64,000 nt of DNA. Origin: Balneola sp. GTDB lineage: Bacteria > Bacteroidota > Rhodothermia > Balneolales > Balneolaceae. The stretch spans positions 806,001-870,000 of the forward strand of contig NZMW01000001.1 of assembly GCA_002694685.1 (NCBI GenBank), read 5' to 3'. The notes beneath the pieces were generated by a model. That model saw only the letters and a list, made by a program, of their open reading frames with translations. It did not search any database and was not told where the DNA came from. This document shows, one piece after another, positions 1 through 64,000 of this stretch; the first letter of the stretch is position 1, and each line of letters opens with the position of its first letter. A program made the position numbers and the translations under genes.

Positions 1-1122
1 GTGCTTGGTTGTATGGCTGAGCGTATTAAAGATCGTATAATTGAGCAAGAGCATTTGGTTGATATTGTAGTCGGACCTGATGCTTATCGTGATATTCCAC
101 GTTTGCTTGAGGAAGTTGAAGACGGCCGTAAAGCTGTAAATGTACTCCTTTCACTCGAAGAGACTTATGCTGATATAGCTCCGGTTAGAACTACCGGTAA
201 TGGCGTAAACGCTTTTGTATCTATCATGCGCGGATGTGATAATATGTGCGCTTTTTGTGTAGTGCCCTTCACACGTGGACGGGAAAGAAGCCGCCCAATG
301 GAATCGATCCTTAAGGAAGTTCGGCAGCTTAGCGACGAAGGTTATAAAGAAATTACCCTGCTAGGCCAAAATGTGAATTCTTACCTCGATGGTGAGAACA
401 CATTCACTAAGCTTATGGATGAGGTAAGTAAGGTTGATCCTGAAATTCGTTTCCGATTCTCCTCTCCCCACCCCAAAGATTTTCCAAACGACTTACTGCA
501 CTTAATAGCAGAGCGACCAAACCTTTGTAATTATATCCACATCCCTGCTCAGGCTGGAAGCGACACCATGCTGGAACGCATGCGACGCCCTTATACACGG
601 GAAGGATATTTGGAGCTGATCGAGAATATGAAGTCCATTATTCCGGGTGTTTCTCTTTCTACCGATATCATTACCGGTTTTTGTGATGAGACTGAAGAAG
701 AGCATCAGCAGACCTTGTCTCTTATGGCTGAAGTGGAATATGACCTCGCCTATATGTTTGCCTATTCTGAACGGGAACGAACGCTTGCTCACCGCAAGTA
801 TGAAGATAATGTACCTGAGGAAGTTAAAAAGCGCCGATTGACTGAGATCATCACTCAACAGCGTGAACTTCAGGAAGAACGAAATAAAGATGAAGTGGGT
901 CGCCGGCATCTGGTTTTAGTTGAAGGTACCAGTAAAAAGTCAGACGAACAGATGAGCGGCCGAACGGATACCAACAAAATGGTAGTATTTGACCGTAAGG
1001 ATTTTGAGCCCGGTGATTATGTGGAAGTAGAAGTTACAGAAACAACTTCAGCAACATTAATTGCTCGTTCCATCAGAAAAACAACTCTGTCCGAATATTA
1101 CGGAGCGGAAGTTGTAGCCTAA
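1..1122 (+). CDS. miaB: tRNA-2-methylthio-N6-dimethylallyladenosine synthase MiaB, 5' end outside window
   Basis: Radical-SAM methylthiotransferase that adds the 2-methylthio group to i6A37 of tRNAs. The visible 373 residues start inside the N-terminal UPF0004 domain at the conserved LGCMAER segment, whose Cys4 is a cluster ligand. They continue with the radical-SAM CxxxCxxC motif (Cys79, Cys83, Cys86) and end with a TRAM RNA-binding domain from about residue 300. The GTG at base 1 is an internal valine codon, not a start; the first part of the gene lies upstream of the window. MtaB and RimO are related, but the LGCMAER and [10 protein letters not shown] context fits MiaB best. The next gene begins at the base after the stop codon. 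Confidence 0.93.
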
Positions 1123-2550
1123 GTGGGTGGTATTAAAACATATCTTAATACAGCTCTACTGATTTTTTTCCTGCTTGGAATAACAATGCAGGCGGTAGCA
1201 CAGCCAGCTTTAGGTGTTGTTTGGGACCAACCGGAAACGCTGGAGGAAGCTCAATCTGAGTTAGATTTATTTAAAGGCTCCGGAGTTGAGTATATTGAAC
1301 TCTCCCACCCTGTAAATAATGAAATACTTTCTTTGCTTGAAGGTACTTCATTTACGGTTTTCGTCAGACTCCAACCCGAGTTTTTAACTGTTTCCGACCT
1401 TTCTGAAAACAAAGATACCCTTCTAAGACAACTAACTTCCGATGTAAACAGGTACCAGAATAATACTTATATCAGAGGCATTGGTTTATTGAGTAACAGC
1501 CAAATAGCCCATCCAGGTTTTGATGAAATTATTAAGCCTTTCCTGGCATCATTCGCTGGCATGTCTAGTATATCATTCTATGCCTTCAATACTGACAAGT
1601 GGTATTATTTAGATAATACTGAGCAACACTTTGCTATTTACTTACCTCACCTGAGTTTTTCCGAGACTGATCTATATCGCTTTGATGAACTCATGAATTC
1701 AAGAAATTCATTAGTCTTTGTAAACAGTAATTGGCTGATTGAGGCTGTTAAAAACTATGCTGAGCTTTCGCAAAGTATCGTTGAGTATAAGGAAACTAAT
1801 AATTGGCAACTGGCACTTCCGAACGCCAAACCAGACCCCACTCCTTTTCCCAATTGGCTGGTGCTAATACTATTGCTCTCTTGGCTGGGGCTATCCATTC
1901 AGCTTCGTTTCCTGCCCTACATTCGTCCTATGCTGTTACGATACTTTTTAGCACATCGTTTTTTTGTTGATGATATTCTTCACTACCGTGAACGGGCGGC
2001 TTTAGGAGGGGTACTTCTCATGGTGCAGCATGCCCTATTCGCAGGAATAGTATCCTATATTTCAGCTAAGGTTTTATTCACTGAAGTTGGAGTAGAAGCC
2101 TTTTTTCATCACCTGCCTATTTTGGCTATAACAGGTTTTAATTATTTATCCTTTTTCTTTCTTGGGATAGTCATTGCCTTGTTGACACAAGTGATTGCCC
2201 TTTTATGGCTATACATCCCTGCTAAGCATATTGAGCATTTCAGCCAAGCTATAAACCTTTATGCCGGACTGTTCTTTATCGACTTCATCCTGACCACCAT
2301 AATGCTCACTTTATATATAACCGGTTTCGGGGCTACTTCCCTTTTAAGCATTGCTCTTGTTTTCGTAATTGTATGGTTTGCGGCATTTAATATAGCTGCA
2401 GTAGATATGTCAAAAAATATGGGTCAGGGAAAACTCACTTACCTCACTTTGACTGTTGGTTTGCACGCTGCAATCTCTGTTGGTTTGTTCACTTATTTAC
2501 TCTCCAGTACTGATTTAGTCCAGATAATCCAACTTTCAGCATCCCTTTAA
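1123..2550 (+). CDS. Unrecognised membrane protein, possible barrel-like N-terminus plus about 7 TM helices
   Basis: 475 residues, not assigned to a named family. A GTG start directly follows the miaB stop. It gives a signal peptide (residues about 1-26, ending AVAQ) and then a soluble part to about residue 235, with alternating strand and helix pattern such as GVEYIELSHP and RGIGLL. This looks like a TIM-barrel-type fold, but I see no catalytic motif. From about residue 245 to the end there are six or seven hydrophobic segments with histidines between them (HHLPIL, KHIEHF). The exported N-terminus therefore probably faces the periplasm. The ribosome binding site for the GTG is poor, so translational coupling to miaB is likely. 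Function unknown. Confidence 0.7.
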   Translation: MGGIKTYLNTALLIFFLLGITMQAVAQPALGVVWDQPETLEEAQSELDLFKGSGVEYIELSHPVNNEILSLLEGTSFTVFVRLQPEFLTVSDLSENKDTLLRQLTSDVNRYQNNTYIRGIGLLSNSQIAHPGFDEIIKPFLASFAGMSSISFYAFNTDKWYYLDNTEQHFAIYLPHLSFSETDLYRFDELMNSRNSLVFVNSNWLIEAVKNYAELSQSIVEYKETNNWQLALPNAKPDPTPFPNWLVLILLLSWLGLSIQLRFLPYIRPMLLRYFLAHRFFVDDILHYRERAALGGVLLMVQHALFAGIVSYISAKVLFTEVGVEAFFHHLPILAITGFNYLSFFFLGIVIALLTQVIALLWLYIPAKHIEHFSQAINLYAGLFFIDFILTTIMLTLYITGFGATSLLSIALVFVIVWFAAFNIAAVDMSKNMGQGKLTYLTLTVGLHAAISVGLFTYLLSSTDLVQIIQLSASL

Positions 2551-2581
2551 AGGACTAAGCAGAGCCTGCCAAAAAAACCAC

Positions 2582-4081
2582 TTAACGAAGTCCTTTCATA
2601 CTGCTATAGTAAACCTCATTAGATCGTACTTCTCTCTTAAAAGAGTGAATGTCTGTATCTTCGTCAATAACTAAGCACTCAACACCGATCATCTCAGCAA
2701 AATCACGGATGTGATCGACCGTTAACGCCTGACTGAATGAAGTATGATGAGCTGCACCGGCTAAAATCCAGGTAGAAGCTGCAGTTTTTAAATTCGGGTG
2801 TGGTTTCCATAACACTCTAGCCACAGGTAAGTTCGGCAACTCGGGAGTATCGACTGCCTCAACGGTATTCACAACCATTCGGTAACGATTTCCCATGTCC
2901 ATTAGTGCAACGTTTAGTCCTTTGCCGGGCGTACCAGTAAAAACAAGTCTCGCAGGATCTGCTTTTCCCCCAATTCCCAATGGGTGAACTTCTAAAGAAG
3001 GCTTTGCGCTTGCAATAGATGGACAAATTTCGAGCATATGAGCTCCTAAAACCTGCTGTTTTTCCGGATTAAAGTGGTAGGTGTAATCTTCCATGAAAGA
3101 TGTACCACCTTCTAGTCCCTCTGCCATAACTTTAGTTACACGAACAAGAGCCGCAGTCTTCCAATCTCCTTCCCCGGCAAATCCATAGCCCTGCTCCATT
3201 AAACGCTGCACACCAAGTCCCGGCAGCTGGGCGAGACCGTGGAGGTCTTCGAAAGTAGTAGTAAAAGCTTTGAAACCTCCTTCATCTAAAAAAGATTTTA
3301 TCCCCAATTCGATACGAGCAGCTTCTTTGATAGCATTTCTAAATTCTTCATCAGAAGCGTCGGAATCAGTAATGGCATACTTACTCTTATAAACATCAAT
3401 AAGCTTGGCTAGGTCTTCCTCAGGTACCGCATTCACGTATTCTACCAAGTCTCCGACACCAAAGCCTTTAACATCTAATCCAAAAAGAACTTCCGCTGAA
3501 ACTTTGTTGCCTTCAGTAACAGCAACATTTCTCATATTATCGCCAAAACGAGCAACTTTAAGGTTCTGAAGCTCATCTTTACCGATCGCAGCGCGGATCC
3601 AGGTGTCCAGATCTTTAATAACATCAGGGTCTTCCCAATGACCAACAATCACTTTCCGGTCAATCCCCATAAAAGCATTAATAAACCCAAATTCTCGTCC
3701 GCCATGTGCGGATTGGTTTAGGTTCATGAAATCCATATCAATATCGGACCAAGGGATATCTCTGTTGAATTGGGTGTGAAGATGTGCAAATGGTTTATCT
3801 AAAATTCGAAGGCCTTTAATCCACATTTTGGCTGGAGAAAAAGTATGCATCCAGGTAATAAGTCCAATGCAGTTGTCATCGCCGTTCGCCTCCCTACAGA
3901 TATTTTTAATTTCGTCTGAAGTTGTTAAAACCGATTTAAATATGATATTAGCGGGAGCTTTAACCTCTGCAGCCAGTCCATCTGCCACTTTCTTGGAGTG
4001 GGCTTCAACTTGTTTAAGGGTTTCCTCTCCGTATAGATGCTGACTCCCTGTAATAAACCAGATTTCTTTATTTATAGTCAT
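2582..4081 (-). CDS. araA: L-arabinose isomerase
   Basis: Converts L-arabinose to L-ribulose, the first intracellular step of bacterial arabinose use. It is 499 residues, the usual length. The N-terminus has the family signature WFITGSQHLYGEE. The C-terminal half contains FMEDYTYHF and VLGAHMLEICPS, which carry the metal-binding Glu and His residues of the family, and a late AAHHTSFS segment with the last metal His. ATG start at 4081. It is the last gene of the araB-araD-araA series, 81 bp after araD. The gene converges on the membrane protein gene ending at 2550, and I see no strong terminator in the 31 bp between them. Confidence 0.97.
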   Translation of the reverse strand: MTINKEIWFITGSQHLYGEETLKQVEAHSKKVADGLAAEVKAPANIIFKSVLTTSDEIKNICREANGDDNCIGLITWMHTFSPAKMWIKGLRILDKPFAHLHTQFNRDIPWSDIDMDFMNLNQSAHGGREFGFINAFMGIDRKVIVGHWEDPDVIKDLDTWIRAAIGKDELQNLKVARFGDNMRNVAVTEGNKVSAEVLFGLDVKGFGVGDLVEYVNAVPEEDLAKLIDVYKSKYAITDSDASDEEFRNAIKEAARIELGIKSFLDEGGFKAFTTTFEDLHGLAQLPGLGVQRLMEQGYGFAGEGDWKTAALVRVTKVMAEGLEGGTSFMEDYTYHFNPEKQQVLGAHMLEICPSIASAKPSLEVHPLGIGGKADPARLVFTGTPGKGLNVALMDMGNRYRMVVNTVEAVDTPELPNLPVARVLWKPHPNLKTAASTWILAGAAHHTSFSQALTVDHIRDFAEMIGVECLVIDEDTDIHSFKREVRSNEVYYSSMKGLR

Positions 4082-4162
4082 TGTCGAACCCTGCTTGTTT
4101 TAAAAATTCTGTTACCTGAGGCAACTATGTAATGCTCTCAAAAACCCATTCACATCTTTAAA

Positions 4163-4867
4163 TTATTCATCCTGTCCGTAGTATGAATCCGAACCATGTT
4201 TACGTTCATAATGCTTTTTAATTAAGCTGTCTTTGAGTCGAGGTGCATCAGGATTAATCTGAAGAGTCAGGTAAGCCATTTTAGCTACTTCTTCTAACAC
4301 AGCACTATTATAAACGGCCTTTTCAACTGTTTTTCCCCAGGTAAATGGTGCGTGATTCCCAACAAGTACCATTGGCACTTCTTCATAAGAAAGGTTTCTC
4401 TTTTTGAATAGGTCTATAATTTGATTTCCAGTCTCGTGTTCATAATCACCTTCAATCATTTCGTCTGCCATCGGGGGCGCACAAGGAATATCATGGGTCA
4501 AATGATCTGCGTGAGTAGTTCCCATAATTGGAACATCCAGCTGGCTCTGGGCCCAGGCTGTGCCGTAAGTAGAATGAGTGTGTACAATTCCACCAATTTT
4601 CTCCCATGTTTTATAAAGAAGGGCGTGGGTTTTTGTATCTGATGATGGGCGCATGTTTCCTTCAACAAGATTGTTGTCAAAATCTACAATCACAATATCT
4701 TCCGGCTTCAGTTCCTGATAAGGAACACCAGAAGGTTTTATAGCAAATACTTCATCCTTACGGTTAACAGCGCTTGCATTCCCGAAGGTAAACAGCACCA
4801 AACCCAGCTCTGGGAGCCTCATATTGGCTTCGTACACTTCCTGTTTTAGATCTTTATACTTGCTCAT
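4163..4867 (-). CDS. araD: L-ribulose-5-phosphate 4-epimerase
   Basis: Class II aldolase-fold zinc enzyme that epimerises L-ribulose 5-phosphate to D-xylulose 5-phosphate, the third step of the pathway. 234 residues from the ATG at 4867. A TTG two codons upstream is also open, but the ATG gives the standard MSKYKDLK start. Visible motifs are GNASAVN and KPSGVPY near the N-terminus, the zinc-binding HTHSTYGTAWAQ, HADHLTHDIPC, and a late histidine in GNHAPFTWG. It begins 16 bp after the araB stop and is followed 81 bp later by araA, so the three are almost certainly cotranscribed. Confidence 0.96.
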   Translation of the reverse strand: MSKYKDLKQEVYEANMRLPELGLVLFTFGNASAVNRKDEVFAIKPSGVPYQELKPEDIVIVDFDNNLVEGNMRPSSDTKTHALLYKTWEKIGGIVHTHSTYGTAWAQSQLDVPIMGTTHADHLTHDIPCAPPMADEMIEGDYEHETGNQIIDLFKKRNLSYEEVPMVLVGNHAPFTWGKTVEKAVYNSAVLEEVAKMAYLTLQINPDAPRLKDSLIKKHYERKHGSDSYYGQDE

Positions 4868-4883
4868 GGTCAATTACCCTAGC

Positions 4884-6551
4884 CTAATTCATAATCCTTT
4901 TTTCAATCACTTCACCAAATGACTTGTAGCGGTCATACATCGCCTTATAGCTTTCCACTTTTTCGGTATTTGGCTCGTACACGGTTTCAAAACCGCTCGC
5001 CATATTTTCCTTTGCCTCTTCAACGGTTGAAAATATTCCGGAAGCTGTGGCTGCAAAAACTGCTGCTCCTAATGCACAGGTTTGTTCAGATTTAGAAACT
5101 CTGATCGGCATGTTCAGAACATTGGCTAGGGTTTGCATCACAAACGGTGATTTCTTAGCCACTCCTCCCATCCCAATTACACCTTCAATTCGGATTCCTT
5201 CATTTATAAAACGATCTACAATCATTTTAGAACCAAAGCATGTAGCTTCGACTAAGGCTTTAAAAACTTTCGGGGCATTACTACCTAAATCAAGACCTTC
5301 AATGGCCCCTTTAAGCATTTGATTAGCATCTGGAGTTCTGCGACCGTTCAACCAATCTAAAGTAATGATCCCCGTATCAACGTCCTCGATCTTCTCAGCC
5401 GCCGCCGATAGATTTGAGATTAGCTTGTCCGTTGCTTCTTCGATGAGTGATTCTTTTTGCTCACTGGATAATGTTTGTGAGTCTTGAATAATTTCTTTGA
5501 ATGGATCAAGAATCAGGTCTTTAAACCAAGCGTATATATCTCCAAAGGCAGACTGACCTGCCTCCAAGCCAACCATCTCTGGAAGAATTGACCCGTCAAC
5601 CTGACCGCAGATGCCTCTTACCAGATTAGAGCCTACCTCCTCTTTCGGAGCCACTAGCATGTCACAGGTTGAGGTTCCCATAACCCTTACCAGTTGATAA
5701 GGCTCAATGTTGCCCCCAACAGCTCCCATGTGTGCATCAAAAGCTCCAACACCGATAACTACATCATCAGAAAGTCCAAGTTTTTTAGCCCATTCCTCTG
5801 AAATTGTCCCCGCCGCTTTATCAGAAGTGTAGGTGTGTTCATACAATCTGTCTCGCAATCCTGAAAGCAAAGGGTCGAGTTTGACCAAAAAATCTTCACT
5901 TGGTAAACCGCCAAATTCATCATGCCACATTGCTTTATGTCCTGCAGCGCATCTGCTCCTCTTCATTTCATGGACATCATTGGCTCCGGTCAATACGTAG
6001 GGTATCCAATCACATAACTCAACCCAGGAATAAGCGGCTTCTCGTATTTCTTTGTCCTCTCTTAATACATGGAGAATTTTTGCCCAAAACCATTCTGAAG
6101 AATATATACCGCCCACATATTTTGTGTAATCTATACCGCCCCAAGAACGGGATAAAGCATTGATTTCACCGGCTTCTTTAATTGAGGTGTGATCTTTCCA
6201 GAGAATAAACATCGCGTTTGGATTCTCTTGAAATCCCTCTTTTAGAGAAATTGGAGTTCCTGTTTTGTCTACAGCTACAGGAGTAGAACCTGTACTATCT
6301 ACTGAGATGCCTCTAATGTTTTTAGCTTCCCCTTCAGAAACCGAAGCTATAACGGATTTTAGCGTTCTTTCTAAACCTTCCAGATAATCAAGAGGGTGAT
6401 GTCTGAATCTATTTGTGCCAGGATCACAGTATTTTCCTTTCTCCCATCTGGAGTAATAATGCACAGCTTCAGCTATTTCATCTCCTTTTTCATTAACGAG
6501 AACCGAGCGTACAGAATCGGTACCATAATCAACACCAATTACATATCTCAT
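4884..6551 (-). CDS. araB: Ribulokinase
   Basis: FGGY-family sugar kinase that phosphorylates L-ribulose with ATP. 555 residues, typical for AraB. The N-terminal phosphate-1 motif is GVDYGTDSVRSVL, with a central VDSTGSTPVAVD and a C-terminal MGGVAKKSPFVMQTLANVL adenosine-binding region. ATG start at 6551. It is the first gene of araB-araD-araA. The 176 bp upstream, between it and the Nudix regulator gene, hold a perfect small inverted repeat that could be its operator. No arabinose transporter is seen in the window. Confidence 0.96.
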   Translation of the reverse strand: MRYVIGVDYGTDSVRSVLVNEKGDEIAEAVHYYSRWEKGKYCDPGTNRFRHHPLDYLEGLERTLKSVIASVSEGEAKNIRGISVDSTGSTPVAVDKTGTPISLKEGFQENPNAMFILWKDHTSIKEAGEINALSRSWGGIDYTKYVGGIYSSEWFWAKILHVLREDKEIREAAYSWVELCDWIPYVLTGANDVHEMKRSRCAAGHKAMWHDEFGGLPSEDFLVKLDPLLSGLRDRLYEHTYTSDKAAGTISEEWAKKLGLSDDVVIGVGAFDAHMGAVGGNIEPYQLVRVMGTSTCDMLVAPKEEVGSNLVRGICGQVDGSILPEMVGLEAGQSAFGDIYAWFKDLILDPFKEIIQDSQTLSSEQKESLIEEATDKLISNLSAAAEKIEDVDTGIITLDWLNGRRTPDANQMLKGAIEGLDLGSNAPKVFKALVEATCFGSKMIVDRFINEGIRIEGVIGMGGVAKKSPFVMQTLANVLNMPIRVSKSEQTCALGAAVFAATASGIFSTVEEAKENMASGFETVYEPNTEKVESYKAMYDRYKSFGEVIEKRIMN

Positions 6552-6629
6552 TGCACCTAAATTTTATTTAACCAATGCTAAACTTAGAACCACTCATTCT
6601 AAGCTTGAATACTCAGGAATTGTTTATAA

Positions 6630-6644
6630 GTGTTATTTTAACAC
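6630..6644. promoter_or_regulatory. Inverted repeat upstream of araB, candidate AraR operator
   Basis: Perfect 15-bp dyad GTGTTA-TTT-TAACAC, 79 bp upstream of the araB start, in the only non-coding gap before the araBDA operon. The adjacent gene encodes a Nudix-fold regulator of the type known to control arabinose genes in Bacteroides. That it is the actual operator is inference; I do not recall the published consensus well enough to compare. Confidence 0.4.
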
Positions 6645-6727
6645 CTTTTTTTACTTCACACAAATAATTTGATTTCAACATCAAGTTATTGTTACTCGTG
6701 AATTGCTGCTAAATATCAATTGAACGT

Positions 6728-7435
6728 CTAGGATGTAAGCGGCTTGAAGACCAAATGATCCCCTGCTGTAACTTTTTCTGAATACTTCTTTTCGTCAAAC
6801 TCGTAAAAGAATGCCCCTTTTTTAGAGTACTTTTTTTGTTTTTCATCTGTCTTAATTAAGACATCCATAGACAGAATTCTTCGGCGGAAGTTTCTCTTAT
6901 CAAGCCTGGTATCATAGATGCTCTCGTACAAGTTCTGCAGTTCCGGGAGCGTGAATTTTTCGGGTAGAAGTTCAAAACCTACTGGTTGATGAGAAGCTTT
7001 ATACCTCAAACGCTTTAGGGCGGCTTCAACCATATCCTCATGGTCAAAGATTAAATCCGGAATTTCATGTATAGAAAACCAAGAGGCTGAATGTTGTTCT
7101 ACTAATTCTTTGTCGTGTTCATGAATATCAATCAAAGCATAGTAGGCTACCGAAATGGTTCGGTCAAACGGCTCCCTATTTAAATCTCCAAAGGCATATA
7201 ATTGTTCTAGATATATATTTTGTAAGCCCGTAAGGTTATTTAGAATCTGCCCGGCTGCGTCATCCAGACTTTGATCTTTATTAAGAAACCCTCCCATTAG
7301 TGACCACTTTCCTTTCTCAGGTTCGAAATCACGCTTTATAAGTAACAACTTCAGTTCATTTCGATCGAACCCAAAGATGATACAATCCAGAGCAACTAAT
7401 AATTTGTCATGATCTTTGTAGTAGTCTTCCTTCAT
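6728..7435 (-). CDS. Nudix-fold transcriptional regulator, AraR-like (NrtR superfamily)
   Basis: 235 residues: an N-terminal Nudix domain (about 8-150) and a C-terminal winged-helix domain (about 155-230, with LPELQNLYESIYDTRLDKRNFRRRIL). The Nudix box begins GGFLNKDQSLDDAA, but the catalytic acidic residues of the GX5EX7REUXEEXGU signature are replaced (Gln, Ile, Asn, Leu). It should therefore bind a sugar or nucleotide ligand rather than hydrolyse one. Bacteroides AraR, an arabinose-responsive repressor, has this architecture. Its position between the arabinofuranosidase and araB supports the same role here. A 9-5-9 imperfect inverted repeat lies upstream of its start and could serve autoregulation. 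Confidence 0.85.
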   Translation of the reverse strand: MKEDYYKDHDKLLVALDCIIFGFDRNELKLLLIKRDFEPEKGKWSLMGGFLNKDQSLDDAAGQILNNLTGLQNIYLEQLYAFGDLNREPFDRTISVAYYALIDIHEHDKELVEQHSASWFSIHEIPDLIFDHEDMVEAALKRLRYKASHQPVGFELLPEKFTLPELQNLYESIYDTRLDKRNFRRRILSMDVLIKTDEKQKKYSKKGAFFYEFDEKKYSEKVTAGDHLVFKPLTS

Positions 7436-7461
7436 AAAAAACTTTATTCCTAAACTTCATT

Positions 7462-7484
7462 TTAACCCAATAATTTTGAGTTAA
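7462..7484. promoter_or_regulatory. Inverted repeat upstream of the AraR-like gene
   Basis: Dyad TTAACCCAA-TAATT-TTGAGTTAA, 9-5-9 with one mismatched pair, 27 bp upstream of the regulator start and downstream of the arabinofuranosidase stop. It shares TTAAC/GTTAA elements with the araB dyad, but in a different arrangement. It may be an autoregulatory operator or just AT-rich symmetry. Confidence 0.3.
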
Positions 7485-7539
7485 TATGCAGAATATAATT
7501 CACTTCAAAAGAAAAAGGATAATAATCTGTTTCCTGCTG

Positions 7540-9132
7540 TCATTCCACACTAATAACCACGATAGAATGTGGCGGAATCTCTAAGCTTAGCTTTCCGTCT
7601 CTTAACCTTGCATTTTCAAAAGAAACTGGGGCAACTTGTTGAGGATTATTAACTGTATTAACCGCATCTACTGAGTTTGCTGTTAAAAGCCTGCCTGAGC
7701 CGGATACAATTCGGTTTGCTTCTGCACCGCGAATTTCTATGATAACATCATTCGATTCTTTTGGATGAGTGTTGGTGACTGTAAAATGCATTACTCTGTT
7801 CTTATCTCTGGAAGCCGTTGCGCTTATAACCGGCACTCCGGGTTCACTATCTGCTAGCTCAAACCTGTCCTGAACTTCCTTATCTCCCGGCCCTTCATAT
7901 TTTTTTGCATGAATGTGAATGGGCAGTAACACTGAGTTTTGATGTACTTTATAAAAGTGGAATACGTGGTACGTTGGAGTTAGAAACATATCAGCGCCAT
8001 CGGTAATAATCATAGCTTGTAATACATTTACTGTTTGGGCGATGTTCGCAAGCTTCACTCTTTCGGCATGCGCGTTCATAATATCCAGACTTAAAGAGGC
8101 TATCAGCGCATCCCTAAGAGAATTTTGTTGCTCTAAAAAACCTGGGTTTGTACCCTCTAGCGGGTTCGTCCAAACGCCCCATTCATCAACGGCCAGTGCT
8201 ACATTTTTTTCAGGATCGTATTGATCCATAATATCAGAATGTCTGGTGATAAACTCGTCCAGCAGAGATGCTGCTTTGAGTCCCCGGTAATACATTTCTT
8301 CTCCGAAATCTTTAGAAGGACCCTTGTCAGCCCACCCCTCACCCGGGATTGTATAATAATGCAAAGAGATAGCGTCCATCATATTTCCAGCCTCGCGCAT
8401 TACCGTTTCCGTCCATTCATACTCAACATCATACATGCCACTGGCAATTTTATATAATGGAGTATCATTAAAGCTTTTAGCATACGTTTGGTAGCGGCGG
8501 TAAAGATCCGCATAGTAATCTGCAGTCATATTCCCTCCGCACCCCCAGCTTTCATTTCCAATACCAAAGAACTTGATGTCCCAGGGCTCTTCTCTGCCAT
8601 TTATGCGGCGGAGATTTGCTAGCTCACTGTCTCCCGAAAAAGTCATGTACTCAAGCCAGTCTTGCATCTGGGCCGGCGTACCACTTCCAACATTAGCAGA
8701 TATATATGGCTCAGCATTGATAAGCTCAGTGAAGCGAAGAAATTCATGAGTTCCGAAGCTGTTATCATCAATCACCATACCCCAGTGCGTATTTACAGTC
8801 TTTGGTCGCTCTGAGCGTGGCCCGATTCCATCCCTCCAATCATATTCATCCGCAAAACAACCGCCGGGCCAGCGAATATTTGGGATTTGAAGTTCTTGAA
8901 GGGCCTCTAAAACATCCGTGCGATAACCCTCTGTATTGGGAATATTTGAATCTAAGCCAACCCAAATGCCTTCATAGACTCCCCTACCCAGATGTTCTGC
9001 AAATTGTCCATATATGTGCTCGCTGATTGTATGTTCAGCTTGGTCTACATTTACAATTATAGTTGACTGTGCAAGTACCTGTGCGCTCAGTGGGAATAGA
9101 GTAAGTGCTAAAAGCAGAAATAATTTCTTCAT
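7540..9132 (-). CDS. Exported alpha-L-arabinofuranosidase, GH51
   Basis: Retaining glycosidase that releases terminal L-arabinofuranose from arabinan or arabinoxylan. 530 residues with a signal peptide (MKKLFLLL to about residue 22, ending VLAQ), so it acts in the periplasm or outside. The GH51 acid/base Glu lies in FFGIGNESWGCGG and the nucleophile Glu in LAVDEWGVWTN. A C-terminal beta-sandwich ends the protein. The GGCFADEYDWRDGIG segment is also typical. It sits between galM and the AraR-like gene on the same strand and supplies the substrate for the araBDA products. Confidence 0.95.
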   Translation of the reverse strand: MKKLFLLLALTLFPLSAQVLAQSTIIVNVDQAEHTISEHIYGQFAEHLGRGVYEGIWVGLDSNIPNTEGYRTDVLEALQELQIPNIRWPGGCFADEYDWRDGIGPRSERPKTVNTHWGMVIDDNSFGTHEFLRFTELINAEPYISANVGSGTPAQMQDWLEYMTFSGDSELANLRRINGREEPWDIKFFGIGNESWGCGGNMTADYYADLYRRYQTYAKSFNDTPLYKIASGMYDVEYEWTETVMREAGNMMDAISLHYYTIPGEGWADKGPSKDFGEEMYYRGLKAASLLDEFITRHSDIMDQYDPEKNVALAVDEWGVWTNPLEGTNPGFLEQQNSLRDALIASLSLDIMNAHAERVKLANIAQTVNVLQAMIITDGADMFLTPTYHVFHFYKVHQNSVLLPIHIHAKKYEGPGDKEVQDRFELADSEPGVPVISATASRDKNRVMHFTVTNTHPKESNDVIIEIRGAEANRIVSGSGRLLTANSVDAVNTVNNPQQVAPVSFENARLRDGKLSLEIPPHSIVVISVE

Positions 9133-9173
9133 GATGAAAATGTTGGAGGTAAAGAATTCTAACTATTATAGCC

Positions 9174-10286
9174 TCAGTTGCGAACCGAGAACTTATAAAT
9201 AGTCGATGTTTGGTAGGTGTCTCCGGGTTGAAGAATGGTTGACGGAAAGTTGTCTTCATTAGGAGAATTAGGAAAATGCTGTGTTTCTAAACAAAGAGCA
9301 CTGTGCTGAATAAAACTCGAGCCATCAGGCCCCGTAAGAGTGCCATCTAAGAAATTACCTGAATAGAATTGAATTCCGGGTTCCTCTGTAAGTACCTCAA
9401 GTTCTCTTCCTGTTTGAGGATCGAAAAGGATGGCAACAGATTTCATTGTTCCGTCTGCATCGTTAATCACATAGTTGTGATCATATCCACCTTCTACCTC
9501 ATCAATTCTGGCTCCAATTTCGAAAGGTTGGGTAAAATCGAAAGGGGTTCCCTCAACGGCAGCTATTTCTCCGGTTGGAATGAGCTCGTTATCAACCAGT
9601 GTGTATTGATTGGCATTAATCGTAAGCTCATGGTCCAAAATTTGAGTTTCTGGATTTCCTGAAAGATTGAAATAACTATGGTTGGTTAAGTTAACCGGTG
9701 TTGCTTTATCGGTGGTGGCGGTGTAGTCCATTCTCAGTTCATTCTCAGGGGTAAGGGTATATACAACGTTTACCTGAAGGTTACCTGGATACCCGCTTTC
9801 TCCATCTTCACTTAAATATGACAACTCCAGAGAATTCTCCGTCACTTCTTCAATGGTCCATAACACTTTATCAAAACCTATTTCGCCACCATGTAAGTGA
9901 TTATCACCATCATTAATATCCAACTGATAAGACTCACCATTCAGAGTAAAAGCACCGTCACCTATTCTGTTTCCATACCTGCCAATTATTGCTCCAAAGT
10001 AAGGAGTCCCGGCCAGATACTTATCCAACGAGTCAAACCCCAAAACGATGTTATCAAAATCACCCTCAGAATCTGGAGTCATTATTGAAGTCACGATCCC
10101 ACCGTAGTTAGTGATTTTTACCTTAAGTCCGTTGCTGTTTTCCAGTGTTACCAAATGTACTTCCCGATCACCCTCCAGGCTCCCAAAAATCTCCATATTA
10201 CTTGCCTTATTATTGTTCATATTTTTGTTTGTACAAGCTGCAAATCCAACCATAAGCATGCAGGAAAGAAGTAATAAGCATTTCAT
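9174..10286 (-). CDS. galM: Aldose 1-epimerase (mutarotase), lipoprotein
   Basis: Interconverts alpha and beta anomers of aldoses. 370 residues from the ATG at 10286; a TTG three codons upstream is open but less likely. The N-terminus MKCLLLLSCMLMVGFAACTNKN is a lipoprotein signal with lipobox GFAAC, so the enzyme is anchored outside the cytoplasm. Family motifs are LTNHSYFNLSG (catalytic His), GGYDHNYVI and the C-terminal CLETQHFPNSPN with the catalytic Glu. It is the first gene of the arabinose cluster, 41 bp before the GH51 gene, and probably acts on the released arabinose. Confidence 0.93.
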   Translation of the reverse strand: MKCLLLLSCMLMVGFAACTNKNMNNNKASNMEIFGSLEGDREVHLVTLENSNGLKVKITNYGGIVTSIMTPDSEGDFDNIVLGFDSLDKYLAGTPYFGAIIGRYGNRIGDGAFTLNGESYQLDINDGDNHLHGGEIGFDKVLWTIEEVTENSLELSYLSEDGESGYPGNLQVNVVYTLTPENELRMDYTATTDKATPVNLTNHSYFNLSGNPETQILDHELTINANQYTLVDNELIPTGEIAAVEGTPFDFTQPFEIGARIDEVEGGYDHNYVINDADGTMKSVAILFDPQTGRELEVLTEEPGIQFYSGNFLDGTLTGPDGSSFIQHSALCLETQHFPNSPNEDNFPSTILQPGDTYQTSTIYKFSVRN

Positions 10287-10467
10287 ATTGCGCAAATTTT
10301 TACCCTAATTTGAGCCAATATAGAATTTTTTGGCTTGTGAATTTCAATTGTTTGGAGATTCTCGATTTTCGGCTCAATTCAATATGACTATCAATAACCA
10401 ATAGCTGGCATTAACAGGCATGCTATTATGAGATATTGTCTTAAATGAGTTGGGAAGAGCAAAGGAA

Positions 10468-10839
10468 CTAATTATTCCTTACAAATAGCTTCTTTAACTT
10501 GAGTAAATTCTTTTTTTCAAATCGCCATACAAAATCAAACTGTCCCAGTAAAAACCCATAGACGAGAAATAAAACCTGATAAGCTGGGAAAACAATAAGT
10601 ACCCACATAACTGCTTCTTCCCAGAATGGAGTGCTTTCTGAAAAACCTATTAACTGAAAAATAAACTTCCTAACGTAAAGGGCTGTGCTTCCGGTAATGG
10701 CAAATATGAATAGGATGAGCCCAACTTGCCAATAATTCTCTACCTCCCAACGCTGCATTAACTTCTTTAAAAAACGATGCAATTCTGACCTCAATGATGA
10801 TAGTTTCAACATCCATAACTTAAGAAAATTATCAAGCAT
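10468..10839 (-). CDS. Small two-TM protein, DUF6787-like
   Basis: 123 residues. The start of the core reads LMQRWEVENYWQVGLILFIFAITGSTALYVRK and is followed by a second hydrophobic segment, EEAVMWVLIVFPAYQVLFLVYGFLLGQFDF. The pattern (RWxV, TGS, then GQFxFFWxFEKK near the end) resembles the DUF6787 family common in Bacteroidota. Function unknown. It follows the cupredoxin gene by 44 bp and may be the last gene of the nirK operon. Confidence 0.65.
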   Translation of the reverse strand: MLDNFLKLWMLKLSSLRSELHRFLKKLMQRWEVENYWQVGLILFIFAITGSTALYVRKFIFQLIGFSESTPFWEEAVMWVLIVFPAYQVLFLVYGFLLGQFDFVWRFEKKNLLKLKKLFVRNN

Positions 10840-10883
10840 TATTGGGCTCTAAATACACGAAATCAGCCTGACTGATTCAGTAC

Positions 10884-11345
10884 TTATTCTGCTTCTGTAA
10901 CTTCACCGGACTTTAAAGTTTTCGCTACCTCTACCGGTATAAGTGAGTCATCATAATCTGCAGAAGTACTGGTCCCCGAAATAATTCTTCCGGCGTGGCC
11001 CAATCGTTCATGAGGAATACAAAAGTAATCGTACACTCCCTCTTCTTTTATTTCCAAAAACCAACGATCTCCTTTATTTAACATTCCAGAGTCAAAGGAT
11101 TGTGCGGATGTTGGAATCCTTAGTGGACGGCGATTGTCAGGGTGATACGAAGTTACGGTATGTAACCCTTCCACAACTTCAAACAGGATTACATCACCGG
11201 GTTGAACCTGCAAAACAACCGGACTGAATCTGGCGTCTTCTCCTATTCCCAAAATCTGGACCTTCAGTGTGTCAGATGAAAAGCTGAATGCATGAGAAGC
11301 AGTCATCAACCCAAACACCAGTAATATGTACCCTTTGATTTTCAT
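10884..11345 (-). CDS. Exported cupredoxin (plastocyanin/pseudoazurin-like) with His at the axial position
   Basis: Type-1 copper electron carrier, 153 residues, signal peptide to about residue 21. Expected copper ligands are His62 (EGLHTVTSYH), Cys109 and His112 (YFCIPHERLGH). In pseudoazurins and plastocyanins the fourth, axial ligand is Met eight residues after the Cys in this spacing. Here that position is His117. The start codon overlaps the SCO stop by one base, and the gene lies in the nirK operon. It is therefore the likely electron donor to the nitrite reductase. Donor role is inference from context. Confidence 0.82.
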   Translation of the reverse strand: MKIKGYILLVFGLMTASHAFSFSSDTLKVQILGIGEDARFSPVVLQVQPGDVILFEVVEGLHTVTSYHPDNRRPLRIPTSAQSFDSGMLNKGDRWFLEIKEEGVYDYFCIPHERLGHAGRIISGTSTSADYDDSLIPVEVAKTLKSGEVTEAE

Positions 11346-11968
11346 TATTGAATGGGTTCAGATATAATTTGTTCAATTGCTTTAGCAGCTTCAATCATTG
11401 GTTGATTTAGCCCTTCTACCCTCGTAGAGATTTCTCCTTTCTTATCCAATACAGTTACCAGGTTTGAATGAGCAAAATTACCATCACTTTGTCGCTGATA
11501 CTTCACTCCTAACATCATGGCTAAACTTCGAATATCAGTGTTTTTCCCCGTCAGGAAATGCCATCCGGGGATATTGAGCTGTTCATAATCAGCATATGTT
11601 TTCAATACTTCAGGACTATCATTTTCTGTGTCGAACGAAATAGCAAGTACTTGTACTTGTTCTCTCATCGATTCATTCACAGCCTCATACAAACGCCAGG
11701 TATCTTTAATAAGAATGGGACAAACCTGTGTGCAATTTCCATAAAACATAACCACAATCACCGGTTTACCCTTAAAATCAGCAAGTTTGATTTCCTCATT
11801 TCTATGGCTGGTAAAGCTTGATTCCAAATGATACAAAGAATGATCTGTTACCACCCCCGCCTTTAAGGCTGACTTCTGATGTTCTTGATGCTCATGCTGT
11901 GCCCAAATATTCTGAGAGAAAAGCATACATATAATTAATTGGAGCGCATATATTCGTAACGATTTCAT
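11345..11968 (-). CDS. SCO1/SenC/PrrC-type copper chaperone
   Basis: 207 residues, signal peptide then a thioredoxin-fold SCO domain. The copper-binding CxxxC is seen in FYGNCTQVCPILIKDTW and the distal His ligand in NFAHSNLVTVLD. SCO proteins deliver copper to, or reduce, copper sites of exported enzymes. A His-rich stretch (HEHQEHQK) just after the signal peptide could help bind copper. The start overlaps the upstream NirV-like gene by 4 bp and the stop overlaps the cupredoxin start by 1 bp. That indicates tight coupling and a role in maturing NirK or the cupredoxin. Confidence 0.9.
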   Translation of the reverse strand: MKSLRIYALQLIICMLFSQNIWAQHEHQEHQKSALKAGVVTDHSLYHLESSFTSHRNEEIKLADFKGKPVIVVMFYGNCTQVCPILIKDTWRLYEAVNESMREQVQVLAISFDTENDSPEVLKTYADYEQLNIPGWHFLTGKNTDIRSLAMMLGVKYQRQSDGNFAHSNLVTVLDKKGEISTRVEGLNQPMIEAAKAIEQIISEPIQ

Positions 11969-12780
11969 AATGATTCCTCGTTTTGATTTTGGGAGGTATC
12001 GACTGGTTTGTCATACGCACACCGAAAGCCTACCATACCTGTTGTAATTTTTGGATTGAAGCTCATTCGGGTGATATAGCGTATAGAAGCCGCATAATTG
12101 TATAAGCTGTTCAGGGTATTCATACGTCCTATAGTGCCACAGTCTAGTGAAAGTTCATCCGCTATAATGGGTTTAAAATCTTCCACCCATTCCATCACTA
12201 ACCCAAATTGATCTTTTACACCTTTGGTTGTAACAATACCGGTGGTACCTACTTCGGCCAGGTTTTGAGCATCAATTCCCGAATACCAGCTTATTAAGCT
12301 ACTGCTGAATTTGTCCATAGCCGCTTTATCGGTAATCCCCAGTAGTTGAGCTGAATATTCCCACTCATTAAGTGTGGGGAGCCGACCACCTTGTGCATCA
12401 CAGTATGCATTTGCTGCAAACCAGGAGACCCGTGTTACAGGCCGGTTCGTTCCAACATTTTCATAATCCGGATCCAGATCAGATTTCCATTCTCTCAGGT
12501 ATCCTTTATTAGTAAAAACCGGAGGGATTTCAGATCGCCTCCAGTTTATATTGGTTTTTAGAAATTCGGCAAACTGCTCATTGGTCACTGCGGTTTCATC
12601 CATATAAAAAGAATCAACCTGGATGGGTTCTCCCGCAACTTCAGGGAGTACTGCATGAAAAGATCCCGCCGGAACAAGTACCTTCTTTGTTAGCGGTACA
12701 TCTTGTGCCGGAAGCAGGCTTGAGCCACATATCATCAACAGCACTAAAAGTGTAACTATGTTCTTTAGGAATCTCATCAT
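11965..12780 (-). CDS. Formylglycine-generating-enzyme-fold protein, NirV-like
   Basis: 271 residues with a hydrophobic N-terminal signal (about 1-25) and a SUMF1/FGE-sulfatase domain. Fold motifs are VTNEQFAEFLK, RPVTRVSWFAANAYCDAQGGRLPTLNEWEY and the terminal GFRCAYD. NirV, of the same fold, often accompanies nirK in denitrifiers; its function is not settled. It lies 57 bp after nirK and overlaps the SCO gene by 4 bp. Two ATG codons in tandem at the start leave a one-residue ambiguity. Confidence 0.82.
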   Translation of the reverse strand: MMRFLKNIVTLLVLLMICGSSLLPAQDVPLTKKVLVPAGSFHAVLPEVAGEPIQVDSFYMDETAVTNEQFAEFLKTNINWRRSEIPPVFTNKGYLREWKSDLDPDYENVGTNRPVTRVSWFAANAYCDAQGGRLPTLNEWEYSAQLLGITDKAAMDKFSSSLISWYSGIDAQNLAEVGTTGIVTTKGVKDQFGLVMEWVEDFKPIIADELSLDCGTIGRMNTLNSLYNYAASIRYITRMSFNPKITTGMVGFRCAYDKPVDTSQNQNEESL

Positions 12781-12837
12781 TTTGTGCCTAATGATTATTG
12801 TGGAGGCTTAGTCAAAAAGCCTCCACATTTTTGGTTG

Positions 12838-13962
12838 CTAGTTCTTTCTTGGACCGGCTTTCAGCGTTCCTGTTGCACCTTTTTCAGCATCAACAAACTC
12901 ATGATCGACAAGAACGTATTTTCCTTCTTCAGGAATAATCATGTCTATTGTTGCAGAATTTGAAGCACCTAAAAGTACGGTTTGCATTCCGCGCATTTCG
13001 TTGAATGGATGTCCTTCAAGCCAAACACGGTCAAAAATTCCACCAATTACGTGAAAGCTGGATGTTCCGCTTGGACCGTTGTTGCTTACATGAAAGCGTA
13101 CTCTTTCTCCGGCGTTAGCTTTCAATGGCTGGTCGTGAAGTATGGTTTGGTGTCCGTTAAAAACAACGTGCGATGGATTGTTGCTAAAAGCTGCATCAAA
13201 ATCATAGGTGTATAATTCACCCGGTCCTTTTGTCAGGTAATACTCACTTTGAACAATCACATATTCGCGGTCTACTTCATAGCCGGTGTTATAGCCATCT
13301 TTTGGTGTTACAACCACCATTCCGTGCTGACCCATAGATGTGTGCATTAAAACACTTGGGGTTCCACAGTGGTAAATGTATGATCCGGGATAGTTAGCAA
13401 CCCAGTCAAACTTAATGGTTTCGCCAGGGCCTATAGTTCTCCATTTGTCATCCTTAGCAACGGTACCTGCATGGAAATCCATGGAGTGAGGCATAGGCAT
13501 AATCGACGGCTTATTTTTCTGGTATGGGTTTTCAGCAACCTGCTTCATGAAAGGAGATCCTCCTTTACTAGGCTCTGTAATTGTTACTTCTTCGTCCGAC
13601 CTGTTCTTCATATAAAAGGTAATTCGGTCTCCTTCTTTTACGTGGAGCACTGGTCCGGGAACGGTCCCACCAAATGTCCAGGCTTGGTAGCGAACACCTT
13701 CAGCTACTTCTATTTCCTGAACAACAATATCTATGCGGACTTCATGATGTTTGTTGCCTTCATAGTCAAGAGGCTTCAAGTTGGGTAACATGGTAACATA
13801 TTCGCCAACTACGGGAGGACCATCATAATCTTCCGTGAATACTTCTGCTTCTGGCATGCCAAATATTTTTCCATCCAAAGTGTATTCAGCCGTTTGGGCT
13901 ATTGCTAATCCACTAAATAGTAAACCAAACACCATAGGTAGTATTAGTTTTGAGACTTTCAT
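12838..13962 (-). CDS. nirK: Copper-containing nitrite reductase NirK
   Basis: Periplasmic enzyme that reduces nitrite to nitric oxide. 374 residues, signal peptide ending IAQ near residue 22, two cupredoxin domains. By hand alignment the type-2 copper ligands are His164, His198 and His354, and the catalytic pair is Asp162 (PHSMDFHAG) and His304 (SSFHVIGG). Type-1 ligands are His159, Cys199 and His207. The usual axial Met is five residues after His207, but here that residue is Gln212 (MHTSMGQHG), although Met210 and Met215 are close by. It is the first gene of a five-gene operon, with a dyad 23 bp upstream of the start that matches others in this region. Confidence 0.94.
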   Translation of the reverse strand: MKVSKLILPMVFGLLFSGLAIAQTAEYTLDGKIFGMPEAEVFTEDYDGPPVVGEYVTMLPNLKPLDYEGNKHHEVRIDIVVQEIEVAEGVRYQAWTFGGTVPGPVLHVKEGDRITFYMKNRSDEEVTITEPSKGGSPFMKQVAENPYQKNKPSIMPMPHSMDFHAGTVAKDDKWRTIGPGETIKFDWVANYPGSYIYHCGTPSVLMHTSMGQHGMVVVTPKDGYNTGYEVDREYVIVQSEYYLTKGPGELYTYDFDAAFSNNPSHVVFNGHQTILHDQPLKANAGERVRFHVSNNGPSGTSSFHVIGGIFDRVWLEGHPFNEMRGMQTVLLGASNSATIDMIIPEEGKYVLVDHEFVDAEKGATGTLKAGPRKN

Positions 13963-13985
13963 AATTGTGTAGTTTTGATTTTAAG

Positions 13986-14009
13986 TTTTAAGACTATTTT
14001 GTCTTTTAT
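13986..14009. promoter_or_regulatory. Candidate Rrf2-type operator upstream of nirK
   Basis: TTTTAAGA-N8-TCTTTTAT, the same 8-8-8 dyad found upstream of the DUF3565, ric and Rrf2 genes, with three changes from the perfect version (ATTTAAGA-N8-TCTTAAAT). It ends 23 bp upstream of nirK, where promoter elements are expected. Binding by the Rrf2 protein encoded at 19965-20417 is inference. Confidence 0.55.
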
Positions 14010-14055
14010 TTGTTTATAAAATATCCTTTGGCTCAATAATAAAGGCGTATTGTGA

Positions 14056-14079
14056 ATTTAAGATGAAGATGTCTTAAAT
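14056..14079. promoter_or_regulatory. Perfect candidate Rrf2-type operator between nirK and the DUF3565 gene
   Basis: Perfect dyad ATTTAAGA-N8-TCTTAAAT, identical in both arms to the one upstream of the Rrf2 gene itself. It lies 43 bp upstream of the plus-strand DUF3565 gene and 70 bp from the nirK-proximal copy. The divergent promoter region therefore carries two operators. Confidence 0.6.
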
Positions 14080-14122
14080 AATTTTTTATACTTGTAGTAG
14101 TACAAATGAAAGCAATACATCA

Positions 14123-14308
14123 ATGAAGCAGGCTATTACCGGATTCCATAAAGACGAGAAAGATGACTGGGTTGCAGAACTTGAATGCGGACACACCCAG
14201 CATGTACGGCATGATCCTCCCTGGCAGCTACGCCCGTGGGTTGTTACCGAAAAAGGTCGCAAATTGAAGTTAGGTACTAAACTGAATTGTAAAGAGTGTG
14301 AGAAGTAA
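14123..14308 (+). CDS. DUF3565 family small protein
   Basis: 61 residues, full length for the family. It reads ITGFHKDEKDDWVAELECGHTQHVRHDPPW, then RPWV and a terminal CKEC. The conserved CGH-Q-HVRHxPP core and Cys pairs suggest a metal site, but no function is established. It starts 43 bp after a perfect copy of the shared dyad, which ties it to the NO-response group. Confidence 0.85.
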   Translation: MKQAITGFHKDEKDDWVAELECGHTQHVRHDPPWQLRPWVVTEKGRKLKLGTKLNCKECEK

Positions 14309-14357
14309 AACTTTAGTATAATCCGTAATTAGTGAAAAATTAAATAATCTGATTGAT

Positions 14358-14834
14358 ATGAGCTCTTCTACCTTTTTTCGGACTGTTATTTCCGGTTTTA
14401 TTGCCACCTTTGCGATGGCTATGATCGCCTTCCTTTTGGGGGGAGTTGGATTCCCTGCAATAGATATCGGATATATTTTAACGGCGAGTTTTAATTATTC
14501 CCTGCCCGGCGACCCCTATCATATCATTTTCGGAAACCTTGCTTACAATGTAGGCGGAATATTGCTGGCACTTATTTGGGTAGCCTTTCTACAGCAAAGA
14601 ATTCCCGGCAAATGGATTATTCAGGGATTGATCTATGGTGTAATTATTACTGTTGCGGCAGGTTTTATTATCTCCCCTTTTGTATCGATGGCGGCAGGTG
14701 AAGATTTCGGTATTTTTTATTCCAACACATGGTATCCAGGGCTGATGATTTTTGCCGGATTGTTGATGCATCTTGCTTATGGACTCACGCTGACCTTGTC
14801 CTTAAAAGTAGCAGGAGTAACTAAAGAAGAGTGA
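14358..14834 (+). CDS. Four-TM membrane protein, unrecognised (possibly DUF6789-like)
   Basis: 158 residues with four hydrophobic segments at about 8-30, 56-75, 88-112 and 130-152. Segment features include GNLAYNVGGILLALIWVAF and MIFAGLLMHLAYGLTL. No catalytic motif is visible. It follows the DUF3565 gene by 49 bp on the same strand, so cotranscription is possible. Function unknown. Confidence 0.6.
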   Translation: MSSSTFFRTVISGFIATFAMAMIAFLLGGVGFPAIDIGYILTASFNYSLPGDPYHIIFGNLAYNVGGILLALIWVAFLQQRIPGKWIIQGLIYGVIITVAAGFIISPFVSMAAGEDFGIFYSNTWYPGLMIFAGLLMHLAYGLTLTLSLKVAGVTKEE

Positions 14835-14930
14835 TCTTCGCTCGAGGTTTTCTTTTGATTTGTTAGACCTTAAGCGATGTCCATCCCACTCTATTAGTCC
14901 AAATTCCAGGAATATAGATTGGTTACGCTT

Positions 14931-14960
14931 TATATATCCTTCACATAAAAAGGATATATA
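14931..14960. promoter_or_regulatory. Perfect 10-10-10 inverted repeat before a small membrane gene
   Basis: TATATATCCT, a 10-base spacer, then AGGATATATA, ending 6 bp upstream of the ATG at 14967. The spacing suits either a dimeric regulator site or a leader hairpin that would expose or hide the AGGA-type ribosome binding sequence. It differs from the TAAGA-N8-TCTTA dyads nearby, so another regulator or an RNA mechanism may be involved. Confidence 0.45.
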
Positions 14961-14966
14961 GACTTA

Positions 14967-15215
14967 ATGATTAAGCAAGTTTTATTTACCAACTGGCACA
15001 CAATGAGATGGGTGGCTCTGTGTATTGCCATTTTCTTTGCCACTCTGGCCATTATTGACCAAGAAATCGTAACCGCATTGTTTAGCGGATTTTTCTTCTT
15101 TCAAGCTTTGACGAACAAAGGATGCATGGTATCCCAATCATGTGGACTACCAACCAATGCTTTTGATCAATCAGACGATCAAGAATCAGAACCAGAATTT
15201 ACAGAGGTTAAATAA
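14967..15215 (+). CDS. Small membrane protein with two cysteines (DUF2892/YgaP-tail-like)
   Basis: 82 residues with hydrophobic segments at about 13-30 and 34-48, then FFFFQALTNKGCMVSQSCGLP with two cysteines and an acidic tail. Size and the Cys after the second helix recall short Bacteroidota proteins found beside thioredoxin or rhodanese genes. The start is 6 bp after a perfect inverted repeat. The stop is 6 bp before the thioredoxin gene, so the two are cotranscribed. Confidence 0.6.
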   Translation: MIKQVLFTNWHTMRWVALCIAIFFATLAIIDQEIVTALFSGFFFFQALTNKGCMVSQSCGLPTNAFDQSDDQESEPEFTEVK

Positions 15216-15221
15216 TTCGCA

Positions 15222-15548
15222 ATGGACAAGACTGAAAAACAAAAGAAATCATTTTCTGAACTTATAAAGGGTGATACTCCCGTACTTGTGGATTTCTATG
15301 CCGACTGGTGTGCTCCCTGCAAGATGATGCCACCCATTTTAAAAAAGCTGAAATCAGAGATGGGCGATTCCATAAACATCATCAAAATTGATACGGAGCG
15401 AAATCCCGATGTAGCTATTCGATATCAGGTTCGGGGCATCCCCAACCTAATACTTTTCCATAAAGGACAAGTGCTATGGCAACAAGCAGGTGTAGTACAA
15501 ATGCCGCAGTTACAACAAATTATTGAACAAAAACTGGAGCAGCTATGA
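15222..15548 (+). CDS. Thioredoxin
   Basis: 108-residue thioredoxin-fold disulfide reductase, no signal peptide, so cytoplasmic. The active site is DWCAPCKMMPP (Cys30, Cys33), with Ala where classical thioredoxin has Gly. The cis-proline loop is RGIPNLILF. Its stop overlaps the OsmC start in an ATGA arrangement, which couples translation. The context of OsmC, DUF302 and NO-response genes suggests repair of thiol or peroxide damage. Confidence 0.93.
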   Translation: MDKTEKQKKSFSELIKGDTPVLVDFYADWCAPCKMMPPILKKLKSEMGDSINIIKIDTERNPDVAIRYQVRGIPNLILFHKGQVLWQQAGVVQMPQLQQIIEQKLEQL

Positions 15549-15994
15549 TCACCGATGAACATCTATATAACGTAGATTTAGAGTGGAAAGAAGGACGAAT
15601 TGGTATTCTCCGTTCTGAAGAATTGGATGAAGAAATTGAAGTGGCTACACCGCCTGAATTTCCCGGTGGCGTGGAAGGAATTTGGTCTCCTGAACACCTT
15701 TTCGTTTCTTCAATAAGCAGTTGCTTTATGACAACTTTTGCGGCCATTGCGGAATATTCAAAACTGGAATATGAAGAACTTACTATTAAGGCGACTGGCG
15801 TTATGAGCCGGGTTGATGGAAAGTTCGCGATGTCTGAAATCACTCTTCGTCCCTCATTAGTAATTAATGACAAAGATCAGCAGGATAAAGCTCTTAGAAT
15901 TTTAGAAAAGGCAGACCAAGCTTGTCTTATTTCCCGATCTGTAAAAACGGAGATCGTATTGGAGCCAGAAGTTGTTATAGCTACACTACACTAA
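15545..15994 (+). CDS. OsmC/Ohr family peroxiredoxin-like protein
   Basis: 149 residues. The two redox cysteines of the family are present: Cys60 in SSISSCFMTTFAAIAE and Cys127 in ADQACLISRSVKTEI. OsmC/Ohr proteins reduce organic hydroperoxides using thiols. The N-terminus WSPEHLFVSS matches the YfcG-independent OsmC subgroup rather than classical Ohr. Its start overlaps the upstream thioredoxin gene, a plausible reductant. A 29-bp gap separates it from the DUF302 gene. Confidence 0.88.
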   Translation: MITDEHLYNVDLEWKEGRIGILRSEELDEEIEVATPPEFPGGVEGIWSPEHLFVSSISSCFMTTFAAIAEYSKLEYEELTIKATGVMSRVDGKFAMSEITLRPSLVINDKDQQDKALRILEKADQACLISRSVKTEIVLEPEVVIATLH

Positions 15995-16023
15995 ACTAAT
16001 TTGGACCAAAATAAGGAACTGAC

Positions 16024-16410
16024 ATGTCATATCACTTCAGTAAAAAAGTAGATCTATCTTTTGATGATGCCATCGAAAAAACAACAGCCGTATTAAAGGA
16101 AGAAGGCTTTGGCGTATTAACAGAAATCGACATCAAAGAAACATTAAAAAAGAAACTGGACGTTGATTTCCGGAAATACCGCATTCTAGGTGCCTGCAAT
16201 CCCCCTAACGCTTATAAAGCTTTACAAGCGGAAGGTCATATTGGCTTAATGCTACCCTGTAATGTGATTGTTCAAGAGCACGAAAATGGAGAGGTAGAAG
16301 TTTCTGCTGTTGACCCGGTAGCTTCCATGCAAGCCATTCAAAATAATGATCTGGGCGACGTAGCTACGGATGTTCAGAACATGCTCAAAAAGGTGATCGA
16401 TAAGCTTTAG
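16024..16410 (+). CDS. DUF302 family protein
   Basis: 128 residues covering the whole DUF302 fold: FDDAIEKTTAVLKEEGFGVLTEIDIKETLKKKL, then YRILGACNPPNAYKALQ and LMLPCNVIVQE. The two cysteines in GACNPP and LPCNV are typical. Function unknown; such proteins often appear near stress or sulfur genes. It ends the plus-strand group and overlaps the tail of the convergent gene at 16407 by 4 bp. Confidence 0.9.
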   Translation: MSYHFSKKVDLSFDDAIEKTTAVLKEEGFGVLTEIDIKETLKKKLDVDFRKYRILGACNPPNAYKALQAEGHIGLMLPCNVIVQEHENGEVEVSAVDPVASMQAIQNNDLGDVATDVQNMLKKVIDKL

Positions 16411-16826
16411 TGCTTTCCCTTTTTATTATAGGTTACGACTCTTTTCCAGTGAAGACCGGCAAATAGAAGTACGCCCACTAATTCCAGACTTCGGGCTAAC
16501 AGTCGAAGTGTGTCGCTTACATCCGTCAATTCAGCTATAATTAAAAGCCAAATACCCAGATTAAATACAAAAACCATGGTGTAGGCCAAGAAGGTTTGTC
16601 CTCTTGGCTCCCCTTCTAAAAACCGAGGGAGCATCCAATATGCCACACCTAAAGTAAACTGTATGATCCAGCCAAAAATCATCAATTCTATATGAACTGG
16701 AAGGAACACCCAGATAGCAGGCTCAAAATTAAGCCCTTTATTGATAAGTAAAATCATTCCCAAAAAAGCTCCGATCAGTAAATAAATGAGTGAAGACTTT
16801 ATGAGTAACCGAGAGGGAAGTGTCAT
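16407..16826 (-). CDS. Four-TM protein with a heme-copper-oxidase-like helix, copy 2
   Basis: 139 residues with four hydrophobic segments. The second reads PVHIELMIFGWIIQFTLGVAYWMLPRF, close to the His-bearing helix of NorB/CcoN-type oxidase subunit I (H-x-x-x-x-x-FGW). The remaining subunit I helices and the binuclear-site histidines are absent. It is a paralogue of the upstream gene and overlaps it by 4 bp. It may bind heme or quinone, or act as an NO-related accessory. Function not established. Confidence 0.6.
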   Translation of the reverse strand: MTLPSRLLIKSSLIYLLIGAFLGMILLINKGLNFEPAIWVFLPVHIELMIFGWIIQFTLGVAYWMLPRFLEGEPRGQTFLAYTMVFVFNLGIWLLIIAELTDVSDTLRLLARSLELVGVLLFAGLHWKRVVTYNKKGKH

Positions 16827-17266
16827 GTCAGCTTATTAGCCCTCTTCTTCTTTCGTCGCTGTTTTATAGAGAGCACTCGAGGCCATATTTCAATTACGTA
16901 GCAGATAACAGCCACAAATTGTAAAACAGCTGAGATCGTTAGCAGTACTTTCCAAAAATAGGCCTCGGACTGTAAGATCATAGGCTCAGAGATAAGCCTT
17001 AAAATCAATCCACTATTCAAAAGTATATAGGTAAGCCAGCTCCACTTTTGGTTTTGGAAACTTTCCTCCTTAATGCGGCCGGGAAACATCCACAAAGAAA
17101 CCCCAAAAATAATCTGGGTAATCCAGCCCAGCATCAACATGTGCCAGAATAAAGGAACAAGGTTGGGGATGCCCAGGAAATCAACCTGCAGAGCAACCCC
17201 AACTAACAAAGCTCCAATAAAATATAGTAATCCGGTTTTAAGAAATATTCGGGTTATTAATGGCAT
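16823..17266 (-). CDS. Four-TM protein with a heme-copper-oxidase-like helix, copy 1
   Basis: 147 residues, four hydrophobic segments and a basic C-terminal tail (KQRRKKKRANK). The second helix region reads LFWHMLMLGWITQIIFGVSLWMFPGR, with the same His-x-x-x-LGW-x-TQ pattern as the downstream gene, so the pair arose by duplication. The pattern recalls NorB/CcoN helix II but the protein is far too short for an oxidase. It starts 16 bp after the stop of the 606-residue protein gene. Confidence 0.6.
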   Translation of the reverse strand: MPLITRIFLKTGLLYFIGALLVGVALQVDFLGIPNLVPLFWHMLMLGWITQIIFGVSLWMFPGRIKEESFQNQKWSWLTYILLNSGLILRLISEPMILQSEAYFWKVLLTISAVLQFVAVICYVIEIWPRVLSIKQRRKKKRANKLT

Positions 17267-17282
17267 AAATAAGCCCTTGTAA

Positions 17283-19103
17283 TTAAGTCAAAGCCATAGC
17301 TGATGCCTCTAAAGCATTAAATATGCTTGTCAAACGCTTGCTTTGTTCTTTTACCGTTTTCGGGATTGAAGCCAAGTTTTCAGACTCATAGGCCTTTTCT
17401 TCCGCAATCTCGAGACAATATTCCATTCCATCTTCAAGATTCTTCTTAAAGCGTCTCAGCTTTTTGAAGTCGTCCTGAGGGTTCTCACTTTGATTCACCA
17501 ACTCCTCAAAATAATCGACATACATCACCAACTCTTTCGCGAACATATGGGGGCGCTCTTCTGGTACCAATGAAGCGCTCTTACCATAAATATGATCTAC
17601 CATTTCCCGGAGACTATACTTCCTGTTGAACCAGGCAATATTTGGACCGGGGCAAATAGCTTGTGGCGCACGATTTGGCTTCAAAACACCTAAGGTGATT
17701 AACGCTCCATTTCCTAAATGATCACACAAACAGGCTTTTTCTAATACTTTTTCCCGCTGCTTCGATTTCTTTTCCTCAGAGATTCCACTATGATTTATCT
17801 GCTCAATCTTCAACAGCTGATATTGGGTTGAGGCCGTACAAATAGGATTCTCAGTAAATTCGGTATTTGACTCCAAAAACCCTTTTGGACATTGTGAACC
17901 GGGCTTTCCTTTCTCTATACGTTCCTGATGCCATTTTGCAGAACCAGTGTTCCGGACATTGTTAAATGGAACACCTAGCGGAGACACACCCGACAAATAC
18001 AGATCTTCTTCTTTAGCTTCCTGGAGAATCTTCATGGTTGGATCATCTACCGTGGTAGCTTCCGGAACCATGAGGAAAGGGCTTCCCCAACCGGTGGCAT
18101 GCATACCAAAATCTTCGAGCAACCGCTGTGCTTCACCGCTGGTACCAATCCCTCCCTGAACAGTTATTCGGGGCTGATTGGGTTCCCAGTCTTTACTAAA
18201 TCCACCTTCTCGCTGTTCTTCATAAAATTTTTCAATTAAAGGTTGAATGGATGCACTCAGCATTTCCTTTTTTTCCCGAAATTCTTTCAAAAGAGATGGC
18301 AGCAAATATCCATCGGAGGCAAAGGCATGGCCACCACAGTTTAAGCCCGATTCAACCCGGTATTCGAACACTTCTAGACCTTTTTTGGCAAGATATTTAC
18401 CCTGAATTAGTGCCGACCTGAAATCACTTACTTTTAAAATAATGTTCTTTTTGATTTGGCCTTTCACATCCCGATAAAAATCTCCAAACTCTGCCAGATA
18501 ATTGTATAACCTTGGGTTAAAACCCGCAGATAATATTAAGCTGGAGGACACCACGCTGTTTGCAAAACCACGAAGAGCCGCACTTCCATCACTATATTCT
18601 GCCGTCATGGGCTGTCCGCTATTCGGAAAACTGAAACCATCAACTTTCGACATAATGTTAACGTCGATAGAGCCGGGCTTCATGTTGTTGTTAAGTTCTG
18701 AAGCTAGTTCTTCCCGATTCTGCCCCGGACTCATCGTTAATAGATCCTGATACTTTTTCTTGATATCAGAAGTGTTAGGAAGCATTTCAAAGTACTTCGA
18801 CTTCTCATTGTTTTCGAAGAAAGGCTGACTTTTGATCGCTTCAAATTTCTGATTCACGATCTCTTGTACCAAGTCAAGGTATGCTGTGATCCTTCTTGCT
18901 CTGCCGTCTTCCGCATTCCTCGGGATATTCTCATATGGAAGTTCAAACAGGGTTGCGTAGTGTTTGCGGACTCTCTCGATCAATAAATCGTCAACAATTG
19001 AAATGACTGAATTTATACCATAAGGTGCAACGCGTATGGGCGAGTCGATAGAGTGCCCCGTTCCCATTACGGGAATGGAGAAAGTGTGTAGAGAATTTTG
19101 CAT
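17283..19103 (-). CDS. Unrecognised 606-residue cysteine-containing protein, possible flavin/TIM-barrel enzyme
   Basis: No named family is recalled with confidence. There is no signal peptide. Near the N-terminus is VMGTGHSIDSPIRVAPYGINSVISIVDD. The middle has GLNCGGHAFASDGYLLPSLL (Cys256) and VQGGIGTSGEAQRLLEDFGMHATGWGSPFLMVPEA, which resembles the phosphate-binding part of nitronate monooxygenase/FabK-type flavin barrels. Further cysteines are Cys405 (QCPKG), Cys422 (ICTAS), Cys458/Cys460 (CLC) and Cys484 (ICPGP), enough for an Fe-S cluster. The C-terminal 110 residues look helical. Position between ric and the two oxidase-like membrane proteins suggests a redox role in the NO response. Confidence 0.65.
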   Translation of the reverse strand: MQNSLHTFSIPVMGTGHSIDSPIRVAPYGINSVISIVDDLLIERVRKHYATLFELPYENIPRNAEDGRARRITAYLDLVQEIVNQKFEAIKSQPFFENNEKSKYFEMLPNTSDIKKKYQDLLTMSPGQNREELASELNNNMKPGSIDVNIMSKVDGFSFPNSGQPMTAEYSDGSAALRGFANSVVSSSLILSAGFNPRLYNYLAEFGDFYRDVKGQIKKNIILKVSDFRSALIQGKYLAKKGLEVFEYRVESGLNCGGHAFASDGYLLPSLLKEFREKKEMLSASIQPLIEKFYEEQREGGFSKDWEPNQPRITVQGGIGTSGEAQRLLEDFGMHATGWGSPFLMVPEATTVDDPTMKILQEAKEEDLYLSGVSPLGVPFNNVRNTGSAKWHQERIEKGKPGSQCPKGFLESNTEFTENPICTASTQYQLLKIEQINHSGISEEKKSKQREKVLEKACLCDHLGNGALITLGVLKPNRAPQAICPGPNIAWFNRKYSLREMVDHIYGKSASLVPEERPHMFAKELVMYVDYFEELVNQSENPQDDFKKLRRFKKNLEDGMEYCLEIAEEKAYESENLASIPKTVKEQSKRLTSIFNALEASAMALT

Positions 19104-19191
19104 AGGATTCTATTAAGTGCATGTTAGCGGAGAAGTAAACGATCAACCCCAATCTACAATACCCTGTTTTTGTGAAGACCGAATGAAGAAA

Positions 19192-19213
19192 GGGGTGACT
19201 TTATCGTCACCCC
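19192..19213 (-). terminator. Rho-independent-type terminator after ric
   Basis: Stem GGGGTGAC / GTCACCCC, 8 bp with a 6-base loop, 9 bp beyond the ric stop. On the minus strand it is followed by the T-rich TTTCTTCATT. It separates ric from the 606-residue gene. Confidence 0.75.
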
Positions 19214-19221
19214 CCTAATTT

Positions 19222-19926
19222 CTAATTCAAACGCTTTTCGAGCTCTAAGGCTTTTGGGAAGAGAATATTGTTTTCCAAGTGTACATGTTTGTGCAAGTCT
19301 TGCTGAAAGCCTTCCAGGTTTTGAAATAGAACCCGGTAAGAAGCACAAGCATTTTCAGGCGGATTAAATCCTCTGGTTAGTTCTTCTATCTTGGCCATTA
19401 ATCCACCGGCTTTGTCATGCTCATCTTCCAGAGCCTCAACAATAGCTTCCTTCACCGAGCCTTTCTTCTGATTCTCTACCAGGTCCTTTATTTGTGGGAA
19501 TAACTCTTCCTCTTCCTTCTGAAGATGCCCAAGCATTTCACTTCTCAGCAGATTTACATTTTGTAGAATATCGAGTAGTTCGGGATCTCTTTCACCGTGA
19601 ACGCGAGCTACTTTTTCAGCGTAGAAACTAATTTCCGGCAACATTTTCCGCACAAAGCTGTGATGATTGTTTATGATATAATCCACCAGAAAATCCAGCG
19701 ACCAATCATTGTAGTTATGGTTTGATCCTGCATCAAAATCGAGAGCATTTAGGTCTTTCTCGATGGTAGCTAAGTCGAGATCTTTTTTTGCACAGGCAGA
19801 TTCCAATGATACTTTTCCACCACAGCAAAAATCGAGGCCATATGACCTGAATACTTGCGCAGCTCTGTAATCTTCGGCAACAATCTGCCCTACTGTTTTT
19901 TGGGATACTGTTTCTTTGTTAAGCAT
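19222..19926 (-). CDS. ric: Iron-sulfur cluster repair di-iron protein Ric (YtfE/ScdA)
   Basis: Di-iron protein that repairs Fe-S clusters damaged by NO or oxidants. 234 residues: an N-terminal ScdA/DUF542 domain with the paired Cys34-Cys35 in YGLDFCCGG, then a hemerythrin-like four-helix domain. Iron-ligand His and Glu are visible in NNHHSFVRKMLP, HLQKEEEELFP, LEDEHDKAGG and LHKHVHLENNILFP. The gene lies 38 bp downstream of the Rrf2 regulator gene. A copy of the shared dyad directly abuts the start codon, so ric is probably repressed by that regulator. Confidence 0.93.
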   Translation of the reverse strand: MLNKETVSQKTVGQIVAEDYRAAQVFRSYGLDFCCGGKVSLESACAKKDLDLATIEKDLNALDFDAGSNHNYNDWSLDFLVDYIINNHHSFVRKMLPEISFYAEKVARVHGERDPELLDILQNVNLLRSEMLGHLQKEEEELFPQIKDLVENQKKGSVKEAIVEALEDEHDKAGGLMAKIEELTRGFNPPENACASYRVLFQNLEGFQQDLHKHVHLENNILFPKALELEKRLN

Positions 19927-19950
19927 ATTTAAGAGTATTTTATCTTTTAT
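19927..19950. promoter_or_regulatory. Candidate Rrf2-type operator abutting the ric start
   Basis: ATTTAAGA-N8-TCTTTTAT, two changes from the perfect dyad, directly upstream of the ric ATG in the 38-bp gap after the Rrf2 gene. Bound protein would block the promoter or the ribosome-binding region. Confidence 0.55.
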
Positions 19951-19964
19951 TAGTTCAAATTTTT

Positions 19965-20417
19965 TTACTGCCAGGAAAAAGAGCCTTCTGCCGTGATGCG
20001 AAACTTGTTGGCTTTACCCTCTCTGGCTAGTTCCTTTAAATTGGTTCTTTCTAACATGTCTTTAATTGACTCTCTAACGGTTAACCAGCTATCGTGGAGC
20101 GGACAGGGTGTCGCAGATCCACAACCTGGTAACCCAAGTGCGCATTGGGTAAATAGGCCGGGGCCATCAATAGCGATCACGACATCAAGCAGCGTTGCTC
20201 GTTCACCTTTTGCTGAAAGTCGAATGCCTCCATTAGGTCCTTTGTAGGATTCCATTAGTGAATCGGCAGTAAGCTGTTGAAGGATCTTGGTCAAAAAGTG
20301 AAAAGAGATTTCCAGTTCATCGCTCATCTCTCGTATAGAAGTATAGTCCCCCTCCCTCCTTGAGGCAAGATAGAGACTGGCTCTCAGACCGTATACACAA
20401 GACTTAGATAAAAGCAT
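19965..20417 (-). CDS. Rrf2-family transcriptional regulator, NsrR/IscR-like
   Basis: 150 residues: a winged-helix DNA-binding domain (MLLSKSCVYGLRASLYLA, then FLTKILQQLTADSLMESYKGPNGGIRL) and three cysteines at 92, 99 and 105 (QCALGLPGCGSATPC) suited to an Fe-S cluster. NsrR uses such a cluster to sense NO; IscR and RsrR are alternatives. The neighbours ric and nirK favour NO sensing. A perfect dyad lies 7 bp upstream of its start, pointing to autoregulation. Confidence 0.88.
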   Translation of the reverse strand: MLLSKSCVYGLRASLYLASRREGDYTSIREMSDELEISFHFLTKILQQLTADSLMESYKGPNGGIRLSAKGERATLLDVVIAIDGPGLFTQCALGLPGCGSATPCPLHDSWLTVRESIKDMLERTNLKELAREGKANKFRITAEGSFSWQ

Positions 20418-20424
20418 ATATTCT

Positions 20425-20448
20425 ATTTAAGAGTTAATTGTCTTAAAT
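20425..20448. promoter_or_regulatory. Perfect candidate operator upstream of the Rrf2 gene
   Basis: ATTTAAGA-N8-TCTTAAAT with no mismatches, 7 bp upstream of the Rrf2 start. It has the same arms as the copy at 14056-14079. It is the best anchor for the proposed regulon. Confidence 0.6.
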
Positions 20449-20503
20449 ATAAGAATAAAAAAATTCCCGATACAATTCTTTTGAAAGAAAGGCTTTAAAC
20501 AAA

Positions 20504-20537
20504 AAATCCATACCGCCCTTTCAGACGATATGGATTT
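20504..20537 (-). terminator. Terminator of the first flagellin gene
   Basis: Stem AAATCCATA / TATGGATTT around a GC-containing loop, starting 25 bp past the flagellin stop. On the minus strand it runs into TTTTTTGTTT. Confidence 0.75.
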
Positions 20538-20562
20538 AAAATGTGGTTCTTTAGATTTCAGA

Positions 20563-21522
20563 TTATCCGAGGAATCCAAGTACGGACTGTGGTCCCATGT
20601 TTGCTTGCGCAAGGGATGAAGTCGCTGTCTGTTGTAGAATCTGAAGTTTCACAGATTTACTTTGTTCTTTCGCAAAGTCGGTATCCATGATACGAGACTT
20701 AGCAGATTCGTTCGCACTTATAGACTCAGACAATGTCTCTTCACGTACAGAAAGAGAAGACTGAGTAATACCGATGTCATTTACTCGGTTAGACATTTCG
20801 TCGATAGCTCCGTCAACTGCGCTCAGGAAGCTACGGAAGTCAGAAGAAGTAGCTGTAGCAGCGAAAGTAAGAGCACCTTGTCCACTTGTAGTAGCTGCAG
20901 TTGCTGAAATTGCTGCACCTGCTGCTGCTCCACCACCGGCGGTTGTTGTAGCACCAAGAGAAGCGTCACCTGCTGAAGCAAACAATGTACCTACGTTTAC
21001 CGCTTCGATGTCGGTAGAGATAGTATCGGAAGCACGCTCACCTACCTGGAAAGTAAGGGAAAGAGATCCGGACATATCATCAGTAGCACCATTCAAAAGA
21101 TCAAAATCCTGGAATACAGTCTGGTTAGCGATTTCGTTGATGTCATCGCCAAGGGCTTTGATCTGGTCGCCAATGTAACCACGCTCAGTGTCGCCAAGGG
21201 TATCGTTAGCTGCCTGAGTTGCAAGACCTTTCATTTCAACAAGACCATCCATGATAGTGTCAAAACTTGATTCTGCGATGTCAAGTACAGACTTGGCATC
21301 TCCTACGTTTTGCAAACCTTGCTCAAGGCCGGCTGTTCTACTTTTTAATTTAGTTGCGATCGAGTAACCAGCAGCATTGTCTTCTGCTTTGTTAATTTTA
21401 AGACCAGTAGACATACGCATACGGCTGTCTGCAAGGTCACGGTTTACTCGGTTCAGTGATAACTGTGAGTCTAACGACTGAACATTGGTATTAACTCTGT
21501 TTAAATCTCCAAAACTTGCCAT
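20563..21522 (-). CDS. fliC: Flagellin, copy A
   Basis: Filament subunit, 319 residues, exported unprocessed by the flagellar type III system. The N-terminal D0/D1 helix reads NRVNTNVQSLDSQLSLNRV and the C-terminal one SRIMDTDFAKEQSKSVKLQILQQ, ending MGPQSVLGFLG. The central part (about 150-230) is short and rich in Ala, Thr, Gly and Ser, a possible O-glycosylation surface. Copy B differs at about twelve residues, mostly in this centre. A good ribosome binding site (AAAGGTGA) precedes the ATG. A sigma-28-like promoter lies about 56 bp upstream and a terminator follows the stop, so it is a single-gene unit. Confidence 0.97.
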   Translation of the reverse strand: MASFGDLNRVNTNVQSLDSQLSLNRVNRDLADSRMRMSTGLKINKAEDNAAGYSIATKLKSRTAGLEQGLQNVGDAKSVLDIAESSFDTIMDGLVEMKGLATQAANDTLGDTERGYIGDQIKALGDDINEIANQTVFQDFDLLNGATDDMSGSLSLTFQVGERASDTISTDIEAVNVGTLFASAGDASLGATTTAGGGAAAGAAISATAATTSGQGALTFAATATSSDFRSFLSAVDGAIDEMSNRVNDIGITQSSLSVREETLSESISANESAKSRIMDTDFAKEQSKSVKLQILQQTATSSLAQANMGPQSVLGFLG

Positions 21523-21577
21523 GATAATTCACCTTTTTAATTTTTGTTTATTGATTCCATTGCTTTGGTTGATACAG

Positions 21578-21604
21578 TTATCGTACCCGAAATAGCGGTC
21601 TTAA
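21578..21604 (-). promoter_or_regulatory. Sigma-28-like promoter of flagellin A
   Basis: On the minus strand TTAAGACC-N11-TACGATAA, against the enterobacterial FliA consensus TAAAGTTT-N11-GCCGATAA. The same elements at the same spacing precede flagellin B, and a flagellar sigma gene (fliA) is present in the window. The expected leader is about 50 nt. Confidence 0.7.
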
Positions 21605-21856
21605 ATTTTACTTTAATTTTTTTTGATTTTTTTTGAAATAATTAAAAATCGAGGTTTGATAGTGTTTAAAGGTGTATTTAAAGCATGGAAATATTTTCAT
21701 CTCTCCTTATATCTGGCCCTTTTTAGGCGAAAAGGTCCCAAAATATTCTTACTTCAGAGCGAGGGTAAAAGTGAATAGTTTCCAATCATCTTCTTATTAG
21801 TTTGGAACCTTGATTTTCAGGATTTCAGGATTTCCTAGATTTCTTGGTTATGCCTA

Positions 21857-21880
21857 GTTACGTAGCTCCGGCTGCGTAAC
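21857..21880. repeat. Hairpin repeat
   Basis: GTTACG-t-AGC-TCCG-GCT-g-CGTAAC: nine paired bases on each side, interrupted by one T-G position, around a 4-base loop. GTAACCGGAGCT, a partial copy, occurs again near 21914. Confidence 0.6.
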
Positions 21881-21943
21881 CCCTTCTCAGAAGCTCCTGC
21901 TTCCAGAAGTAGGGTAACCGGAGCTTTGGGTAATTATAACTAT

Positions 21944-21961
21944 GGGAAGCTGAAGCTTCCC
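21944..21961. repeat. Hairpin repeat
   Basis: GGGAAGCT-GA-AGCTTCCC, a perfect 8-2-8 palindrome. GAAGCTCCTGCTTCC at about 21890 looks like a diverged relative. Confidence 0.6.
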
Positions 21962-22002
21962 CAACTGAGTTGCTAAGATGGACCTTCGCAACGAAGTTAA
22001 TA

Positions 22003-22068
22003 TTGTCATCCTGAGCGAAGCGATTTTTGATGAGGACCTAACCTCTGTCGCGAAGGATCTCGCTCAGG
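22003..22068. repeat. Interspersed element of the CATCCTGAGCGAAG type
   Basis: Outer arms CCTGAGCGA (22010-22018) and TCGCTCAGG (22060-22068) form a perfect inverted repeat around AAGGATC-like text. Diverged pieces of the same kind occur at 50614-50710 and 50841-50985. I recognise this type of sequence from intergenic repeats of Bacteroidota relatives. Confidence 0.5.
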
Positions 22069-22295
22069 TTCTAGCTTACCAAGTAGTACTGCTCTTGAGA
22101 TCCCTCGTGTTACATAACTCCACCCTTTGCTCTTTACTATGGACTCGGGATTGTACATGTTATGTAATTCGTTGACAACATTTTGTGATGTTTCGGTACC
22201 CACAAATGCTTAGTAAAAGAACTGCATTTTTTTGAGTTAATATTCATTGCAAAGCCTCGTAAATATTCCAAGCCCAATACTCCGACCTCTCTAAA

Positions 22296-22316
22296 TCTCT
22301 CCTTCTCAAGGAGAGA
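22296..22316. repeat. Hairpin repeat
   Basis: TCTCTCCTT-CTC-AAGGAGAGA, a perfect 9-3-9 palindrome. It is related to the 22381-22400 hairpin, and the pair may be the two ends of one small mobile or decayed element. Confidence 0.6.
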
Positions 22317-22380
22317 CTTGTCTGAGCCTATTAATAGTATTTATACCGAATTAAAGTATAGACAATTTATCAACGCGTCC

Positions 22381-22400
22381 TTCTCCTTGTTGAAGGAGAA
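22381..22400. repeat. Hairpin repeat
   Basis: TTCTCCTT-GTTG-AAGGAGAA, a perfect 8-4-8 palindrome sharing the TCTCCTT arm with 22296-22316, 65 bp away. Confidence 0.6.
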
Positions 22401-22624
22401 GACAGAAGAGGTCGAACGCTTGTTGAGTTCCTTAAGAAAATACTATGTAATCATTCTGGATGACTAAGATGTGTTAACTAAAAAATTGTCATCGAATTAT
22501 CTAACATCTACAGGGATGACAACTAGGTGGATGTATTGTGTGGAGCCGTAATATGTCTGATTACAGAAAAGCTTCGAACTTATAGAGTCCAGAAAATCAT
22601 TCAAAACCCAACAGCATAAAAAAA

Positions 22625-22652
22625 CCCACACCGACAACTAAGCCGGAGTGGG
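22625..22652 (-). terminator. Terminator of the second flagellin gene
   Basis: Stem CCCAC-x-CCG / CGG-x-GTGGG. On the minus strand it is followed by seven T. It starts 36 bp past the stop. Confidence 0.8.
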
Positions 22653-22687
22653 CTGGAATCAATAGATTCGATTTACTGGATTTCGGA

Positions 22688-23647
22688 TTATCCGAGGAAT
22701 CCAAGTACGGACTGTGGTCCCATGTTAGCTTGAGCAAGGGATGAAGTCGCTGTCTGTTGTAAAATCTGAAGTTTCACAGATTTACTTTGTTCTTTCGCAA
22801 AGTCGGTATCCATGATACGAGACTTAGCAGATTCGTTGGCACTGATAGACTCAGAAAGGGTCTCTTCACGTACAGAAAGAGAAGACTGAGTAATACCGAT
22901 GTCGTTCACTCGGTTAGACATTTCGTCGATAGCTCCGTCAACTGCGCTCAGGAAGCTACGGAAGTCATTAGAAGTAGCACTTGCTGAGAAAGTAAGAGCA
23001 CCTTGTCCACTTGTAGTAGCTGCAGTTGCAGTAATACCACCACCTGCTGCAACACCACCACCGGCGGTTGTTGTAGCACCGAGAGATGCATCACCAGAAG
23101 AAGCAAACAATGTACCTACGTTTACCGCGTCGATGTCGGTAGAGATCGTATCAGAAGCACGCTCGCCTACTTGGAAAGTAAGAGATAATGATCCGGACAT
23201 GTCGCCATCTGCACCGTTCAATAGATCGAAATCCTGGAATACAGTCTGGTTAGCGATTTCGTTGATGTCATCGCCAAGAGCTTTGATCTGGTCGCCAATG
23301 TAACCACGCTCAGTGTCGCCAAGCGTATCGTTAGCTGCCTGAGTTGCAAGGCCTTTCATTTCAACAAGACCATCCATGATGGTGTCAAAACTTGATTCTG
23401 CGATGTCCAATACAGACTTGGCATCACCTACGTTTTGCAAACCTTGCTCAAGGCCGGCTGTTCTACTTTTTAATTTAGTTGCGATCGAGTAACCAGCAGC
23501 GTTGTCTTCTGCTCTGTTAATTTTAAGACCGGTAGACATTCGCATACGGCTGTCTGCAAGGTCACGGTTTACTCGGTTCAATGATAACTGAGAGTCCAAC
23601 GACTGAACATTGGTATTAACTCTGTTTAAATCTCCAAAACTTGCCAT
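22688..23647 (-). CDS. fliC: Flagellin, copy B
   Basis: 319-residue filament subunit almost identical to copy A. I count about twelve differences, nearly all between residues 150 and 230 (for example AAGAAISA to AAGGGITA). One lies at residue 45 (Lys to Arg). The leader next to the start and the ribosome binding site are also identical. It has its own sigma-28-like promoter and terminator. The glycosylation cluster lies directly upstream on the same strand but ends 233 bp before this gene. Near-identity of the ends with a diverged centre suggests recent duplication or gene conversion. Confidence 0.97.
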   Translation of the reverse strand: MASFGDLNRVNTNVQSLDSQLSLNRVNRDLADSRMRMSTGLKINRAEDNAAGYSIATKLKSRTAGLEQGLQNVGDAKSVLDIAESSFDTIMDGLVEMKGLATQAANDTLGDTERGYIGDQIKALGDDINEIANQTVFQDFDLLNGADGDMSGSLSLTFQVGERASDTISTDIDAVNVGTLFASSGDASLGATTTAGGGVAAGGGITATAATTSGQGALTFSASATSNDFRSFLSAVDGAIDEMSNRVNDIGITQSSLSVREETLSESISANESAKSRIMDTDFAKEQSKSVKLQILQQTATSSLAQANMGPQSVLGFLG

Positions 23648-23703
23648 GATAATTCACCTTTTGGTTTGTTAAAGTTTCTTATGTGTTGCTTTGGTTAGTG
23701 AAG

Positions 23704-23730
23704 TTATCGTGGCAAAAAACCCGTTCTTAA
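23704..23730 (-). promoter_or_regulatory. Sigma-28-like promoter of flagellin B
   Basis: On the minus strand TTAAGAAC-N11-CACGATAA, the same geometry as the flagellin A promoter. Only the elements, not the spacer, are conserved between the two copies, which supports function. Confidence 0.72.
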
Positions 23731-23879
23731 ATTTTAGCTTAAATTTTTTTATTCATAATAAAAACGCCTCTCATAATCTCTAATCATCGTTTTTTAAAAT
23801 TTTCTTGAAATAATTTCTTCTTCTATAGAAAGGAATCCCTCATTTCTGAGAGCATAGAAATGTACTGCGTGAACTATGC

Positions 23880-25097
23880 TTAGTGAGAGGAAGTGGGTGC
23901 AGCTAAATGCAAGACTAAATTCTTTGTTGAGATCTGTTCTGCATCTCCAAAACTTTGGATCGCTTCGATCACTTGGTCTTGATGTTCAATTGAAAGCTCA
24001 TAATAGAAAGGTAGGCGAACCAGGTTTTCTGAGTATTGATCGGAATGGAATAAAGGTCTTCCATCATGTTGTCGCTCAAAAAATGGAGAATCATGAAGCG
24101 ATTGATAATGGAACACACTCAGTATCCCTTTCTTCTTGAGGTGAGCTATGAAATGGTCGCGTTGGGGAGCGTCTTTGCAAACCAAGTAATACATATGGCC
24201 GTTGTTGGTTGCATAGTCCGGGATTTCCGGTTGCCTGATTCCAAACTCGGTACAAAAACTTTCCAACCCCTTCTGATATCGATTCCAGATACACATTCGT
24301 TTCTGTTGAATTCGAATCAGGTTCACAAGCTGTGCATATAAAAAGGCCGCGTTCAATTCGGAGGGCAAAAAAGAAGAACCAATATCCACCCAGCCATACT
24401 TATCAATTTCACCCCTAAAAAAAGCGGTACGGTTGGTTCCTTTCTCCCAGATTATTTCAGCACGTTCGGCAAAGCGATCATCATTCACAACCAGCATCCC
24501 TCCCTCTCCAGCCATAATGTTTTTGGTCTCATGGAAAGAAAAGGCCCCTAAATGCCCAATTGATCCAAGTGGGTGACTCAGCCCATCTTCATCTATATAG
24601 AAACTATTAATTGCCTGAGCTGCATCTTCCACCACAAATAGATTATGACGGTTGGCAACATCCATGACTTTGCCCATATCACATGCTACGCCAGCGTAAT
24701 GGACCACAATAATGGCTTTGGTTTTTTCAGTCACCAGCCCTTCAATTTTATCCTCATCTATTCCGGGATGGTCTGGCCGGGAATCCACAAAACGGATAGT
24801 AGCTCCGCGAAGCACAAAAGCATTCGCGGTAGATACAAACGTATAGGATGGCATAATGACTTCATCGCCCGGTTCAATTTCAAGCAGGATTGCTGCCATT
24901 TCCAGGGCATCGGTACATGAAGTAGTCAATAAACATTTATTGAAGCCAAACTGCCGTTCAAAAAAACGATGTATTTTCTGAGTGTACTTTCCATTTCCAG
25001 AAATCTTTCCATAGTCTACGGCATCCTGAATAAACTCAAGCTCGTTCCCCGTGATAAAGGGTTTATTAAAAGGAATATGATAGCTATCACTATTCAT
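23880..25097 (-). CDS. dTDP-4-amino-4,6-dideoxyhexose transaminase, WecE/RffA-like
   Basis: PLP aminotransferase of the DegT/DnrJ/EryC1 group. It resembles E. coli WecE along its length: FNKPFITGNELEFIQ, LLTTSCTDALEMAAILL, DEVIMPSYTFVSTANAFVLRGA, VVEDAAQAI, the PLP lysine in SFHETKN, and GTNRTAFFRGEIDKYGWVDIGSS. WecE makes dTDP-4-amino-4,6-dideoxy-D-galactose from the 4-keto sugar. The ATG at 25097 gives the family start (MNSDSYHIPFNKP) and overlaps the acyltransferase gene by 8 bp. An upstream in-frame extension exists but is not family-like. It is likely the source of an amino sugar for flagellin decoration. Confidence 0.88.
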   Translation of the reverse strand: MNSDSYHIPFNKPFITGNELEFIQDAVDYGKISGNGKYTQKIHRFFERQFGFNKCLLTTSCTDALEMAAILLEIEPGDEVIMPSYTFVSTANAFVLRGATIRFVDSRPDHPGIDEDKIEGLVTEKTKAIIVVHYAGVACDMGKVMDVANRHNLFVVEDAAQAINSFYIDEDGLSHPLGSIGHLGAFSFHETKNIMAGEGGMLVVNDDRFAERAEIIWEKGTNRTAFFRGEIDKYGWVDIGSSFLPSELNAAFLYAQLVNLIRIQQKRMCIWNRYQKGLESFCTEFGIRQPEIPDYATNNGHMYYLVCKDAPQRDHFIAHLKKKGILSVFHYQSLHDSPFFERQHDGRPLFHSDQYSENLVRLPFYYELSIEHQDQVIEAIQSFGDAEQISTKNLVLHLAAPTSSH

Positions 25098-25908
25098 AAG
25101 GGATAAATTTTCCTTTTTCGGGAAGCAGAAACTGCATGAATTTAACTTCATCAGCAGATCGTTTTTTGGTGTACCTGCGGGAACATACATCGAAGTAGCT
25201 TACTTCGTCGTCCAGTTTAAATTCACTAACTCTGTCTACCACTTTAATCAGATCTGCATTAACTCCTGCTTCCTTTACATACTGATTCATCCTGCTCAGC
25301 TTGTCTTTAGTTGTAACCAACTGAAACTGAGGGCCGATCTTTTCCGAAAGCGATCGCGCCGGAGAGCCTGCATAAATCTTGTTGTATTCCATATTCTTGG
25401 TAACCACAGAACCTACCATCGCCATTGATTTATCTTCTGCTTTTATGGGAGAAACAATACAATGACCTACAAACCAAACATCGTTACCAATATCCATTGA
25501 GTTTTCACTCAGAAATCTACATCCTTCAAGAGTATCCCCATATTTGATGTGTGACCATAACTGAGAGTGAGCTCCAATCCCACAATTATTCCCAATGGTA
25601 GTGCCACCAATACTGTCGATGATAGAATACTGACCGATCCAGGCATTATGTCCAATTTTACAAGGTTTGTAGCCATGCACATTCGTATCGTGATGGATTT
25701 TAGAATAATCACCGAGTTCAAAATCATCACAAATAATCTGCACATTCTTACCGATATAGCAGTTATCTCCAATTTTAATACGGCTGGCTGATCCGCTAAC
25801 ACCACGGATAACGGCAGACTTTTCTATTACGGTTCCCTCTCCTATTTCGATATTAATAGCATCAACATTAGGGTATCGTTTAGATGAATTACTCTTTACA
25901 ATTTTCAT
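25090..25908 (-). CDS. Left-handed beta-helix (hexapeptide) acyltransferase-like protein
   Basis: 272 residues. Hexapeptide repeats run from about residue 20 to 180 (IEIGEGTVIEKSAVI, IKIGDNCYIGKNVQI, CKIGHNAWIGQYSII, TTIGNNCGIGAHSQL, ending IYAGSPARSL). Then comes an 85-residue helical tail. Such enzymes transfer acetyl or other acyl groups from CoA to sugar amines or hydroxyls. It sits directly upstream of the WecE-like gene with an 8-bp overlap. It could N-acylate the 4-amino sugar, a step done by the unrelated GNAT protein WecD in E. coli. Donor and substrate are inferred. Confidence 0.78.
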   Translation of the reverse strand: MKIVKSNSSKRYPNVDAINIEIGEGTVIEKSAVIRGVSGSASRIKIGDNCYIGKNVQIICDDFELGDYSKIHHDTNVHGYKPCKIGHNAWIGQYSIIDSIGGTTIGNNCGIGAHSQLWSHIKYGDTLEGCRFLSENSMDIGNDVWFVGHCIVSPIKAEDKSMAMVGSVVTKNMEYNKIYAGSPARSLSEKIGPQFQLVTTKDKLSRMNQYVKEAGVNADLIKVVDRVSEFKLDDEVSYFDVCSRRYTKKRSADEVKFMQFLLPEKGKFIPYE

Positions 25909-25918
25909 ATTGTGGAGC

Positions 25919-27604
25919 CTAGGCGTTTACCGGTTTAAGCTTTTCTTGCAGGATGGACTTCGAAGCTTTTATCAAATCTTCTGCTCTCGTCTGCAGCCCA
26001 AATTCATCCGTAATAATCTGCTGCTGCCTTAAAATCTCTTTCTCAGATTTTTGGCTCACCGAAGTCACTGTTTTTGCATCTCTGAATTTTTCAAAACTAT
26101 AGACGTTCAGCCCATAGTCAGACAACATTTTCCAAGTCGGGTTAAGTTGCTTCCTGCCATTAACCTCTATGTATTTTTTAAGGATGGTAGGATTGCCACT
26201 GTAAATGGACAGCAAGTTGTTCCCAATCGCTTGCTGACGGTTGTGAGCCGTAATCAACATGCTGGAGCTGCTTATTAGCTGCTGATACTTTTCTGGGTCG
26301 ATGAACTCTTTTTCAAGCTTCACCATATCGGTCAGCCCCGCTACTTTCACCCACCGAAGAATGGCTTCCTCGTATTCAGGAATCAAATTGTAGGATACCG
26401 GTAATAGAATGTCATACTGGAATATGTCTTTCTTCTTTCGCAGAACTTCCAGGATATCAATATGATTGTTTGAATAATCACCCGAGTTCCCAACAACGAT
26501 AATTGGCCGGGCTGCCTTTTCCTGAACAACCGGTTTAGCCCCGTAAAGTCCAGGGTAAGGATAACCAAATCTGTAAGCAGGTCTTTCACCATATGTTTCC
26601 CTGAATACAGAAACATCACCCGGAACCAAAGACAAGATACTGTCCACATGTTCAACAATATCATAAATTGGAGACTTTACCTTTAGAGGGTTATAAAGAT
26701 CCCCTCCCCAAATAATCCACCCAATATGCTTTTGAGCACCAATAGATGTAATGATTTCCTTTTGCCAGCTGTAAAACAGACCATGTGCAAAAACAGCTTC
26801 TACATCGGGTTCGAGGCACGCATTGATAATGCTTTGTAAATCATTTTTATGATTAAACCACGCAACATGCTCATCTTTACTAAAATCTGGCTGATAATGC
26901 TCTATGGCCCAATGAGTTTCAACATACAACAGGTGCTTTTGATCTGATTCCTCATTCACAAAACTCAACAAATCAGAAAGTGATTTGGCATATAAATGGT
27001 TAAAGCAGAGATGAATGAACTTTGGTTTATTATTTCCATTCTGAGAAGAAATATTGATATAGAGTTCATCTTTTCTTTCCCGGGCTACTGCGAAATCCGG
27101 CTTCATTCTCAGAATAATTTCATATAAATGAAGCGCTTGTTTGTTCTTTCCCTGTAGTTCATAAATCTTAGCAATGCTGTATACTACCTCATGATCCTTG
27201 GGGTCCAGTTTATTCGCTATGCTATAGCATTGAACCGCCTTATCAAGTTCATTAAGCTGCTCATAGATTCCTCCCATCAACAACCAGCCATCAAGGAGGT
27301 TTTGGTCGAGCTGTATAGCTGCTTTACCATATCGCTCTGCAAGCTTAAAATCGGCCATAGCAGCATAACACCTTGCTGCCATTAAATAGGTTTGTGGATG
27401 TTCAGCATCTCTGGAAATCGATTCTTCCAAAGAATTTACTGCCTGCTCAAACTCTGATTTCTGCATATGGGCAATTCCCATAAAATACCAGGCTAACCAG
27501 TGCCCTCCTTCATCAAGAAGTGGCTTCAAAATCTGGATAGCTTTATCAGGATTTGGGTGCTCTTGATCCAGTAATATTTGTGCTTTCGCTAATGCCTTTT
27601 CCAC
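25919..27604 (-). CDS. TPR domain fused to a WecF-like 4-amino-4,6-dideoxyhexose transferase
   Basis: 561 residues. Residues 1-185 are TPR repeats clearly paralogous to those of the next gene upstream (17 of the first 30 positions identical). From about 195 the protein resembles E. coli WecF, the TDP-Fuc4NAc transferase: IGWIIWGGDLY (299-304), VGNSGDYSNNH (371-381) and NRQQAIGN (455-462). WecF acts on a lipid-linked sugar. The TPR module instead suggests a protein acceptor, probably flagellin or its first sugar. GTG start at 27604, matching the paralogue's N-terminus. It lies 5 bp after the upstream gene and 10 bp before the acyltransferase gene. Confidence 0.8.
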   Translation of the reverse strand: MEKALAKAQILLDQEHPNPDKAIQILKPLLDEGGHWLAWYFMGIAHMQKSEFEQAVNSLEESISRDAEHPQTYLMAARCYAAMADFKLAERYGKAAIQLDQNLLDGWLLMGGIYEQLNELDKAVQCYSIANKLDPKDHEVVYSIAKIYELQGKNKQALHLYEIILRMKPDFAVARERKDELYINISSQNGNNKPKFIHLCFNHLYAKSLSDLLSFVNEESDQKHLLYVETHWAIEHYQPDFSKDEHVAWFNHKNDLQSIINACLEPDVEAVFAHGLFYSWQKEIITSIGAQKHIGWIIWGGDLYNPLKVKSPIYDIVEHVDSILSLVPGDVSVFRETYGERPAYRFGYPYPGLYGAKPVVQEKAARPIIVVGNSGDYSNNHIDILEVLRKKKDIFQYDILLPVSYNLIPEYEEAILRWVKVAGLTDMVKLEKEFIDPEKYQQLISSSSMLITAHNRQQAIGNNLLSIYSGNPTILKKYIEVNGRKQLNPTWKMLSDYGLNVYSFEKFRDAKTVTSVSQKSEKEILRQQQIITDEFGLQTRAEDLIKASKSILQEKLKPVNA

Positions 27605-27609
27605 CTGTT

Positions 27610-30537
27610 CTAAAATTTTAATAATCTATTGTTGATATACTTCACCGTTCCCACCTGACAACTTGCTGATACTTCTGAGGCATAAACACTGAATTCAGCA
27701 AGCAGCACATCAATTTGCCTTCTATCCTGCTCGCTATGATATTCAACCATGATAATTCCGGTATTGATTAAAAGGTCTTTCATGCCAGCCAGGATGGCTA
27801 CTTCAGCTCCTTCAGTATCAATTTTGAGGACATCAATTTTATTGATCCCATATTCAGCCAACATTTCTCCACTGTTTCTCATTGGTACGGATACCTTATT
27901 GGCATCTTTAACTTGTAATGAAGTTGAAGTCTGTCCGGTATTATTTGGATGTTGATATAGGTCAATAGACCCATTTTTATTTCCAAGCGCTACCTGATTG
28001 ATGCTGATATTTCCTAATGATTTTGCATTATGCTCCAGCAGTGGAAATACCTGTGGATTAGGCTCAAAGCTGTAAATGTGACATTTTGCATTCCATTCAC
28101 GCGCATACATGGAAAACGATCCAACATTACCCCCTATATCAACCACTACGCTTTTTTCATTCAATTGAAATCCACGCGGTAATGCATATTCTTGCTGCTC
28201 AAAGATGTTTTTGAGGCGGAATATCTCTGATTTAGGAATCGCTACTTTAATAGGCTCACCGTGATTGTAGTTTGGGTAATTCACTACAGCCTCGACTACA
28301 TCTGAAGGTGTATTTTTGAAGTTATTCAGCGGCTTCTCAACATAAATCCCATTTTTGGGTTTTCTTTCCTGAGGATTTTCTCCGCTGCTCTCTTGTGTAT
28401 CAGTCTTCGCCTCTGTTGAATTCATCTCTATCTGAATATGATCTTGCCACTGCCCTTCTTCTAAACCTTTTTCATATCCCTCAACCCGCTGTATCCACAT
28501 TTGGCGGAAAGCTTCTGTAAGGTGTCTTCCAAAACGAGGTGCATTACAAACGGGAGATTCTAATAACCGGGCTCTTAGCTCTTTTCTAAGTGTTCCGATC
28601 TCAGAAATATCACCTGCAAGTGTAACCGCTGTCTCGATATAATCTTCCCAATTATCAGTTACCCATTCCGGAAATCCTGCGTTTATTAAATGAGAAGTTG
28701 AGTGACGTCCTGCAAAAGTGGGACCTGAATTTGTGATAACAGGCACGCCCATCCAGAGGGCTTCAATGGTCGTGAGACCACCTGAATATGGCCACGGATC
28801 CAGAGCGATATCTACTTTTTTGTAGGTTTCCAGAAGTTCTTTGTGCATCGAATAACCTTCAAAAACCAAACGCTCCTCATCGATTCCTTTTGAAATCATG
28901 AAGTCGACCACTCGCTTGCGAACTAATGCGGTATCGTACTGTTTACTTTTAAGGAAAAGTCGGCTTTCAGGTACTTGGTGAAGTATTTGGGCCCACTTCT
29001 CCAACAAATCCGTATTTATTTTAGTGGGATTATTAAAGCAACCAAAGGTTATGTATCCGTTTTCTAAAGCCGGTGGTTGAGAAACCTCAATCTCGTAGTT
29101 TGGAGGAGTGTAACACACATAGTCGTCTGGCATTCTGACCAGTTTCTCGGTATAAAAGGCTTCTTCCCCTTCCGGCGATTCCTTAGCATCCGTCAACAAG
29201 TAATCCATCGACTTTAGTCCGGAGGTGTTGAATAAGCCCCCCACCCATTTAACAGATATTGGCGCAGGTTCCAGCGCTATGGTTTTGAGCCTGTTACCTG
29301 AAGAATGTCCTGATAATTCCACAAGTATATCAATCTCATCGTCCTTTATGATCTGTGCAACTACTTCATCACTGTACCCTACAACGGAAGTCCATTTCGC
29401 ACATACTTTACGGATGCGTTCGGTTAAACTATCATGGTAGCTATCAGTTGTGTATACATATGTGGCAATTTCATCTGACGGAAGTTGCTCCAGTGCCGAG
29501 GTTATCATCCAGCCTACAGGATGTTTTTTAAATCCTCCTGAAATAAAGCCCACTTTCAGGGTTTTCTCTTTATTCTTATTAGCTGCTATGGGCCGTACAG
29601 GTCGTTCTTTTGGAGCATAATATTGATCCCATATAGCGTGGGCTATAAAAATATCCTGCTTAGATCGTTTTGGATTGTAGTGAATGCCCATCAAATAATT
29701 TGAAAGCGCCTGTTGTGTTTCGGGAGTATCCTGAAGTGCTTTGAAATAATTCTTTTCGGCCTCATCATACTGCCCGGTTTCAACCAGGCATAAGGCATAG
29801 TTCACGCGGATATTTCCGTCATTCGGATATTTCTCAAGAAGTTCCTCATTCAAATCGATAGCCTCCTGATACTTACCCATTGCACGAAATAATAAGGACA
29901 GCACACTTTGCGCCAACAAATTTTCAGGATCAATTTTTAATGCTTCACGAAGAGCTTCCTCAGCTTTATCATGTTCGGCAATTGCCTGATATACCTGTGC
30001 TTTTTTTACGATGGCATCTATAAAATCAGGTTGCATCTGTAAAGTGATATCAAACAACTCTAACGCTTTTTTATAGTCCCCCTGGTCGGCGTAGATCTGT
30101 GCGATATTGTAGGCAATCTCATAGTTTTTTGGATCCAGTTTATTAGCGACGGTATAACACTGTACTGCTTTATTAAGGAGGGCCTGATCCCAGTAGAGTC
30201 TTCCTAAAAACATCCATATTTCAAGAAGTTTTTGATTTAGCTGAACTGCTCCTTTTGCATATCGCTCAGCTTGTTCGAAGTTTCTTAAACCATAGTAACA
30301 TTTTGCTACCAGAAAATAGGTTTGAACATTCTCGGGATTTTCAGCTATTGACTTATCAAAATAGTTTATAGCCTTTTCAAAGTTTTCTTTCTGCATCTGA
30401 GCAATCCCCAGGAAGTAATAGACCAGCCAATGTTTTGACTCTCTTTTTAATAATGGGTGCAACAGTCTTATAACAGCATCAGGATTGGGTTTTCTCTGAT
30501 CCAGGATTTTTTGAGCTCGGGCTAATTCTACTTTCAT
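27610..30537 (-). CDS. Three-domain TPR, GT41 (OGT/SPINDLY-type) glycosyltransferase and FkbM methyltransferase
   Basis: 975 residues. TPR repeats cover about 1-295. A GT41 O-linked glycosyltransferase domain follows (about 325-700: KVGFISGGFKKHPVGWM, ELSGHSSGNRL, ITFGCFNNPTKIN, DPWPYSGGLTTIEALWMGVPVIT). The C-terminal FkbM SAM-dependent methyltransferase spans about 750-975 (VVDIGGNVGSFSMYAREW, DVLKIDTEGAEVAIL). GT41 enzymes put a sugar on Ser/Thr of proteins, and several bacterial ones act on flagellin. The methyltransferase could cap the glycan. It is the first gene of the four-gene cluster, with a sigma-54-like sequence 42 bp upstream. Confidence 0.87.
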   Translation of the reverse strand: MKVELARAQKILDQRKPNPDAVIRLLHPLLKRESKHWLVYYFLGIAQMQKENFEKAINYFDKSIAENPENVQTYFLVAKCYYGLRNFEQAERYAKGAVQLNQKLLEIWMFLGRLYWDQALLNKAVQCYTVANKLDPKNYEIAYNIAQIYADQGDYKKALELFDITLQMQPDFIDAIVKKAQVYQAIAEHDKAEEALREALKIDPENLLAQSVLSLLFRAMGKYQEAIDLNEELLEKYPNDGNIRVNYALCLVETGQYDEAEKNYFKALQDTPETQQALSNYLMGIHYNPKRSKQDIFIAHAIWDQYYAPKERPVRPIAANKNKEKTLKVGFISGGFKKHPVGWMITSALEQLPSDEIATYVYTTDSYHDSLTERIRKVCAKWTSVVGYSDEVVAQIIKDDEIDILVELSGHSSGNRLKTIALEPAPISVKWVGGLFNTSGLKSMDYLLTDAKESPEGEEAFYTEKLVRMPDDYVCYTPPNYEIEVSQPPALENGYITFGCFNNPTKINTDLLEKWAQILHQVPESRLFLKSKQYDTALVRKRVVDFMISKGIDEERLVFEGYSMHKELLETYKKVDIALDPWPYSGGLTTIEALWMGVPVITNSGPTFAGRHSTSHLINAGFPEWVTDNWEDYIETAVTLAGDISEIGTLRKELRARLLESPVCNAPRFGRHLTEAFRQMWIQRVEGYEKGLEEGQWQDHIQIEMNSTEAKTDTQESSGENPQERKPKNGIYVEKPLNNFKNTPSDVVEAVVNYPNYNHGEPIKVAIPKSEIFRLKNIFEQQEYALPRGFQLNEKSVVVDIGGNVGSFSMYAREWNAKCHIYSFEPNPQVFPLLEHNAKSLGNISINQVALGNKNGSIDLYQHPNNTGQTSTSLQVKDANKVSVPMRNSGEMLAEYGINKIDVLKIDTEGAEVAILAGMKDLLINTGIIMVEYHSEQDRRQIDVLLAEFSVYASEVSASCQVGTVKYINNRLLKF

Positions 30538-30578
30538 AACAGAAAATTCGTTTTTACTTATTTGAACATCCCTGCTTT

Positions 30579-30594
30579 TCCAAAAATGGTGCCA
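30579..30594 (-). promoter_or_regulatory. Sigma-54-like promoter before the glycosylation cluster
   Basis: Minus strand TGGCAC-N5-TTGGA against TGGCAC-N5-TTGCW. The -24 part is exact and the -12 part has G for C. The distance to the start (42 bp) is suitable. The mismatch at a key -12 base keeps this tentative. Confidence 0.35.
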
Positions 30595-30744
30595 ACCCTA
30601 AAATCTTATCCAGTTCCTACCAATACCATTCTTTGCCTCACCATAGGAAGGCTAAATTTTCCGCTTTTGAATTTTTTTCCTCCCTTTTGCTCATTATTAC
30701 GGAATAAACCTTCGTTTTAGATGCAATTCAGCAATTCTCCGTAT

Positions 30745-30760
30745 TGGCATAGTAGTTGCC
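30745..30760 (+). promoter_or_regulatory. Sigma-54-like promoter upstream of fliS-fliD
   Basis: TGGCAT-AGTAG-TTGCC: the GG and GC pairs are spaced exactly as in -24/-12 promoters. An NtrC-family activator gene lies 2.8 kb downstream. The sequence also forms a TTGGCA-N7-TGCCAA inverted repeat, so a protein-binding site is an alternative. Confidence 0.55.
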
Positions 30761-30823
30761 AAACTCCCAGTGAACTTCTGAGGCTTTCGATCTCGGATTG
30801 AAAAATATTATAAACTCTTAATT

Positions 30824-30850
30824 TAACTTTTTGAGCAACTGAGCCGATAA
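30824..30850 (+). promoter_or_regulatory. Sigma-28-like promoter upstream of fliS-fliD
   Basis: TAACTTTT-N11-GCCGATAA. The -10 octamer equals the enterobacterial FliA consensus and the -35 matches six of eight bases. It ends 34 bp before the fliS start. This is the strongest sigma-28 match in the window. Confidence 0.78.
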
Positions 30851-30884
30851 CTGCCTCGAGTCACCATCATTAATTGACAAAATT

Positions 30885-31208
30885 ATGCAAGACCCACAAT
30901 TAGTTTACCAGAAACAAGCCGTATTAAATGCCTCACCACTGAGATTGGTGGTCAAGATGTACGACTTGGTCATTCAGGCAACCTACCGAGAAGACCAGGC
31001 AAAGGTTAAGGCCATATTATCAGAGCTCATCCATGGATTGAATTTTGATTATGAACCAGCCAGTCAGCTTTTTGAGCTCTATAGGTATTGCCAGGATTTA
31101 GCCCGTAAAGATAAGTACGGTGAAATCCGTGAGATCCTTGAACCATTAAGAGAAACCTGGGAAGAAGTTGCCAATAATAAGCAACCTGCCCTTTCGGCTT
31201 CACAATAA
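30885..31208 (+). CDS. fliS: FliS-like flagellin export chaperone, short form
   Basis: 107 residues. FliS binds the C-terminus of unassembled flagellin. The N-terminus LVYQKQAVLNASPLRLVVKMYDLVIQAT matches the FliS start (YxxxxVxxASPxxLvxmLYdg). The end, DKYGEIREILEPLRETWEEV, matches its last helix. It is about 20-25 residues shorter than usual, with the middle helices contracted. It is first in the plus-strand fliS-fliD group, after tandem promoters, and 38 bp before fliD. Confidence 0.82.
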   Translation: MQDPQLVYQKQAVLNASPLRLVVKMYDLVIQATYREDQAKVKAILSELIHGLNFDYEPASQLFELYRYCQDLARKDKYGEIREILEPLRETWEEVANNKQPALSASQ

Positions 31209-31246
31209 CAAATTAACACCTTAATTAACCTTTTTAGCGTAAAGCT

Positions 31247-32644
31247 ATGGCATCAATATCCAGCATAATGAGTCAAACAAGTTCGTACGAAAGTTTCGTG
31301 ACGCAGCTTGTAAATATTGAAGGGCAAAAAATGCTCCGGATGGAAAGCCAGGTTCGGGATGAAAAAGAATCAAGAACGGCGATAGGCACGGTAAGTAAAG
31401 CCATTTCAGATTTTGAGAATATCATTAAGGAACTGGAAAGCCCTACCAACAAATCTTTTGAACCTTTCAAAACGAGTTCAACAGATGATTCCGTGGTTGA
31501 AGTTACTTCAGCTTCAAGTTTAGACCGAAGTTCAAACTACAACATTACGGTAAACCGGCTGGCCAAAAACGATATCGCGCTCTCTACCCTTCAAAACGGA
31601 AGCACTAACGAGCTTGCGGCAGCTGGAAATGGATCGGTCACACTCACAATTGGTGATAAAACCGAAACTATAAATGTCGAAACGACAAAGGATGACGGAA
31701 GTGGCGGAACCATCGATAAAACCAATGAGGAAATATTAGCCACTTTTGCTGAGCAAATTGAATCCCTTTTTGGAGATGAAGCCAAGGCGAGTGTGTTTAA
31801 TGTTGATGGCGAAAATGTCCAGTTTTCAGTTCAAAGCTTGAACACGGGCTATGATAACCGTCTTCAATTTAGCGGAGCAACCGGAGTACTTGCTGACATT
31901 ACAAGCGGGATTACACATTTAACCCCCCAAAATGAATTAGACGCTCAGTTCACCATTGATGGAGTGAATTTTGAGCGGAGTGAAAACACCGTTGATGATG
32001 CCATTAATGGCCTCTCCTTCACGCTGAAAAAAGCGACCGGAGAGCAGGAACAAATGACGGTTGAAAGAGATATAGATGCAGCAAAATCAAACGTTCAGGA
32101 TTTTGTTGATGCTTTCAACGAGCTCAATGAAACCATCCGTGAGCGTACCTTCATTAACCCCGATACAGGTAATAAAGGCCCCCTTCAGGGAATGAGATCC
32201 GTAAGAAATCTAACGATTAACCTTCGTCAAACTGCCATCCTCTCTTTGGGTGGTGTTGGGGAAGGTGAAATAGCCAGTTTTGCGGATATGGGTATCACTT
32301 TTGAGAACAGCGGAAAAATGGTGATTGATGATAGCGACCAACTCGAGAAAGCATTGAGTGAGCGACCAGATCAAATTGCTAATTTCTTCACGAATGAAAA
32401 TTCTCCAGTTGCCATGATGAAAGCACGGGCTGAATCATACACTGAATCAGATGGGATCTTATCTGCTATTGAGAATGGATTAGATCAAAAAATAGATCGG
32501 CTTGATCGTCGTATAGCTTCCGAAAGACAGTACTTGGAAGAATATGAGGCGAAGCAGCGCCAGATATTTAATGAGCTCGACCTGATTTTAGAGCAGGGAC
32601 AGGCTCAGTATAATGAAGTACTGAACTTCATGACTTCTTACTAA
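31247..32644 (+). CDS. fliD: Flagellar filament cap protein FliD (HAP2)
   Basis: 465 residues. It caps the growing filament and guides flagellin insertion. The N-terminal FliD domain (MASISSIMSQTSSYESFVTQLV to about residue 100) and the C-terminal domain (from about 225, ending QAQYNEVLNFMTSY) are both present, with a coiled-coil tail typical of the family. The exposed middle is acidic and Thr-rich. It sits between fliS and the FliT-position gene, the standard order. Confidence 0.93.
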   Translation: MASISSIMSQTSSYESFVTQLVNIEGQKMLRMESQVRDEKESRTAIGTVSKAISDFENIIKELESPTNKSFEPFKTSSTDDSVVEVTSASSLDRSSNYNITVNRLAKNDIALSTLQNGSTNELAAAGNGSVTLTIGDKTETINVETTKDDGSGGTIDKTNEEILATFAEQIESLFGDEAKASVFNVDGENVQFSVQSLNTGYDNRLQFSGATGVLADITSGITHLTPQNELDAQFTIDGVNFERSENTVDDAINGLSFTLKKATGEQEQMTVERDIDAAKSNVQDFVDAFNELNETIRERTFINPDTGNKGPLQGMRSVRNLTINLRQTAILSLGGVGEGEIASFADMGITFENSGKMVIDDSDQLEKALSERPDQIANFFTNENSPVAMMKARAESYTESDGILSAIENGLDQKIDRLDRRIASERQYLEEYEAKQRQIFNELDLILEQGQAQYNEVLNFMTSY

Positions 32645-32659
32645 AAATACTTTAGTGCA

Positions 32660-33019
32660 ATGAACCCACTTCATAACATAATAATCCAGCTTAACGATAG
32701 TAGTCAGATTATTCTTAATGAAATTGATTGTCCTGAACCGTCTATTGAGGCCATTAGGACAAAACTTAATCAAAGAGAAGATTTGGTTAAAAAAATGGGG
32801 ATTATCACAGAATCAAACCCCAAAGAATCAATGAGCGAGGAAGACCGTATTTCGCTTAAATTCTTATTCAACACTTTTATTGAGCTCAACGATAACATCC
32901 AAAATAAACTTCAAAACGTACTGGATAACCATAAGGAAATTTTAGGCACAGCTGTTAAACAGCGCAAAGTTGAGAAGAGCTATCGTGTTTTAAAAAATCC
33001 AGACATTTCGTACTTTTAA
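32660..33019 (+). CDS. Small helical protein in the FliT position
   Basis: 119 residues, predicted all helical (NPLHNIIIQLNDSSQIILNEI, then SLKFLFNTFIELNDNIQNKLQNVLDNHKEIL). No family signature was recognised. It comes 15 bp after fliD, where many bacteria carry fliT, a FliD export chaperone of similar size and helical content. FliT assignment is from position only. Confidence 0.6.
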   Translation: MNPLHNIIIQLNDSSQIILNEIDCPEPSIEAIRTKLNQREDLVKKMGIITESNPKESMSEEDRISLKFLFNTFIELNDNIQNKLQNVLDNHKEILGTAVKQRKVEKSYRVLKNPDISYF

Positions 33020-33046
33020 TTTTTGACGACAAAGAGGGATAATATC

Positions 33047-33412
33047 ATGGACATTAATAAACTAAACAATCATAGTAATCAGGTAAACGGCCAGGTCCGG
33101 AATACTGATGCTTCGGAAAGCAGCCAAAGTGCTTCTAAAATTTCTCGGGCTGACGAATCCAACAGCTTTACAGACAAAGTTTCTTTGGAAAATTCAGGGG
33201 CCAAAAAAAGTGAACAGCTTTTTGCCCAGATTGAACTGGAGAAATTAAACCAGTCTTCTTTCGGAAAATTAAAGGCTTATAAAGCCAAGCTTCAGGAATA
33301 TGAGGCCGCCAAGAATGAATCTCCAGAAGCAGCCGCGAATACAGAAATTGGTAAAATGCTAAACGACTCAGACGTATGGGGAAAAATAGCAGAAAATATT
33401 ATTGACAAATAG
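33047..33412 (+). CDS. Small protein, FlgM-like candidate
   Basis: 121 residues from the ATG at 33047, which has a strong ribosome binding site (AGAGGGA). The N-terminus is rich in Asn, Ser and Gln and looks disordered. The middle has DKVSLENSGAKKSEQLFAQIELEKL and a helical end, GKMLNDSDVWGKIAENIIDK. Disorder and the DKVSLS-like segment recall anti-sigma-28 FlgM. It lies in the fliS-fliD operon, is followed by a terminator, and no other flgM is seen. The similarity is weak. Confidence 0.5.
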   Translation: MDINKLNNHSNQVNGQVRNTDASESSQSASKISRADESNSFTDKVSLENSGAKKSEQLFAQIELEKLNQSSFGKLKAYKAKLQEYEAAKNESPEAAANTEIGKMLNDSDVWGKIAENIIDK

Positions 33413-33455
33413 ACTTCCCTTATCTTTATTTACTTTCGTCAAAATTGAATATACT

Positions 33456-33481
33456 AAGAGAGCTTACAGGCTCTCTTTTTT
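33456..33481 (+). terminator. Terminator of the fliS-fliD group
   Basis: Stem AAGAGAGC / GCTCTCTT, 8 bp with loop TTACAG, followed by a T run. It starts 44 bp after the last stop of the group and precedes the regulator gene. Confidence 0.88.
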
Positions 33482-33548
33482 ATTATATATGGTTCTCTAA
33501 AAAAACTTATTCATCATAAGCGTTAAGATTTTCTAGCTAATATTATTT

Positions 33549-34967
33549 ATGAGTAAAACAATTCTTGTTGTAGACGATGATGAACTGCTTTTGGGGTTCA
33601 TGGAGGAAATATTAACCCAGAATGGGTTTACTGTTTCGGCCTTTGAATCACCCGTTGAAGCTACCGAATACCTTAAAAAAAACACCGTTGATCTGGTTAT
33701 CACTGATGTGAAAATGAACGAGATGACCGGGGATGAAGTCCTCTCTATCGTTCGAAATGAATATCCTGATACTGGGGTAATCATGATCACTGGTTTTGGG
33801 AATATCAATCACGCTGTACGTGCCCTCCATAAAGGCGCTTTTGATTATATCACCAAGCCATTCAAAAGTAAGGAGATTCTTTATCGTATCAACCGGTACT
33901 TCAATGCAGAACCGGAAGACCGCGATAAAAAGCCTAAATCTGTAGCCCATTCACCCCGCGAAGATAAAAAAGGAGACCTGGTAAGTCCTGTTGATAATTC
34001 CGAGCGGCCGGATAATAAGTTTGTTGGTAATGATCCACAGATAAAAAAATTAATGCGGATTTTACCTCAAATAGCCCGAAACGCAGCACCTGTTTTAATT
34101 CAGGGAGAAAGTGGAACCGGGAAAGAAGTTTTTGCTCATGAAATTCATGCTAACAGTCACCGCAATAACGGCCCTTACATTAAGATTAACTGTGCGAACC
34201 TCCCTTCAGAACTTGTAGAAAGCACACTTTTTGGTCATTTGGAAGGATCTTTTACCGGAGCCACATCAGATCGCGAAGGAGCATTTGATGCCGCTAAAGG
34301 GGGTACTCTTTTATTGGATGAAATCACTGAAATTGAGATGAATGTTCAGGCCAAGCTTCTCAGAGTTTTGCAGGAAAATGAATTTTACCGTGTTGGAAGC
34401 CAGACACCTGTGAAAGCCGATGTCCGAATTTTGGCAACTTCAAACCGGAACATAGCGGAAGCTATTTCTGAGAAACTCTTTCGGGAAGATCTTTACTATC
34501 GGTTGAATGTATTTCCAATCGAGATTCCTCCGCTTAGAGACCGGCGAGGTGACATCCCTCTCTTGGTGAATCACTTTGTAGATTACTATTCCAAGAAATA
34601 TAATCTGGAATCTAAAGCGATCTCGAAAGAACTCATGGATTACCTGATGCAGCAAGAGTGGCGAGGTAACGTCCGTGAATTAAATAATAAAATTCACCGC
34701 GGAATTATCCTCGCTCAGGAAGATACTGAGATTACGCTGGAACATATTGATAATGAGATGTTTTCGAATGTGGATGAAAATCTAACCAAGGAAGTTTTGG
34801 CTACCGATCTTCCACTCATGTCGATTGAAGAAATGGAGCTTCAGCTGATCAAGAAAGCTTTGGATCATACTCAAGGCAACCAAAAGAAGGCAGCCAAGCT
34901 ATTGGGCATTTCGGACCGTACTATTCGCAATAAACTTAAAAGCCTGGAAGAAGAACAGGAAGAGTAA
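33549..34967 (+). CDS. Sigma-54-dependent response regulator, NtrC family (FlrC/FleR-like)
   Basis: 472 residues: receiver domain (1-118; acidic pocket Asp10/Asp11, phosphoacceptor Asp53, Lys103), AAA+ domain (about 158-395; Walker A GESGTGKE at 186-193, LLLDEITE) and a Fis-type helix-turn-helix (NQKKAAKLLGISDRTIRNKL). The sigma-54 contact loop reads GSFTGA (233-238) instead of the common GAFTGA. Its place between flagellar operons suggests it is the flagellar class II/III activator. The partner kinase is not in the window. Sigma-54-like sequences near fliS, the glycosylation cluster and flgF are possible targets. Confidence 0.9.
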   Translation: MSKTILVVDDDELLLGFMEEILTQNGFTVSAFESPVEATEYLKKNTVDLVITDVKMNEMTGDEVLSIVRNEYPDTGVIMITGFGNINHAVRALHKGAFDYITKPFKSKEILYRINRYFNAEPEDRDKKPKSVAHSPREDKKGDLVSPVDNSERPDNKFVGNDPQIKKLMRILPQIARNAAPVLIQGESGTGKEVFAHEIHANSHRNNGPYIKINCANLPSELVESTLFGHLEGSFTGATSDREGAFDAAKGGTLLLDEITEIEMNVQAKLLRVLQENEFYRVGSQTPVKADVRILATSNRNIAEAISEKLFREDLYYRLNVFPIEIPPLRDRRGDIPLLVNHFVDYYSKKYNLESKAISKELMDYLMQQEWRGNVRELNNKIHRGIILAQEDTEITLEHIDNEMFSNVDENLTKEVLATDLPLMSIEEMELQLIKKALDHTQGNQKKAAKLLGISDRTIRNKLKSLEEEQEE

Positions 34968-34977
34968 ACCTGTTCTT
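34951..34977 (+). terminator. Terminator overlapping the end of the response regulator gene
   Basis: Stem AAGAACAGG / CCTGTTCTT, 9 bp, with the stop codon inside the loop. It is followed by TCAC rather than a clean T run, so strength is uncertain. It lies between convergent genes. Confidence 0.5.
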
Positions 34978-35008
34978 TCACTCTACTAGCCCACATTCCT
35001 TTTAGGCT

Positions 35009-36352
35009 TTAAGCTACTTTGCTCACCAATTTTTGAGCTTGCTCAACGCGGTTTGTTTTAACAGAAGCTACGATAAGTCGTCGTCTGTATTCATCATCAT
35101 GAGGGTGCTCGTTGTAGAGTTCACGATATAAGTTGTATGCGAAATCATACCACTCCTTCTGCATAAACATCGCCATGTAATCATTTAGTTCTTCCCGCAT
35201 TTGTTCGTCCATACTTCCTTTGGTCAGTGCTTTATCAAACATCTTATCAAAGAAAAATACTGATTTATTGTAATCAGAAAGCTCTACCGATAGCACAAAT
35301 AACTTTTGAAGAAAAGCTCGATCCACTTCACCATTCTTAATGGTAAATAACTCATTTAGAAAACCTGACGCTTCTGATCTAAGTCCTGCTTTCAAAGCCA
35401 AGTCAGCCAGATTCATCAATGTTTCTTCTTCACCGATCTTCACATCAAAGTTGGCACGGGAATAGAGTTCAATTCGCTCGTAATATTTATTAAGGGATTG
35501 ATACGCTTCGTGCCAGTTTTTCTGAAGCTGATAGATCTTGAATTGAATTAAATAAGGAAGGCTTTGGAAAGGTTCGGCTTCAATGGACGTTTGAACCAAG
35601 CTTAGCGCTTGTGGCCATTTATATTGTTCTGCAAGGCAGCTCGCCAGTCCATTAACAGCACCTAAGCGATCGAATGGCAATAGCCTTTTTGTTTTCAGAA
35701 GTTGACGATATTGAGCTGAGGCATGCACATATTTACCTTGCTTAAAGTATTGATCTCCTTGGACTAAATACAACTGTGGTGAATAGGACTGCATAGTCAA
35801 TTCATCAGATGGATCAACTTCAATAACGGGACTTCCTCCCCTTTCAATCAAAATGGGCATACTTGATAGCTCTATCCCATTGTTGATAATATGCCGGGTA
35901 CAATCGGGCAGGTTCTTCCCTTCAAATACACGTGTTTCAGCTTTATGGACCAACCGAATTTGGTAATGCTGATACAATTTTTCACTGTGACTGTGTATGA
36001 TAAGCGCGGGTGACCACTGCTTTTCATGTACTGCTTCTTCCGGGAAATCATTAAAACGAATTACTTCATCATCTTCCACAAATAACACCCAGTTTTTCTC
36101 AGAACTGTCCAGAAGTTCATTCCACACATCAGAACGTTGTTCGTTTTTGGCTATAGACCTCCATGGAATGTTTTCTGAGATATCATGAGGTTTTTCCTCT
36201 GTACAGGCTATCGTCACAGAATTGAAGATGGTTTCCCACTCAGCAATTTGTTTTCTATTCAGATATTTAATGTCCGTCAGATATACAACCAGATCAATCC
36301 AGCCTTTAAACTTGGCTTTATTGTTTTCCATTGTTGGTGAAGTTGATTCCAT
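35009..36352 (-). CDS. Protein with degenerate GT2-like N-terminus and helical repeats
   Basis: 447 residues. Residues about 15-170 have a GT2 glycosyltransferase flavour: LVVYLTDIKYLNRKQI, then NWVLFVEDDEVIRFNDFP with an EDDE acidic motif like the GT2 DxD. Residues about 200-445 are TPR-like helical hairpins. It is the last gene of the flgF-flgL operon, 45 bp after flgL. That links it to filament assembly or flagellin modification, but no activity can be assigned. Starts at 36352 and 36331 are both possible. Confidence 0.65.
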   Translation of the reverse strand: MESTSPTMENNKAKFKGWIDLVVYLTDIKYLNRKQIAEWETIFNSVTIACTEEKPHDISENIPWRSIAKNEQRSDVWNELLDSSEKNWVLFVEDDEVIRFNDFPEEAVHEKQWSPALIIHSHSEKLYQHYQIRLVHKAETRVFEGKNLPDCTRHIINNGIELSSMPILIERGGSPVIEVDPSDELTMQSYSPQLYLVQGDQYFKQGKYVHASAQYRQLLKTKRLLPFDRLGAVNGLASCLAEQYKWPQALSLVQTSIEAEPFQSLPYLIQFKIYQLQKNWHEAYQSLNKYYERIELYSRANFDVKIGEEETLMNLADLALKAGLRSEASGFLNELFTIKNGEVDRAFLQKLFVLSVELSDYNKSVFFFDKMFDKALTKGSMDEQMREELNDYMAMFMQKEWYDFAYNLYRELYNEHPHDDEYRRRLIVASVKTNRVEQAQKLVSKVA

Positions 36353-36397
36353 TCTATTAATTCCTAAAAGTTATGATAGAGGATGACCTTGAGTTAC

Positions 36398-37291
36398 CTA
36401 CAGGTAATCCAACAGTGTATTTTTGAACATGGTGGTATGTACAGCCATTGCCGATTCATAGGCGACTTCAATACGCTGTAAATCTGAAAACGCCTGTGCA
36501 TAATCGGTATCTACCAAGCCGCTTATATCTGCTTGTTTGGTGATTTTTGAGGCCTCGTACTGCTCAAACATATAATCCATCCGGTTGATGTTATTTCCCA
36601 GCCTCGAAGTTACATCCGTAACGTGTTCGATAGCTGAGTCGGCATCCGGGATCATTCCATTAAGAGCATCTATATCGTTATTCCGAAGGGCTTGCTCAAC
36701 ATTTCCTAAGATCTCAAAGAGGTCACCTTCCGGAGTATTCCGCATTTCTGCGCCAGTTACACTGATATCTATACTCACCCCATCGCCGGCTAGTACTTTC
36801 GGGGATTTAGCATTGCTGTTATCAGCTACGCCGCCTGGTTGAGTAGCATCTAGTTCAAAAGGCTTTTGTGCACTGTTGGTACCTGCAAACAGGTAACGGT
36901 CTCCATAACTGAGATTAAGTGTGCTTATCAAGCTGTCCCTGATTCCGCTAATCTGGTCGGCCATATTCTCGCGGTTACTGGCCCCCATCGAACTTGAAGC
37001 TCCCTGCACAATTACTTGCTTCACTTCAATTAGCCGTTCAACAGTCTCATCGAGTGCATCCTGGGCTAACCTACTTTGGCGTAGTCCGCTTTCAATATTA
37101 CTCTGAAATTGTTCTTCTTTCCGGATATCCTCACCAAGCACCCGGCTTCGCTGAAAAGAAACAGGATCCTGCGATGGTACGCGAACCGTTCTTCCACTTG
37201 ATAGGTCAGATTGGATCTTGGCCATTTCACCGCGATTCTTATTAACATCGCGCATAAAATTTCCGAAAATTGTTTTTTGTGTAATTCTCAT
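36398..37291 (-). CDS. flgL: Flagellar hook-filament junction protein FlgL (HAP3)
   Basis: 297 residues. It joins the hook-associated FlgK to flagellin. The N-terminal helix MRITQKTIFGNFMRDVNKNRGEMAKIQSDLSSGRTVRVPSQDPV and the flagellin-like C-terminus ISGLVDTDYAQAFSDLQRIEVAYESAMAV are characteristic. It starts 3 bp after flgK. Same operon as the rod and ring genes. Confidence 0.94.
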   Translation of the reverse strand: MRITQKTIFGNFMRDVNKNRGEMAKIQSDLSSGRTVRVPSQDPVSFQRSRVLGEDIRKEEQFQSNIESGLRQSRLAQDALDETVERLIEVKQVIVQGASSSMGASNRENMADQISGIRDSLISTLNLSYGDRYLFAGTNSAQKPFELDATQPGGVADNSNAKSPKVLAGDGVSIDISVTGAEMRNTPEGDLFEILGNVEQALRNNDIDALNGMIPDADSAIEHVTDVTSRLGNNINRMDYMFEQYEASKITKQADISGLVDTDYAQAFSDLQRIEVAYESAMAVHTTMFKNTLLDYL

Positions 37292-37294
37292 GAG

Positions 37295-38653
37295 TTACCT
37301 CAAAATTCCGATAAGGGTGTCGTACATATTTTGGGCTGCAGACATCACCTTGGCTGCTCCCTGATATGCGTTTTGATATTGAATCATCAGGCTTAGCTCT
37401 TCGTCAATGTTGACTCCGGCCTCGCGTTCTTGTTGGGTTTCCAGCATCTGAATTTCAGAATCTCTTGCTTCTATCTGTGAATTAAGGCTGCTCAGCTTAA
37501 TACCAGGCGTGCTTATCAAATCTACTGAGTAGTCGATAAGTTTACGCCCACCAATGAGCTGTCCACTTCTTAGTTCAGCTATTTGAGTAGCTATTTCTCC
37601 ATTTCCTGCTTCCCCAGCCACACTTGAAGCCGCAATATTCGTTGGGTCATCAATAAGTTGTTGATTGAGTTTTATTCCTTCTGCTGTTTTATTGGTCACA
37701 TCGAAGAAATTTCTGGCAGTTCCGTCATTCAGCCCAAAACCTGAAGAGTGAATGGCATTGAATTCATCAATAATAGTAGCTGCAAGTGTATCAAGGCGAT
37801 CTTTTATAGCGGGAATTTCAGATTGATACATCTCAATTTCTGCACCCAGCTGGCCTCCCGTTGGCTTCACCGTTTTTCCATTTTCCAAGCGAAGCTGAAA
37901 GACTTTATCTACGTCATTGATTTCAGCTTTGAGCGTTGCGGCTTTCTCGTTATCTAGAATCTTAACTCCGCCAATTCTGAGTTCTACCCTTCCGTTATCA
38001 GTTGGGTGTGTTTCAAAGTCGATCAGCTCCGAGAGGCGTTCTAACTTTTTGACTCGCAAATCCATGCTGGAGTTATCTTGGTTTCCAGCTCCCTGAGCTT
38101 CAGAGATCGATTCATTCAAAGACTGTATTTCTTTCAGAAGTCCGTTTACTGCCCCGATACTGCTCTCCGTCGATTCCAGGATTAAATCACTAGTACGGTT
38201 GATATTTCTGTTGATGTCGCCAAACTTTACCGTAAGCTGTCGGGCATCGCTTATCAAACTATTTCGCACACTTATGTCCTGAGGATCCGTCGAGAGCTCA
38301 GAAAAAGTATCTAACAGCGAACTTATACTGAGGTCTAAATCGGCTCCTGAATCCGACGCCATGCTTGCTTCCAGCTGCTCGAAGACGCGAGCTTTGTTCT
38401 GCATGAACGACATATTCTGTCTTTTCTCATTCAGCTGAACATCATTCATCTCATTCCGGAGCCTTTTTACCGTAGAAACATTTACACCCAGTCCTGTATT
38501 ATAGCCCGTCATATTCATTCCAATGGGATTCTTATCAACCCGCTGGCGTGAGTATCCCGGAGTATCAGCATTCACAATATTATTGGCGGTAACTGATAAC
38601 GAGCGTTCAGCACTTTTTAATCCGCTTTTTGAAATTTCAAACAGTGAGCGCAT
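37295..38653 (-). CDS. flgK: Flagellar hook-associated protein FlgK (HAP1)
   Basis: 452 residues. First hook-filament junction zone. The N-terminus has the axial-protein signature LFEISKSGLKSAERSLSVTANNIVNADTPGYSRQRV. The C-terminus ends with the matching coiled coil (SLMIQYQNAYQGAAKVMSAAQNMYDTLIGILR). It follows the FlgN-like gene by 1 bp, consistent with its chaperone being made first. Confidence 0.95.
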   Translation of the reverse strand: MRSLFEISKSGLKSAERSLSVTANNIVNADTPGYSRQRVDKNPIGMNMTGYNTGLGVNVSTVKRLRNEMNDVQLNEKRQNMSFMQNKARVFEQLEASMASDSGADLDLSISSLLDTFSELSTDPQDISVRNSLISDARQLTVKFGDINRNINRTSDLILESTESSIGAVNGLLKEIQSLNESISEAQGAGNQDNSSMDLRVKKLERLSELIDFETHPTDNGRVELRIGGVKILDNEKAATLKAEINDVDKVFQLRLENGKTVKPTGGQLGAEIEMYQSEIPAIKDRLDTLAATIIDEFNAIHSSGFGLNDGTARNFFDVTNKTAEGIKLNQQLIDDPTNIAASSVAGEAGNGEIATQIAELRSGQLIGGRKLIDYSVDLISTPGIKLSSLNSQIEARDSEIQMLETQQEREAGVNIDEELSLMIQYQNAYQGAAKVMSAAQNMYDTLIGILR

Positions 38654-38654
38654 G

Positions 38655-39164
38655 TCAAATCTCCTGGTTTATGGCTACACCTACCGGGATTCCTGCAGGC
38701 GTTCCATTAGCCACATAGTGTGTATTTTTCTCATTACTAGCACTAAACATGGAATGCATCATGCGGGCGTTCTGCTTCATAGCGAATTCCAAGAGCTGCA
38801 AAATTTGGTCGTGCTTTCGTTTTAGTTCAGAGGTGTTTGATGTTAACTTGCTATGCCATTCGCTGATTTTTTCAGCTGCCTCAGGAAAAATTATTTTCAG
38901 GCTTATCAACCGTACTTTTTCCTGATTTTTTGACGTCCCAATGATTGACGTTAACTCTTTAATAAACTCTTGCTCATGGATTTTAAATTGTTTGGAAAGA
39001 TCTCCATGTACTTCTGAAAGCCGTTCAATTTTTTCAGCATCAGAGCCTATAATGGCATCTATTTGGTCCTCCATCACTTTAATAATCTGTTGCGAGCAGC
39101 TATCCAGCAGTTCTACTGATTCTGCAATTTGTTGTAATGAAGCCTGTTCCTGTATGTTGTACAT
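38655..39164 (-). CDS. FlgN-like chaperone for FlgK and FlgL
   Basis: 169 residues, mainly helical (SLQQIAESVELLDSCSQQIIKVMEDQIDAIIGSDAEKIERL, then ELKRKHDQILQLLEFAMKQ). FlgN proteins are poorly conserved. The length, the helical pattern, and the location directly before flgK in the same operon support the assignment. Confidence 0.72.
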   Translation of the reverse strand: MYNIQEQASLQQIAESVELLDSCSQQIIKVMEDQIDAIIGSDAEKIERLSEVHGDLSKQFKIHEQEFIKELTSIIGTSKNQEKVRLISLKIIFPEAAEKISEWHSKLTSNTSELKRKHDQILQLLEFAMKQNARMMHSMFSASNEKNTHYVANGTPAGIPVGVAINQEI

Positions 39165-39187
39165 CGCTTTTGTATCTGAGTTATACG

Positions 39188-39496
39188 TTATTTTTCTGAT
39201 GGTTCAGAGGATTGATTCCAGTATCTGGATACCAAATCTGCCATCCCTAATTTTCGTTGTGCAGCAAGCTCACTGGCAAGTGCATCGGTGACAAAACTGC
39301 GATATATGTTGTTTGATTGCCCCATCATGCTACCGTTATCGGACATCTTAAACGAATCTTTAGTCAGTTCTTTTACCAGATGCTGTGCAAATATCTCTTC
39401 AAAATCGGTGGCCGCTTTTTCTCGCTCCAGGTTTTGGCTTCTTTTCTTGCCAACCTCGTTGCGGGCCATATCTAAAAATGAATCTTCTACTTTCAT
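39188..39496 (-). CDS. Rod-binding protein, FlgJ N-terminal domain only
   Basis: 102 residues. It matches the rod-binding part of FlgJ: ATDFEEIFAQHLVKELTKDSF, then NIYRSFVTDALASELAAQRKLGMADLV. The muramidase domain of enterobacterial FlgJ is missing, as in several other phyla, so another lytic enzyme must open the wall. It lies 31 bp after flgI. Confidence 0.85.
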   Translation of the reverse strand: MKVEDSFLDMARNEVGKKRSQNLEREKAATDFEEIFAQHLVKELTKDSFKMSDNGSMMGQSNNIYRSFVTDALASELAAQRKLGMADLVSRYWNQSSEPSEK

Positions 39497-39527
39497 GGAT
39501 TCGCTGTTCTTTTCTATTTTGAATTTC

Positions 39528-40667
39528 TTACATCACAATTAAGCGGCCGCGTAACACTCCGGCACGGTCAAGCGCTTGAAATATGGAAATGATATCCCGC
39601 GGACTAAGTCCCAGCGCATTTAGTGATCCTGCCAGTTGCTGTACATTGGTCTCCGGATCCAGAATAATGGTCTGGGCAACCTGCTCACTGATTCCAGCCT
39701 CAGGCACATTAAGTACCTGTGTTTCACCACCGCTAAATGCAGGTGGCTGACTTACCAATGGGTTCACCTGAGTCCGAACCTGAATGTTGCCGTGAGATAT
39801 CATCGCGTTATCGATGATCACTTCACCACCGGCCACAATGGTTCCCGTTCGTTCATTAATAACTACTTTTGCAGGAGCTTCAACCGCAATTTCCTGATCC
39901 AGAATAATGCTGGTAAATACGTTCATGGATCCCCGCTCACGGAAAGCTTCTGGCCAGTCTACTTTCACCAGCCCTGGGTGATACATGGAGGCCAGCTCTT
40001 CGTCAAAGGTCTCGTTTATGACTTCCACCATGTTTCGGGCATTGGCATAATTTGGCTCTCTTAACACCAAACCCAAAGGTTCTTCGGTGCTGAGACTAAA
40101 CTCTTCATTTCGCTCTACCACCCCTCCGCTAGGGATAGTAGCCGTCAACGTTTGGTTTTGGGTAAGACGTGCGCCGGGAATTTCAGCCGTAATTCCTCCT
40201 ACAATTAATGCCCCCTGAGCTTTGGCAAACACTTCCTGATTGTCAGGATCAAAGAGCGGAGTTTGTAATAAGACACCTCCCTGTAAACTGCTTGCATCCC
40301 CCAGTGACGAAACCGTTACGTCGATCTCACTTCCGGCTGCGTGATAAGGAGTGACAGTTGCTGTAACCATAACCGCGGCCACATTTCGGGTTCGCAGGCG
40401 ATCAGCATCTACCGTAATTCCGAAATTCTCCAGCATATTTGCAATGGATTGCACCGTAAATACAGATCCACGGCTGCTTGATGACCGATCACCGGTTCTG
40501 TCCAAACCTGTTACCAATCCATATCCAATTAATTCCTTCCGCTCGGCATGCTGAATTTCCACCAGGTCAGAAAGCCTGGATTGGGCATTCGTTACCTCAC
40601 TGGTCAAGAAGACTGCCAAAAGAGTAATCAGCGTAATTTTTAGTGTTTTGTAGGATAATGGGTTCAT
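39528..40667 (-). CDS. flgI: Flagellar P-ring protein FlgI
   Basis: 379 residues, signal peptide ending TNAQ near residue 29. It forms the peptidoglycan ring around the rod. Family motifs are DLVEIQHAERKELIGYGLVTGLDRTGD, LRTRNVAAVMVTATV, GTIVAGG and the C-terminal LVRALDR-type FQALDRAGVLRGRLIVM. It follows flgH by 18 bp. Presence of P and L rings fits a two-membrane envelope. Confidence 0.96.
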   Translation of the reverse strand: MNPLSYKTLKITLITLLAVFLTSEVTNAQSRLSDLVEIQHAERKELIGYGLVTGLDRTGDRSSSSRGSVFTVQSIANMLENFGITVDADRLRTRNVAAVMVTATVTPYHAAGSEIDVTVSSLGDASSLQGGVLLQTPLFDPDNQEVFAKAQGALIVGGITAEIPGARLTQNQTLTATIPSGGVVERNEEFSLSTEEPLGLVLREPNYANARNMVEVINETFDEELASMYHPGLVKVDWPEAFRERGSMNVFTSIILDQEIAVEAPAKVVINERTGTIVAGGEVIIDNAMISHGNIQVRTQVNPLVSQPPAFSGGETQVLNVPEAGISEQVAQTIILDPETNVQQLAGSLNALGLSPRDIISIFQALDRAGVLRGRLIVM

Positions 40668-40685
40668 TTTATTCTCTTTATTGGT

Positions 40686-41318
40686 TTAAGGCCGTTGTAG
40701 TTCTCTCATAATCACGAAAGCACTCATAGCTGCGGTGATTCCGGTAAACACTATTTTCTTAAGAAGTCCACGATCCTTTTTCTTATCTCGTAGTCCACCC
40801 ATTTTGTGGTAGCTGATATTGGCATTCGCAATACGGTAAGAAAGCACCTGGTTTTTACTGTCCACATCATTTTGCCGAACAATACCAGAGAGCGACATTT
40901 TGTGGATCTCGCCATTTACTTCTGTCATTCGGTTCCCCTCCACCATCAAATCTCCGCTTTGGGTAACCTCCACAATCTGCACACTGATATAACCTTCCAG
41001 CAATTGCCGCTGACTTGACAAGTTTTTCTGATCAGCCCCGTAATTCACATTCACCCCTGAACCAAAGGTTGGCTCAAAAGGAAGAAAGCTACCCGACATT
41101 GAACCCGATGCCATTCCATCAGAACTCGTAGACTGCTTGTTGTCAGAAGTTGAGCTTCCGGAAGTACTCTCCTGTAGAACCACAGTGATCACATCTCCGA
41201 TGCGTTTTGCTTTTACATCACGGTAGAGTGAATTTTGAGCCGTTGCCATCCCAGAACACAAAAAAGTGATTCCCAGGAACACGGGTAAAAAGTGTTGGAC
41301 TAATGCGTTTTTTGCCAT
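40686..41318 (-). CDS. flgH: Flagellar L-ring protein FlgH
   Basis: Forms the outer-membrane ring. 210 residues from the ATG at 41318, preceded by GGGAG and giving a signal peptide (MAKNALVQHF to TAQ). A start at 41375 is open but would add a non-signal extension inside flgA. Family motifs are RIGDVITVVLQEST, GYISVQIVEVTQSGDLMVEGNR and SGIVRQNDVDSKNQVLSYRIANANISY. No clear lipobox is present, whereas enterobacterial FlgH is a lipoprotein. A single TM-like segment near the C-terminus (IVFTGITAAMSAFVIM) is unusual. Confidence 0.9.
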   Translation of the reverse strand: MAKNALVQHFLPVFLGITFLCSGMATAQNSLYRDVKAKRIGDVITVVLQESTSGSSTSDNKQSTSSDGMASGSMSGSFLPFEPTFGSGVNVNYGADQKNLSSQRQLLEGYISVQIVEVTQSGDLMVEGNRMTEVNGEIHKMSLSGIVRQNDVDSKNQVLSYRIANANISYHKMGGLRDKKKDRGLLKKIVFTGITAAMSAFVIMRELQRP

Positions 41319-42004
41319 TGAGCTACTCCCGGGCCTGTAATTTTGCCCAGATATTTCTTTCTTGTTTCTTTGCAATAAATTTGAATTTCTTCGTCGATTG
41401 AACCGCTTTTTCTTGATTCACATCGAAGTACAATTTGGATTCCGAACTCATTGAATACCAAATCCACCTCATCTCCAGCTTCTACCAGGTAAGGTGAACT
41501 GATAATGTCGTATTCGATTGGATGTCCGGCATTTAATGTTCTTCGGATGGTTTTGCCAATCAGCATATAATCTTCGTTTACTAACTGCTCCCTTCCCATA
41601 TCCACAGAAACCCAGCGCTGATCTAAATCTTCAGCCTCGATAGTTTCTCCACGAACCATGCGGTGGTTCAGCACGGGAAGCTTTTGCTCGGTATCAACTT
41701 TTAGCTGAACCTGAACCTGTTCCAATCGACTTCCTTCCTGATATAAAACCTCAAAGTTGGTGTAGCGCTGTACGCCTCCTTCCAGTTTTACTGATTTAAT
41801 GTTTGATGAATTTGTTTTGAGCAAACTTCCGGGAATCCACCGTGCAGAAAGGGTGAACCGATACTCCTCAGAGTCATATTTGGACTCTATTGATTCCTGT
41901 GCCTTTTCAATGATGACCTGTTTGGTTTCATCATTTTCTGTGGAGTACGCCAGTATCACAGACGAAAAGGTGGATAACAAAGCTATGAGGAGTATCGATA
42001 TCAC
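41300..42004 (-). CDS. flgA: Flagellar P-ring assembly chaperone FlgA
   Basis: 234 residues, signal peptide (about 1-20). The C-terminal SAF domain is recognisable: VLNHRMVRGETIEAEDLDQRWV, LIGKTIRRTLNAGHPIEYDIIS and EAGDEVDLVFNEFGIQIV. FlgA assists FlgI polymerisation in the periplasm. It lies 21 bp after flgG and overlaps flgH by 19 bp. Confidence 0.9.
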   Translation of the reverse strand: MISILLIALLSTFSSVILAYSTENDETKQVIIEKAQESIESKYDSEEYRFTLSARWIPGSLLKTNSSNIKSVKLEGGVQRYTNFEVLYQEGSRLEQVQVQLKVDTEQKLPVLNHRMVRGETIEAEDLDQRWVSVDMGREQLVNEDYMLIGKTIRRTLNAGHPIEYDIISSPYLVEAGDEVDLVFNEFGIQIVLRCESRKSGSIDEEIQIYCKETRKKYLGKITGPGVAQWQKTH

Positions 42005-42025
42005 TTCTTTACTAATCTTTCTTGA

Positions 42026-42820
42026 TTATCGTTTGATAGAATTGGTGACCGACATCATATCTTCTGCCGTTTGCACCATTTTTGAATTCGTTTCGTAAGC
42101 TCGCTGTGCTTCAATAAGGCGAACCATCTCAGTCACAATATCTACGTTAGATTGCTCGAGATATCCCTGACGAACAACTCCAAATCCTTCAGCTCCGGGC
42201 TCACCGAAAAAAGCCATACCAGAAGCATCTGTTTCTGCAAATAGGTTGTCGCCCAGGGCTTCAAGTCCACCAGGATTAGCAAATTTAGCCAGTTCAATTT
42301 GACCAAGCTCTACCTGAGTATTATCTCCGGCCATTAGTGCAGTAACGGTCCCGTCTTGGGAGACCTCAATCGCAACAGCATCTGTTGGGATTTCAATTTG
42401 GCTGGCTAACGGTAAACCTGAGTTATTAACCAACATTCCTGTTGAGTCACGACTGAAGTTTCCATCTCGCGTATAACCGATATTCCCATCCGGTAACTCT
42501 ACCTGAAAGAATCCAGATCCACTCACAGCTAAATCAAGGGCGTTACCTGTTTCAGCAACCGAACCTTGCATAAAATTTCTGATAGTGGCTACGGCTCTCG
42601 AACCATGCCCTATTTGTAGGGAAGGACCACTATTCGATTCCCGATTCCCTGAACCGCCCAGTTTTGAAGCGGCGATATTCTCATAAAACAAATCCTGAAA
42701 AGCGATAGTGCTTCTCTTAAAACCGGTTGTCCCAACGTTAGCCAGGTTGTTGGCAATGTTATCGACCGATCGTTGTTGAGCACTCATTCCAAGTGCAGCT
42801 GTGCTTAATGCTCTAAACAT
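42026..42820 (-). CDS. flgG: Distal rod protein FlgG
   Basis: 264 residues, the standard length. N-terminus MFRALSTAALGMSAQQRSVDNIANNLANVGTTGFKRS and C-terminus QGYLEQSNVDIVTEMVRLIEAQRAYETNSKMVQTAEDMM are typical FlgG. It follows flgF by 27 bp. Confidence 0.96.
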   Translation of the reverse strand: MFRALSTAALGMSAQQRSVDNIANNLANVGTTGFKRSTIAFQDLFYENIAASKLGGSGNRESNSGPSLQIGHGSRAVATIRNFMQGSVAETGNALDLAVSGSGFFQVELPDGNIGYTRDGNFSRDSTGMLVNNSGLPLASQIEIPTDAVAIEVSQDGTVTALMAGDNTQVELGQIELAKFANPGGLEALGDNLFAETDASGMAFFGEPGAEGFGVVRQGYLEQSNVDIVTEMVRLIEAQRAYETNSKMVQTAEDMMSVTNSIKR

Positions 42821-42847
42821 GTTTCTGTAGTTTTCTAATGTTTTTGA

Positions 42848-43588
42848 TTAAAATCGTCCCAAATTGGTAGTTACCTGAGAAAGCATTTCGTCTGTTGTCT
42901 TCAATGCTCTTTGCTGGCTTTCAAAAGCCTGCATGTTTCTCATCATATCTACCATTTCTGTTAAAGGGTTCACATTCCCCTTTTCATAGTATCCTTGCAT
43001 CACCATACCGGTGCCTTCTTCAAGCATCAGATCTTCATTTTCTACTGAGAAGTATGCATTACCTTTTCGCTGCAGTACTGCAGGATCTTCAACGCGTACA
43101 ACCTTCAGCATGTCCTGTACCTTGTTGTTTAGGCGAAAGGTCCCGTCTTTTGAAACCTCCAGCATAGCTGCCCCGCCTGACTCACCCTGTGCCTGCATAT
43201 ATTCAGAAAGATTTATAGGGCCGGAATCGCCCATCACTTTACCTCCGGTATTGTTAACCAGGTATCCATCAGGATCGAGATGAAAACGTCCGTCTCGGGT
43301 CATAAACTTTTGCCCTTCTTCCTCCACCACAAAAAATCCTTCTCCATTAATACCGAGATCAAATTGATTCCCTGTAGGTTCTAAAATTCCCTGATCCAGA
43401 TTCACCTGCTGCATAGGTACACTTCTTGTAATATTCTTCCCGTTCACGTTTTCCTGAAACATGCGGTAAAAAACTTTATTCCCTTTAAAGCCCGGTGTGT
43501 TGATGTTGGCCAGGTTATCAGCCGTCATATCCTGGGAGCGGCTTAAAACCTGCATGGCCTGCATCTGTGTGTATAATCTGTCAATCAT
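42848..43588 (-). CDS. flgF: Proximal rod protein FlgF (FlgG-like)
   Basis: 246 residues from the ATG at 43588, which gives the usual MIDRLYTQMQAMQVLSRSQDMTADNLANINTPGFKGNK start. An in-frame ATG at 43654 would add 22 residues without family resemblance. The C-terminus (NVNPLTEMVDMMRNMQAFESQQRALKTTDEML) is typical of rod proteins. It is first in the minus-strand rod, ring and junction operon. Confidence 0.9.
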   Translation of the reverse strand: MIDRLYTQMQAMQVLSRSQDMTADNLANINTPGFKGNKVFYRMFQENVNGKNITRSVPMQQVNLDQGILEPTGNQFDLGINGEGFFVVEEEGQKFMTRDGRFHLDPDGYLVNNTGGKVMGDSGPINLSEYMQAQGESGGAAMLEVSKDGTFRLNNKVQDMLKVVRVEDPAVLQRKGNAYFSVENEDLMLEEGTGMVMQGYYEKGNVNPLTEMVDMMRNMQAFESQQRALKTTDEMLSQVTTNLGRF

Positions 43589-43680
43589 CCGTTTAACTAA
43601 TTTGTGTTCGTTATTTAAGAATTCAATAAAACGGTCGAAAATCAGTTTGAACATGTTCCGCCGATTCTCACGGACTGATT

Positions 43681-43696
43681 ATCAAATTCTGTGCCA
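43681..43696 (-). promoter_or_regulatory. Sigma-54-like sequence upstream of flgF
   Basis: Minus strand TGGCAC-N5-TTGAT. The -24 element is exact; the -12 element has A where C is expected. About 93 bp upstream of the preferred flgF start. Confidence 0.35.
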
Positions 43697-44004
43697 CTTC
43701 CTTTTTTCAATTTTTTAGGGTGAAGCTGAATACGCTAATAAAGTCCCTTTACACCTATTTAAAGGGGTATTACAGATGCTTTATATTTTTTTGATTGAAG
43801 CGCTATTCTCCCTAAACCTATTTTCCTGCCCTACAGAAAGAATTTCCTAATGATGGAAAAGTTGGTGTTTAGCAACCATTGCTCTTAGCTGGAAATGTTT
43901 TCCGTTAAACAGAATTTTTTGACCCTTTCTGCCCTATCAATCTCTCTCTATTGCTGCATTATTAGAAAGTTTGTTCGTGGTATCGTTTTTGATATACGGG
44001 GACC
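43697..44004. other. Spacer between divergent flgF and flhB operons
   Basis: AT-rich, no convincing gene. It must hold the flhB promoter, but I could not pick one. A TGGTAT-N5-TTGAT match at 43978 is too close to the flhB start to work with a normal leader. Confidence 0.5.
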
Positions 44005-45081
44005 ATGGCAGATAATAAATCAGATCAGGAAAAAACGGAGGAACCCTCCCAGAAACGCCTCGAAGATGCGAGGAAGGAAGGGAATGTTAGTATCAGTAAG
44101 GAGGTATCCTCCGTTGCGCTGATGATTACGGCTATTATATCGTTCATAAGCGTAAGCGGAATGATTGGGGATAGACTTACCAGATTGTTTGAATTGTTTT
44201 TAGGAAATGCAGGCCGGGGTTTTGAAGATCAGGATCAAGCCATCAATTTCCTAAAAGATGCACTTTGGGCGGGCATGGAAATGATCATGCCTACGATGAC
44301 CGTACTTCTTGTTGCTGCTGTTTTGGTAAATATGCTTCAAACCGGGGGAGCTTTTTCTTTTGAAGCCCTCAAATTCAAAGGAAGTAAAATGAATCCCATA
44401 AGTGGAATCAAAAAGATTTTTTCGGCTAAAGGAGGAGTAGAACTAATCAAGGGATTCATCAAGCTCTTTATTGTATGTATTGTCGTGTATTATACTGTTC
44501 GAAGTGACGTGGATCACTTCGTTTCGTTCATCATCACTCCGCTCGACTATAGCATGAGCGAAGCCGGCTCTTACATCTTGATGTTTGTTACCCGAATTAT
44601 GTCGGCCCTGCTCATCCTTTCTATTGCAGATGCCGTGTACCAGCGCTTTCAGCATAACAAAGACTTACGCATGACTAAGCAGGAAGTGAAAGATGAGTAC
44701 AAACAAATGGAGGGTGATCCTCATGTAAAAGGTCAGCGAAGAAAATTTGGGATGAAACTCCGCCAGCAAAAACGAATGGACCACGCGGTCTTGTCTTCTG
44801 ATGTGGTCGTCACCAACCCTACTCACTATGCCGTTGCCTTGCGCTACGACCCCGAACAAGGCGGAGCTCCAGTCGTGATGGTGAAGGGGCAGCGACTCCG
44901 TGCTTTAAGAATAAAAGAACTCGCCAAGCAGTATGGCATACCAATTGTAGAGAATGTACCTGTGGCACGTGCACTTTTTGCAACGGCTGAGGAAGACGAA
45001 TCCATTCCTGCAGACCTATATCGTGCCGTAGCAGAGATTCTGGCATACGTTTACAAATTAAAAACAAAACACAAAGTATAG
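44005..45081 (+). CDS. flhB: Flagellar export switch protein FlhB
   Basis: 358 residues. Inner-membrane component of the type III export gate that switches specificity from hook to filament. N-terminus KTEEPSQKRLEDARKEGNVSISKEV, four TM helices, and the autocleavage site Asn271-Pro272 in NPTHYAVAL. It is first in flhB-flhA-flhF-flhG-fliA, with flhA 5 bp downstream. Confidence 0.97.
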   Translation: MADNKSDQEKTEEPSQKRLEDARKEGNVSISKEVSSVALMITAIISFISVSGMIGDRLTRLFELFLGNAGRGFEDQDQAINFLKDALWAGMEMIMPTMTVLLVAAVLVNMLQTGGAFSFEALKFKGSKMNPISGIKKIFSAKGGVELIKGFIKLFIVCIVVYYTVRSDVDHFVSFIITPLDYSMSEAGSYILMFVTRIMSALLILSIADAVYQRFQHNKDLRMTKQEVKDEYKQMEGDPHVKGQRRKFGMKLRQQKRMDHAVLSSDVVVTNPTHYAVALRYDPEQGGAPVVMVKGQRLRALRIKELAKQYGIPIVENVPVARALFATAEEDESIPADLYRAVAEILAYVYKLKTKHKV

Positions 45082-45086
45082 ATAAC

Positions 45087-47237
45087 ATGGCCTTTGGCGG
45101 AATAACAGCAAAGCATTTAAAAGGAACTTTTTTCCAAACAGACGTCCTTATTTCCTCCAGTATCATCATGATCCTGATGATCATGATTATTCCGTTCCCA
45201 ACGGCACTCATGGATTTCTTCCTTGCCCTCAACGTTTCGCTTTCCCTTATAGTGATGTTGGTGGCTTTCTATGCCCTCAAGCCTTTGCAATTTGCGGTAT
45301 TCCCGGGAATGCTTTTGATTTTGACCCTTTTCCGGCTTTCGCTGAACGTTGGAACCACCCGCCTCATTTTAAGTGAAGGTTACGCTGGTTCTATTATTGA
45401 ATCGTTCGGGGGGTTTATAGTTCAGGGTAATTTTGTAATTGGGATTATCATTTTTGCCGTGTTGGTGATTATCAACTTTGTGGTAATTACCAAAGGTGCT
45501 ACTCGTATTGCTGAAGTGGCCGCTCGATTTACTTTGGATGCGATGCCCGGTAAGCAGATGTCGATTGATGCCGACCTCGCCGCCGGACTTTTAACGGATG
45601 AAGAAGCAAAAAAGAAACGTGAGGAAATATCCAGAGAAGCTGATTTCTACGGAGCGATGGATGGTGCCAGTAAGTTTGTCCGCGGGGATGTAATTGCCGG
45701 TCTTCTTATCACTTTTATAAATATTATTGGCGGGTTGATTATTGGAACCGTTCAGTTAGGAATGCCAATCGGGGAAGCGGCCTCCAAATATACCCTTATG
45801 ACGATTGGTGACGGACTGGTTTCTCAGATTCCGGGACTTCTTATTTCAACAGCTGCCGGTATTATGGTTTCCCGTGCTGCTTCAGATGGAAACTTGGGAG
45901 ATGAGCTTAAATTCCAGCTTTTGGGTAATCCCAAAACTGTAGTTATCGGTGCCTTTTTTGTGTTCTTCATGGGAATGCTTCCCGGACTTCCAGTCATACC
46001 ATTTTGGTCTATAGCTGGCTTCTTCCTTTTCATGGGATATAAGAATTTCCAGCGGGAAGAAACCGAACGTATTGAAGAGGAAAAAGCCGAAACTAAAGCT
46101 ATTGAAGGTAAAGCTGAAGATCCGGTTGAAAACTACCTCTTGATGGATACTCTGGAGCTGGAAATTGGCTACAGCCTTATCCCGATGGTGGAAGCGGAAC
46201 AAGGGGGTGACTTACTGGACCGAATGACTTCACTCCGAAAACAGCTTGCTTCTGAATTAGGAATCATCATCCCTTCTATTCGAATTCGAGACAACGTACA
46301 GCTTGATGCAAATCACTATACAATTAAAATGAGAGGGATTATGCAGGGTGAAGGCGAACTTCTCCCGGGCTACCACCTTACGCTTTTACCTGCCGACTTT
46401 AAGCCCGACATCCAGGGAATTGAAACCAAAGATCCTACTTTTGGAATGGATGCTATTTGGGTGAGCGGAAAAAATAAGTCTCAGGCGGAAAAATATGGCC
46501 TTTCAGTAATTGAATCGGGAGCGGTAATTACTACCCACCTGATGGAAGTCCTCAAGAAAAATGCTCATAAATTGGTCGACCGCCAAATGGTGAAAAAACT
46601 GGTGGATAACATTAAGGAGCAGTCCCCTGCCCTTGTTGAAGAGCTGATACCAGATGGATTAAAAGTCGGTGAAATTCAAAAAGTGTTGAAGCGATTACTG
46701 CGTGAGCGTGTCCCTATCAAAGATTTAGTTACGATCCTCGAAACCCTCGCTGACCATTGCCATCAAACTACCAACACAGATGTTCTTACGGAATACTGCC
46801 GGGCAGCTTTAGCTGAGACCATCACCCGACAATTCACTAATACTGAGAAAGAAATTACCGTGGTGATGATGGATTCGAGTTTGGAGTCACACCTTATATC
46901 CCAGGCCCAACAAGGAACACTGAACGGCAACACCTTGGGTTTAACACCAGACTCTATTGAGAAATTATATAAGAGCGCATCTACCACTTTTGATGGAATG
47001 ATACGTCAAGGATTTGACCCAATTTTACTGACTTCGCCGGTCTTGCGTTATACTATGTTTGAGTTTTTGGCACCAATTTTGCCAGATATAAATGTGCTGT
47101 CGTACAATGACATTAGTCAAGACGTACAGTTTAAAACATACGGCCGCCTAAAGATTGAAGACACGGAAAAAGTGAAACAGGCACCGATCAATTTAGAGCA
47201 ACCGGTAACACAACCTGAAGAACACGTACTGGCATGA
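45087..47237 (+). CDS. flhA: Flagellar export gate protein FlhA
   Basis: 716 residues. About eight TM helices in the first 320 residues (FPTALMDFFLALNVSLSLIVMLVAFYALKPLQFAVFPGMLLILTLFRLSLNVGTTRLIL). The FHIPEP-type loop includes DAMPGKQMSIDADLAAGLL, and a cytosolic ring-forming domain follows to the end. It overlaps flhF by 4 bp. Confidence 0.97.
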   Translation: MAFGGITAKHLKGTFFQTDVLISSSIIMILMIMIIPFPTALMDFFLALNVSLSLIVMLVAFYALKPLQFAVFPGMLLILTLFRLSLNVGTTRLILSEGYAGSIIESFGGFIVQGNFVIGIIIFAVLVIINFVVITKGATRIAEVAARFTLDAMPGKQMSIDADLAAGLLTDEEAKKKREEISREADFYGAMDGASKFVRGDVIAGLLITFINIIGGLIIGTVQLGMPIGEAASKYTLMTIGDGLVSQIPGLLISTAAGIMVSRAASDGNLGDELKFQLLGNPKTVVIGAFFVFFMGMLPGLPVIPFWSIAGFFLFMGYKNFQREETERIEEEKAETKAIEGKAEDPVENYLLMDTLELEIGYSLIPMVEAEQGGDLLDRMTSLRKQLASELGIIIPSIRIRDNVQLDANHYTIKMRGIMQGEGELLPGYHLTLLPADFKPDIQGIETKDPTFGMDAIWVSGKNKSQAEKYGLSVIESGAVITTHLMEVLKKNAHKLVDRQMVKKLVDNIKEQSPALVEELIPDGLKVGEIQKVLKRLLRERVPIKDLVTILETLADHCHQTTNTDVLTEYCRAALAETITRQFTNTEKEITVVMMDSSLESHLISQAQQGTLNGNTLGLTPDSIEKLYKSASTTFDGMIRQGFDPILLTSPVLRYTMFEFLAPILPDINVLSYNDISQDVQFKTYGRLKIEDTEKVKQAPINLEQPVTQPEEHVLA

Positions 47238-48766
47238 TACTGAAGAATATTTTTGGGAAAACGATTGAAGCTGCTAAGAAAACAGCCCAACAAATGTATG
47301 GGGATGATTTCTTGGTGATTGAGTCTTCAGAAGGTGATGGAGCCGATAAAAAGGCTCAAATCACAATTTTTTCGGATGGAAAGAAATCTTCCACTCCGCA
47401 AACCCCTCCGGCTCAACCCAAACAAAAGGAAGCTCCTGAGGAAGGTGTTTTATTTGAAAGAAGCAGCTCAGAACCCGCTTTACCATCTAGCGGACAAGCA
47501 AAGAAGAATAAGCTCGATTCCCTGCGTAAGTTTGCAGAGCAACAGGAATACAGTAACGGTCATCACAATGGGTATACAAATGGCCATACCAACGGTTTCA
47601 CCAATGGTGCGGTAGAATCGGATGTTGCTGTTGAAGAACAACCAGAGGAAATAAAAGATGCTGAGCCGGAAAAACCTTCCGACTTAATTTATAGCCGTGC
47701 ACTGGTTCGGCCCGCTAAATCTTTCAAACCAAAAGAAAAAAATGAGGAACAAAAGTCTCCTCATATTCAGGAAGAATTGAAAGAAGAAAAGCCTTCTGGA
47801 AACAAATTCATTACCCATTTCAAGCCATCAAAACCGAAACCTAAAGCACAGGCTCCTGCTGTTCAACAAGGAATAGCAGCGCGGCAGAACGAGCGGGAAA
47901 TTAAAGCCTTACATAAACGCTTTGATAAGCTTGAGGCTTTATTAGATTCAGCGCTTATTTCAGCGAATTTAGACTATGCCTCTCACCCCGCGTTCCAACA
48001 GCTGGTACAAACGGGAATTAACACGAGTGTTATTGCAGGTTGGTTTAGTGAAATTATTGAAAAGGGAATAGATCCTTATGATCAAACCGATCTTTTTATG
48101 GCCAAGCTTGGAGGTATTATCCGCAAAGCTCTTGGAGATGCACCAACCGAAGATCCACAGAAGTTTATGCTATTTGCCGGCCCATCGGGTGCAGGAAAAA
48201 CCAGCCTAATCATGAAGTTGAGCCAGCACTCCGACTTTCTCTTTGATAAGAGAGTAGCCGTAATCGCTGTATTTCCTCAGAAAACAACGAACAGTAATGA
48301 TGAGTACTTCACCATCCTAAAGCCTTTCTGTGCTTCGCGCGAGATTCCGTATTTCGAAGTGAAGTCAAGCCTGGATGTCACGAAACTAGTTGACGAGCTC
48401 AACCAATTTGACCATGTATTTATTGATACCCCATCGCTGGATATCGAACAGAATAATTCATTCAGGGACTTCTGGAAAGTTCGCCAAATGCTTTCGCCAT
48501 TGGCTCCTCTGGAAGTTCACTATGTAGTTAATGCCGCAATGAACCGGTTCTATTTCCGTGATTCATCGGCAACGCACCATCCCCTTCAACCCGATTATGT
48601 GGCTATTACGCATCTCGATGAGGTAACCAAATGGGGACCTGTTATTCCATTCCTTCAACAAATGGGGTGCAGCGCAAGATATTTGAGCAAAGGCAATTCG
48701 TTGTCGAACAGTTTAAATGAGTTTAACCCGCAGTGGTTTGCACAAAAGGTATTACAAGAAAATTAG
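47234..48766 (+). CDS. flhF: FlhF-like SRP-family protein with altered G motifs
   Basis: FlhF is an SRP-type GTPase that sets the flagellar pole. 510 residues. The N-terminus MILKNIFGKTIEAAKKTAQQMYGDDFLVIE fits the family. Residues 60-220 are a charged linker that includes an NGxx repeat run (about 108-126). The NG domain has Walker A GPSGAGKT (316-323). However, the DTYRIGA region reads FPQKTTNSNDEYF and the DTAG motif reads DTPS (398-401), so GTP hydrolysis may be lost. Identity as FlhF rests on order (flhA-flhF-flhG) and the Walker A and THLDE motifs. Confidence 0.85.
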   Translation: MILKNIFGKTIEAAKKTAQQMYGDDFLVIESSEGDGADKKAQITIFSDGKKSSTPQTPPAQPKQKEAPEEGVLFERSSSEPALPSSGQAKKNKLDSLRKFAEQQEYSNGHHNGYTNGHTNGFTNGAVESDVAVEEQPEEIKDAEPEKPSDLIYSRALVRPAKSFKPKEKNEEQKSPHIQEELKEEKPSGNKFITHFKPSKPKPKAQAPAVQQGIAARQNEREIKALHKRFDKLEALLDSALISANLDYASHPAFQQLVQTGINTSVIAGWFSEIIEKGIDPYDQTDLFMAKLGGIIRKALGDAPTEDPQKFMLFAGPSGAGKTSLIMKLSQHSDFLFDKRVAVIAVFPQKTTNSNDEYFTILKPFCASREIPYFEVKSSLDVTKLVDELNQFDHVFIDTPSLDIEQNNSFRDFWKVRQMLSPLAPLEVHYVVNAAMNRFYFRDSSATHHPLQPDYVAITHLDEVTKWGPVIPFLQQMGCSARYLSKGNSLSNSLNEFNPQWFAQKVLQEN

Positions 48767-48770
48767 AACT

Positions 48771-49568
48771 ATGGAAAAGCCAAACACATTAGAACAACCA
48801 TTTGTATTTGCTGTTATCAGCGGAAAAGGCGGCGTCGGGAAAAGCATGGCCAGTGTTAACACTGCGACTATGCTGAATCAGCTGGGTTATAAAGTTGCCC
48901 TGCTTGATGCTGACCTCGGATTAGCCAATTGTGCTACCCTGCTGAACGAACCAGTAAGCGCAACGGTAAGTAATTGGATTCAGGGGAATTGCGGACTTGA
49001 TGATTTACCGTATTATTCTTCAGGAATCACCCTGGTAACAGGAGCAAATGAACCGGGTCAAAATCGATTTGATACTGATTTATTCATGGATGCTTTGGAT
49101 CAGGTAGTAGCTTATCTCAAAGATGATCATGACTTCATTATTATCGACACCCCTGCCGGAGCCGGCGATATGGCTCTTTGGGCACTCGATACTTCAGATG
49201 TTGGTGTGTTGGTTTTGGTTGATGAGCCTACAGCTATTTCAGATGTATACCGGCTGTGCAAATATGTGTTCAATATAGACCCTGCTTATCGGTTTGCCAG
49301 CATCGTGAATTATGCTGAGAATGAAGAAACGGCTGAAAACACCTACGAGCGTTTCAATACCATACTCACCTATTTCTTACAGAAGAACACCAATTACCTT
49401 GGGTTTATCCCTGCGAGCGATCGCATCCGGGAGTCCGTTCAACAGCAAAAGCCATTGATCCATCTTGAGACGGAACCAGAGTTACTTAAAGAATTCGAGT
49501 TTATTGCTCAAAACATTATGGCTTATGCTCAACGCGATGAAAAAGCCACTTTAAAAACTGTTTACTAA
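48771..49568 (+). CDS. flhG: Flagellar number regulator FlhG/FleN (MinD-like ATPase)
   Basis: 265 residues from the ATG at 48771, 4 bp after the flhF stop. An upstream in-frame start would overlap flhF and lacks homology. Deviant Walker A SGKGGVGKS, then LLDADLGLANCATLL and IIDTPAGAGD. FlhG works with FlhF to limit flagellar number. Its loss or presence alters filament count in polar flagellates. Followed 14 bp later by a small membrane protein gene. Confidence 0.93.
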   Translation: MEKPNTLEQPFVFAVISGKGGVGKSMASVNTATMLNQLGYKVALLDADLGLANCATLLNEPVSATVSNWIQGNCGLDDLPYYSSGITLVTGANEPGQNRFDTDLFMDALDQVVAYLKDDHDFIIIDTPAGAGDMALWALDTSDVGVLVLVDEPTAISDVYRLCKYVFNIDPAYRFASIVNYAENEETAENTYERFNTILTYFLQKNTNYLGFIPASDRIRESVQQQKPLIHLETEPELLKEFEFIAQNIMAYAQRDEKATLKTVY

Positions 49569-49582
49569 TAAAGGAGAAAACC

Positions 49583-49810
49583 ATGTTACTAAGACTAATA
49601 ACTGTTATATCACTTATTCTTTTCATGCTTCTGATGATATCCGGAGTCAACATTGAGCTGGCATTATATCGGAGTATCCTGGTTTTTATGATTCTTTTTT
49701 CTGTGGTGTACATTTCCATCTTCTTGCTGAATGTTTTGCGGGAGAATGAAGAATCAGGAGGAGTAACTGTTCCAAATAGTGGAAACTCAAAATCCAAGGA
49801 GGATAATTAG
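49583..49810 (+). CDS. Small two-TM protein between flhG and fliA
   Basis: 75 residues. Two hydrophobic segments (about 3-24 and 28-52) and a polar tail (SGGVTVPNSGNSKSKED). A strong ribosome binding site (AAAGGAG) precedes the ATG, and the fliA start is 2 bp past the stop, so it is a real gene. No family recognised. Confidence 0.75.
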   Translation: MLLRLITVISLILFMLLMISGVNIELALYRSILVFMILFSVVYISIFLLNVLRENEESGGVTVPNSGNSKSKEDN

Positions 49811-49812
49811 TC

Positions 49813-50580
49813 ATGGGGAATAAATCACTTCAAGAACTGGTAGAATTATATTGCAAAAACCCTGCAGACGGGCTAAGAAACTCGATTATAAGCAAGTCTA
49901 TTCCGTTGATTCGTAGTATTATCGGAAAAACGAGCAGGCCGGATCAACCCCTCGCCCATCGTGAAGACCTGGAAAGTGCAGGCATTATTGGGCTGTTACA
50001 GGCTTTGGATTCCTACGACTGTGACCGGAATATCCAATTCAATACTTTTGCCTATTACCGCATTCGTGGAAGCATTGTTGATTATCTTCGCAGTATTGAT
50101 CAGCTCCCACGTAAACAACGCAAAAACTACGGGCAGATTCAGGAAATCATACAGCAGCAAAGTCAGATACTAGGTCGCGAACCTTCTGATGAAGAAATTG
50201 CAGCTGAGCTCGCTATGCCTTTAGATGACTATTACAAACTGTTATCAAACGTACAGCAGCGGAACGTACTTTCACTTGATAGTCCGGCTTATGACGAAAG
50301 CTCCGGATCTTTCTATGATTTTCATGAAGACCCCAATAGCGAAACACCCGATACCAACCTGGAGAAGAAAGAACGAACTCAAGCTCTACAGCATAAAATC
50401 GGGCAGCTCAAAGAACGAGATCGCCTCATCCTGATGCTTTATTATTACGAAGACATGACGATGAGCGAAATCGCTTTGCTCCTGGAACTTACAGAAGCTC
50501 GTATTTCGCAGATAGTTGGGAAATTGCTGCTTCAGCTAAAGGCTGATCTCAATAAGGAACAAATGGCTCACGCCAGCTGA
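49813..50580 (+). CDS. fliA: Flagellar sigma factor FliA (sigma-28)
   Basis: 255 residues. Region 2 (LESAGIIGLLQALDSYDCDRNIQFNTFAYYRIRGSIVDYLRSID), region 3 (QEIIQQQSQILGREPSDEEIAAEL) and region 4 (LKERDRLILMLYYYEDMTMSEIALLLELTEARISQIVGKLL) are in place. Good ribosome binding site AGGAGGA. It would read the TTAA/TAAC-N15-xxCGATAA promoters found before both flagellins, fliS and perhaps motA. Confidence 0.96.
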   Translation: MGNKSLQELVELYCKNPADGLRNSIISKSIPLIRSIIGKTSRPDQPLAHREDLESAGIIGLLQALDSYDCDRNIQFNTFAYYRIRGSIVDYLRSIDQLPRKQRKNYGQIQEIIQQQSQILGREPSDEEIAAELAMPLDDYYKLLSNVQQRNVLSLDSPAYDESSGSFYDFHEDPNSETPDTNLEKKERTQALQHKIGQLKERDRLILMLYYYEDMTMSEIALLLELTEARISQIVGKLLLQLKADLNKEQMAHAS

Positions 50581-50613
50581 TACCAGAGTTTTTAGTATAT
50601 ACGCATATCTTTA

Positions 50614-50710
50614 TTGTCATCTTGATCCCAAAGAATTCGGGAAAGTTTAAGTCATCTACTGCTTGCCAATTATTTCTCTTAAAGATCCTTCGGAAGTAAC
50701 CTGGGATGAT
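50614..50710. repeat. Diverged interspersed repeat element
   Basis: Begins TTGTCATCTTGATCCCAAAG and ends GATCCTTCGGAAG...GGGATGAT. The imperfectly inverted ends match the style of the element at 22003-22068. Confidence 0.4.
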
Positions 50711-50840
50711 TGGAAAAGTTGGCAATAATTTCTCACCTCCCCCAGTAGCATACCTTTATTTAGCAATTCGTAATCCAGCGTGTACCGGTGAAGAGTCTAC
50801 AAGTTTGGGAAATAGTAATGGACTTGAAGTCGGCTTGTGA

Positions 50841-50985
50841 AGATTCTTCGAGAGTACCCTCAGAATGACTTTAGGATTATGCTTCATCAAGCAATAATAA
50901 GTACAAGAAAAATCGCTTTGCTTATAGCTTATGCTAGATTCTGAAATAAATACTAGATCTAGTTCAGCGGATGATTCAGAATGAC
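50841..50985. repeat. Diverged interspersed repeat fragments
   Basis: Two pieces end alike, AGATTCTTCG...CAGAATGAC (50841-50869) and AGATCTAG...TTCAGAATGAC (50955-50985). Both are the AGGATC-to-CAGGATGAC type seen in inverted orientation at 22003-22068. Confidence 0.4.
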
Positions 50986-51145
50986 TAATCATCAAGAGTG
51001 CATCTGTAAAGAGTCTTTGCACTGAATTGCTTACCAAATCTACCTTAGCAACCTTTGCCTTCATAACCCACACTGAAAATTCTAATTTAATTCTGGCATT
51101 TTTGTACCGATAATAGAAATACCAACTAATATTTCGGTAATAACT

Positions 51146-51412
51146 ATGCCACTCGTGCCTAAAATAACACGATTTACGAAGCTGCCGGAGCTCCTAAAAC
51201 ACAAACAGGAAGCAGAAGAAAAGCAAAAGAAAGGACGTCAGGACAGACAAGGAAAAGACGACCATCCCCCTTTTCATATCGATGTAGAAGATGAGGTCAC
51301 GCTAAGCCCGCAGTCTATTTCCGGGTATAAAGTTCACTCCCCTGCAAAAGAGCCGAAGCAGCCAAAAACATCAGATGATAAAAAAGGCGGGCATATTGAT
51401 TTGCAGGCTTAA
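51146..51412 (+). CDS. Small charged protein, unrecognised
   Basis: 88 residues, highly charged and proline-containing (LLKHKQEAEEKQKKGRQDRQGKDDHPPFHIDVEDEV, then SISGYKVHS). Probably disordered. It lies alone between the fliA spacer and the convergent fliR. The regular codon pattern and protein-like middle favour a gene, but no function can be given. Confidence 0.5.
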   Translation: MPLVPKITRFTKLPELLKHKQEAEEKQKKGRQDRQGKDDHPPFHIDVEDEVTLSPQSISGYKVHSPAKEPKQPKTSDDKKGGHIDLQA

Positions 51413-51441
51413 CAACCTAAATTCTTAAAAAGCCTTTTAGT

Positions 51442-52233
51442 TTAGAACTGATCCGGCCCTATAACGCCCATCAATTCAGCCACAAAATCAAAGAGATGCT
51501 GGAACATCATATCGAAGGCTGTTGGCAAATATGGAAGAGCAAGCATAAGTAGTGCAATCCCTACTCCGAATTTGATGGGTAGAGCAATGAACATCATGTT
51601 TGCCTGTGGCATAATTCGGGCAAAAATTGCCAGTGATACATCCAGCAGGAATAAAACAATGATAAAAGGTGAAGCAATTTGCACACCAATCGTAAACAGA
51701 TATGTGGCTATTTCGAGCATATATGGCCCGGCTAGATGAATTTGGGCTTCATTAACCGGGATCAATTCAAAACTGCGTGCCAGCGCACTTATGTAGATTT
51801 TATCGCCATCAATAGAGAGAAAAACAAGCACAGCAACCATGCTAAAAAGATTACTCAATACAGCATTTTGTTGCTGAGTCATGGTGTCGATCATATTGGC
51901 AAAACTAAGGCCCGTATTTAAACTAATGAGCATTCCCGCCATTTCGAGTCCGGCAAATACGAGTTGTCCTACTAATCCAAGTGCTACTCCGACTAACACC
52001 TCTAAAATAATCGCAGTAAAAATGAATAAGGTCCCATCGCTCGCCGAAACAAAAGCCCCTTCGGCCGGAATTGCGAAGAAAAGAAGAATGGTGGTCGCCA
52101 TTGCAAAAAACAGCTTAACCTGCTTTGGGAAAGCTACGGCACTGAAAAATGGTCCCGTCATGATTAATGCAGCCACCCGTGTAAATACAAGAAAGACGGA
52201 TAGAATCATATCGACCGTAAGATCAGCTTCCAT
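51442..52233 (-). CDS. fliR: Flagellar export gate protein FliR
   Basis: 263 residues, about six TM helices. Family segments are FLVFTRVAALIMTGPFFSAVAFPKQVKLFFA, GLVGQLVFAGLEMAGMLISLNTGLSFANMID and PQANMMFIALPIKFGVGIALLML. Part of the FliPQR export channel. Last gene of the motA-to-fliR operon, 53 bp after fliQ. Confidence 0.95.
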   Translation of the reverse strand: MEADLTVDMILSVFLVFTRVAALIMTGPFFSAVAFPKQVKLFFAMATTILLFFAIPAEGAFVSASDGTLFIFTAIILEVLVGVALGLVGQLVFAGLEMAGMLISLNTGLSFANMIDTMTQQQNAVLSNLFSMVAVLVFLSIDGDKIYISALARSFELIPVNEAQIHLAGPYMLEIATYLFTIGVQIASPFIIVLFLLDVSLAIFARIMPQANMMFIALPIKFGVGIALLMLALPYLPTAFDMMFQHLFDFVAELMGVIGPDQF

Positions 52234-52286
52234 GACGTATCCTCCAGGCTTTTAGATGGTTGGCTACCATGAATCTGGGCGATTTT

Positions 52287-52556
52287 CTATTGGGTGATAG
52301 ACGGGATGAATTCAAAAATACGGTGCATAAAATCGACCGCAAACTGAAGCATAAACCCGAAAGAGAAAAAGAGAACAACAACCACTACTACCATTTTTGG
52401 GATATAACTCAAGGTCATTTCTTGAATGGAAGTTGCTGCCTGAAAAATTGCTATTGCCAAACCCACAAATAGTGCTCCTATCATGGGTGGTGAGCATAAA
52501 ACAACCACAGCTGTTAACATTTCCTGAAGCCAATAAAGTGCGGTATCTATATTCAT
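52287..52556 (-). CDS. fliQ: Flagellar export gate protein FliQ
   Basis: 89 residues, two TM helices (TAVVVLCSPPMIGALFVGLAIAIFQAATSIQEMTLSYIPK, then VVVVVLFFSFGFML). The GLxxxIFQAATxIQExTLxxIPK pattern is diagnostic. 6 bp after fliP. Confidence 0.96.
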   Translation of the reverse strand: MNIDTALYWLQEMLTAVVVLCSPPMIGALFVGLAIAIFQAATSIQEMTLSYIPKMVVVVVVLFFSFGFMLQFAVDFMHRIFEFIPSITQ

Positions 52557-52562
52557 TTTCTT

Positions 52563-53387
52563 CTAATTAAAACTTTCAACGAGCGACTGGACCAGCAGAT
52601 ACCAGCCATCGGTTAATACGAAAACAAGAATTTTGAACGGCAGTGAAACCATTACAGGTGGTAAAAACATAATACCCATAGCCAGCAAGATGGAAGCGAC
52701 TACCAGATCAATCACCATAAAAGGCAGGTAAATCATAAAGCCAATTTGAAAAGCGATACGGAGTTCACTCAGCACATATGCAGGCACAGCTACGTACAGA
52801 GGTAGTGATTCGACATCATCCACTGTTTGAATTTCTGCCATGTCCATGAAATAAAGCAGGTCATTATCTGAGGTCTGGCGGATCATGAATTCTTTAAGAG
52901 GAACGGCCGCTGCACTTAGTGCCTCAAACTGAGTCATCTCTTCATTGATGTATGGCTGAATAGCTTCTTCATTTATCTTATCAAAAGTCGGCTTCATGAT
53001 GAAAATCGTCAGAAATAAAGCCAGCCCAATCAAAACCTGATTTGGGGGTGATTGCTGAGTTCCAAGCCCCATTCTCAAAAAGAAAAAGACCACGATAATC
53101 CGGGTAAAACTTGTCATCATAGTGATGAAAGCAGATCCGAAAGACAGAACTGTAATCAGCACTAAAGCCTGAATTGGAAGAGTGAAATCCTCATCCTGGG
53201 CATTCCCGCCCCCTACTGAAAGGTCGATTTGGGGAATGGCCTGCACGAACATTGGAGCAGTAACGCTATAAATAGATAATGCCGGTGTCGCTGCTGCCTC
53301 AGCTTTTGAAGGGGTCAGCAAGAACATCCCTAGAATCACAAGAATGACTTTAACCGTAAAAATGCGTTTCAAGTTTAAGCTTTTCAT
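52563..53387 (-). CDS. fliP: Flagellar export gate protein FliP
   Basis: 274 residues with a cleavable signal peptide (about 1-32, ending AEA) and four TM helices. Family motifs are MTSFTRIIVVFFFLRMGLGTQQSPPNQVLIGLALFLT, KEFMIRQTSDNDLLYF and SELRIAFQIGFMIYLPFMVIDLVVASILLAMGIMFLPPVMVSLPFK. Core of the FliPQR pore. 1 bp after fliO. Confidence 0.97.
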   Translation of the reverse strand: MKSLNLKRIFTVKVILVILGMFLLTPSKAEAAATPALSIYSVTAPMFVQAIPQIDLSVGGGNAQDEDFTLPIQALVLITVLSFGSAFITMMTSFTRIIVVFFFLRMGLGTQQSPPNQVLIGLALFLTIFIMKPTFDKINEEAIQPYINEEMTQFEALSAAAVPLKEFMIRQTSDNDLLYFMDMAEIQTVDDVESLPLYVAVPAYVLSELRIAFQIGFMIYLPFMVIDLVVASILLAMGIMFLPPVMVSLPFKILVFVLTDGWYLLVQSLVESFN

Positions 53388-53388
53388 C

Positions 53389-53982
53389 TCAGTTCCTAAA
53401 CATTTTATACAGTGATTTGAAATCTGCTGAGTCAGCCTTCATCTCAGGAAGTTCATCTACATTCGTTTCGGTCCATTCAGATTTAGCAACACGGTGGAGC
53501 AGATTCAGAGAGCCGGCTGTGAGCCCTAAAACCCACACTTCATTATTGACTTCTACAAATTTAAGCTGAGCTCCATGTCCTAAAATATGCTCTCCCATAT
53601 CTCTGGAGTTTTCAGCAGAAGCATCGGCAGATCCTTTTTTCTTCGACCAAAACCAAACCAGCCCTAAAAGCGACATCATCACGATGAAGGTTGTAAAGGC
53701 ATTTTGAAACGGACTATCTGCCTCTTCTTTTGAAACTGCAGGTTCAGCTGCGGGTTCACCCTCTGCAACTACGGGTGTTGCTTCTTCTTTCAACAAGCTT
53801 TTTTTAAGCCCTTCGGTACGTTCTTGCACTTCCGGATTAGACACTTGTTGCTGGGTAGAAAACTCCATTCGTGAAACTAGAAACATCCAGATAACCAAGA
53901 GGGCTACCGAAAACGACAGAACGATTTTGAGCACGTTCTGTGGCTTTTTTGTGGATTGAGACAGAATTTTTTGCAAATCCAT
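53389..53982 (-). CDS. fliO: FliO-like flagellar assembly protein
   Basis: 197 residues. One early hydrophobic segment (VLKIVLSFSVALLVIWMFLV) and a second at about 95-112 (AFTTFIVMMSLLGLVWFWSKK). The C-terminal domain reads LKFVEVNNEVWVLGLTAGSLNLLHRV, the FliO beta domain. FliO helps FliP assemble. FliO varies greatly in sequence; order fliN-fliO-fliP supports the call. It overlaps fliN by 1 bp. Confidence 0.85.
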   Translation of the reverse strand: MDLQKILSQSTKKPQNVLKIVLSFSVALLVIWMFLVSRMEFSTQQQVSNPEVQERTEGLKKSLLKEEATPVVAEGEPAAEPAVSKEEADSPFQNAFTTFIVMMSLLGLVWFWSKKKGSADASAENSRDMGEHILGHGAQLKFVEVNNEVWVLGLTAGSLNLLHRVAKSEWTETNVDELPEMKADSADFKSLYKMFRN

Positions 53983-54920
53983 TACGACAGCTTAGCTAAG
54001 CGTTGGCGGGTTGTAATCAGGTTGGAAATTCGAACGCCGAAGTGTTCGTCAATAACCACTACTTCTCCATGAGCAATACGCTGTCCATTTACCAGGATAT
54101 CAACCGGCTCACCGGCTAATTTCTCAAGTTCAATAACCGATCCTTTTGCCAGTTGTAGTACTTTTCCGAGTGGCAATTCAATTCGTCCGAGTTCTACAGA
54201 CACATCCATTTCTACGTCTTTCAACAAATCCATGCTGTTGCCATCACCGTTTTTGATGGCAGGAGTAGTCTCGTCAAAATCTTCAAATTCGATATAACGC
54301 CCGGAAATTACTTCTTGCGGAGTACCAATCTTTTCCATCTGCTCAGAGTTTTTCTCCTCAAAGCCTGACTCGTCCTTAACCTCCTCCTCAATTTCTTCTT
54401 CCGGTTCTTCTTTAACCAAAACCGCTTCAGGGTTTCCAAAAAGAGCCGCAGCTTTAATTTTGTCATCAGAAAGGCCTTCAACTTCCATTAGTCCAAAGAA
54501 GTATTCGGTATGACTTAATTTCTCCTCAAGATGCTTCAGCGTTAAGACCTCCATCTCCAGAAGATCCAGCTCAAAACCGTCTTCTGTCATTTTCTTCGAA
54601 AGCGTTGTTGAAAGCTCTGAAGAAAATTTCTTTAACAGATCTTTGGTCACTTCATTGAAGGAGCTTTCATCAATACCCAGCATGATGCTCGAGAGGATCG
54701 CGAACCAGTGCTTATCCAGAATACAAATCACATCTGAGTTACTTACTTCATCTCTTGTAAGAATAAAGATATCGTCTTTATCCATGCTTTCTAGAAAAGC
54801 CCCGGTTTCAACGGTTTCAAAAGAAGTAATCTCGATTTTGGTTTCCTCCAGCAGTACAGAAGTTAGATACTTCTCTATTTCCGGGAGGTAGTTGGTTAGT
54901 TGTTCTTGATAGTTTTTCAT
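53982..54920 (-). CDS. fliN: Flagellar switch protein FliN, long FliY-like form
   Basis: 312 residues against about 80-140 for plain FliN. The C-terminal SpoA domain (about 235-312: DVEMDVSVELGRIELPLGKVLQLAKGSVIELEKLAGEPVDILVNGQ) is the C-ring part. The N-terminal 165 residues have a FliY/CheC/FliM-like helical layout (DKHWFAILSSIMLGIDESSFNEVTKDLLKKF). A strongly acidic linker (about 172-190) joins them. CheC-type phosphatase residues are not obvious. 2 bp after fliM. Confidence 0.88.
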   Translation of the reverse strand: MKNYQEQLTNYLPEIEKYLTSVLLEETKIEITSFETVETGAFLESMDKDDIFILTRDEVSNSDVICILDKHWFAILSSIMLGIDESSFNEVTKDLLKKFSSELSTTLSKKMTEDGFELDLLEMEVLTLKHLEEKLSHTEYFFGLMEVEGLSDDKIKAAALFGNPEAVLVKEEPEEEIEEEVKDESGFEEKNSEQMEKIGTPQEVISGRYIEFEDFDETTPAIKNGDGNSMDLLKDVEMDVSVELGRIELPLGKVLQLAKGSVIELEKLAGEPVDILVNGQRIAHGEVVVIDEHFGVRISNLITTRQRLAKLS

Positions 54921-54922
54921 AG

Positions 54923-55858
54923 TTATACCAGTTCCTGTTCGTTAATTTCTTCGAGGAGTTCAAAAATTTTGACAGCACGACGCCCTTGGATCACTCCGGG
55001 ATAAGCCGCCATTTTAGTTACGCCGTTAATGCGTACGTCTAGAGGTTTGTCGGATTTTTGTTTTAGAGGGATTGTGTCGCCCTCTTTCAAATTCATGATC
55101 TCATCCAGTGTCAAACTTGTTGTCCCCAACAAAGACTGAATAAGTACTTTTGCCTTCCGGATGGTGCGTTGGTAGGCTTCCATTTCTTCTTCGGAAAGGC
55201 GCTCTTTAGAAGAGTTCATTCCTTTCCTCATAATGGTGTCGTTCATAGCTTTTTTTAGGAAGCTGTACGAATATGAAACCATCAACTCCAGTTTTTCTTC
55301 CCCCAGATCAACCAAAAACTTCACAACTATATTGGGGTCAACCGAGGTGAGATGGAGGTTCTCTGGTTTGCTTTGATAAGTACTGGAATCAATTTTGATA
55401 TCCACGTAAGGCTCCCATGCCATCGTAATTTCATTATTGATCGTTGACATGATCCGGGAAATAATTTTTTCCTCAATAACCGTCAGAACCCTTCTCTCTG
55501 ATATTTCTCTGTCGGTTCCACCACTTTGCCTTGTAATCAGGTGAATACAAAACTCGGGAGGTAATACCACAATTATCTCCCCGCCCAGGCTATCAACCGA
55601 TAGTGTGTAAATAGTACTTGGGCTCTTTATTCCCTGTATAAATTCGGTTGAAGAAAGCTGATCAACCTTCTGAAGAGATACATCAACTTTGTAGCGAAGT
55701 GAAGAAGAAAATATACGCCCCAAGTTTCTGGAGAAAACATCATGAATAGTATGGAGCGAAGTCATTATCTCCTTACTAAACAGCTTCGGTTGTTTGAAGT
55801 CGTACGATTCTACATATTTAACATTTCCCAAATTTGGCTTGGGTAGCATCGCTTCCAT
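54923..55858 (-). CDS. fliM: Flagellar switch protein FliM
   Basis: 311 residues. Middle CheC-like domain (SLHTIHDVFSRNLGRIFSSSLR, then SVDSLGGEIIVVLPPEFCIHLITRQSGGTDRE) and C-terminal SpoA domain (LDEIMNLKEGDTIPLKQKSDKPLDVRINGVTKMAAYPGVIQGRRAVKI). The EIDALL CheY-binding peptide normally at the extreme N-terminus is not seen; the protein starts MEAMLPKPNLGNVKYV. So signal input may differ. Confidence 0.94.
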   Translation of the reverse strand: MEAMLPKPNLGNVKYVESYDFKQPKLFSKEIMTSLHTIHDVFSRNLGRIFSSSLRYKVDVSLQKVDQLSSTEFIQGIKSPSTIYTLSVDSLGGEIIVVLPPEFCIHLITRQSGGTDREISERRVLTVIEEKIISRIMSTINNEITMAWEPYVDIKIDSSTYQSKPENLHLTSVDPNIVVKFLVDLGEEKLELMVSYSYSFLKKAMNDTIMRKGMNSSKERLSEEEMEAYQRTIRKAKVLIQSLLGTTSLTLDEIMNLKEGDTIPLKQKSDKPLDVRINGVTKMAAYPGVIQGRRAVKIFELLEEINEQELV

Positions 55859-55883
55859 AAAAATTTCCGTTCTTGGTTTACGA

Positions 55884-56381
55884 TCATTGCATTACATATT
55901 TCGTGAAATACAAATTGCGTACCGAACGGACTCCGATGGAAGAATTAATTACTCCGGAAAGTTCTCTCCTTATTTCTTGCCGGTCCGAAACCTGAGTAAG
56001 TTGCCCAACAGTTCTGGATGAAAGTGCCTCAATAAGCTCCTGCTTGACCTTCATGATGTTGTTTTCAAGAAGTGCAATATGGTCCTTATCGTCTAATTCA
56101 AGGCTTATTTCCACTAATAAATATCTTTTACCATAAGTTTCAGCAGGATTTACTACGAGCTCTTCCATAAGATAAGTCCCATAATCAGACGGACTTTTCT
56201 CATTCATTTTTGCATATACATCGGGATAATATTTATCCACAATTTGGTAAGCGAGAAATCCCTGGCCAACCAAAACCAAAAGAAGAAGGAAATATTTTCC
56301 AATCTTCAGAAATTTTGGCCCACCTGCTCTTTTCTTTTTGGGCTTTACTTCTTTGGAGTCTTTATTTTTATCTGCAGCCAT
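55884..56381 (-). CDS. fliL: Flagellar basal-body protein FliL
   Basis: 165 residues: lysine-rich cytoplasmic N-terminus, one TM helix (about 30-50: YFLLLLVLVGQGFLAYQIV) and a periplasmic domain (LMEELVVNPAETYGKRYLLVEISLELDD, ending GVINSSIGVRSVRNLYFTKYVMQ). FliL surrounds the stator. 11 bp after motB, 25 bp before fliM. Confidence 0.92.
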   Translation of the reverse strand: MAADKNKDSKEVKPKKKRAGGPKFLKIGKYFLLLLVLVGQGFLAYQIVDKYYPDVYAKMNEKSPSDYGTYLMEELVVNPAETYGKRYLLVEISLELDDKDHIALLENNIMKVKQELIEALSSRTVGQLTQVSDRQEIRRELSGVINSSIGVRSVRNLYFTKYVMQ

Positions 56382-56392
56382 GATGGTACATC

Positions 56393-57151
56393 TTAAAATG
56401 TTGAGCTGTTAGTTGTTGGAACGTCATCTTCTAATGTCTGAATGGGGTTAATATCATCCTGAATAATCAGGTCCCGTAAATAAATTTCTACCCTTCGGTT
56501 TTTTCTTCTTCCTTCCACGGTTTCGTTGGTTTCTACAGGGTGATATTCACCAAAACTAGTTGCCTTAAACCGCTGAGGATCTACGTTCGCACTTTCCTGC
56601 AAAAACTCAACAACTGACACTGAACGCCCTGCCCCCAAATGCCAATTGGTTTTGTAGTAGGAATCCCGGGCAATCGGCACGTTGTCTGTGTGACCCTGCA
56701 CCTCAATTTCTTCTACTTTATTATCAATCATTCCTGCTACCTGTTTCAAAATGTCTTTGGCATTGGGCAACAGTTCCGAAGAACCACTTTCAAAAGTCAG
56801 GGAATCACTCAGCGTAATTTTTATCCCGTCTGAAATCATTTTCACCTCCACCTCGTCAGTCAAATCGTTCTCCTCGAGGAAGTCAGCAAAAGATTGCCAC
56901 CGTTCGAGCTGTTCTTCTACCAATTCCTGCATCTCTTCAGGATCTACCTGGTTATTGATGGTTTCAGTCATAGCCGTAGCCTCGGGTAAAAAGCCGGCGT
57001 CGTTCTGGAAATACTGCAGAAAACTATTGAACGCTTTTTCCTCTACTCCCGAAGTCATCGTATACAGGAGCACAAAAAACGTCAGAATCAGCGTAACCAG
57101 GTCGCTGTACGTGACTAACCAGTCTTGAGAATTTCCGTCAGATTTTCCCAT
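56393..57151 (-). CDS. motB: Flagellar stator protein MotB
   Basis: 252 residues. The single TM helix carries the ion-binding Asp17 (TYSDLVTLILTFFVLLYTM) close to a short cytoplasmic tail. The C-terminal OmpA peptidoglycan-binding domain has VEVQGHTDNVPI, GAGRSVSVVEFL and NRRVEIYL. The coupling ion cannot be read from sequence alone. It overlaps motA by 37 bp. Confidence 0.95.
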   Translation of the reverse strand: MGKSDGNSQDWLVTYSDLVTLILTFFVLLYTMTSGVEEKAFNSFLQYFQNDAGFLPEATAMTETINNQVDPEEMQELVEEQLERWQSFADFLEENDLTDEVEVKMISDGIKITLSDSLTFESGSSELLPNAKDILKQVAGMIDNKVEEIEVQGHTDNVPIARDSYYKTNWHLGAGRSVSVVEFLQESANVDPQRFKATSFGEYHPVETNETVEGRRKNRRVEIYLRDLIIQDDINPIQTLEDDVPTTNSSTF

Positions 57152-57993
57152 TCTTTATCCTGTTGTTCGATCCAAAGTTTGTAGAACTTCTCGTCGCGTG
57201 TTTTAATGATTTTCAATTCCTCGTGATGCTTCACATACTCAGCCCGGCTGTGCGGATCAATATGAATCAGCATCTTCTTTTCCATGATGCGCGGATTTTC
57301 GCCCGCCACAATTGAAAGAATCCCCACTCTGAACATCCGTTTTCGGTTCAGATCAATTTCACTTAAATAGTCCAGCTTGGCAGCCAGTGGTCCTAAAATC
57401 ATATTTGAAAACATACTGCCGTAGAGGGTTGTTAACAGCGCTACTGCCATCCCGGCTCCCAATGTTTCCGGATCGGAAATATTTTGAAGCATCAATACCA
57501 ATCCCACAATCGTCCCGATCATCCCAAAAGCCGGGCCATAAGAGGACATCGAGTTAAGCACACCAATGGATATCTCAACTTCACGTTCCCAGCCTTTTAT
57601 CTCGTCAGTCAGAATACTGTCTAAACTTTCATCCTTGAATCCATCAACGGCTAACTGCAGCCCATTTTTTAAATACTGATCCTTGAGGTGACTAATATCA
57701 TTATCCAGAATAAGCAAACCACCGGTTCGCACACGCCGGGCAAACATCCCAATGAGCTCCATATCGGTACGGAGGTCAATCGATTTCACTTTCATAAGGT
57801 CCATTGTGGTAGAGAAACTGATCTTGATATCCGCAAAACTGAAACTGATCATAGTGGCTGAGATAGCCCCTCCAACTACAATCATCAGCGATGAGAAACT
57901 TAGAAAGATGAGTATACTTCCCTCTAGCATGATTGATCCAATCACGAGAGTGAAGCCTAAAATAAATCCTATGATGGTTGAGCGATCTAACAT
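57115..57993 (-). CDS. motA: Flagellar stator protein MotA
   Basis: 292 residues, four TM helices, larger PomA-type. Motifs are TIIGFILGFTLVIGSIMLEGS, the cytoplasmic loop, then SSYGPAFGMIGTIVGLVLMLQNISDPETLGAGMAVALLTTLYGSMFSNMILGPLAAKL. It heads the motA-motB-fliL-fliM-fliN-fliO-fliP-fliQ-fliR operon. A sigma-28-like sequence ends right before its start. Confidence 0.95.
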   Translation of the reverse strand: MLDRSTIIGFILGFTLVIGSIMLEGSILIFLSFSSLMIVVGGAISATMISFSFADIKISFSTTMDLMKVKSIDLRTDMELIGMFARRVRTGGLLILDNDISHLKDQYLKNGLQLAVDGFKDESLDSILTDEIKGWEREVEISIGVLNSMSSYGPAFGMIGTIVGLVLMLQNISDPETLGAGMAVALLTTLYGSMFSNMILGPLAAKLDYLSEIDLNRKRMFRVGILSIVAGENPRIMEKKMLIHIDPHSRAEYVKHHEELKIIKTRDEKFYKLWIEQQDKEWENLTEILKTG

Positions 57994-58000
57994 AATTCCT

Positions 58001-58027
58001 TTATCGGTACATCAATAAAATTCTTAA
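58001..58027 (-). promoter_or_regulatory. Sigma-28-like sequence abutting motA
   Basis: Minus strand TTAA-N15-ACCGATAA, the same geometry as the flagellin promoters. The -10 ends only 7 bp before the ATG, which would give a leaderless or nearly leaderless transcript. That makes function less sure. Confidence 0.4.
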
Positions 58028-58039
58028 GGGGATATCCCC
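58028..58039. promoter_or_regulatory. 12-bp palindrome GGGGATATCCCC upstream of motA
   Basis: Perfect palindrome directly upstream of the sigma-28-like -35 element. It may be a regulator site or chance; on the plus strand it is followed by ATTTTTTATT. Confidence 0.3.
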
Positions 58040-58125
58040 ATTTTTTATTCAGAACTGGTTCAGATGTTGTATAGCATCTGTTATTAGTTAGTATCGACCA
58101 TTTTGGAAATTTCATAAGCAAAAAA

Positions 58126-58170
58126 AGCCCTGCCCCAACAATAATTTTTTTAATTGCTGAGCACAGGGCT
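58126..58170 (-). terminator. Terminator after flgE
   Basis: Stem AGCCCTG / CAGGGCT with a long AT-rich loop. The minus strand then runs into seven T. It ends the fliI-to-flgE transcript and separates it from motA. Confidence 0.8.
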
Positions 58171-58217
58171 TAACTAACCTATGTATGTATTAAGTAGTTT
58201 TTAGCTGCTAGTTACTA

Positions 58218-59840
58218 TTATCGCTTGAGGTTCACAGCTTCAGTTAACATTTCGTCTGAAGTGGTAATCACTCGTGCGTTAGACTGATAGGCTCGCTGAG
58301 AAGTAATCATATTGGTGAATTCTTTTGCAAGATCAACGTTTGACCCTTCTAAGTTACCAGCATTAATTGCTGTTCCAGCAAAGCTGTCGGCTGTGTTCAC
58401 GAACATTTCACCTGCTGCTGAAGTAGCTCTGTACATACCGCCACCAATCATTTCTAATCCGTTTTGGTTTTGAACCTGAGCAAGTGCCAACTGAGCCAAT
58501 ACCATACTGTTTCCGTTGTCATAGATTCCCTGAACCTGACCGGCACCATCAATAGCAACATCGATAAGCTGCCCCTGAGTGTAACCATCCTGACTGATTA
58601 CTTTGGCGGAGTTTGATCCCGCATATTGAGTAAATCGAGTTCCATTTGTGGAATCTCCAAGTTCTACGGAGAAGCTGGTTGTACTTGCTCCCTGCCCTGG
58701 CTCAAAGGTTAGGTTCAGTAAGTCGCCGGAGGAAAGCTGTCCAAGTTCATCAAACTGTACCGTTCCTGTTGCACCATTTGTGATGGTCTCACCGTCCAGG
58801 AATCGTGCGTCATACTGCCACTCATTTGTTCCTGACTGAGTAAACTCGAGGAGCAGAGAATGAGCTTTCCCAAGGTCATCATAAACCGTGGTGCTCATTG
58901 TTTGTTTGTTGGTCTGCCCTTCTTGTGAAATTTGCATTCCCGGAAAGTTCATATCTCCGGTCCCTGTAACAGACACTGCAGAAATATCCAGCTCGCTATC
59001 TCCCATAGCAGCAGAACGAAGGTTCAGCACACCATCAATAAGTGTTAGTTCACCCTCTGAAGCTGTTAAACCTGAGTTGAAACTGTTAACCATGTCGCCC
59101 AAAGTATCACCAGCGGCGTATGTATGCGTGATGGTTGATGCAGTGCCATCATTCAATGTCACGTCAAAAGAAATCACATCACCGTTTGCGAGACCGGTTA
59201 AGGTTTGACTTAAATCATTAATTGGGGTGCTTGCACTTGCATTATCTCCGCTGGTTGTTGTGAAACCACTTTGAGACTGAAGTACTTTGCTGGTGCTTGT
59301 ACTCGCATTCAAGTTACCTGCTAATGTTACCATCTCAGTTTGTTTTGGAGGCAGTGCATTTTCAAAGTCGATACGGATGCTTTCAGCCGTTCCCCCGCCT
59401 AAAATATTACCGGCACTGTCAGCTATATAACCCTGTACATTTCGTCCAGTTTGATCAACCAGGTTTCCATTCTTATTGAAAACGAAGTTTCCAGCACGGG
59501 TCATCAAATTCTCACCGCCATCCGAAACCATAAAGTATCCTTCACCTTCGATAGCAAGGTCGGTAGAACGGCCGGTACTTTGCATAGCACCTTGGCTAAA
59601 ATCACGGCTAATGGAAGACACACGGACTCCCAAACCAACCTGATTACTAAGCTGAGGTGCATTATCTCCGCCTCCGCCTGAACGACCTAAACGCTCGCTC
59701 ATCATTTCAGCAAAAGTCACTGATGATGATTTATAACCTGCTGTTTCAACATTGGCAATGTTGTTACCAATGACGTCCATTTTGGTTTGAAAAGCTCTCA
59801 AACCACTGACACCTGAGTTTAAAGATTTAACTAATGACAT
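58218..59840 (-). CDS. flgE: Flagellar hook protein FlgE
   Basis: 540 residues. N-terminus LNSGVSGLRAFQTKMDVIGNNIANVETAGYKSSSVTFAEMMS and C-terminus GNLEGSNVDLAKEFTNMITSQRAYQSNARVITTSDEMLTEAVNLKR carry the axial signatures. The middle (about 180-420) is Ser/Thr/Gly rich and longer than in enterobacteria (about 400 residues in total). Last gene of the fliI-to-flgE series, 89 bp after flgD and followed by a terminator. Confidence 0.96.
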   Translation of the reverse strand: MSLVKSLNSGVSGLRAFQTKMDVIGNNIANVETAGYKSSSVTFAEMMSERLGRSGGGGDNAPQLSNQVGLGVRVSSISRDFSQGAMQSTGRSTDLAIEGEGYFMVSDGGENLMTRAGNFVFNKNGNLVDQTGRNVQGYIADSAGNILGGGTAESIRIDFENALPPKQTEMVTLAGNLNASTSTSKVLQSQSGFTTTSGDNASASTPINDLSQTLTGLANGDVISFDVTLNDGTASTITHTYAAGDTLGDMVNSFNSGLTASEGELTLIDGVLNLRSAAMGDSELDISAVSVTGTGDMNFPGMQISQEGQTNKQTMSTTVYDDLGKAHSLLLEFTQSGTNEWQYDARFLDGETITNGATGTVQFDELGQLSSGDLLNLTFEPGQGASTTSFSVELGDSTNGTRFTQYAGSNSAKVISQDGYTQGQLIDVAIDGAGQVQGIYDNGNSMVLAQLALAQVQNQNGLEMIGGGMYRATSAAGEMFVNTADSFAGTAINAGNLEGSNVDLAKEFTNMITSQRAYQSNARVITTSDEMLTEAVNLKR

Positions 59841-59929
59841 AAGTTTCTCCTGTTGTTTAAAAATTGCAGCCTTTAGTACTGCCGGGCGGTGCTACTTTGT
59901 GCCCTTTTTGTTTTGTTAAAATGGTTGTT

Positions 59930-60610
59930 TTAAAAAATCCCTGTACCTACTTCTTCTACATCTCCGATAGGTATTTCTACATTATTGACCGACAGATAAA
60001 CCCCTTCTGAGGTGTACCGTACCCGATCCGCAATTCCTTCGATAAACACCAGAGAACCTACCGGATTATCGCCGTTTGCTGCTTGTACTTCTACTGTATA
60101 TTCACCTTCGCCCATACGGTCGCCAGCTGAATTCTTTCCATCCCACGTCCAGTTATGATCTCCGGTTGAAAGACCTTTGATAGACTCGCGGCGGACCTCT
60201 GATCCACTCGCGTCACGAATAATTACTTCTACATTATCAGCTGAGTTATTAAGCTCGAACTGAATTTCAGAATTGCCGGTGGCATCTAAATGAATTTGGT
60301 TACTCAGTGCTTTAACCTGCTTGCCCGTCAATGAAGCCGCCATCGAATTTGTAAGGCTGGCACTCATCATGTCCTGACTGCTTTGCAGAACTTTGAGCCC
60401 GTCATTCACTCCAATAAGTTGTTCCACAGAGTTGAACTGAGCGAGCTGTGAAGCAAACTCCGCCCCATCCATAGGATTTATGGGATCCTGATTTCGCATC
60501 TGGGCTACCAGCAAGTGCAAAAATTCCTGTTGACCTAGCTGACTCTTTTTTGAGACGCTCTGCTGCCCAAAGGCTGCATTTGCTTGTGAAGCTATGTTAT
60601 TTACATCCAT
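59930..60610 (-). CDS. flgD: Hook-capping protein FlgD
   Basis: 226 residues. The N-terminal export and capping region reads LGQQEFLHLLVAQMRNQDPINPMDGAEFASQLAQFNSVEQL. Then come the FlgD Ig-like and tudor-like domains (WTWDGKNSAGDRMGEGEYTVEV). It scaffolds hook assembly. Lies 12 bp after fliK. Confidence 0.95.
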   Translation of the reverse strand: MDVNNIASQANAAFGQQSVSKKSQLGQQEFLHLLVAQMRNQDPINPMDGAEFASQLAQFNSVEQLIGVNDGLKVLQSSQDMMSASLTNSMAASLTGKQVKALSNQIHLDATGNSEIQFELNNSADNVEVIIRDASGSEVRRESIKGLSTGDHNWTWDGKNSAGDRMGEGEYTVEVQAANGDNPVGSLVFIEGIADRVRYTSEGVYLSVNNVEIPIGDVEEVGTGIF

Positions 60611-60622
60611 GGTCTTGTTCCT

Positions 60623-62362
60623 TTATGCTGTCCATTCCATTTGGTTATACCCAAACCGGCGGACTGATTTCTGTATCTTAGATTCATTGTCTTTTGGGGA
60701 ATTCATCATAGAATTCATACCCCTTGTACTGCTATTTCCTTTTTTCCCGGATGATGAAGGATCACCAAAGAAACCTGCCAGTTCCTGCCCTTCTTCTCCA
60801 CCATCAAACTGTAAGTTTACATCGATCTGACAATCCTGCTGCAGATACTCCTTAATTTCTTTTTCATATTGCTGCATCAGGCGGGTAAGCTCTACATTTG
60901 ATGAAGCCAATTTCACCTGAATCACACCATCTACTTCCCGTGTCGATAGCTGAATACTGTTGCCATCTTCCAGCTCAAAACTGTGTTTCTGCCAAGTTTC
61001 AGGCATTGCTTTGCCAGCCGAAACGGTTTTCTGTACAGCCTGAGACAACCCGGGCATCACTAATCTTTTAATGGTAAAGTTTGAAATAGGCATTTCACCT
61101 AACCTCATGAACTGCATGGCCGAAGCTTCTTTTTGATCTGGAAGTTCGGTGGATTCTTTCAAATTATTCTTGATCAGCAGTTCCTGTTCTTCGCTAAGCA
61201 TTCCCGCTGAACTGCCTTTTACTTTGGCATTCAGAAAATCCGCTGCTGTTTCAAATCTCGAGAGAGAAGCCGTGGTGAGTTCTGACTGTGTAGTATTTGT
61301 CACCAGTTCAAGCCTTTCAGTGTTCAATTCTTGTCTGGCAGAGAATGAATAAATTTGTCGGAATTTTTTCTCCTGAAGTTCTTCCACCTTCTTGGTTTGA
61401 ATCTCTTGAACAGCGTCAATATTCTTTGTCACTTCAGTGGCCTGTTCAGAAATCACTTTACCCACTAAAGGCACATCTGTTTTAGATCCTGAAGGCTGAT
61501 CATTTCTGACTTGTTCTGTTTTTAATGACTGCTCCCCAACCTGTTTTTCTATCTTAGGTTGATTGTCTTTTTGAAGAACATCACCCACTGTTCTTTGTTC
61601 GGTAGAAGTCCTTTCAGCCTCAGCTGCTTTAGCTTTTTCAAGGATTTCATCGGCTGAAACCTCTTCCTGAATCTCAGTCTTTGCTTTGGCTGGTGCAGAC
61701 TGATTTTTCAATTCCTCAGCCTCAATTGGCACCTCTATTTCGCTTTTGATCTTAACGGAACCTGACACCTCTTTTGATTCGGATTCAATAGGTAATTCAG
61801 AACTTGAAGGATTCGAGGTTTCAGTCTTTATTGCAGACTTTAACCCTTCTTTAGCAGTATCAGAACCGACCTCATAGTTAGGTAATTTTTTTACCTGGAG
61901 TTCCTGCTCTGCTTTTTTTTCACCTTCAAGCCCTGTTTTAACTACCTTATTTCCCTCTTGAGCTATCTCTTCTTGTTTTACAATAGGTTCTTTTGAAACT
62001 GATTCACTTTTCATTTCCGAATCGGAAAATGCAGGCTGAGTATTTACTTCCTCTAGAACTGCTTCTTCAGGATTCTCTTGGGCATCAGTACTGATCTCCT
62101 GACCAACATTCTTTTGCTCGGCCTGTTGGCTCACTACAGCTTCCTGAACAACTGCTTGTTCTTTTTGCTGTTCATCCTTAGAAAGACCTTCACCAAATGC
62201 GTCTTTGCTGTCTTCCTCTTTCTTAGTAAAGTCTTGAATAGAGTTCAATATCGAACCGAAAATCCCTTTCGCATTTTGATCCTCAGCTGTATTTCCTTTG
62301 GTGATATTTACACCCAAACCAGCCTGCTTATTCTCTGAAGATGACATCATCTGCTTTATCAT
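60623..62362 (-). CDS. fliK: Hook-length control protein FliK
   Basis: 579 residues. Residues about 1-330 are a low-complexity, Glu/Lys/Gln-rich stretch, the molecular ruler part. The C-terminal FliK domain (about 440-530: TWQKHSFELEDGNSIQLSTREVDGVIQVKLASSNVELTRLMQQYEKEIKEYL) is the FlhB-interacting switch. It overlaps the MotE-like gene by 4 bp and precedes flgD by 12 bp, the usual order. Confidence 0.88.
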   Translation of the reverse strand: MIKQMMSSSENKQAGLGVNITKGNTAEDQNAKGIFGSILNSIQDFTKKEEDSKDAFGEGLSKDEQQKEQAVVQEAVVSQQAEQKNVGQEISTDAQENPEEAVLEEVNTQPAFSDSEMKSESVSKEPIVKQEEIAQEGNKVVKTGLEGEKKAEQELQVKKLPNYEVGSDTAKEGLKSAIKTETSNPSSSELPIESESKEVSGSVKIKSEIEVPIEAEELKNQSAPAKAKTEIQEEVSADEILEKAKAAEAERTSTEQRTVGDVLQKDNQPKIEKQVGEQSLKTEQVRNDQPSGSKTDVPLVGKVISEQATEVTKNIDAVQEIQTKKVEELQEKKFRQIYSFSARQELNTERLELVTNTTQSELTTASLSRFETAADFLNAKVKGSSAGMLSEEQELLIKNNLKESTELPDQKEASAMQFMRLGEMPISNFTIKRLVMPGLSQAVQKTVSAGKAMPETWQKHSFELEDGNSIQLSTREVDGVIQVKLASSNVELTRLMQQYEKEIKEYLQQDCQIDVNLQFDGGEEGQELAGFFGDPSSSGKKGNSSTRGMNSMMNSPKDNESKIQKSVRRFGYNQMEWTA

Positions 62363-62952
62363 AGCATAATCTCCGTCATCAGTTTTGCAGCTTTATCAGA
62401 ACTCAGAGATCTCAGTATTTTCTCTCGCTGAATGGTTCCGCCGCCTGTATATAATCGTACCAGTTGCTCGCTCGTCATCTTATCAAGTATTGGAGCTAAA
62501 TCGTCTTCTTCCAGATTCAATAGACTTTTAATACGCTGAGCAAATTCTTCCGAAGTTAATCCAGCTACTTCTTCTGGCTCCTCTTCTTCAATCTCTGCTT
62601 TTTCTTTTTTAAGAGTTTGTATCTGAATGATGAGGGAGTCGATAAATGCATGAAGGTTTTTGTTTTCTTCCTTAAGGAACTCTGGTGAGTTGTAGTCAAC
62701 GGTATCAACCGCTACAACCAAAGAATCCATCGTTTCCATTGAATCAGCTACTACCGTCATTGTATCAATATCGCTGGAAGCTTGTGAAGTCATCGCATCG
62801 AATTCAGCATTCAGTTTTTCTTCCTGCGTCTCCACTATATCCTGATACGTTTCTTTGTTGATGTATGGATAGAGGAAAAACATGGCCACGACCATAATGA
62901 TCAAGGGGACTACAATAAATCCGGCAATTTTTATGATTAATCCTTTATTCAT
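62359..62952 (-). CDS. MotE-like membrane protein (MgtE-N type C-terminus)
   Basis: 197 residues: one N-terminal TM helix (IIKIAGFIVVPLIIMVVAMFFLYPYI), a coiled coil to about residue 125, and a C-terminal helical domain LAPILDKMTSEQLVRLYTGGGTIQREKILRSLSSDKAAKLMTEI. The last part resembles the MgtE intracellular N domain found in MotE proteins of other flagellar clusters. MotE helps FliG or the stator in some bacteria. It overlaps fliK by 4 bp and follows fliJ by 3 bp. Confidence 0.78.
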   Translation of the reverse strand: MNKGLIIKIAGFIVVPLIIMVVAMFFLYPYINKETYQDIVETQEEKLNAEFDAMTSQASSDIDTMTVVADSMETMDSLVVAVDTVDYNSPEFLKEENKNLHAFIDSLIIQIQTLKKEKAEIEEEEPEEVAGLTSEEFAQRIKSLLNLEEDDLAPILDKMTSEQLVRLYTGGGTIQREKILRSLSSDKAAKLMTEIML

Positions 62953-62955
62953 TGG

Positions 62956-63384
62956 TTAACGGCTAAATGATTGGGTTGCAATTTCATCCATGAACTTCTG
63001 CTCATTTTTAGCAGCCTGTTCAGAGAACAAGCCTTTTTCAAATTCTTTTACCTTCTCAAGGATATGCAGCTTCTTGTGTGCTGAGGCTAACTTTTCACGC
63101 TCTTCTGATACCGTGATATCAGCTTGAACTAATTCTTTATTCAGTTTCTCCATCTTTTGATGAACTTGTTCCAGGTGCATAGATCGCTGGCGGATTAAAT
63201 GGATAGACGCTGCGGTCTGCTCTTCAGAATCATTCAAGAACTGCTTAAGCTTTCCCTGAACTTCGTTTTGCAAGTCACTGATCTTTTGCTTCTTTGAAAC
63301 CTGTTCAGCCAGCTTCTGCTTCTGAATTTTTTCCTGGTGCTCGCGAACTTTAAGAACTGGTGCAAGAGAGAATTTGAACTTCAT
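62956..63384 (-). CDS. fliJ: Flagellar export protein FliJ
   Basis: 142 residues, a long coiled coil (FKFSLAPVLKVREHQEKIQKQKLAEQ, continuing almost to the end) with the FliJ-type FxFxLxxVLxxRE start. It links FliI and FlhA during export. 18 bp after fliI. Confidence 0.9.
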   Translation of the reverse strand: MKFKFSLAPVLKVREHQEKIQKQKLAEQVSKKQKISDLQNEVQGKLKQFLNDSEEQTAASIHLIRQRSMHLEQVHQKMEKLNKELVQADITVSEEREKLASAHKKLHILEKVKEFEKGLFSEQAAKNEQKFMDEIATQSFSR

Positions 63385-63402
63385 AAATATCTTCCGTGAT
63401 TT

Positions 63403-64000
63403 TTATTCAACAATTTTCTTTAGCGTTTCCCAGAGATCATCACTGAAATCCGTTTCGTTTAAGTCCTGTATCAAAAATGATTCCAAACCCGGATGTTTTT
63501 TTATGGATTCATCAATTTTTGGATTCGAGCCTTTCACATAAGCTCCAATATTGATCAAATCTTCGGCCTCTCGATAGGTAGCTAAAAGCTCCCGGGCTTT
63601 CATCGCAATTTGGCGCTGTTCGTTAGTTACAATCTTCGTCATCACCCTCGAAATACTTTCCAAAATATCGATAGCCGGATAATGGTTTTTATGGGCTAAA
63701 CGGCGTGAAAGCACGATATGACCGTCTAAAATCGATCTTACAGCATCTGCAATTGGCTCGTTCATATCGTCATTATCTACCAATACCGTGTACAATCCAG
63801 TGATGCTTCCCTTGTGTGTTTTACCAGGTCTTTCAAGTAGTTTTGGGAGGATGGTGAACACACTTGGAGTGTACCCTTTGGTTGTTGGTGGTTCCCCCGA
63901 TGCCAACCCAATTTCTCTCTGAGCCATGGCAACACGGGTAACAGAATCCATCATCAAGAGGACATTTTTTCCTTGGTCGCGGAAATATTCTGCAATCGCG
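63403..64000 (-). CDS. fliI: Flagellum-specific ATPase FliI, 5' part outside window
   Basis: C-terminal about 199 residues of the F1-beta-like export ATPase. The frame is open to the window edge ([48 protein letters not shown]). This contains the Walker B region LLMMDSVTR, so the gene's start lies beyond base 64000. The C-terminus ([25 protein letters not shown]) is also typical. FliI heads the fliI-fliJ-motE-fliK-flgD-flgE series within the window. Confidence 0.95.

Follow-up and report, generated by a model that had tools for sequence, protein, structure and literature searches.

What do four tightly packed genes do beside the flagellin genes of a Balneola sp.: which protein would be their client, which sugar would they transfer, in what order would the enzymes act, and what would their TPR modules bind? 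The locus lies in a 64,000-nucleotide stretch of DNA, analysed as a whole and called here the window (Table 1). The ORFs, their spacing and the Pfam and NCBIfam domains all agree with the preliminary description of four packed genes adjoining two flagellin genes. We propose that the cluster is very probably a cytoplasmic flagellin O-glycosylation operon, acting by the steps described below.

Organization of the cluster

In order from the gene of protein A, the four genes are separated by 5 bp, by 10 bp and by an 8-bp overlap. The start of the aminotransferase is likely the internal ATG at 25097, since the matches to the WecE models begin just past this position. The FkbM domain sits on the GT41 polypeptide (protein A), and there is no separate FkbM gene.

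Table 1. Features of the cluster and of its surroundings (positions within the window).
Feature	Position	Strand	Basis or remark
Four-gene cluster	23880-30537	-	Flanked by two flagellin genes and fliS-fliD
Protein A gene, TPR-GT41-FkbM, 975 aa	27610-30537	-	ORF and domain matches
A, N-terminal TPR module, residues 1-190	29968-30537	-	Pfam TPR; 49% identity to B module; TPR tree
A, further TPRs, residues 191-300	29638-29967	-	Pfam TPR; protein B lacks these
A, GT41 catalytic domain, residues 311-700	28438-29607	-	PF13844
A, FkbM-type methyltransferase domain, core about residues 797-941	27610-28227	-	PF05050, TIGR01444
Protein B gene, TPR-GT56 (WecF-like), 561 aa, GTG start	25919-27604	-	ORF and domain matches
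B, N-terminal TPR module, residues 1-190	27035-27604	-	Pfam TPR, module alignment, TPR tree
B, GT56 (WecF-like) domain, residues 191-561	25919-27034	-	PF07429; GT-B fold
Hexapeptide-repeat acyltransferase, 272 aa	25090-25908	-	PF00132, 38.1 bits; same position in congeners and in Clostridiaceae locus L132
WecE-like dTDP-sugar aminotransferase, Fuc4N-forming by its models	ORF 23880-25190, revised 23880-25097	-	NF008687, TIGR02379
Flagellin gene, probable client	22688-23647	-	PF00669 and PF00700
Second flagellin gene, probable client	20563-21522	-	PF00669 and PF00700
fliS, divergent neighbour	30885-31208	+	PF02561
fliD, filament cap	31247-32644	+	NCBIfam FliD models, scores under their cut-offs
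Sigma-54-like site TGGCACCATTTTTGGA	30579-30594	-	41 bp upstream of protein A

Linkage to flagellar genes

The sample consisted of 116 genomes including the window's own, and its relatives are non-independent samples. GT41 scored above the Pfam cut-off in 32 genomes, or 33 if a below-cut-off fragment with stops (G065) is counted. GT41 was within 10 kb of fliS in 30 of these 33, G065 not being among the 30; in G013 and G030 GT41 is present and FliS was not found, and G042 contains a second GT41 distant from FliS. The gene order fla-aminotransferase-hexapeptide-B-A-fliS-fliD is retained in three congeners (L029, L031 and L032). The TPR-GT41 architecture is common in the order Balneolales and is present in Proteobacteria too. 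By synteny, flagellin glycosylation by this locus, as first suggested from the window, is well supported. Flagella do not require the system, since 14 of the 45 FliS-bearing genomes gave no GT41 match (15 of 45 if the G065 fragment is excluded).

GT56 behaves differently. Among the best 80 of 201 related GT56 loci, a flagellin match was found in 7 of 7 with GT41 and in 2 of 73 without it, so that 71 of these 73 have no flagellin match in the stretch examined. The non-flagellar ones include two TPR-GT56 copies (L124 and L126, identical to L033 and L035) and a GT56 protein with a different N-terminal part (L121, identical to L037). The result named beforehand as refuting the proposal, namely homologues lying as a rule apart from flagellar genes, did not arise for TPR-GT41 but did for GT56 without GT41.

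This distribution bears on whether the operon instead builds a surface polysaccharide, similar to ECA or O-antigen, with flagellin as a chance neighbour. Where GT41 is absent, most GT56 loci have no flagellin and a WecE-like gene is frequent; in the order Balneolales 9 of 11 TPR-less GT56 loci (L038-L048) carry one of at least 50% identity. However, the window proteins scanned gave no match to polymerase or flippase families, proteins are the substrates of the solved GT41 relatives, and the linkage to flagellar genes persists across families of the Balneolales and in Proteobacteria. We consider this explanation highly improbable.

A sigma-54-like motif precedes 22 of 25 TPR-GT41 genes as compared to 2 of 154 control ORFs. 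The 25 loci belong to the 30 that are fliS-linked (G010, G066, G092, G094 and G098 were left out), and the controls are mechanical, uncurated ORFs of at least 200 aa from 24 of the loci. Over the whole window the motif was matched 26 times, with 29.7 matches expected; for this reason the site near gene A is uninformative by itself, and its weight lies in the conservation across loci.

The two glycosyltransferases

Protein A belongs to GT41 (PF13844, 152.8 bits against a Pfam cut-off of 25) and contains an FkbM domain (PF05050, 74.3 bits). Compared with the distal FkbM in six relatives, this domain shows 48-56% identity. A phmmer search gave SPINDLY (7y4i, 256.3 bits) and Thermobaculum OGT (5djs, 241.8 bits) as the nearest solved sequences of its GT41 part. 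Both share the combination of TPR and GT41 with protein A, which differs in being bacterial and carrying FkbM. In an alignment read by eye, protein A retains Lys, His and Tyr at the positions of SPY K665, H495 and Y744, whereas S496 and T748 are replaced by Pro and Leu; the roles of these residues are taken from the available text of PMC9715652. SPINDLY is an O-fucosyltransferase using GDP-fucose; the genome contains gmd (593.9 bits), which may serve other polymers. SPINDLY-type GT41 proteins, most with methyltransferase domains, and in some cases FkbM genes are also described in enterobacterial flagellin islands, and GT56, TPR and a duplicated module go unmentioned in the available text of that report (PMC4875605).

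Protein B is a GT56 family member (PF07429, 51.2 bits against a cut-off of 25) and not an ECA WecF, its best score with the NCBIfam WecF equivalogs being 102.2 bits as compared to a cut-off of 457. The GT56 part, modelled from 36 sequences, gave a pLDDT of 92.6 and had BshA as best structural match (Z 26.7, rmsd 3.1 over 331 residues). When the whole protein was modelled from 4 sequences, the GT part was poor (mean pLDDT 58.3), while the TPR module is predicted as mostly well-modelled helices (pLDDT about 72-95 to residue 180). No WecF-like chain was present among the best 60 matches listed for B, and all those covering B were TPR proteins. The two transferases had been called unrelated: their families are indeed different (GT41 and GT56), but both have a GT-B fold.

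On these assignments, protein A would bind flagellin before export and transfer the first sugar to Ser/Thr in the central S/T-rich stretch of flagellin, at about residues 146-220 of the window flagellins, its FkbM domain would O-methylate the glycan, and protein B would place an acylated 4-amino sugar on the first one.

Sugar enzymes and the nature of the sugar

A WecE-like aminotransferase and a hexapeptide acyltransferase were expected in the cluster, and both were confirmed by their family models. The aminotransferase scores above the cut-offs of both WecE models (546.6 bits for NF008687, cut-off 375; 514.1 for TIGR02379, cut-off 434.85), and among solved structures it matches two of WecE type with 403 (4piw) and 402 bits, the next structure giving 144. 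The proposed operon is also favoured by the companions of GT56: among the same best 80 of 201 GT56 loci the window's aminotransferase matched 69, with at least 45% identity in 55, 38% in one and under 31% in 13. The hexapeptide enzyme, which matched WcaF/NeuD-type models with scores under their cut-offs, is a probable N-acyltransferase of the 4-amino sugar. The genome also carries rmlB (433.5 bits against a cut-off of 365.1). The WecE-like enzyme would aminate dTDP-4-keto-6-deoxyglucose to dTDP-Fuc4N, which the hexapeptide enzyme would then N-acylate.

The locus resembles the ECA pathway, in that its aminotransferase passes WecE models and its transferase is in GT56. It differs in that protein B is TPR-linked, does not reach the cut-offs of the WecF equivalogs and is associated with flagellin, and in that the acyltransferase is of the hexapeptide type, whereas E. 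coli WecD is a GNAT enzyme.

The sugar had been compared with the viosamine of Pseudomonas syringae flagellin. In fact, the set of aminotransferase, acyltransferase, transferase and methyltransferase parallels the viosamine island, according to the available text of PMC3927599, and locus L030 has additional AMP-ligase-like and FabG-like genes reminiscent of vioR. An acylated viosamine (gluco) is nevertheless quite unlikely here, because the WecE models, the gap between the WecE-type and the next solved structures, and the GT56 family, which NCBIfam names for a Fuc4NAc transferase, all favour the galacto sugar; acylated Fuc4N appears more likely. As far as the available text of the same report goes (PMC3927599), that island, whose VioT has 1173 aa, further differs in being flanked by glutamine synthetase and histidine kinase genes and in its first sugar, a rhamnose added by Fgt1.

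Fused and split forms of the enzyme pair

In the relatives L030, L034 and L036, TPR, GT41 and GT56 are contained in a single 1560-1600-aa protein beside fliS, with flagellins downstream. One type strain with a fused protein is Gracilimonas mengyeensis DSM 21985 (L123). Single TPR-GT41-GT56 proteins of 1017-1654 aa also adjoin flagellin in Achromobacter, Oceanisphaera and Marinobacterium. In the window and in the three congeners, GT41 and GT56 are on separate polypeptides, and GT56 bears a second copy of the TPR module found on its GT41 partner. The transfer steps proposed for A and B would thus be covalently joined in some relatives. These fusions, and the retained GT56-hexapeptide-aminotransferase order, which was found also at one non-flagellar Clostridiaceae locus (L132), support the view that the genes of the cluster act together. 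The fusion relatives L034 and L036 have no adjacent acyltransferase. Within the stretch examined, a close WecE-like gene was found near the proteobacterial fusions only in Marinobacterium (51%), Oceanisphaera having one of 28% and Achromobacter none; for this reason the sugar may differ in these fusions.

The same data bear on the possibility that A and B glycosylate flagellin at separate residues, giving two independent O-glycans and not one disaccharide. Such an arrangement would fit the presence of a TPR module on both proteins, and in Paenibacillus (L143) and Clostridium (L144) GT56 and WecE-like genes do occur near flagellin where GT41 gave no match. We regard it as unlikely, given that GT41-GT56 fusions favour successive steps and that the nearest named relatives of this GT56 are the WecF models, named for an enzyme that acts on a lipid-linked sugar.

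The paralogous TPR modules and their possible ligands

The TPR modules of A and B are identical at 93 of 190 positions (49%, 193 bits), and the count of 17 identical residues among the first 30, made earlier by hand, is right on this alignment when the start codon is read as Met. In a midpoint-rooted tree of 29 TPR modules, those of A and B formed two neighbouring groups (94/88 and 99/92), separated from 21 others at 100/99. Long branches are flagged in this tree (G067_o, 1.24; G000_B, 0.7), as are long branches meeting between the A and B group and G074_o with one more row. A chance likeness between two TPRs was rejected on the basis of this grouping and of the bit scores, the only other reported match being off-register and reaching 52 bits. 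The modules are therefore paralogous, as had been proposed.

The simplest reading of this duplication was that both modules recognise flagellin through one surface. We compared A with B in four genomes, taking TPR positions 2, 5, 9, 12 and 13 as ligand-facing by TPR convention. Identity was 0.33 at the 20 canonical ligand-facing positions, 0.56 at 84 other non-core positions and 0.70 at 32 core positions, and a one-sided test in the direction favourable to a same ligand surface gave p = 0.98. In the other fliS-linked proteins, ligand-facing positions were conserved at 0.62 as compared to 0.57 elsewhere, which is not significant (p = 0.17). This comparison does not favour a simple shared dock. 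With either binding partner, flagellin or protein A, the duplicate TPR on B would still deliver GT56 to the same location.

If the TPR of B paired with that of A instead of flagellin, a two-polypeptide complex would replace the fused enzyme with the same function. The B module is a related copy of A's, standing where relatives have a covalent link, and the concave positions are poorly shared; between the window and the three congeners the TPR of B is 47-49% identical, that of A 77% and the flagellins 94-96%. The three congeners are mutually close, so that these TPR figures are in effect a single comparison. According to the available text of PMC9715652, SPY very likely functions as a dimer. 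On the other side stands a bench-tested precedent: FlmG of Caulobacter crescentus binds flagellins via its TPR part, as the available text of PMC7591256 reports. Pairing with A is a serious alternative, if somewhat less likely than not.

In the same source (PMC7591256, available text), FlmG is described with an N-terminal TPR and a C-terminal GT-B glycosyltransferase in a cytoplasmic pathway, and at the window locus, too, a single protein combines TPR and glycosyltransferase and is encoded close to flagellin genes. FlmG is one transferase moving pseudaminic acid, whereas here there are two with paralogous TPR modules and a dTDP-4-amino sugar pathway. TPR-guided flagellin glycosyltransferases and GT41 flagellin islands have thus already been published, and this locus is a variant of them. 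Our literature search found no flagellin-glycan reports for Gracilimonas-like bacteria, in which the locus leads us to predict a 4-amino-4,6-dideoxyhexose in the flagellin glycans.

TPR-GT41 might be a flagellin-linked chassis in this order, with an exchangeable distal enzyme (GT56, GT2, other GTs, a second FkbM or a kinase-like protein). The window's lineage would have this enzyme as a separate polypeptide, kept on target by a copied chassis TPR, the duplicated address or pairing module replacing the covalent tether. We give this idea about an even chance. The C-terminal cargo was scanned with Pfam in 17 fliS-linked parts plus L036; that of L083, L085 and L087 was judged by tblastn only, and L093-L095 and L100, which are short or cut at the stretch end, were left out. 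If the idea is correct, TPR modules would be portable targeting tags for protein glycosylation, a field in which the choice of proteins by O-glycosyltransferases is called poorly understood (PMC7591256, available text). Since the enzyme pair exists both fused and split, with a duplicated module in the split form, the targeting role of TPR can be tested directly.

As for the history of the locus, the GT56 tree left the three Balneolales groups unresolved. In the GT41 tree, the window's group joins G018, G033 and G042 of another genus (100/99) and not the congeners G003 and G004, so that the locus may have been passed from one lineage to another.

Linkage of the TPR-GT41 gene to flagella

The window spans C1:806001-870000 in a genome of 3.95 Mb; its operon has two flagellin genes on one side and the divergent fliS-fliD pair on the other (see the table). 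Among the 116 genomes searched, that of the window included, a GT41 match was found in 33 (above the cut-off in 32) and a FliS match in 45, of which 14 had no GT41 match. In 30 of the 33 GT41 genomes the gene is at most 10 kb from FliS; of the other three, two had no FliS match and one contributed a below-cut-off fragment. Three congeners (G001, G005 and G007) keep the four-gene order between flagellin and fliS-fliD. Of 25 loci examined (out of the 30 linked to FliS), 22 have a sigma-54-like motif, TGGCAY-N5-TTG, in the 200 bp preceding the TPR-GT41 gene, as compared to 2 of 154 other ORFs, taken from 24 of these loci. These counts overstate independence because relatives have common ancestry, and the proteobacterial loci described below are more independent support.

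Features of the window operon, its neighbours and related loci
Feature	Locus or organism	Position	Length	Strand	Remarks
Four-gene operon	Window	30537-23880		minus	gaps of 5 and 10 bp, one 8-bp overlap
A, TPR-GT41-FkbM	Window		975 aa	minus	
B, TPR-GT56	Window		561 aa	minus	
Hexapeptide acyltransferase	Window		272 aa	minus	
WecE-like aminotransferase	Window		405 aa	minus	counted from revised start
NtrC-family regulator gene	Window	33549-34967			near operon
Interval separating the two near-identical flagellin genes	Window	21523-22687	1.2 kb		no ORF of at least 80 aa listed
606-aa protein gene	Window	17283-19103	606 aa		no Pfam match; counterparts at the loci of two congeners, 84 and 87% identical
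TPR-GT41, APH-/protein-kinase-like ending	L090	4179-9809			fliS-linked
TPR-GT41, APH-/protein-kinase-like ending	L092	3554-9400			fliS-linked
TPR-GT41, APH-/protein-kinase-like ending	L097	1613-5056			fliS-linked
TPR-GT2-GT56	L033 (G018)	9440-13270	1276 aa		genome also has flagellar fusion
TPR-GT2-GT56	L035 (G033)	6978-10805	1275 aa		genome also has flagellar fusion
AMP-ligase-like and FabG-like reductase genes	L030 (G003, Gracilimonas mengyeensis-type)	13311-15430			downstream of fusion
TPR+GT41+GT56	Achromobacter sp. HZ34		1654 aa		beside flagellin; Pfam confirms all three domains
TPR+GT41+GT56	Oceanisphaera pacifica		1528 aa		beside flagellin; Pfam confirms all three domains
TPR+GT41+GT56	Marinobacterium stanieri		1017 aa		beside flagellin; Pfam confirms all three domains

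Exchangeable C-terminal parts

A Pfam scan of the C-terminal parts of 17 fliS-linked TPR-GT41 proteins placed FkbM above the cut-off in 15. Beyond or instead of it we found GT56 (2), GT2 over the cut-off (3), Glyco_trans_1_2 (4), a second FkbM (3) and kinase-like domains over the cut-off (3), in counts that overlap, as a single protein may hold several. In a comparison with six relatives, the window FkbM shares 48-56% identity with their distal FkbM and 22-29% with the central one, which indicates that protein A is itself a mosaic. The kinase-like endings, all over the Pfam cut-off, might mean phosphate-bearing flagellin glycans. Published precedents exist for GT41 proteins that carry methyltransferase domains and are encoded in flagellin islands of enterobacteria (PMC4875605), and for TPR targeting (PMC7591256).

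The TPR modules of A and B

Over residues 1-190, A and B align in register with 49% identity and 193 bits, as compared to 52 bits for the out-of-register match; A carries extra TPRs at residues 191-300 that are absent from B. In a midpoint-rooted tree of 29 modules from the order, which came with a program warning about long branches, the four A modules (94/88) fall into a group adjacent to that of the four B modules (99/92), and support of 100/99 divides both from the remaining 21. The clear paralogy claimed in the preliminary description is thus upheld, and from identity and grouping together the B module is best explained by duplication of the A module in the lineage to which the window and the three congeners belong. 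In the literature searched, which included few subscription papers, neither GT41-GT56 fusions nor a pair of flagellin glycosyltransferases with duplicated TPR modules was described.

A and B agree at 33% of 20 canonical ligand-facing TPR positions, at 56% of 84 other positions and at 70% of 32 core positions. The window's B module is 47-49% identical to those of the three congeners, and its A module 77% (in effect one comparison), while flagellins are 94-96% identical. The low agreement at ligand positions, and the divergence of the B module beside near-constant flagellins, do not favour a single flagellin-binding groove common to A and B, as had been supposed. Both observations would be compatible with pairing of the B module with A, or with its binding flagellin under less constraint.

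GT41-GT56 fusions and the GT56 cassette

In G003, G018 and G033 a single protein of 1560-1600 aa next to fliS joins TPR-GT41 and GT56, and also contains a methyltransferase-like domain and a stretch that Pfam does not match; an aminotransferase lies downstream, with flagellins further on. The acyltransferase had no match in the flagellar locus of G018 or G033. A scan of public genomes gave three proteobacterial fusions, with aminotransferase identities of 51% in Marinobacterium and 28% in Oceanisphaera, and no aminotransferase match in the stretch examined in Achromobacter.

Among the best 80 GT56 loci of 201 relatives, flagellin was matched in 7 of 7 with a GT41 match, as compared to 2 of 73 without. 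These seven include the three Balneolales loci counted above, and also L193, where the GT41 match is just 26% identical and on a separate gene. The association with flagellin expected for the operon holds for TPR-GT41 and, in the stretches examined, mostly not for GT56 lacking GT41. Of the same 80 loci, 55 contain an aminotransferase with at least 45% identity to that of the window, and Clostridiaceae locus L132 has GT56, the hexapeptide enzyme (51%) and the aminotransferase (49%) ordered as in the window, with no flagellin match. These counts and the L132 order suggest that GT56, acyltransferase and WecE make up a sugar cassette that some lineages have recruited to flagellin. No flagellar match was found in the stretches examined around the TPR-GT2-GT56 proteins or around the GT56 protein of L037 (G042), whose N-terminal part is a different one. 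Loci L143 (Paenibacillus) and L144 (Clostridium) have GT56 and WecE-like genes near flagellin, with no GT41 match. In the GT41 tree, the window's domain does not join congeners G003 and G004; it clusters at 100/99 with G018, G033 and G042, which belong to another genus, a hint that the locus was exchanged between lineages.

Predicted folds and sugar donor

The modelled GT56 domain has a predicted GT-B fold (pLDDT 92.6); its best match is BshA (Z 26.7, rmsd 3.1 over 331 residues), the model gave Z 22.3 with Xanthomonas OGT (rmsd 3.8 over 336), and SPINDLY (SPY) was among its Foldseek matches. In an alignment read by eye, the GT41 domain of A retains the SPY positions K665, H495 and Y744, and not S496 and T748 (positions as given in PMC9715652).

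The aminotransferase passes both WecE models, and its nearest solved structures, at 403 and 402 bits, are two WecE-type enzymes, with 144 bits for the one after them. The genome contains rmlB, and GT56 relatives are named TDP-N-acetylfucosamine transferases (WecF) by NCBIfam, protein B itself being under the WecF cut-offs (102.2 vs. 457). For these reasons the donor is most likely acylated dTDP-Fuc4N, the alternative being viosamine (the Pseudomonas syringae island is treated in PMC3927599). The AMP-ligase-like and FabG-like pair downstream of the G003 fusion is what a 3-hydroxyacyl group on an amino sugar would need.
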